A stretch of 21,444 nt of DNA, taken from contig NZXU01000103.1 in assembly GCA_002698425.1 (NCBI GenBank), positions 1-21,444 on the forward strand. The letters run 5' to 3'. This document shows, in pieces, positions 1 through 21,444 of this stretch. The DNA is from Ahrensia sp. (GTDB lineage: Bacteria; Pseudomonadota; Alphaproteobacteria; Rhizobiales; Rhizobiaceae). A program made the position numbers and the translations under genes. The notes beneath the pieces were generated by a model. It was given only the letters and a program-made list of their open reading frames with translations, searched no databases and was not told where the DNA came from. How positions within the stretch are numbered: the first letter of the stretch is position 1; each line of letters begins with the position of its first letter.

Positions 1-1217
<1,217 letters not shown>

Positions 1218-1251
1218 CTAGGCATCGCAGGGCAACGGCGACGGACTCTCC

Positions 1252-2097
1252 TTAGGGACGGTCTAGATCTGGCCCCTGCCGTCGGGGCGGCAATTGGGAC
1301 ACGGCGATGCGACGCACTTGGGAGTTGAGTTGACGGTTGCCCGAACGGGTCATTTGGACCCGGCTACGGGGCAGCCGGATCACACCGGCACCGGTGCCAC
1401 GCCGGCGTGGCGGATGAAGGTGGCCTAGCTCTTGAAGCCGGTGAACCTGGCAGGTTCGCCGATAAGCTTGGCCGCCGCCAGCTCGCTGCAGCCGGGCGGG
1501 GCCGGTAGTGTCCAAGCCAAGGCAGGAGCGTGCATCGATGCGTCTGTCCACTAAATTGACCGCCTCGGCCAGTCGGGAGATACGAGCGAGCTCACGACGG
1601 CCCAGCCCCGCTAGGTGTCCGCTTTGTGCGTCGGGCCAGACGCCGAACAGGCGGTGGTTCCTGGCCTCATACGCCGGGCGCGCCGCAGAGGATTGCCCGA
1701 TGGCTAGCTTGTGGAGCCGCCACAGTAGCCGCTTGATCGTCGCCATCCGCTTGGTGATGAGGAGTTGGGGACGATCGACTCGCACTTGGAAATCGTGCAA
1801 GTCTTCGTCGTGCGACGCGGTCGGCACATGCGCCGAAGCTCGCTTCTGCGGTATTCCTTCTAGTCTCACTTGCACCACTTTTGTGTGAAAACTGAGCAAG
1901 TCGTGTTCCAGATGCGCCGACAAGTGCTGGCGCTCCCCGTTCTCCCAGACCTCTTCTATGAAATGCTCACGGCCCCACATGGCCGTGCCAGCGTGACCGA
2001 GCGCGGTGACGGTTATTGAGCTGAGTCGCCGACCCGTCTCGTTTACCGCGACGAAGGTGGGTGTGCGCTTGTGTTCATCGACGCCAACAACAACCAT
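1252..2097 (-). pseudogene. IS110-family transposase relic, with frameshift and internal deletion
   Basis: Family: DEDD (RuvC-like) transposase with a C-terminal serine domain. The reading frame opens with MVVVGVDEHKRTPTFVAVNE, the usual IS110 start carrying the first catalytic Asp, and ends with MTRSGNRQLNSQVRRIAVSQL, the usual C-terminal block. In between it is damaged. After QKRASAHV (about residue 90) the text jumps to SHDEDLHDF, so about 25 residues holding the GKSDPIDA catalytic aspartates are missing. Between about 1400 and 1510 the conserved helix-hairpin-helix text PPGCSELAAAKLIGEPARF and HAGVAPVPV reads in a different frame, with an in-frame stop, before the original frame resumes. 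The open frame is therefore 281 codons long but cannot give a working enzyme. Confidence 0.85.
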
Positions 2098-2290
2098 TGG
2101 TGGTTGCCTCCTTCACTGTGAGGTGACGGTTGGGCCACGCCGCGGACACATCTTCGGGGGCGATGCCACGCGCCCTATCAAGTGACGACGGCTGGTCCTT
2201 ACACCTGATGCCGACACACGCATGCATGCCAATCCCGAGGGCGACACGGACGCTCCGAGCCAAACAACGGGTGTAAAGGATTCAACCACC
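2098..2290 (-). ncRNA. Leader of the IS110 relic, possible bridge-RNA remnant
   Basis: IS110-group elements carry a structured guide (bridge RNA, also called seekRNA) in the long non-coding stretch upstream of the transposase start. This segment holds that position. On the minus strand it runs through GTAAGGACCAGCCGTCGTCA and GCGGCGTGGCCCAACCGTCA to GGAGGCAACCACCA just before the transposase ATG, which resembles leaders of actinobacterial IS110 copies as I recall them. Given the decayed transposase, activity is unlikely. Assignment is by position and general likeness; I did not fold it. Confidence 0.35.
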
Positions 2291-2408
2291 GCCAGAAGCG
2301 GTGACCCAACCCAGACACTGAAGTGATCGTATCGGCGGAGGAGTCCGGCGTCGCAAGGGACCCTAAGAAGCCACTTAGAACGTTAGCGCGACGTAGCGCT
2401 ACCGTCCA

Positions 2409-3626
2409 TCAGGCCTTTAACATCCCGAGCTCTTTTCGGCCCTTACCAATGATCGGCTCCGGGTCGGCGGCGAGAACGTGGGTGAGAATCTCGTGGTAGA
2501 CGTCACGGAAGTCGGTGGTGACTTTGAGGTCGCCGTCGACGAGGTCGGTTAGGCTCGGATCGTCGCCATAGAAACCACCACGGACCTGCTCGCCGATGAT
2601 GAATACCGGCCCGGCGGTTCCGTGGTCGGTTCCTTCGGATGCATTAGCTGTCACTCGTCGGCCGAACTCGGAGTAGGCCATGACGACGATGTCCTTTGCC
2701 CGTTTGTCGCTCGACATTCTTTTCATGAAGTCGGTGACAGCCGTGTCGAGATTTTTGAGCAGCCGCTCTTGAGCGCCTCGTTCGTCGGCGTGTGTATCAA
2801 AGCCGCCAATTGAGACGCTGTAGATTTGAGTGGGAACGTCGGCTGCGATGCACGCGGCGACTGCACTCAGCTGTGCACTTAGGCCCTTGCTTTCCGACTT
2901 CGGGGAGGCTGCGAGTGGGCCGCCTTCGGCGAACATCGGGGTCAACATCCGGTTTATCTGTGCGGCGTCGCGGAGAGAGTCGCACACCATAGTCATGGCT
3001 CGGGTGTCGCTCTTGTGGTGTTTCGCTAGTCGGGTCATCAACTCTTCCGAGCCGGGCAATCGCTTCGTATCGTAGGAGAACAGCGCTGCGCTTGTGCCTT
3101 CGCCAACTGCCAGCTGCGGGACCGTACGACCAAAATGCAACGCGTGTAGTGGATCTCCACCATTGGCGTCCAACCAGCGCCCAATCCACCCGGTAGCGAC
3201 CGAGTTATCCAGCGATGCTGACTGCCAAATATCCATCGAGCGGAAATGGCTCCGGTCCGGCTCTGGATAGCCCACCCCGCGAACGATGGCCAATGAGCGG
3301 TCGTCAAACATGTCGGCCATCCCGACCATGCCCGGGTTAAGCCCATACTGCCCGTCGAGGTCGAGTACTTCACTGTCGTCGTAGGCGAGTTCGGGGCGTG
3401 CATCCTGGTACGCATTGTCAACGTAGGGGATCACTGTATTTAGGCCGTCGTTTCCTCCGTACATCGTAACGAGCACTAGGATTCCTGTTTTTGCTGGCAG
3501 AGGACCATTGTCGTCAGCAGCTAGGAGGACCTCTGTCCAGGTTATTGCGGGGTGTGAAGCCAAAGCCCCCGTTGCGCCGGCCCCTGCGCACCCCGCTAGG
3601 AAACCTCGTCTGCTTAGACCCGGCAT
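2409..3626 (-). CDS. DUF1501 protein, Tat-exported
   Basis: A 405-residue member of DUF1501, a family related to the alkaline phosphatase/sulfatase fold, whose role is not settled. The N-terminus MPGLSRRGFLAGCAGAGATG is a twin-arginine signal (SRRGFLAG) followed by a short hydrophobic stretch, so export in the folded state is likely. Family landmarks are MYGGNDGLNTVIPY (about 54-67), DRSHFRSMDIWQSAS (about 123-137) and VMAYSEFGRRV followed by GTDHGTAGP (about 313-342). The ATG at 3626 has GAAGGAAC just upstream and lies 10 bases after the DUF1800 stop, so the two are co-transcribed and probably translationally coupled. The DUF1800-DUF1501 pair is common in bacteria and often linked with cell-surface or secreted functions. 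The 3' end at 2409 is followed by about 110 bases before the IS110 leader. Confidence 0.88.
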   Translation of the reverse strand: MPGLSRRGFLAGCAGAGATGALASHPAITWTEVLLAADDNGPLPAKTGILVLVTMYGGNDGLNTVIPYVDNAYQDARPELAYDDSEVLDLDGQYGLNPGMVGMADMFDDRSLAIVRGVGYPEPDRSHFRSMDIWQSASLDNSVATGWIGRWLDANGGDPLHALHFGRTVPQLAVGEGTSAALFSYDTKRLPGSEELMTRLAKHHKSDTRAMTMVCDSLRDAAQINRMLTPMFAEGGPLAASPKSESKGLSAQLSAVAACIAADVPTQIYSVSIGGFDTHADERGAQERLLKNLDTAVTDFMKRMSSDKRAKDIVVMAYSEFGRRVTANASEGTDHGTAGPVFIIGEQVRGGFYGDDPSLTDLVDGDLKVTTDFRDVYHEILTHVLAADPEPIIGKGRKELGMLKA

Positions 3627-3636
3627 TCTTGTTCCT

Positions 3637-4914
3637 TCACGACGTCAGGTACTCAGGCGTGTTTGCCGCGGCAGCGACGAGTGACTCGGGTTTCCTTCGG
3701 AGCGGCTTGAGTGCCTTGACCGTACGGTCGGACCACACGCCAATCCCGATCAGATATCCGGCCGCATCGATCCGGTCCGCGAGAGGAGAGTCGGAGACGA
3801 GGCTTAGGTCGCCGTCCTTGACCAACTTAGTTGCGGCTTGGATGCGGGTGGTGGCGGCAGCCGAGGACAGCCATGCGTTACCGCGCGGCCACCCCCCGAC
3901 GTCCGGGGGGTAGAAGGGTAAATGCCCTAGGGACTCGAGAACCGTTACCGCCCTTTTGGCCTGCTCAGCCTGATCGAGATCAATTTGGAGCGCTCTTAGT
4001 AAGCCGATGAGCCAGTCCAGCGGTGGGGTAACCAGTGTCCCACCGCGCTTGGGGAATTCGGAGTCGGTCAAGATCGCGTTGGTTAGTGCCTTTAGGTTGT
4101 ATGAGGACCCGTACGCTTCGGCGAGCCGGCTTAGGGTTGCGGCGGATGGTGGATCGTCGGAGGCTAGCTGCTGCCATAATCGTCCGGCGATGAAGCGCGC
4201 CGAGGCTGGGTCCGCTACGACGATGTCACATAGATCTTCTGTGCCGATCTTCCCAGTCGTTCCCAGTACGGTCTTTGTCGAGTCGTCGTGACGCTTCGCC
4301 ACGAATTCGGCTTCACCGCCATCTGTCACCGTCCAACCAGTCAGGGCGCGCGCCCCCTCGCGGACGTCAAATTCCGAGTAACGGTTTCCGTGGCCGAGGA
4401 CAAAGAGTTCCATCAATTCGCGCGAGAGATTCTCGTTGGGTGACCCGACCTTGTTCTGTCGACCGTCGAGCCAGGTAATCATCGCAGCGTCAGTCAGCAT
4501 GGCATGCACCAGTGTTCGAAAATCATCCAAGCAGTGGCTGCGGAGCTTCTCATTCTGTCGCGCTAGCAGACCCGGAACTCGTACCTTCTCCCCTGATGTC
4601 GCGAAGTGGTTGTGCCACAGGAACGTGAGCTTCTCGCATACTGGGTTCTCCACCGCCACCATCCGACGGATCCACCACTGCGTTAAGGCTTCACGTTGGC
4701 TGGCTAGAGTCTTGAGGTACTTGCGATACGCCGATTCGGCGCTCCGGTTCGGACGGTCGGGTACATCCATGTCAGGCAACGGTGTAGCGATAACTCCCGG
4801 ATCCTTAGCAAAGTCTCCTGCTAGCCGCTCGGCGACAATCGTAGAGGTGCCCCCCAACTGGACGGCTGAATCGACTTCTGAACCCAGCGTGCCGAAGCCG
4901 CTTCTCCGCAGCAC
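3637..4914 (-). CDS. DUF1800 protein, first gene of the pair with DUF1501
   Basis: A 425-residue DUF1800 protein of unknown reaction. Landmarks are VLRRSGFGTLG at the N-terminus, WWIRRMV with EKLTFLWHNHFATS (about 80-108), NENLSRELMELFVLGHG (about 159-175), EGARALTGWTV (about 186-196) and PPDVGGWPRGNAWLSS near the C-terminus. The GTG at 4914 is the only standard start in frame. The family-typical N-terminus continues upstream as STQSKEWIAAARV, back to a TAG at 4972-4974, with only a CTG (4951-4953) where an initiator would be expected. A GGGGGG run lies about five bases before that CTG. True translation may therefore start at the CTG, or the gene may have lost its ATG. No signal peptide is visible from the GTG start. 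Confidence 0.82.
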   Translation of the reverse strand: MLRRSGFGTLGSEVDSAVQLGGTSTIVAERLAGDFAKDPGVIATPLPDMDVPDRPNRSAESAYRKYLKTLASQREALTQWWIRRMVAVENPVCEKLTFLWHNHFATSGEKVRVPGLLARQNEKLRSHCLDDFRTLVHAMLTDAAMITWLDGRQNKVGSPNENLSRELMELFVLGHGNRYSEFDVREGARALTGWTVTDGGEAEFVAKRHDDSTKTVLGTTGKIGTEDLCDIVVADPASARFIAGRLWQQLASDDPPSAATLSRLAEAYGSSYNLKALTNAILTDSEFPKRGGTLVTPPLDWLIGLLRALQIDLDQAEQAKRAVTVLESLGHLPFYPPDVGGWPRGNAWLSSAAATTRIQAATKLVKDGDLSLVSDSPLADRIDAAGYLIGIGVWSDRTVKALKPLRRKPESLVAAAANTPEYLTS

Positions 4915-4974
4915 ACGTGCTGCTGCGATCCATTCCTTTGATTGCGTTGACAGGCTGGCCCCCCAGTTTGGCTA

Positions 4975-5470
4975 CCAAGATAGAAACGGCGCATACTCAG
5001 CGCGCCTCCCAAGAAGCCTCAGTTTCCGCGCTGCGACCGAAGCTTATTCAATGTATCTGACCTGTCCCCGTCGCGCGAGCGCATGTGCTGTTCTGCACTG
5101 CCGCTTGATGGTTGGGTTCCAATCAAGCAACGTCCAACACCGTCTCGGTAGATGGCGAGCGCCCGCCGCATTGGCCACGATGGTGGGCATTCTGTGTTCG
5201 TCGAATCCGCACCATTGCCTGTGCGGTCGCCGGTTGCCGGCTTGCCCTCCAGGTCTGACGGGCGAGTCGGCATTGACCGGACGCCCCTCATCGTCGGTCC
5301 GGATGTGCGCAAAGTGCTGAGGTGATGCAATGCCAGACTGGGGCAGGAATCGACGGAGGTACACGTTGCTGGCACCCCTGGCCCAAGAAGTACCTCGTAC
5401 CCTTGGCCGAGGAGTATTCGGTGGGCGTCAGGCCGACGTTGGCCCATGAACCGCCCCGGGCATGTCCGGA
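4975..5470. other. Gene-poor stretch upstream of DUF1800
   Basis: No open frame here shows a recognisable domain, a good ribosome site or consistent mycobacterial codon use. Frames of 100-190 codons exist on both strands but overlap one another and carry no family motif. Because it lies upstream of the minus-strand DUF1800-DUF1501 pair it should hold their promoter, but I could not pick a convincing one. Confidence 0.4.
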
Positions 5471-5542
5471 GACTTTGATGTGTCCTGGGTTGTCCGGAGT
5501 CGGTTTGCGTGACTTTGGGTCACGACGTCCTTTGGAGGAGCC

Positions 5543-5790
5543 GTGTCCGTGCCGAAGCGTTACCCCGAAGAATTCCGCCGCAAGGTGCTCGATCTGGTGG
5601 CTGCCGGTCGCCCGATCGCTCAGATCGCTGCCGATCTGGGTATCAGCGACTAGACAATCGCCAGAGCGGTCAGCGCGGAGATGCCACGCAAGCAAGCCAC
5701 CCGTCCATTTCAGCCCCTCGCGGCGAAACCGCTGCGAGGTGACCTGCTCGGCGAGGCGATCCCTGGCCGACGCCGCCGGCAGCCCCGCAT
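5543..5790 (+). pseudogene. IS3-family OrfA transposase relic with stop codon
   Basis: From a GTG at 5543, with TTTGGAGGAG eight bases upstream, the frame reads VSVPKRYPEEFRRKVLDLVA then AGRPIAQIAADLGISD. This is the N-terminal helix-turn-helix of an IS3-type OrfA (HTH_Tnp_1). It ends at TAG 5651-5653, where related proteins have Gln (D-Q-T-I); the next codons ACA-ATC keep T-I. After that the match is lost, which suggests a deletion or replacement. The helix-turn-helix would bind the element's ends; the OrfB (DDE) part is not seen. The end coordinate is approximate. Confidence 0.75.
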
Positions 5791-6431
5791 CAAACGGTGA
5801 TCGAACGCTGCCGCGGTGGCCGGCATCGTCGAAACGTCGCCGCGTTTACCAGGTTCGTGCACGCCAGTCTGGGCTTGCACATTGCACATGAAGTACACCG
5901 GCCCTGGCGTAACAGTAATTGGCCAGGCGGTGGCGGAACTCCTATCACATCAGCACGGGCGCGCATCAGATTCCACACTGCCTCCAGGCCACAGCAGCGG
6001 GCACCGTGACCGCGGGTAATGACCGGATTGCAGTAACCGGGGCCCAGATGCGCGGCGTCACTGGCGTGAGTGTTGACCCCGACCCTGGCCCAGCGCCATT
6101 AAGCGACACATTGCCACATCGCGAGACCGGTTTCCAAGCACTGCAGCCATTGCCCAGATTCCTTGAAAAACCCCTCGTGATGGAGAAACGGTCAGCAGCG
6201 TGGGTCCTAGCAAATGATTATGAAGACGCTTCGGCCGGGCGTTCGCAGGAATCGAGGGGTCCACCTGCGTGTCTCGAATGTCGTAGCTGAAGTTGTAGAC
6301 GCGCTGGTCATGCGTCTTTACTGTTTTGCGGAGAAAGTTGTGCAGAACGGGCCGTTCCGGTTGACAGGGTGCCCCGAGTCTGAGAAGCTCTCAGCAACAG
6401 TAGGGACCGAACCTTCTTGGGGGGAATAAAA
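5654..6431. other. Scar region between the IS3 relic and the secreted-protein gene
   Basis: About 780 bases with short, mutually overlapping frames and no recognisable product; probably debris of mobile elements plus the promoter region of the next gene. Possible regulatory marks near the 3' end are a TTGACA at 6361-6366 and a CTGAGA-AGC-TCTCAG dyad at 6380-6394. The spacing from TTGACA does not reach a good -10 box, so I do not call a promoter. Confidence 0.35.
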
Positions 6432-6860
6432 ATGAATGCCATCGCAACGAAATTCCAGGTGGGTGCTGCGGCGCTCGCTCTCGGTGCTTCCGCGGCGTTC
6501 GCGCCCGTCGCAGCCAACGCCGCTCCTGCGGTGGGAGCTCCCACCGCCCCGGTGCATCAAGTCGCCGGTGACCTAGCAGCAGCTCCGGGCGATTTCATCT
6601 GGTTCTTTCAGGTCACCTCAATTCAGCTTTCCGCGACCTTCACGAGGAGCGCTACTTTCTGGACCGATACCACAATCGCTATTTATGAGGCCAAGCTGGC
6701 AAGAAGGCCCGATTCGATCTTTGCTCCTTTCTACGAAAATCGTATTGCCCAACTGCAGCAGCAGCGGGCCGCATTTGGCCAGCTTAGCCTGAGTGCATGC
6801 CGCGACGGGGAGGGAATTTCGGCAGGCCCATATGGGACTGTTACGCGGGGCGCCTGCTAA
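6432..6860 (+). CDS. Small Sec-secreted protein of unknown function
   Basis: A 142-residue precursor. The ATG at 6432 is chosen over an in-frame GTG at 6417 because a GGGGGGA ribosome site sits at about 6419-6425, and the signal peptide then starts normally: MNAIATKFQVGAAALALGAS, with a likely signal-peptidase cut after PVAANA (about residue 30). The mature part has FIWFFQVTSIQLSATFTRSA and SATFWTDTTIAIYEAKLARR in its middle, then a Gln-rich helix (AQLQQQRAAF). It ends in SACRDGEGISAGPYGTVTRG followed by AC, with two Cys (near residues 127 and 142) that could form a disulfide outside the cell. It resembles small secreted mycobacterial proteins with the same arrangement that have no assigned function. 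It has its own terminator-like hairpin, so it is probably a single-gene unit rather than part of the polysaccharide operon. Confidence 0.85.
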   Translation: MNAIATKFQVGAAALALGASAAFAPVAANAAPAVGAPTAPVHQVAGDLAAAPGDFIWFFQVTSIQLSATFTRSATFWTDTTIAIYEAKLARRPDSIFAPFYENRIAQLQQQRAAFGQLSLSACRDGEGISAGPYGTVTRGAC

Positions 6861-6901
6861 CGCAAGCTGTTCGCTTGATACGGATCACCAAATACATAGC
6901 T

Positions 6902-6941
6902 TTGAAGCCTGCACGTCACGCCTGTGACGTGCAGGCTTCAA
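6902..6941 (+). terminator. Perfect 18-bp hairpin, probable terminator
   Basis: Left arm TTGAAGCCTGCACGTCAC (6902-6919), loop GCCT, right arm the exact reverse complement (6924-6941). There is no T-run, which is common for mycobacterial terminators. It lies 41 bases after the secreted-protein stop and 20 bases before the DUF4012 start, so it separates the two transcription units or attenuates read-through. Confidence 0.75.
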
Positions 6942-6961
6942 CCTTGCGCTGGGAACTGTGA

Positions 6962-8800
6962 GTGCGATTATTTCCGCGACGCCAGTCAGAAGAGAACGCT
7001 CAGGGTGGAGATGATGATGAAGGCCGTGGCCGGCTGCCCGAGGCCCTTCGAAGTCGACGAGTCATCTTAGGAGCAGCGCTACTGCTATTCGTCGTCCTCG
7101 CGTTGGGCTGCTGGGTAGCGATCGGAGCTTTCCAGGCGAAATCGAATCTGGAGCAAGCGCGTAGCAGTGCTCAAAGCGCCAAAGATGCGCTGCTAGCGGG
7201 AGATACGCAGGCTGCGTCTGTGGATGCGGACGACGCGCTTGCGCGGGCGCGAGCGGCCCAGGACGCCACCCACACCGTCGCGTGGAAAATCGCAGCTGCT
7301 GTGCCGTGGCTGGGCAGCCCATTTAAGACTGGCCAGCAGGTTACCGACGTTGTTCTGGGTCTCGCAGCTGACGTACTGCGACCTGCCGCCGATGTCGGCA
7401 TCGAGATCTCACCCGAGCGGCTCTACCGAGATGGCCGGGTGGATGTCGACCTACTTCGAGACCAAGAACCTGAGCTGACTGAGTTGTCCACCAACGCCGC
7501 GCGCCTAAACGGAGATGCCGCAGCGATCACTGATCCACGATATGTGGCTCTTCTCAGAGACGCGCGCGCTGAACTTCAGAGTCAGATATCCAGCATCACG
7601 TCGGTGATCGAAAACGCGGCCTTGGCCGCGCGTCTGGTGCCGTCGATGATGGGTGCAGATGGACCAAGAAGCTACTTCATGGGCTTTCAAACTAATGCCG
7701 AAGCGCGCGGAACCGGCGGGCTACTCGGTGGGTACGGCATCCTCCGATTTGACAAAGGCGTGCCGACCGTGGACGCCGTTGCTCCAAATACCGACCTTAC
7801 TGACGCCGTCGCGCCAATCGAACTGGGGCTTGAATACGACCAGCAGTATGGGTATGCACAACCGTTCACTGACTTTCGCAATAGCAACTTGAGCCCGCAC
7901 TTCCCTAACGCGGCTCAGATATGGAAAGCTATGTGGGCAGAGCAAACAGGCGCGGAGGTGGACGGTGTAATCGCTATCGATCCCGTCGCGTTGAGTTACA
8001 TACTCGGGGCCGTCGGACCGGTAACGATGCCGGACGGCGAGATTGTTTCCCGGGATAACGTCGTTGAGCTGACCGAATCAACCGCCTATCTTCGGTTTCC
8101 GACTGACCAGGTGGCCCGGAAACAGTATTTGCAGGACATCGCCAACGCCGTAGTGACAAAGATGACAGGTTCGGTCCGCTCACCGCGGCAATTGCTTGAT
8201 GCACTCGGCAGGGCTGTCAGCGAACGGCGAATCGCTGTCTGGAGTGCTTCGCCGTCCGAGCAAAGACTTCTTGAACAGACTCAGCTGGCCCATACGCTCC
8301 CGGAAGACGCGGCACCATACGCCGCGGTAGTCATCAACAACCTTGGCGGCAACAAGCTCGATTACTACCTAACGACGGAGGTCGAGTACGCTGCTGATGA
8401 ATGCGACGGCGGGACAAGGGCTTCCACCGTCAATGTGAAATTGACCAATACAGTGCCCAATGAGCCGCTGCCAGACTATGTAGCGGCTGCCGCCGGACTT
8501 TCGCCTGAGCTACTCATTCAGGTTCCACCGGGAACGAACATCACTTCGGTGCGCCTTTTCGCTACCCCAGGAGCTGAGTTAGCGAGCGCAATCCTCAATG
8601 GTGAGCGCGTACCGGCGATCCTAAATTCAGAGCGTGGACACCCCGTATTCGAGGTCCAAGTAATTATTCCTCCGGGACAATCGGCCGATGTTAGCTTTCA
8701 GTTGTCAGAGCCGACCGTGCCTGGGGCAGCGCGGGTGCCGAGCCAGCCCCTAGTCAATACCGTTGTTCCAACTGTGATGGTTCCTGAGTGCGCGGGGTAG
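6962..8800 (+). CDS. DUF4012 membrane-anchored protein
   Basis: A 612-residue protein of the DUF4012 family, found in actinobacterial and other Gram-positive surface-polysaccharide loci, with no proven reaction. The start is a GTG at 6962. Residues 1-34 are charged and cytoplasmic, one membrane helix follows (about 35-57, VILGAALLLFVVLALGCWVA), then an Ala-rich helical stretch (58-105) and a large extracytoplasmic domain. The family signature is at about 236-262 (RSYFMGFQTNAEARGTGG, then LLGGYGILRF). It precedes the Wzz/BY-kinase gene in the same direction with a 166-base gap, and is the first gene of the locus after the hairpin. A role outside the membrane in chain assembly, attachment or export is inference from place only. 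No truncation is seen. Confidence 0.87.
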   Translation: MRLFPRRQSEENAQGGDDDEGRGRLPEALRSRRVILGAALLLFVVLALGCWVAIGAFQAKSNLEQARSSAQSAKDALLAGDTQAASVDADDALARARAAQDATHTVAWKIAAAVPWLGSPFKTGQQVTDVVLGLAADVLRPAADVGIEISPERLYRDGRVDVDLLRDQEPELTELSTNAARLNGDAAAITDPRYVALLRDARAELQSQISSITSVIENAALAARLVPSMMGADGPRSYFMGFQTNAEARGTGGLLGGYGILRFDKGVPTVDAVAPNTDLTDAVAPIELGLEYDQQYGYAQPFTDFRNSNLSPHFPNAAQIWKAMWAEQTGAEVDGVIAIDPVALSYILGAVGPVTMPDGEIVSRDNVVELTESTAYLRFPTDQVARKQYLQDIANAVVTKMTGSVRSPRQLLDALGRAVSERRIAVWSASPSEQRLLEQTQLAHTLPEDAAPYAAVVINNLGGNKLDYYLTTEVEYAADECDGGTRASTVNVKLTNTVPNEPLPDYVAAAAGLSPELLIQVPPGTNITSVRLFATPGAELASAILNGERVPAILNSERGHPVFEVQVIIPPGQSADVSFQLSEPTVPGAARVPSQPLVNTVVPTVMVPECAG

Positions 8801-8966
8801 CCCAAATGGGCGAGACGCACAAGTGCAGCGGTGACGGCCCGTCGTACCAAATGCTGTGCTTGAACTTGAGACATTGCGACCGTTTCCGAGAGAATTTCGC
8901 GCCGCCTACAGCGATGGCACGTAATGAATGGTGCGGGCGGCTTGGTCCAGCAGCTAAGGGGCGGCA

Positions 8967-10448
8967 TTGAATCTCCAGGATTTCGCGAAGGTGGTCCGTT
9001 CTCGGTGGGTCACCGTGAGCATAATGACACTTGCTGGGGTGCTTGCTTCCGTCGTAGTTTCATTGCTGACAACTCCGCTCTATCAGGCCACCGCGCGTCT
9101 ATTCGTATCCACTAGCGCGAGCGCTTCGGTTGCAGAACTGTATCAAGGAAACCGCCTTTCTCAAGAGCGTGTAGGTTCCTATATCGAACTGCTAATGGGG
9201 CAGACTCTCGCTCAGCGTACTATCGACAAACTTGGCCTGGATATGAGCGCCGGCGCGCTTCAGGAGAATGTTGACGCGAGTGCGAAACCCGGAACGGTGC
9301 TAATCGATTTAGCTGTCCTCGACAGTTCTCCAGTTCGAGCGCGCGACATAGCGAACACTCTGTCAGACGAGTTTGTTGCCAGGGTACGTGAACTCGAAAC
9401 ACCTGAGGGCGGGGCCAGACCGGACGCACAAGTAGTCGTAGAGCAGCGGGCGTCAATTCCTAGCGATCCCGTTGTGCCCAAGACCGCCCGTAACATTCTG
9501 GCCGGGCTAGCACTTGGTTTAGCGCTCGGAATTGGTCTGGCAGTCGGACGGGATCTTCTCGACAATACGATAAAGGATCGCGAAACTTTAGAAAAGATCA
9601 CAAACACTGGAATTGTCGGGAGCATCCCGTTGGATAAGGATCGAAGGAAGCAGCCTGCGATATCCTTTGATCGCGACAACTCGCCGGTGGCGGAGGCGTT
9701 TCGGAAACTGCGGACCAACCTCCAATTCCTAGCAGTCGATAATCCGCCACGTGTTATTGTTCTTACCAGTTCAATGCCTCACGAGGGAAAGTCGACAACT
9801 GCGATCAACCTCGCTCTGGCGTTGGCAGAGGCTGAGCACAATGTCGTGTTGGTCGATGGTGATATGCGGCGACCCACATTGCACAAGTATCTCGATTTAG
9901 TCGGGCCGGTCGGATTTAGTACCGTTCTTAGTGGTGGCGCATCGCTCGACGAAGCCCTGCAGAAAACCCGCTTTCCAGGGCTAACGGTGCTTACTTCTGG
10001 AGCTATTCCGCCAAATCCGAGTGAGTTACTCGGCTCGCTGTCAGCGAAAAAGCTGCTAAGCGAGTTGCGAGAACAGTTTACTTACGTGATTATAGATTCA
10101 ACGCCGCTACTTGCGGTGACAGATGCAGCTATCTTGGCGGCAAGCGCCGACGGTGCTCTCATAATGTCGCGGTATGGGCAGACTAGGCATGAACAACTTG
10201 CGCATGGGATAGCCAATCTCGAGAGTGTCGGCGCGTCCTTGTTGGGTGCAGTATTCACGATGATGCCTGCGAGGGGGAATGCCTCCTACAGCTACAGGTA
10301 CTACGGCACCGAGAATCAACAAGGATCCACCCGCCGCCCATCTACTGAATCAATGGCGGTGAATTCTCCGCCGACGAATGTCGAACCTCCGCAGCAACCC
10401 TCCGACGCCACACAAGTTACGGGTCGTCGACGGCGGGCGGTGGAATAG
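8967..10448 (+). CDS. Wzz-type chain-length regulator fused to a BY-kinase (CpsD/Wzc-like)
   Basis: Polysaccharide co-polymerase with a cytoplasmic tyrosine autokinase, 493 residues. It starts at TTG 8967, with AAGGGG at 8955-8960. The Wzz domain is flanked by membrane helices at about 15-34 and 177-194, with a Pro-containing stretch (IPSDPVVPKTARN) just before the second. The kinase part has the E243-x2-R246-x2-R249 interface motif (EAFRKLR), Walker A SSMPHEGKST (268-277, Lys275), Walker A' VLVDGDM (294-300) and Walker B VIIDSTP (374-380, Asp377). The tyrosine cluster is Tyr441, 443, 445 and 446 (YSYRYY), followed by a Pro-rich tail ending in RRRR. In this family, cycles of phosphorylation of that cluster control polymerisation by Wzy. 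The probable phosphatase partner is encoded at 20792-21415. Unlike Firmicute systems, the two halves are on one chain. Confidence 0.94.
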   Translation: MNLQDFAKVVRSRWVTVSIMTLAGVLASVVVSLLTTPLYQATARLFVSTSASASVAELYQGNRLSQERVGSYIELLMGQTLAQRTIDKLGLDMSAGALQENVDASAKPGTVLIDLAVLDSSPVRARDIANTLSDEFVARVRELETPEGGARPDAQVVVEQRASIPSDPVVPKTARNILAGLALGLALGIGLAVGRDLLDNTIKDRETLEKITNTGIVGSIPLDKDRRKQPAISFDRDNSPVAEAFRKLRTNLQFLAVDNPPRVIVLTSSMPHEGKSTTAINLALALAEAEHNVVLVDGDMRRPTLHKYLDLVGPVGFSTVLSGGASLDEALQKTRFPGLTVLTSGAIPPNPSELLGSLSAKKLLSELREQFTYVIIDSTPLLAVTDAAILAASADGALIMSRYGQTRHEQLAHGIANLESVGASLLGAVFTMMPARGNASYSYRYYGTENQQGSTRRPSTESMAVNSPPTNVEPPQQPSDATQVTGRRRRAVE

Positions 10449-10748
10449 GTTGCGTCATTTCTCTGCAGGACAGCTACATTCAGACGTCCGCTTAGTACGT
10501 CGACATCGACGTTGGCGGTCCGCTGATCGAGGCGGGTTGATTGTAGCGGGTCCAATTGCACATTCTAAGAGCCGCATTCACAGAATGTCGACGTCGACAT
10601 CGAGACGCCACCGCGGTTCGTGCACTCAAACACGAAAACGCCACAGGGGCATGCGCGAGATTCGCGCACTTGACCCGGATTGTGCCGCAAGCGTTTGTGA
10701 TCGAACACGCCAACGGCCACAGATCGATCCACCTATGGGGACCCGGAT
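10449..10748 (+). promoter_or_regulatory. 300-base gap with two related 16-base dyads, possible operator region
   Basis: There is no convincing gene. Two dyads share ACGTCGACATCGA. The first, 10497-10512, is ACGTCGA-CA-TCGACGT with a 2-base centre. The second, 10585-10600, is the perfect palindrome ATGTCGACGTCGACAT; the shared 13-mer recurs at 10591-10603, 94 bases downstream of its first copy. Paired dyads in the gap before the glycosyltransferase gene would suit a dimeric repressor or activator that sets expression of the downstream genes. A frame of 124 codons crosses the gap but overlaps the end of the kinase gene and has no motif. Confidence 0.4.
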
Positions 10749-11900
10749 ATGACAATCGCCAATGGCTTCGAAGGTCCACGCGAATACACACGTGCGAGGG
10801 CGGTCATTCAAGTTGGCCCGGGTCCTGATAGTCCGGGAGGCATGGCTTCAGTTATTGAAGAACTTCTCCGCTTAGAACTTGTCAACTACAAATTGACTGC
10901 GGCACCGACGTGGGGGCGTCATACTGGAGTAGCCTCTCTCTTGACCGCCGGGCATACCGCGATTCGTTTGGTGTTAGGCCGAAGACACTGGGATATTGCA
11001 CACGTTCACGTGAGTGAATACGGGAGTTTTTTCCGAGAAGGTGCGATTTTGCTACTTTGCAAGCTGATTCGCAAGCCAGTGGTTATAACACTTCATGGGG
11101 CGCAATTGTTTGAGCACGCAAAACGCTTCCCGCGGCTTACAAAAATCATATTTCGCAGTGCCGATCACATATTTTGTCTGGGTAAGAAGCAACAAGCATT
11201 AGTAAACAGGATTTCGCCGGCAGTTTCGACCAGCATTATCATGAACCCTATCTCGGATAAGTACTTAATTGGGGAGGGTGAGTTACACTCCGGAGCCTTG
11301 AACACACCTACGTATTGTTTCGCGGGCGAGGTTGGATACAGGAAGGGGTTCGACCGTTTAATTGCGGCGTGGGAACACGTTATCCAAGCCCGTCCAGACG
11401 CGTCGCTGCTTGTGGCAGGCCCTCTAGCTGATGGCTTTCAAGTGGCGGAACTATCCGGTGTAAATTACTTGGGTATACTCAGCCGTGCCGACGTTCAATT
11501 GATGTATCGTCGATGCCTTATTTCGGTTCTTCCGAGTCGAGCGGAGGTACTGCCAATGACGGTACTTGAGTCCTTGGCATCTGGCACACCTGCTCTACTG
11601 ACCAAGGTTGGTGAATGGGAGAATTTCAAAGACTGCCCCTCCGTGCAGCTGCTAAACGCCGCGGAAGTAACAGAGTGCGACTTGATACGTGATCTGGCTC
11701 AGTCATTGCTTCGCGCAGCCACGCCTGGTGACGATGACGTTGGTGGAGGCTCAGTAGCGACTCGATGGGTTCAAGAGCACGCAGGCGCCGCGGTCGTTGC
11801 GAGCGATTTAAAAGCTGTTTATGACCAGCTGCCGAAAACGGAGCGAAAAACCCGCTATCTAAACCGCTGTGGTTTGTTGCGCCGGCAAGGTTCGGCCTGA
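10749..11900 (+). CDS. GT4-family glycosyltransferase
   Basis: Retaining glycosyltransferase of the GT4 class with GT-B fold, 383 residues; it would transfer a sugar from a nucleotide donor to the lipid-linked repeat unit at the cytoplasmic membrane face. The ATG at 10749 follows a GGGGA at about 10737-10741. The N-terminal glycine-rich loop is GPGPDSPGGMASVIEEL (23-39). The acceptor half has VITLHGAQLF (112-121). The donor half opens with FAGEVGYRKGFDRLIAAW (191-208) and carries the GT4 E-x7-E motif E266-VLPMTVL-E274 with ESLASGTP behind it. Donor and acceptor sugars cannot be read from the sequence. It is the only GT4 enzyme in the window. It is followed by an 85-base gap to the first pyruvyl transferase. 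Confidence 0.9.
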   Translation: MTIANGFEGPREYTRARAVIQVGPGPDSPGGMASVIEELLRLELVNYKLTAAPTWGRHTGVASLLTAGHTAIRLVLGRRHWDIAHVHVSEYGSFFREGAILLLCKLIRKPVVITLHGAQLFEHAKRFPRLTKIIFRSADHIFCLGKKQQALVNRISPAVSTSIIMNPISDKYLIGEGELHSGALNTPTYCFAGEVGYRKGFDRLIAAWEHVIQARPDASLLVAGPLADGFQVAELSGVNYLGILSRADVQLMYRRCLISVLPSRAEVLPMTVLESLASGTPALLTKVGEWENFKDCPSVQLLNAAEVTECDLIRDLAQSLLRAATPGDDDVGGGSVATRWVQEHAGAAVVASDLKAVYDQLPKTERKTRYLNRCGLLRRQGSA

Positions 11901-11985
11901 CCTTCCGGACAAGATTGAGGATTCACATCTTTGGCGCGACGGAGCGCCTCTACCTATGCCTCTGATAGCCAAGGAGAACTATCCG

Positions 11986-13089
11986 ATGACTTCAGTCGGA
12001 ATTCTGACTAGACACTGCTATCCGAATTATGGGTCGCTCTTGCAGGCTTTTGCACTGGAATCTGCTTTCTCGAGCTTGGGCGCCAAGACCAAGGTCATTG
12101 ACTATGTGCCGCCCTCCGACACGCCGTACCAGCTCACCACATCGAGTTTACGTGAATCGCGTATGCGGGGATCCCCAGTCAAGAAAATGCTCTACTATGC
12201 GATCCAAGGTCCGAACCTCTTTCGAATGGCAAGCCGATTCCGCAAGTACCAGATAGCTAGTCTCAACCTATCTGAGACTGTCAGCGACCGGGACGGTATA
12301 TCGGCAGTTGCGGGACGATTCGATGCGGTTGTGACGGGTAGCGATCAAATATGGAATAAAATACACGACGCTATAGACCCGAATTACTATCTTGCTGGCG
12401 TTGAGGGCGCTGTCAAAAAATATAGCTATGCAGCAAGTTTCGGAAGCGTCGGGCCATCTGAGGAGGATGTCGATCGTGTTCTTAAGTGGCTGAAAAGCTT
12501 TCAGTCGATTTCCGTCAGAGAACCATCAGCACTCACCGAACTTACCGCTCTTGGAGAGCGCCGAACGCGTCGCGACGTGGACCCAGTTCTTCTGCACAAC
12601 AGACACTTCTGGATGAGTTACGCCGCGGACGAGTTCCCCGCACACGGGCCGTATATTCTCGTGTACCAATTGCACAATACCCCAAGATTTGATGAGCGCT
12701 TACGGCAACTGCGTGTACGGCACAACCTTCCGGTCAGGCGAGTGACCGCAGATGGAAAGCAGCGCCTACGCTATAACGCTACCGATTACTTAGTGTCACC
12801 AAAACAGTTTGTTAGACTCTTCCGGGACGCGTCGGTCGTCTTGACAGATTCCTTCCATGGGACGGCATTTAGTCTGGCATTCGGCCGCCCAGTCTATTCG
12901 TTGCTTCCTGCTAAACATGCAACACGGTGTAAAGATCTGCTGTGTGATGTGGGGTTACCACACTTGGCTGTGAGTGCAAATGAGGATTTGCCTAGGGATC
13001 CAGCATATGATGCTGAAGAAGCGTATGTGAGCCTTGCCAACCAGGCTGAGGTGTCTTGGAGGTACCTCCGTACGATTGTCGAGCAGTAG
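11986..13089 (+). CDS. Polysaccharide pyruvyl transferase family protein, copy 1
   Basis: Member of the PS_pyruv_trans family (CsaB/GumL/ExoV type), which transfers pyruvate from phosphoenolpyruvate to a sugar as a ketal. 367 residues from ATG 11986, chosen because AAGGAG lies at 11971-11976, nine bases ahead, and because family homology begins exactly there (VGILTRHCYPNYGSLLQAF). The frame is open further upstream to 11869 but that would overlap the glycosyltransferase. Motifs are NYGSLLQAF (14-22), VTGSDQIWN (116-124), SYAASFG (147-153), SVREPSA (176-182), VDPVLL (198-203) and LTDSFHGTAFSLAF (286-299). It is two bases before the polymerase gene. A family member acting on a different residue from copy 2 is likely. 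Some members are annotated only as general polysaccharide enzymes, so the exact reaction is inferred. Confidence 0.88.
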   Translation: MTSVGILTRHCYPNYGSLLQAFALESAFSSLGAKTKVIDYVPPSDTPYQLTTSSLRESRMRGSPVKKMLYYAIQGPNLFRMASRFRKYQIASLNLSETVSDRDGISAVAGRFDAVVTGSDQIWNKIHDAIDPNYYLAGVEGAVKKYSYAASFGSVGPSEEDVDRVLKWLKSFQSISVREPSALTELTALGERRTRRDVDPVLLHNRHFWMSYAADEFPAHGPYILVYQLHNTPRFDERLRQLRVRHNLPVRRVTADGKQRLRYNATDYLVSPKQFVRLFRDASVVLTDSFHGTAFSLAFGRPVYSLLPAKHATRCKDLLCDVGLPHLAVSANEDLPRDPAYDAEEAYVSLANQAEVSWRYLRTIVEQ

Positions 13090-13091
13090 GC

Positions 13092-14363
13092 ATGAGTTTT
13101 TCTGAGTCCCTCAAATCGGCCGACGATACACGGCAGCTTTCCGTCGCCGACGTGTGCCAACTGGGACTGTTCTGCGCATCTAGTTTTTCGTATGCCTTTT
13201 ATATGAGTGAGCTTATTGACTCGAGGTTCTACTATATTTCGTTAGGTTCGCTAGTTCTGTTTTGCTTGCTGCGGATTTGTTTTATTTTTGCAAACCGAGG
13301 ACGAAGTGACGACGCGCTGTATTTTAGTCGGTCCGCTGTGGCGTTTATTTGCGCCGCGATTACATTTATAGCGATTTCGGTCGTCATCGAATTTATCGCG
13401 ACAAGTACCTATACTTCCACCGCGATGCGGGAAGCTATGTACATGATCGTGCCGATCGTGATCGCATTCACGGTGGTTAATACAGTTTCGATTAAACTTG
13501 CCGACATTTACGTGCTGATCTTGTTGCTGCGCTATGTGACCTACTTCGCGATAGAGTTTTCTACTGATTTCGATATCTCCACTCTCACCGCTATAAGTTG
13601 GGCCGATTCATCGTCGTCCGTGTTCGAGTCCTCATTCTCACACGACCTATTGGTACTCGAGTTATATTTCCTATTCAGGCAACAATACTTGCGCGCAGGA
13701 GTAGCAATGGTGTTTGCCGTCTTGACGTTCAAACGTGCATCGTTCCTGCTCGCCCCTACTCAATTTATTGCAGCAAAGCGTCTGCGGCTGCGTAATGTAC
13801 CGGCGCAAACATCACTGTTTGCGCTCTTCGCCGTAGCATGCCTAAGCCCCTTCATGATGATTACGATCTACTCTAGGCCTTTTGTCGATTTTGCAGCGCG
13901 AACTTTCGGAGTTGATATTGATGAGTTCACCACAGGCCGACGTTCGATCTATGAGCTGGCGATTCAGGTATCGGACGTCAACGGTTTCGGATCACTGAAT
14001 CCGGAGCTCGCGAGCTTGGCGGGAAGTACACTCGGAACAACTTGGAACGGCGCTCTACACAATGACACAATACGACTCTATATTGAAGTCGGACTGCTCG
14101 GCGTTATCGTTTACTGTGCGGCACTTGTGTATCTAGCTCGCGCAAGTCGAATGTCATTTATTGCGATAAGCTACACGATCTTTGTATTGGTAACGTCCCG
14201 ATTGATTACACATATGAGTTTTTGGATTGTGCTGCTGCTAGTGCTCGCGCTCGTTGAGCGGCTAGCTTCTACTGGGGCCAACGACAATTCTGCTGCATTG
14301 ACTAAACCGCAACTTTCTGGCGCGGCGAAGAGAGCGCGCGACAAAGAAAGTAGGTCGAAATGA
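13092..14363 (+). CDS. Wzy-like O-antigen/EPS polymerase, integral membrane
   Basis: A 423-residue protein with about ten or more hydrophobic segments, AT-rich codons and low overall similarity to anything I can name, as expected for Wzy. Features typical of polymerases are LTFKRASFLLAP (211-222) after a central helix and a large periplasmic-side loop around 262-325. The loop contains TTGRRSIYELAI (280-291), GFGSLNPELASLAG, and NGALHNDTIRLYIEVGLLG (319-337), the loop His being the usual conserved residue. It would join repeat units on the outer membrane face. Start at ATG 13092, two bases after the previous stop; an earlier in-frame GTG at 13056 would overlap. Its stop overlaps the next start by ATGA, so translational coupling is expected. 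The C-terminus is cytoplasmic and Lys/Arg-rich. Confidence 0.78.
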   Translation: MSFSESLKSADDTRQLSVADVCQLGLFCASSFSYAFYMSELIDSRFYYISLGSLVLFCLLRICFIFANRGRSDDALYFSRSAVAFICAAITFIAISVVIEFIATSTYTSTAMREAMYMIVPIVIAFTVVNTVSIKLADIYVLILLLRYVTYFAIEFSTDFDISTLTAISWADSSSSVFESSFSHDLLVLELYFLFRQQYLRAGVAMVFAVLTFKRASFLLAPTQFIAAKRLRLRNVPAQTSLFALFAVACLSPFMMITIYSRPFVDFAARTFGVDIDEFTTGRRSIYELAIQVSDVNGFGSLNPELASLAGSTLGTTWNGALHNDTIRLYIEVGLLGVIVYCAALVYLARASRMSFIAISYTIFVLVTSRLITHMSFWIVLLLVLALVERLASTGANDNSAALTKPQLSGAAKRARDKESRSK

Positions 14364-15562
14364 GCAGAGAGACGGCCCCAGGCACTCACAAGCGCCCAAG
14401 AGTCGGTATCCTGACGCTGACACAGTCTGAAAATTATGGAACTGTACTACAAGCTTACGCTACCCGGCGTATCTTTGAATCGTTGAGTAGCTCTCTAGAA
14501 TTTCAACTCGTACCAACTGACGTCCGCCATGTCCGCCGCCGGCGTCTGCAGTCGTTAGTAAACCCGCGAAACCCGAATACTGGCATTACACGTATAAACA
14601 ACTTTCTCAGTATGCGGCGTTTTATACGGAGCGAATTAGCCCCCGCTGGGCGCTACATCGACATTAAAAAGCGTACCGCTGCTATAGAGCATCTGAATCA
14701 AGGATTTGAGGCTTTAATAACGGGATCGGACGAAGTGTGGAATTTGGCTTTTGTGGGCGCGCAGAGTCTTTACTATCTTCCGCATGGAGCCGGTAGGTAC
14801 CGCGCTAGTTTCGCCACTTCAGCTAACCGGCTGGATATTGACGCACTCGACAGCCAAGACCGTAACTTACTTCATAATTCGCTTAAAAGCTACAGCTATT
14901 TATCGGTTCGCGATACTAACACTCGAAATTTCTTGCGCGACCTAGATTTAAGTCTGGACCCCATTGAAATTGTTGACCCGACGTTGGTCTACGACTTCCC
15001 AGAAGCGGAGCCACGTCGCCGGCTTGGGAGCGTCGTAGGCAGTATGGAAAGCCATATTCTACTAATGGTCCGCGACCGACACATAGCGTCGTCGCTAATA
15101 ACCTACTTTGCCGACGTCTGGCCGCAGAGTGAGATCCACACGGTGTTTATAAAGCACGCTCGCACGAAGTACCTACGTATAGACCCATTAGAGTTTGCAG
15201 GAGTTTTTTCTGAATATGACCTAGTAATCACTGACTTCTTTCATGGTACCTGTATGAGTATTAGGAATCGCGCTGCATTCATTTGTTTCGATTCTGAGAC
15301 CATTTATGATAAGTACGAAAGCAAGATCGCTAATCTGGTCCGCAAGCTTGGGCTAACTGGTAACTATGTGAATATCGCAAATATCGGGAGGCAAGAGGGA
15401 TTAAACACGCTGTACGCGCTTGCTGCCAAGATTCTTGATGGCAAGTACTGGTCACCAGATTTCGAGGCAGCCCTAGCTCGCGAGCGTATCACTGCTCGGC
15501 GCGTGGCGACTGAAATAGTCCGGCAACTTGAAGAGGAATTGGCCGTTGTCGACAAGCGGTAG
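14360..15562 (+). CDS. Polysaccharide pyruvyl transferase family protein, copy 2
   Basis: A second PS_pyruv_trans protein, 400 residues, clearly diverged from copy 1. Motifs are ENYGTVLQAYATR (24-36), ITGSDEVWN (120-128), SFATSAN (150-156), LSVRDTNT (181-188), VDPTLVYD (205-212) and ITDFFHGTCMS (290-300). Copy 1 has SDQIWN and DSFHGT at the equivalent places. It begins at ATG 14360 within an ATGA overlap with the polymerase stop, so the two are coupled. Presumed to add pyruvate, or carry out a related phosphoenolpyruvate-dependent transfer, on another sugar of the repeat unit. The 3' end overlaps the ribosome site and start of the flippase gene. Confidence 0.88.
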   Translation: MSRETAPGTHKRPRVGILTLTQSENYGTVLQAYATRRIFESLSSSLEFQLVPTDVRHVRRRRLQSLVNPRNPNTGITRINNFLSMRRFIRSELAPAGRYIDIKKRTAAIEHLNQGFEALITGSDEVWNLAFVGAQSLYYLPHGAGRYRASFATSANRLDIDALDSQDRNLLHNSLKSYSYLSVRDTNTRNFLRDLDLSLDPIEIVDPTLVYDFPEAEPRRRLGSVVGSMESHILLMVRDRHIASSLITYFADVWPQSEIHTVFIKHARTKYLRIDPLEFAGVFSEYDLVITDFFHGTCMSIRNRAAFICFDSETIYDKYESKIANLVRKLGLTGNYVNIANIGRQEGLNTLYALAAKILDGKYWSPDFEAALARERITARRVATEIVRQLEEELAVVDKR

Positions 15563-17063
15563 CGATGTCGGTCGGCGATCCATAATTTACATAGTAGCCA
15601 CCACGCTGCAAAAGTTGTCTTCAGTAGTGTTGCTTCCGATTTACACGCGCCTGTTCACCCCGGAAGAATATGGGTACTTCAACCTAATAGTCACCTTTAC
15701 ACTGTTCGCTGGCGCGTTGGGGTTGTTCGGCCTCGACTACGCCGTCATGAGGTTCTGCCATAAGGGATTGTTCGCCAACGATGCCCTTGGTCGCTGTGAG
15801 TCCGAAATAGAAGTGGCGGGCCGCTACTTCACCGCATCGATTGCTTTAGTGGCAGCGTTTTCAACGATAGTTACGCTCCTTCTCGTTATGGGAAGTCCTA
15901 TTTACGGCCATATCGTATTTCCGGGCCTGCCGCTTTACCCAGTAATTACAATTGCCCTATTAGCGCTGTTATTTCAGCCATTGACAATGCTGTACCTCGC
16001 CCAGCTCCAGGCGCAAACCAGGGCTCGTGCCTTTGGCTACTACTCTGTAGCCTATTTTGTTTCGAACGCGCTGCTCACGATCGGTCTAGTTGGTGGTTTA
16101 CAGCTTGGACTCTTAGGCACCACTGTCGCGATCTTAACGGTGAATATTATTTTTGCGCTCGCTGCGTTGATTGACTCTTGGCGTCGTGGACTCCTCTGGC
16201 ACCGGTTTGATCGTAAATCAGTAATGCAGTTACTTCATTACTCGTTTCCGATGTTGCCGCATTCCCTGTCTCTGCAAGCCACATCACTGGTCACGCGTGT
16301 AACGATCTCGAATTTCATTAGTGTCGCAGCTGCTGGTCTATTTAACGTTGCTATGTACGCCGTCAACTTTATTGATGCAATACAAACTGCGCTGCATCGC
16401 GCTTATCTCCCCTGGTATTTCTCACGGTCCGAGCGGCGCGACTCGTCGTGGCGAGCCGAGGTGCATGAGATGGTTATCGCCTTCATTGCCATTAATGTAG
16501 TTTCATCGATTGGTGTATCTCTTTTCGCGTATGAATGTTTACTATTACTCGCCCCGCCGTCTTTCCTTGAAGCTGCGGCTATTGTTCCAGTTTTGGCTTT
16601 AAGTATGATGATAAAATCTATCTACTATCCGGAGCTGTCTGTGCTGCTTTCCGAGTCGACAGGCACTAGGCGGGTTTTGGCGATTTCGTTATCATCTTCT
16701 GCGGCGTCCGTCGTTCTGGGTGTAATCGGCGCACTGTGGCTGGGCCTCCTAGGCGTCGCTATTTCTCAGGTGATCCAGCGGAGCTTGATGAGCGCCTTGG
16801 CTGTAGCGCTGGCTCGCCGAGCGAATGGTCCGGGAATGCCTTGGTTGAGAATTTTTCGCCTGCAAGGTTTTGGCTTGCTTGCGATCGCGAGCGTTTTGGT
16901 AGGGGATGGGTATAATTGGTGGGGTCTAAATGAAGGCGCAGTTGCAGGGTTGAAGTCGGTGTCCTTAGTGGTTCTCGTTTGTGCTTTGGTCTTGTCTGAG
17001 CCACGACTGCTGGAGGTTGCAAGGAGGGTGGTGGTTCGGCGTGGGGGTCGCGCAGAAACTTAA
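15546..17063 (+). CDS. Wzx-type flippase, MOP superfamily (RfbX-like)
   Basis: Lipid-linked oligosaccharide flippase, 505 residues with about 12-14 membrane helices. The N-terminal family text is IIYIVATTLQKLSSVVLLPI, then YTRLFTPEEYGYFN, as in RfbX/MurJ-related transporters. It would carry the repeat unit across the cytoplasmic membrane for the polymerase. Start choice: TTG 15546, because GAGGAA at 15533-15538 lies seven bases ahead. An in-frame TTG at 15528 is possible but has weaker support. It overlaps the end of copy 2 by 17 bases. The 3' end overlaps the next gene by 23 bases if that starts at 17041. The C-terminus is Arg-rich (ARRVVVRRGGRAET). Confidence 0.9.
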   Translation: MSTSGSDVGRRSIIYIVATTLQKLSSVVLLPIYTRLFTPEEYGYFNLIVTFTLFAGALGLFGLDYAVMRFCHKGLFANDALGRCESEIEVAGRYFTASIALVAAFSTIVTLLLVMGSPIYGHIVFPGLPLYPVITIALLALLFQPLTMLYLAQLQAQTRARAFGYYSVAYFVSNALLTIGLVGGLQLGLLGTTVAILTVNIIFALAALIDSWRRGLLWHRFDRKSVMQLLHYSFPMLPHSLSLQATSLVTRVTISNFISVAAAGLFNVAMYAVNFIDAIQTALHRAYLPWYFSRSERRDSSWRAEVHEMVIAFIAINVVSSIGVSLFAYECLLLLAPPSFLEAAAIVPVLALSMMIKSIYYPELSVLLSESTGTRRVLAISLSSSAASVVLGVIGALWLGLLGVAISQVIQRSLMSALAVALARRANGPGMPWLRIFRLQGFGLLAIASVLVGDGYNWWGLNEGAVAGLKSVSLVVLVCALVLSEPRLLEVARRVVVRRGGRAET

Positions 17064-18072
17064 GAATGTCCATTGGTTGAGGCACCGCGTAAAGCGGGTC
17101 AAGATCTTACGTGAGTACATGGCGGACGCACGGTTTATGAGCCGGCATATGTTGGATGGGGGTCTGTCGGATCAGCATGAGCAGTACCGGATATTACAAT
17201 TAGTACATTCTCTTGAAAAAGGTCTCAGTTATCGTTCGCCACGTGCGTTTGGCGGGTCGAAGGCGCTATCTCTTATGAACGCGATGGCGTCGGCATCGCC
17301 GGGGGCAAAGGGCTCGACAGCTTTTTTCATGGGACTGAGTGTGCTAACGGCTTGGGTGGCGTTTCATAAACAGATGCCTTCGGCTGACGCGTATTCGGTT
17401 AGAAGAGTGGAAGAATTTCTAGCCGGACTAGGGGCGTCTAAGGGCCCAGCTGTGCAGTCCGGCGCGAGAGTCATTGTGGATCGCGACCCGGGAAGGTGGT
17501 TGGCACTGCCTATTGATGAATTCCTTTCAACTAGGCACTCGACGCGACGATTTGCAGGTGTGCCAGTCTTGGACAGCGATCTTCTTGAGTGCGTAAGTTT
17601 GGCGATGTTGTCGCCCTCGGCATGCAATCGTCAAATGGTCCGTCTTCGCGTCATTGATAATGCTGAGGGAAAGCGTTTGCTATATGATACTTTGCACGGT
17701 ACCGGTGGTATCGACTACGAGACCTGCCGGTTGGGAGTGGTAACTTTCGATGCCCAGAGTTTGGATTTTTATGGCGAGCGCAATCAAGGATATCTAAATG
17801 CCGGCTTGTTTGCAATGACATTAATTTACGCCTTTCACTGGAAAGGTATCGGCTCGTGTCTTTTGCAGTTCGGGAACACATTTGCAGAAGAGCGAATGCT
17901 AATTCGCGAGCTGGGGATTCCGGCGTCGGAAAGGATTGGCGTGGGAATCGCTTTCGGTGTCCTTGAATCGTCAGATGTGGTCCCAGCGAGCGCGCGGCGT
18001 GAAGTCGATGAAATTGTATCCGTTTTGGCGGCGGACGCACTCGAGTTGCGGGGTCCTGATCTCGAAACTTGA
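17041..18072 (+). CDS. Nitroreductase-family protein (long, polysaccharide-locus type)
   Basis: A 343-residue protein with a nitroreductase-like (FMN-binding) C-terminal half and an extra N-terminal helical part. The N-terminal part is basic (LRHRVKRVKILREYM) and contains LVHSLEKGLSYRSPRAFGG (about 54-72), a block I associate with nitroreductase-like proteins of polysaccharide loci. The fold motif begins FLSTRHSTRRFAGVPVLDSD (161-180), the typical S/T-R-R-F flavin site, then AMLSPSACNRQMVRLRV (188-204). C-terminal landmarks are GLFAMTLIYAFHWKGIGSC (255-273) and IGVGIAFG (299-306). Start GTG 17041 is chosen: GGAGGG lies at 17023-17028, and earlier in-frame starts (TTG 17017, GTG 16981) would lengthen an N-terminus without homology. 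It overlaps the flippase end, so it belongs to the same operon. A redox step on a sugar or carrier is inference; no substrate can be named. Confidence 0.8.
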   Translation: MGVAQKLKNVHWLRHRVKRVKILREYMADARFMSRHMLDGGLSDQHEQYRILQLVHSLEKGLSYRSPRAFGGSKALSLMNAMASASPGAKGSTAFFMGLSVLTAWVAFHKQMPSADAYSVRRVEEFLAGLGASKGPAVQSGARVIVDRDPGRWLALPIDEFLSTRHSTRRFAGVPVLDSDLLECVSLAMLSPSACNRQMVRLRVIDNAEGKRLLYDTLHGTGGIDYETCRLGVVTFDAQSLDFYGERNQGYLNAGLFAMTLIYAFHWKGIGSCLLQFGNTFAEERMLIRELGIPASERIGVGIAFGVLESSDVVPASARREVDEIVSVLAADALELRGPDLET

Positions 18073-18149
18073 GCGATTTATTGCGATACTTCGTTCCGAT
18101 TCATACCTGTTCTTGGGCGTGGCCTGTTTGATGTTGGGCCCCAAACCGT

Positions 18150-18167
18150 AGTACCATTGATGGTACT
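18150..18167. repeat. 8-bp inverted repeat with 2-base centre
   Basis: AGTACCAT-TG-ATGGTACT. It is about 80 bases after the nitroreductase stop. It could be a regulator site or part of a termination region; no matching second copy was seen. Confidence 0.45.
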
Positions 18168-18228
18168 GAAGAAGTAATTCCTCAATCGGTTTAGATCGCG
18201 AAGTCTTTATTTACTGATGTTACGGCCA

Positions 18229-18285
18229 GGCCTGGTCCTTTCGGTCGTACGGAGCACATTCCTGTACGATCAAAGAGACCAGGCC
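18229..18285 (+). terminator. Imperfect long hairpin, possible operon terminator
   Basis: Outer arms GGCCTGGTC (18229-18237) and GACCAGGCC (18277-18285); inner arms CGTAC (18246-18250) and GTACG (18264-18268) around a 13-base loop. The AAA/TTT bases between the arms can also pair. It lies about 160 bases after the last operon stop. The size and partial pairing also fit a structured RNA element or the relic of a small mobile element end. Confidence 0.5.
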
Positions 18286-18548
18286 GATGAACCTCCACTG
18301 AGGCAAGCTAGCTTCTGCGAGGGATTTAAGCCCGTTGCGACATCACCGACATAGTCATCATCGCCGATGCGACATAATCGCCAGTATGAATCTTCGTGAG
18401 ATCAACGAAGCCGGGCTCGGGGGCCATCCGTCGGCTCGCGGCTCATCGAAGGCCCAAGCCATCTGGCGTCCAATTTCTCCATCGGGAGTACCGCCTTATT
18501 GTTCAACAATCCGCCATCTATACCGGGAGATAGGGCAATATCATTCCT

Positions 18549-19814
18549 ATGAAGTCCACTCGCCCTGATCTGTTGGCAATCACGGCTGCAGTTTTTACGA
18601 TCACGGGTGTTTGCGCAGTTGCAGGGTTTCACGTGGTTGTTACGTCGGCAGGATATGACCAGCGTCAGTTTCACCTTCCGGCCGTGATGCAGATTCGTGA
18701 CACGTTTCCTGCCATCGACTTCATTCACCTCCCTACGGCGACCGGTCCGCTCTATCACGTCGCTGTCGCGGCACTCTCGGGCCCACTTTCGTTGGGGGAG
18801 GCGGGTACACAGATTGTTGGCGGGCTGTTCTCGGCTCTACTTGCGGGGCTGGCTATCTATCACACGCGGTCTGTTCCGTCGGCCTTTGGGCGCATCCTTG
18901 CGGCTGCACCGCTCATCTTTTCAGCTTATTTCTGGCAGTCAGCTTTATGGATGCTCACCGATAATGCCGCTGCATTATTTTCAATGGCCGCACTGATTCT
19001 GCTTACATTTGATCTGAATCCGCGGAAGGAACTGGCGGTTGGATTTCTGATAGCTCTCGCCATTGCGACTAGGCAGACCAGTGTTTGGTTATTATTGCCT
19101 GGCATTATGGCGTGCGGTTATGACTATCATCGCCGAGATACCGAGCTTCGGGGTCTCGCTCTTATCCGCGTTGCTGGTCCGGGAGTTTGTGTATTAACCC
19201 TCCTCGTTGCGATGTGGGCTGGGCTAACGCCGCCGGGCGTTGGCGATTTTAATGCCACCGGATTCAGTCCGGTGGCAACCACATTTACCTTTGCGGTAGC
19301 CGGTGTCTTCTCTGTTCCGATTTTCTTGTGTACGCCTGCTCGCGTACGCACCGTCCGGAAGTTCTGGAGGATTGCTGCGGCAGTCGGGTTTGCAGGGAGT
19401 GTGCCAGCGATGCTTTTCCCTAGTGCGGTTACCCAGGCTCCTGACCATTCCCGGCGTGGTGGAGCGGTTTGGGAGCTGGTAGCAATTGGCGGCGATGTGG
19501 TTGAGCGCTCAGGAGTGTTGATAGCCCTTGGATTTGTTGGTGCGTTCACGGCTACGCTTGTCTGTACGCAACTCGCGCGAAAGCTTACCGTCATTGTTGG
19601 GGCATCGTTGCTAGCACTCGCTGTAGTTGCGTCGGTGGGAGCCCAGCTTTTTCAGAAGTATGTTGAGTTGCCAATAGCTGTTGTTGCAGTTATCACGATC
19701 GTCAGCTTGTGGAAAGATGAAAAGATAGTTCGCCGTTGGCCGCTAATTGCTCTGTTGGCCGCGCAGGCTGCGACGACGATTGCGATCGTTGGGTTGCCGA
19801 TACTGTCCGGTTGA
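18549..19814 (+). CDS. ALG10-like multi-spanning glycosyltransferase
   Basis: A 421-residue membrane protein with about ten hydrophobic segments. The first extracytoplasmic loop carries YDQRQFHLPAVMQIRDTFP (about 36-54), then HLPTATGPLYHV, and further on WMLTDNAAALFSM and AIATRQTSVWLLLPG; near the C-terminus comes QKYVELPIAV. This order (acidic loop after helix 1, G-P-L-Y-H, T-D-N, R-Q-T, late Q-x-Y-V-E) matches the ALG10/DIE2 alpha-glucosyltransferase family (GT59, GT-C fold), which uses polyprenyl-phosphate-linked glucose. I infer a sugar transfer on the outer face of the membrane, possibly onto the polymer or a lipid-linked unit. The ATG at 18549 has only weak ribosome-site support (GGGAGATAGGG at about 18525-18535). 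It sits beyond the operon gap and converges on the WecG-like gene. Confidence 0.7.
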   Translation: MKSTRPDLLAITAAVFTITGVCAVAGFHVVVTSAGYDQRQFHLPAVMQIRDTFPAIDFIHLPTATGPLYHVAVAALSGPLSLGEAGTQIVGGLFSALLAGLAIYHTRSVPSAFGRILAAAPLIFSAYFWQSALWMLTDNAAALFSMAALILLTFDLNPRKELAVGFLIALAIATRQTSVWLLLPGIMACGYDYHRRDTELRGLALIRVAGPGVCVLTLLVAMWAGLTPPGVGDFNATGFSPVATTFTFAVAGVFSVPIFLCTPARVRTVRKFWRIAAAVGFAGSVPAMLFPSAVTQAPDHSRRGGAVWELVAIGGDVVERSGVLIALGFVGAFTATLVCTQLARKLTVIVGASLLALAVVASVGAQLFQKYVELPIAVVAVITIVSLWKDEKIVRRWPLIALLAAQAATTIAIVGLPILSG

Positions 19815-19839
19815 CGGCGCCAGCAAGTTTATAGTGTGC

Positions 19840-19860
19840 GGGCATCCCGACCTGATGCCC
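19840..19860. terminator. Bidirectional hairpin between convergent genes
   Basis: Arms GGGCATC (19840-19846) and GATGCCC (19854-19860) with loop CCGACCT. It lies 25 bases after the ALG10-like stop and 6 bases from the end of the minus-strand WecG-like gene, so it can serve both. No clear T-run on the plus side. Confidence 0.55.
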
Positions 19861-19866
19861 ACCCTT

Positions 19867-20664
19867 TCATTTACGTGGGGGCCGTGGGTTCGCTCGGATG
19901 AAATGTGGTAACGCAAGTAGGTCCTGAGCATACCGCTTAAATAGCCGGCGTGGCTCCTGAAGAGCGCGGTAGGCCCATTCAAGACGGAAAGATTGAACAA
20001 TGCGAGGAGCCCTGCGAGCCACTCCTGAACTAAAATTTATGGACATACCGAGGCAGAGTATTGCGCCGCTTCCAGGCATTTTGGCGATTTCGCAAGCTAT
20101 CGATTCCTGGAGAGGAGCGCCGACGCCGATCACAACGATTCCCCCAGAGCCAGCTCGGGCAACTCTAGAAACTAGTGCGGCGCGTGAGGTGGGGTCGACA
20201 AGTTCTGAACGTGGTGCAGGCTCGCTCGATACGCTCCATCCACGATTGCGACACCGGTGGAACAGTGCTTCGAGTCCTGGGCTTGGTGTCCCGCCGATGA
20301 GCACCAACGGCTTTTTCGTCACCGTTTGTTCGATGACCTTTTGGAATAGTTCGGCGCCAATCACTCTATCGACGCGACGACCTGCGACTCGCGACGCGAG
20401 CCATGCGACTGGCCAACCGTCGGCGAGCGATAACCCCGCTGCGGAGTAAGGCTCCGCAGCGGACGGAGCACCGCGGACGACCCGTAGATGGTGAAGATTT
20501 GGCGTTACCAACACTTCCCAGTCGTCGCGGTGCTTGTATACCGTCCAGGAAACCGCATAGTCGAGTGACACGTCATCAACAGGAACGACTGCCGCGCCCA
20601 GTTCGATCGTCACTCGACGAGGCACCCGCAGATCGTCGACGTTCGGTTCGCTTGGCTTTGACAT
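19867..20664 (-). CDS. WecG/TagA/CpsF family glycosyltransferase
   Basis: A 265-residue GT26-type enzyme. Families of this kind transfer a sugar such as ManNAc(A) or glucose to the first, lipid-linked sugar of a repeat unit. Motifs are VTPNLHHLRVV (53-63), SLADGWPVAWLAS (79-91), the donor-side IGVGAPLQE (179-187), LGMSINFSSGVARRAPRIV (205-223) and FRLEWAYRALQEPRRLFKRY (226-245), the last being the C-terminal signature of the family. It may be cytoplasmic and membrane-associated through that basic C-terminus. Start: ATG 20664 is preferred (GTGGGGTGG upstream), with GTG 20670 an alternative two codons earlier. It is the only polysaccharide gene on the minus strand and converges on the ALG10-like gene. 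It is divergent from the phosphatase gene across a 127-base gap that would hold promoters for both. Confidence 0.9.
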   Translation of the reverse strand: MSKPSEPNVDDLRVPRRVTIELGAAVVPVDDVSLDYAVSWTVYKHRDDWEVLVTPNLHHLRVVRGAPSAAEPYSAAGLSLADGWPVAWLASRVAGRRVDRVIGAELFQKVIEQTVTKKPLVLIGGTPSPGLEALFHRCRNRGWSVSSEPAPRSELVDPTSRAALVSRVARAGSGGIVVIGVGAPLQESIACEIAKMPGSGAILCLGMSINFSSGVARRAPRIVQSFRLEWAYRALQEPRRLFKRYAQDLLALPHFIRANPRPPRK

Positions 20665-20791
20665 TTCCACCCCACATGTTAGTAGCGCTGCCGGCGCCGA
20701 TTCTCTACGAAGTATCTCAAAGGTGCCGGAGTCTCATTCGAAAGCACCAACCCGGCGACTTGTAGATAGATAGTGCCGGTAGCGACTGGAT

Positions 20792-21415
20792 ATGTCGAAG
20801 GCGGATACTGAACGAGATGCCAACCTATCTGCTATCATTTGGGGCCGCCAAACCACGGATAGGAACGAGGGCGTAACGCTGCACTTGCTATTCGTTTGCA
20901 CTGGGAACATCTGTCGGTCCCCTACAGCGGAGAGGCTCGCCGCTTCGTACAGTGCTCGACTCTCGATACCAAACCTCAGTACTTCCAGCGCTGGGACTCG
21001 GGCAGTGATTGCCCACCCTATTCATCGCGAAGCAGCACTCGTTTTGGAAAGGCTGGGCGGTGACGCGTCCAACTTCGCGGCAAGGCAGCTTACACCCAAG
21101 ATCGCTTCGGACGCCGACCTTATTCTTGCGATGACGATGGAGCATCGGGACGCTGTTCTAAGCCTTGCGCCCCGATTGCTGCGCCGAACCTTCACGCTGG
21201 CCGAAGCTGCGTGGCTCGCCTCAAACGTCGATGCGAGGACGGTGGCGGACCTCCCGGTACTCCGGCCCCAATGGGAGTCGAACTACTCATCGGAGATCGT
21301 CGATCCCATCGATCAAAGCGCGGAGGTGTTCGAGATAGTCGGATCGCAAATCGCTCACCTGCTGCCACCCATTCTTGAGCTCTGCGGAAGGTCCCAGGCG
21401 CGGGGGGCAGACTAG
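20792..21415 (+). CDS. Low-molecular-weight protein tyrosine phosphatase (Wzb-like)
   Basis: A 207-residue LMW-PTP. The P-loop is VCTGNICRSPTAE with Cys36 as nucleophile and Arg42 closing the C-x5-R motif; the general-acid loop is the late DPID at 171-174. The likely target is the tyrosine cluster of the BY-kinase encoded at 8967, as in Wzb-Wzc pairs. Homology to the family starts at about residue 29 (TLHLLFVCTGN). The ATG at 20792 has only weak ribosome-site support, while GAGG at 20867-20870 lies eight bases before a CTG (20879-20881) placed exactly where family homology begins. A shorter protein of about 178 residues starting there is possible. It is about 150-200 residues in most relatives, so either fits. 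Confidence 0.92.
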   Translation: MSKADTERDANLSAIIWGRQTTDRNEGVTLHLLFVCTGNICRSPTAERLAASYSARLSIPNLSTSSAGTRAVIAHPIHREAALVLERLGGDASNFAARQLTPKIASDADLILAMTMEHRDAVLSLAPRLLRRTFTLAEAAWLASNVDARTVADLPVLRPQWESNYSSEIVDPIDQSAEVFEIVGSQIAHLLPPILELCGRSQARGAD

Positions 21416-21444
21416 CTCCAACATCCCTCCAATGCTGCGGCGGG

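Follow-up and report, generated by a model that had tools for sequence, protein, structure and literature searches.

Do some mycobacteria build a surface polymer by the Wzx/Wzy route under tyrosine-kinase control, and if so, what kind of locus encodes it? Accounts of the mycobacterial capsule usually name alpha-glucan, arabinomannan and mannan. The stretch of DNA analysed here (the window, 21,444 nucleotides) raises the question because a first-pass annotation had read it as a complete-looking Wzx/Wzy polysaccharide locus with a BY-kinase and a phosphatase in a mycobacterium, perhaps directing an undescribed acidic polymer. From the evidence below, we judge with good though not full confidence that a Wzx/Wzy-dependent capsule-type locus of mycobacteria, serotype (K-type)-like in build, lies largely within the window; its product we infer from its genes. 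A locus of this kind under tyrosine-kinase control would add a variable surface antigen, with a bearing on phage adsorption, biofilms and environmental persistence. In support of its being undescribed in mycobacteria, a literature search gave no mycobacterial Wzx/Wzy or BY-kinase locus among the matches listed. The genes are as follows.

1..1136, minus strand: accD, acyl-CoA carboxylase beta subunit, left flank (PF01039, 454 bits over 3-1136; truncated by the window edge)
6417..6860, plus strand: small protein of 147 aa with one hydrophobic segment, without Pfam family
6962..8800, plus strand: DUF4012 protein (PF13196, 155 bits)
8967..10448, plus strand: Wzz/BY-kinase fusion with a C-terminal tyrosine cluster (PF02706, PF13614, TIGR01007)
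10749..11900, plus strand: GT4 glycosyltransferase (PF00534, 57 bits)
11989..13089, plus strand: polysaccharide pyruvyl transferase family protein 1, PVT1 (PF04230; longest ORF from 11869, start placed where the alignment with relatives begins)
13095..14363, plus strand: putative Wzy-type polymerase, polytopic (PF04932 below cut-off; longest ORF from 13056)
14360..15562, plus strand: polysaccharide pyruvyl transferase family protein 2, PVT2 (PF04230)
15528..17063, plus strand: Wzx-type flippase (PF01943, Polysacc_synt, 48.7 bits; PF13440)
17029..18072, plus strand: nitroreductase-family protein, NTR (PF00881, 50.7 bits)
18549..19814, plus strand: orphan polytopic protein with 9 hydrophobic segments, without Pfam family
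19867..20670, minus strand: WecG/TagA/CpsF (GT26-type) glycosyltransferase (PF03808, TIGR00696; 105 bits)
20792..21415, plus strand: LMW protein-tyrosine phosphatase, Wzb type, tail marker (PF01451, LMWPc, 81 bits)

All named genes are open at these coordinates, and every gene of the locus except WecG lies on the plus strand. The kinase joins a Wzz domain (PF02706, 36 bits, cut-off 25.5) to a cytoplasmic P-loop kinase domain that exceeds the curated cut-off for tyrosine autokinases (TIGR01007, 170.4 bits, cut-off 108.05), and it carries the Walker A, A' and B motifs (PHEGKS, VDGDMRRP and VIIDSTP) as well as four tyrosines in its tail, YSYRYYG. The flippase has 12 hydrophobic segments, and the two PF04230 (PS_pyruv_trans) proteins score 92 and 62 bits. 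Flippase, BY-kinase, phosphatase and the two pyruvyl-transferase-family genes are thus present and open, as first described, and a Wzx flippase, a co-polymerase and glycosyltransferases, the combination typical of a Wzx/Wzy capsule locus, occur together.

Other parts of the first description needed revision. The proposed polymerase is indeed an open, polytopic reading frame with 9 hydrophobic segments, but it reaches only 21 bits against Wzy_C (PF04932), under the Pfam cut-off of 31.7; the putative assignment draws support from the 9 hydrophobic segments and from relatives that do reach the family (33.7 bits for the relative in locus L161). Two of the three glycosyltransferases, GT4 and WecG, stood; the third (18549-19814) gave no Pfam match even at E 10, and to call this membrane protein a GT-C glycosyltransferase would be a guess. 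Nor is the locus complete within the window, which contains no priming sugar-phosphate transferase and stops 29 bases past the LMW phosphatase, the point after which many of its relatives have one. The 147-aa protein is perhaps secreted and possibly part of the head of the locus.

The G+C content is 0.524 from kinase to phosphatase, lower than the 0.657 of the window's first kilobase, and to the left of the locus there is a stretch resembling a region annotated as IS110. Both would suit a decaying, horizontally acquired island that is functionless in this strain; with the genes open, the kinase motifs intact and counterparts elsewhere keeping the gene order at 29-60% identity, we consider such decay very improbable. 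The family scores, and the retention of the gene order in other genomes, likewise make a chance origin of the gene set unlikely. A plasmid origin was rejected, as in a near-identity search plasmid records matched only the accD flank and positions 2038-2321.

A contig scan with the window kinase returned 41 loci. Close-type kinases (67-79% identity) were found in records titled Mycolicibacterium or Mycobacterium, their carriers including M. austroafricanum, M. komossense, M. hodleri, M. hippocampi, M. rhodesiae and M. chlorophenolicum, which we take to be environmental species, and also in a bin titled Actinomycetes bacterium, on two of its contigs. The kinases of two loci from Rhodococcus are 58% identical. 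Mycobacteria, mostly Mycolicibacterium, supply the nearest kinases; the placement of the locus in a mycobacterium is supported. No M. tuberculosis record appeared among the 41 loci, a weak negative since the scan requires short exact patterns. A second kinase type (47-50% identity, nine loci) has one to three tyrosines in its last 75 residues; here the P-loop pattern reads AGEGRT in four of the nine and nothing in the other five, a pattern that also missed 2 of 23 close-type kinases.

The locus is patchily distributed among species, as emerged from genome collections holding one genome per species. In the genus to which M. hippocampi belongs, 297 genomes were scanned and 118 matched the kinase profile at E 1e-60 or better; above 640 bits, the threshold for the close type chosen in this analysis, 91 copies remained in 87 genomes. 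DUF4012 was present in 100 copies in 93 of the 297 genomes, about one third of the sampled species, and together with the close-type kinase in 86. It lies directly upstream of 78 of the 91 close-type kinases, and not so for the other 13. Across the phylum, 60 of 198 sampled genomes carry the DUF4012 family, which all 14 control genomes lack.

Within 45 kb on either side of 41 kinase copies, taken from the 40 best-scoring genomes, we found a Wzb-type LMW phosphatase for 35, a Bac_transf priming enzyme for 30 and a PF01943 flippase for 29; the phosphatase went unseen in 6, the priming transferase in 11 and Wzx in 12, for some of which contig ends may account. The phosphatase count comes from 42 hand-picked rows, with the top row of each genome (assumed to be housekeeping) and lower-scoring rows excluded, and the priming-enzyme count excludes three partial rows. 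In 20 other loci, chosen mostly for a nearby phosphatase, we read the 37 kb that follow the kinase, with ORFs from a simple caller. Counting the window, DUF4012 and the kinase occurred in all 21 loci, the phosphatase family in 20 and the 147-aa protein family in 12. Among inner ORFs of at least 150 aa, 152 of 299 had at least one partner locus at 40% identity (mean 1.5 partner loci); for flank ORFs the figures were 172 of 230 and a mean of 4.2, with one locus (G257), which is without the phosphatase of that cluster, excluded from both counts. None of the eight inner ORFs of the window was shared with the 20 other loci at 40% identity.

The tail is extended in many of these loci: a priming transferase of one family, a member of which scores 419 bits to TIGR03025, starts no more than 0.6 kb after the phosphatase in 13 of the 20 and no more than 1.5 kb after it in one more. 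Between the same ends, locus G150 holds a UDP-sugar dehydrogenase, two epimerases, three GT4 and one GT2 glycosyltransferases, and two polytopic proteins without Pfam family. Seen between species, the ends are conserved, the inside is exchangeable and the site is fixed, with a right flank common to 10 of the 20 loci, which is the pattern of a serotype (K-type) locus. The head (DUF4012 and BY-kinase) and the phosphatase recur in other mycobacteria; the inner genes are exchanged, and the whole set does not recur, which the first-pass annotation had not foreseen.

Among 7997 scored candidates the window Wzy had seven matches, of which one is its own sequence and another carries the name Gordonia hongkongensis, and it had three matches in 401 genomes of the family. 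In all three matching genomes WecG, GT4, PVT1, Wzy, PVT2, Wzx and NTR follow each other in the same order at 29-60% identity (42-45% for GT4 and 56-60% for the nitroreductase-family protein), although PVT1 of the third genome reads as two overlapping pieces. Since this order is kept in three genomes, the unit includes the nitroreductase-type protein, whose role is probably to modify the repeat unit. It is probably in the window that WecG has changed place. For the orphan membrane protein no counterpart was reported from the three other cassettes; it looks like an addition peculiar to the window. The cassettes of L160 and L161, two of the three, share the seven ordered genes with the window (29-58% identity) and have a priming transferase ahead of the set and a kinase behind it. 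That kinase is more distant (37-38%), no counterpart of the orphan protein was reported, and over the 34 kb read DUF4012 had no match at E 1e-8 covering a quarter of the protein. In the third genome DUF4012 (53%) precedes the set, the priming transferase lies on the opposite strand, and no kinase match was found within the 20 kb read.

DUF4012, which the first-pass annotation had not foreseen as part of the system, is predicted to consist of an N-terminal membrane segment, a helical region, a core of LCP-type fold (about residues 233-440) and a C-terminal beta domain. Mean pLDDT was 74.6 for the full-length model and 70.7 for the core alone, which is poor at core residues 23-29 and 52-86; both models draw on close relatives, and a further protein search gave mostly the same mycobacterial sequences. 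When the core model was compared with solved structures, the first 26 rows were LCP proteins (by title or sequence search), except 4obm, a putative transcription regulator, with Z from 10.0 (3pe5, 171 residues, rmsd 4.7) down to 6.2 and the next row at 3.1. Foldseek gave weak E-values for the core (best 2.1e-3), with query-length TM-scores of 0.33-0.48 for LCP rows, and no match at E 0.001 or better for the full-length model, in which the best LCP row, 3pe5, ranked seventh.

Sequence comparison is supportive only of kinship between DUF4012 and LCP proteins. Against the sequences of solved structures DUF4012 had no match up to E 1, and the PF03816 (LCP) profile had none up to E 10 in the four DUF4012 sequences scanned. 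A shallow profile comparison with mycobacterial LCPs gave a probability of 1.7 and E 0.03; a deeper one scored 29.8 (E 0.002, probability 13.7, 107 columns). None of 100 block-shuffled LCP profiles reached this score (best 23.4), nor did a reversed LCP profile (22.0) or the best of 25 other families (22.2); as counter-evidence, one of those 25 families scored 30.4 against the LCP profile itself. The block shuffles, read with another parser, replaced 60 earlier column shuffles, one value of which (134.4) is presumed, though unproven, to be a parsing error.

LCP enzymes have a catalytic set represented in Cps2A by D234, D246, R267, R362, R374 and Q378 (PMC7831098, seen in part). This Asp/Arg/Gln set was invariant in 45 of 45 LCP sequences and unmatched, with positions mapped by hand, in 34 DUF4012 sequences. 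The latter, at least seven of them mycobacterial, have core constants of their own, namely E247 (34 of 34), R249 (33), D340 (34), D334 (33), Y376 (34) and R386 (29). Having the LCP fold in the model and not the LCP catalytic residues, the DUF4012 core is best described as of LCP fold and not as a proven LCP enzyme. In the excerpts of the literature found on DUF4012 the protein is not called LCP-like; PMC6744442, in the portion available, repeats its link to Bifidobacterium longum, and the corresponding portion of PMC7917626 names it merely as a hub gene. The fold offers a testable role for a family of unknown function.

Taken together, the locus has a conserved head of DUF4012 and Wzz/BY-kinase, a conserved tail of Wzb-type phosphatase, often with a priming transferase behind it, and an exchangeable biosynthetic cassette between them. 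In the working that we propose, the priming enzyme, beyond the window, would load a sugar onto polyprenyl phosphate, and WecG and GT4, perhaps with the orphan membrane protein, would lengthen the unit. Its modification would fall to the nitroreductase-type protein and the two PF04230 proteins, probably through the addition of pyruvate ketals, which would render it acidic; the presence of two PF04230 proteins fits an acidic polymer. Wzx would then flip the unit and Wzy polymerise it under control of Wzz/BY-kinase, whose tyrosine cluster the LMW phosphatase would cycle. DUF4012, as an outward-facing LCP-fold protein, may receive the lipid-linked polymer and help to retain it at the wall. Such a cassette could alternatively make a short surface glycolipid or glycopeptidolipid-like oligosaccharide and no long polymer, and pyruvylated glycolipids are indeed described from M. 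smegmatis and M. avium-intracellulare in the consulted part of a review (PMC6801904); as Wzy, Wzz/BY-kinase and Wzb-type phosphatase point to length-controlled polymerisation, we regard this as improbable.

Because DUF4012 is without the LCP catalytic signature and two cassette genomes have no adjacent DUF4012 match, something else may attach the polymer, or nothing at all. The product might accordingly be a secreted exopolysaccharide or biofilm polymer not bound to the wall, with DUF4012 a structural or regulatory partner of the kinase and no ligase, as the missing Asp/Arg/Gln set, the lack of a PF03816 match up to E 10 in four sequences and the two of three other cassette genomes without a DUF4012 match in 34 kb would allow. 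DUF4012 steadily adjoins the kinase, however, its core models as an LCP fold, and the DUF4012 locus of B. longum comes from a strain with a bound capsule that is lost in a priming-gene mutant (PMC5412050, in the part seen); we hold the secreted polymer to be a real but rather unlikely alternative. A bolder extension of the capsule-type reading is just as tentative, namely that in environmental mycobacteria there is a serotype-type capsule system whose cassettes pass between species and to or from other genera, and that DUF4012 forms within it a second, divergent branch of LCP-fold enzymes handing or ligating the Wzy-made polymer to the mycobacterial wall through a rebuilt active site (invariant Glu247 and Arg249). 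The mycobacterial surface would then be antigenically switchable through cassette exchange.

The pneumococcal Wzy-dependent capsule locus has Wzz and a BY-kinase at its head, roles that belong to cps2B-D, and exchangeable inner genes, and Bifidobacterium has an envelope without mycolic acids. Like the window, the pneumococcal cps2A-D head includes an LCP-fold protein (cps2A; PMC7831098, in the part seen); unlike it, the window has Wzz and kinase fused, its LMW-type phosphatase at the far end and a DUF4012 protein without PF03816 match or LCP catalytic residues. The architecture itself is known from an actinobacterium, B. longum 105-A, and is new for mycobacteria among the literature matches listed. 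As far as the accessible text of PMC5412050 goes, the CPS/EPS locus of that strain begins with a conserved head of priming transferase, DUF4012, wzz and glycosyltransferases and has a strain-specific polymerase, pyruvyltransferase and flippase further in; the likeness is one of gene content, and the priming gene stands at its head, whereas in many mycobacterial relatives it stands at the tail. Rhodococcus equi, a related actinobacterium, is comparable by its polymer, having a serotype-specific acidic pyruvylated capsule (the serotype-4 polymer, in the consulted part of PMC6801904). Apart from that review, a literature search on Rhodococcus and Gordonia polysaccharide clusters gave no comparable locus.

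In half of the loci read, the insertion site lies between accD and purK. The window begins in accD, the upstream flank, and accD relatives mark the left border in other genomes. Downstream, a flank that lies outside the window, the 37 kb read contained one shared gene family in 10 of the 20 loci; its member in G150 is purK (TIGR01161, NF004680), adjoining purE and preceded by GtrA and bacterial PH-domain proteins. In M. tuberculosis the region presumably runs accD5, birA, Rv3278c, Rv3277, purK, purE, without insert. We read the accD-purK distance by hand from tables in 23 genomes without DUF4012, comprising the top of the list and six with a distant kinase. It was 1.4-5.7 kb in 16 and 21-29 kb in four (G030, G031, G038 and G064), and three were not scorable (G011, on two contigs; G018 and G025, no close accD match); in five genomes chosen as locus carriers it was 27-42 kb. 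At the accD-purK site G064 carries a kinase that is more distant (35%), together with a priming transferase. True LCP genes occur as well, with three matches in each of five genomes; in G001, G107 and G150 one of the three lies no more than 10 kb from purK.

Three genomes of the genus set, G246, G299 and G006, each carry two pairs of a DUF4012 gene and a kinase gene within one region, at the following positions:

G246, contig C1, 4179885-4207551: DUF4012 and kinase pairs 26 kb apart
G299, contig C1, 3721839-3750150: DUF4012 and kinase pairs 27 kb apart
G006, contig C8, 145660-210222: DUF4012 and kinase pairs 63 kb apart

Because both pairs share one region, double loci are suggested in these genomes. 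A second type of polysaccharide locus (L026:4484-16529) is built around a kinase paralogue of the 47-50% identity type with few C-terminal tyrosines, and kinases of this type were also present in the related stretches L025, L027-L032 and L034. The neighbours of the L026 paralogue are Wzy_C, GT2, Wzx, a GH39/GH5-like protein, GT4s and an epimerase. In G064 (L165 and L166), the accD-purK site is occupied by a different locus with a priming transferase and a kinase of 35% identity, and DUF4012 found no match in that locus.

Downstream of the priming transferase, the related locus L071 encodes two further proteins (1526-3584), a prenyltransferase resembling UPP synthase (PF01255) and a flavoprotein of the NF005547 family. 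These families occur in 7 and 8, respectively, of the 20 mycobacterial loci read over 37 kb downstream of the kinase, and the capsule-type locus may supply its own lipid carrier.

Between accD and the locus, window 1252-2321 holds a possible transposase remnant: the DNA at 2038-2321 is similar to two M. intracellulare plasmid records, one of which annotates an IS110 family transposase there, and the ORF at 1252-2097 matched no Pfam family. It is followed by a DUF1501 and DUF1800 gene pair (2409-4914); L005, L012 and L018 likewise have this pair ahead of their kinase gene, and L021 has it on the opposite side. In the Rhodococcus koreensis stretch L022, an open frame of 3292 aa (1-9879) precedes the kinase gene.
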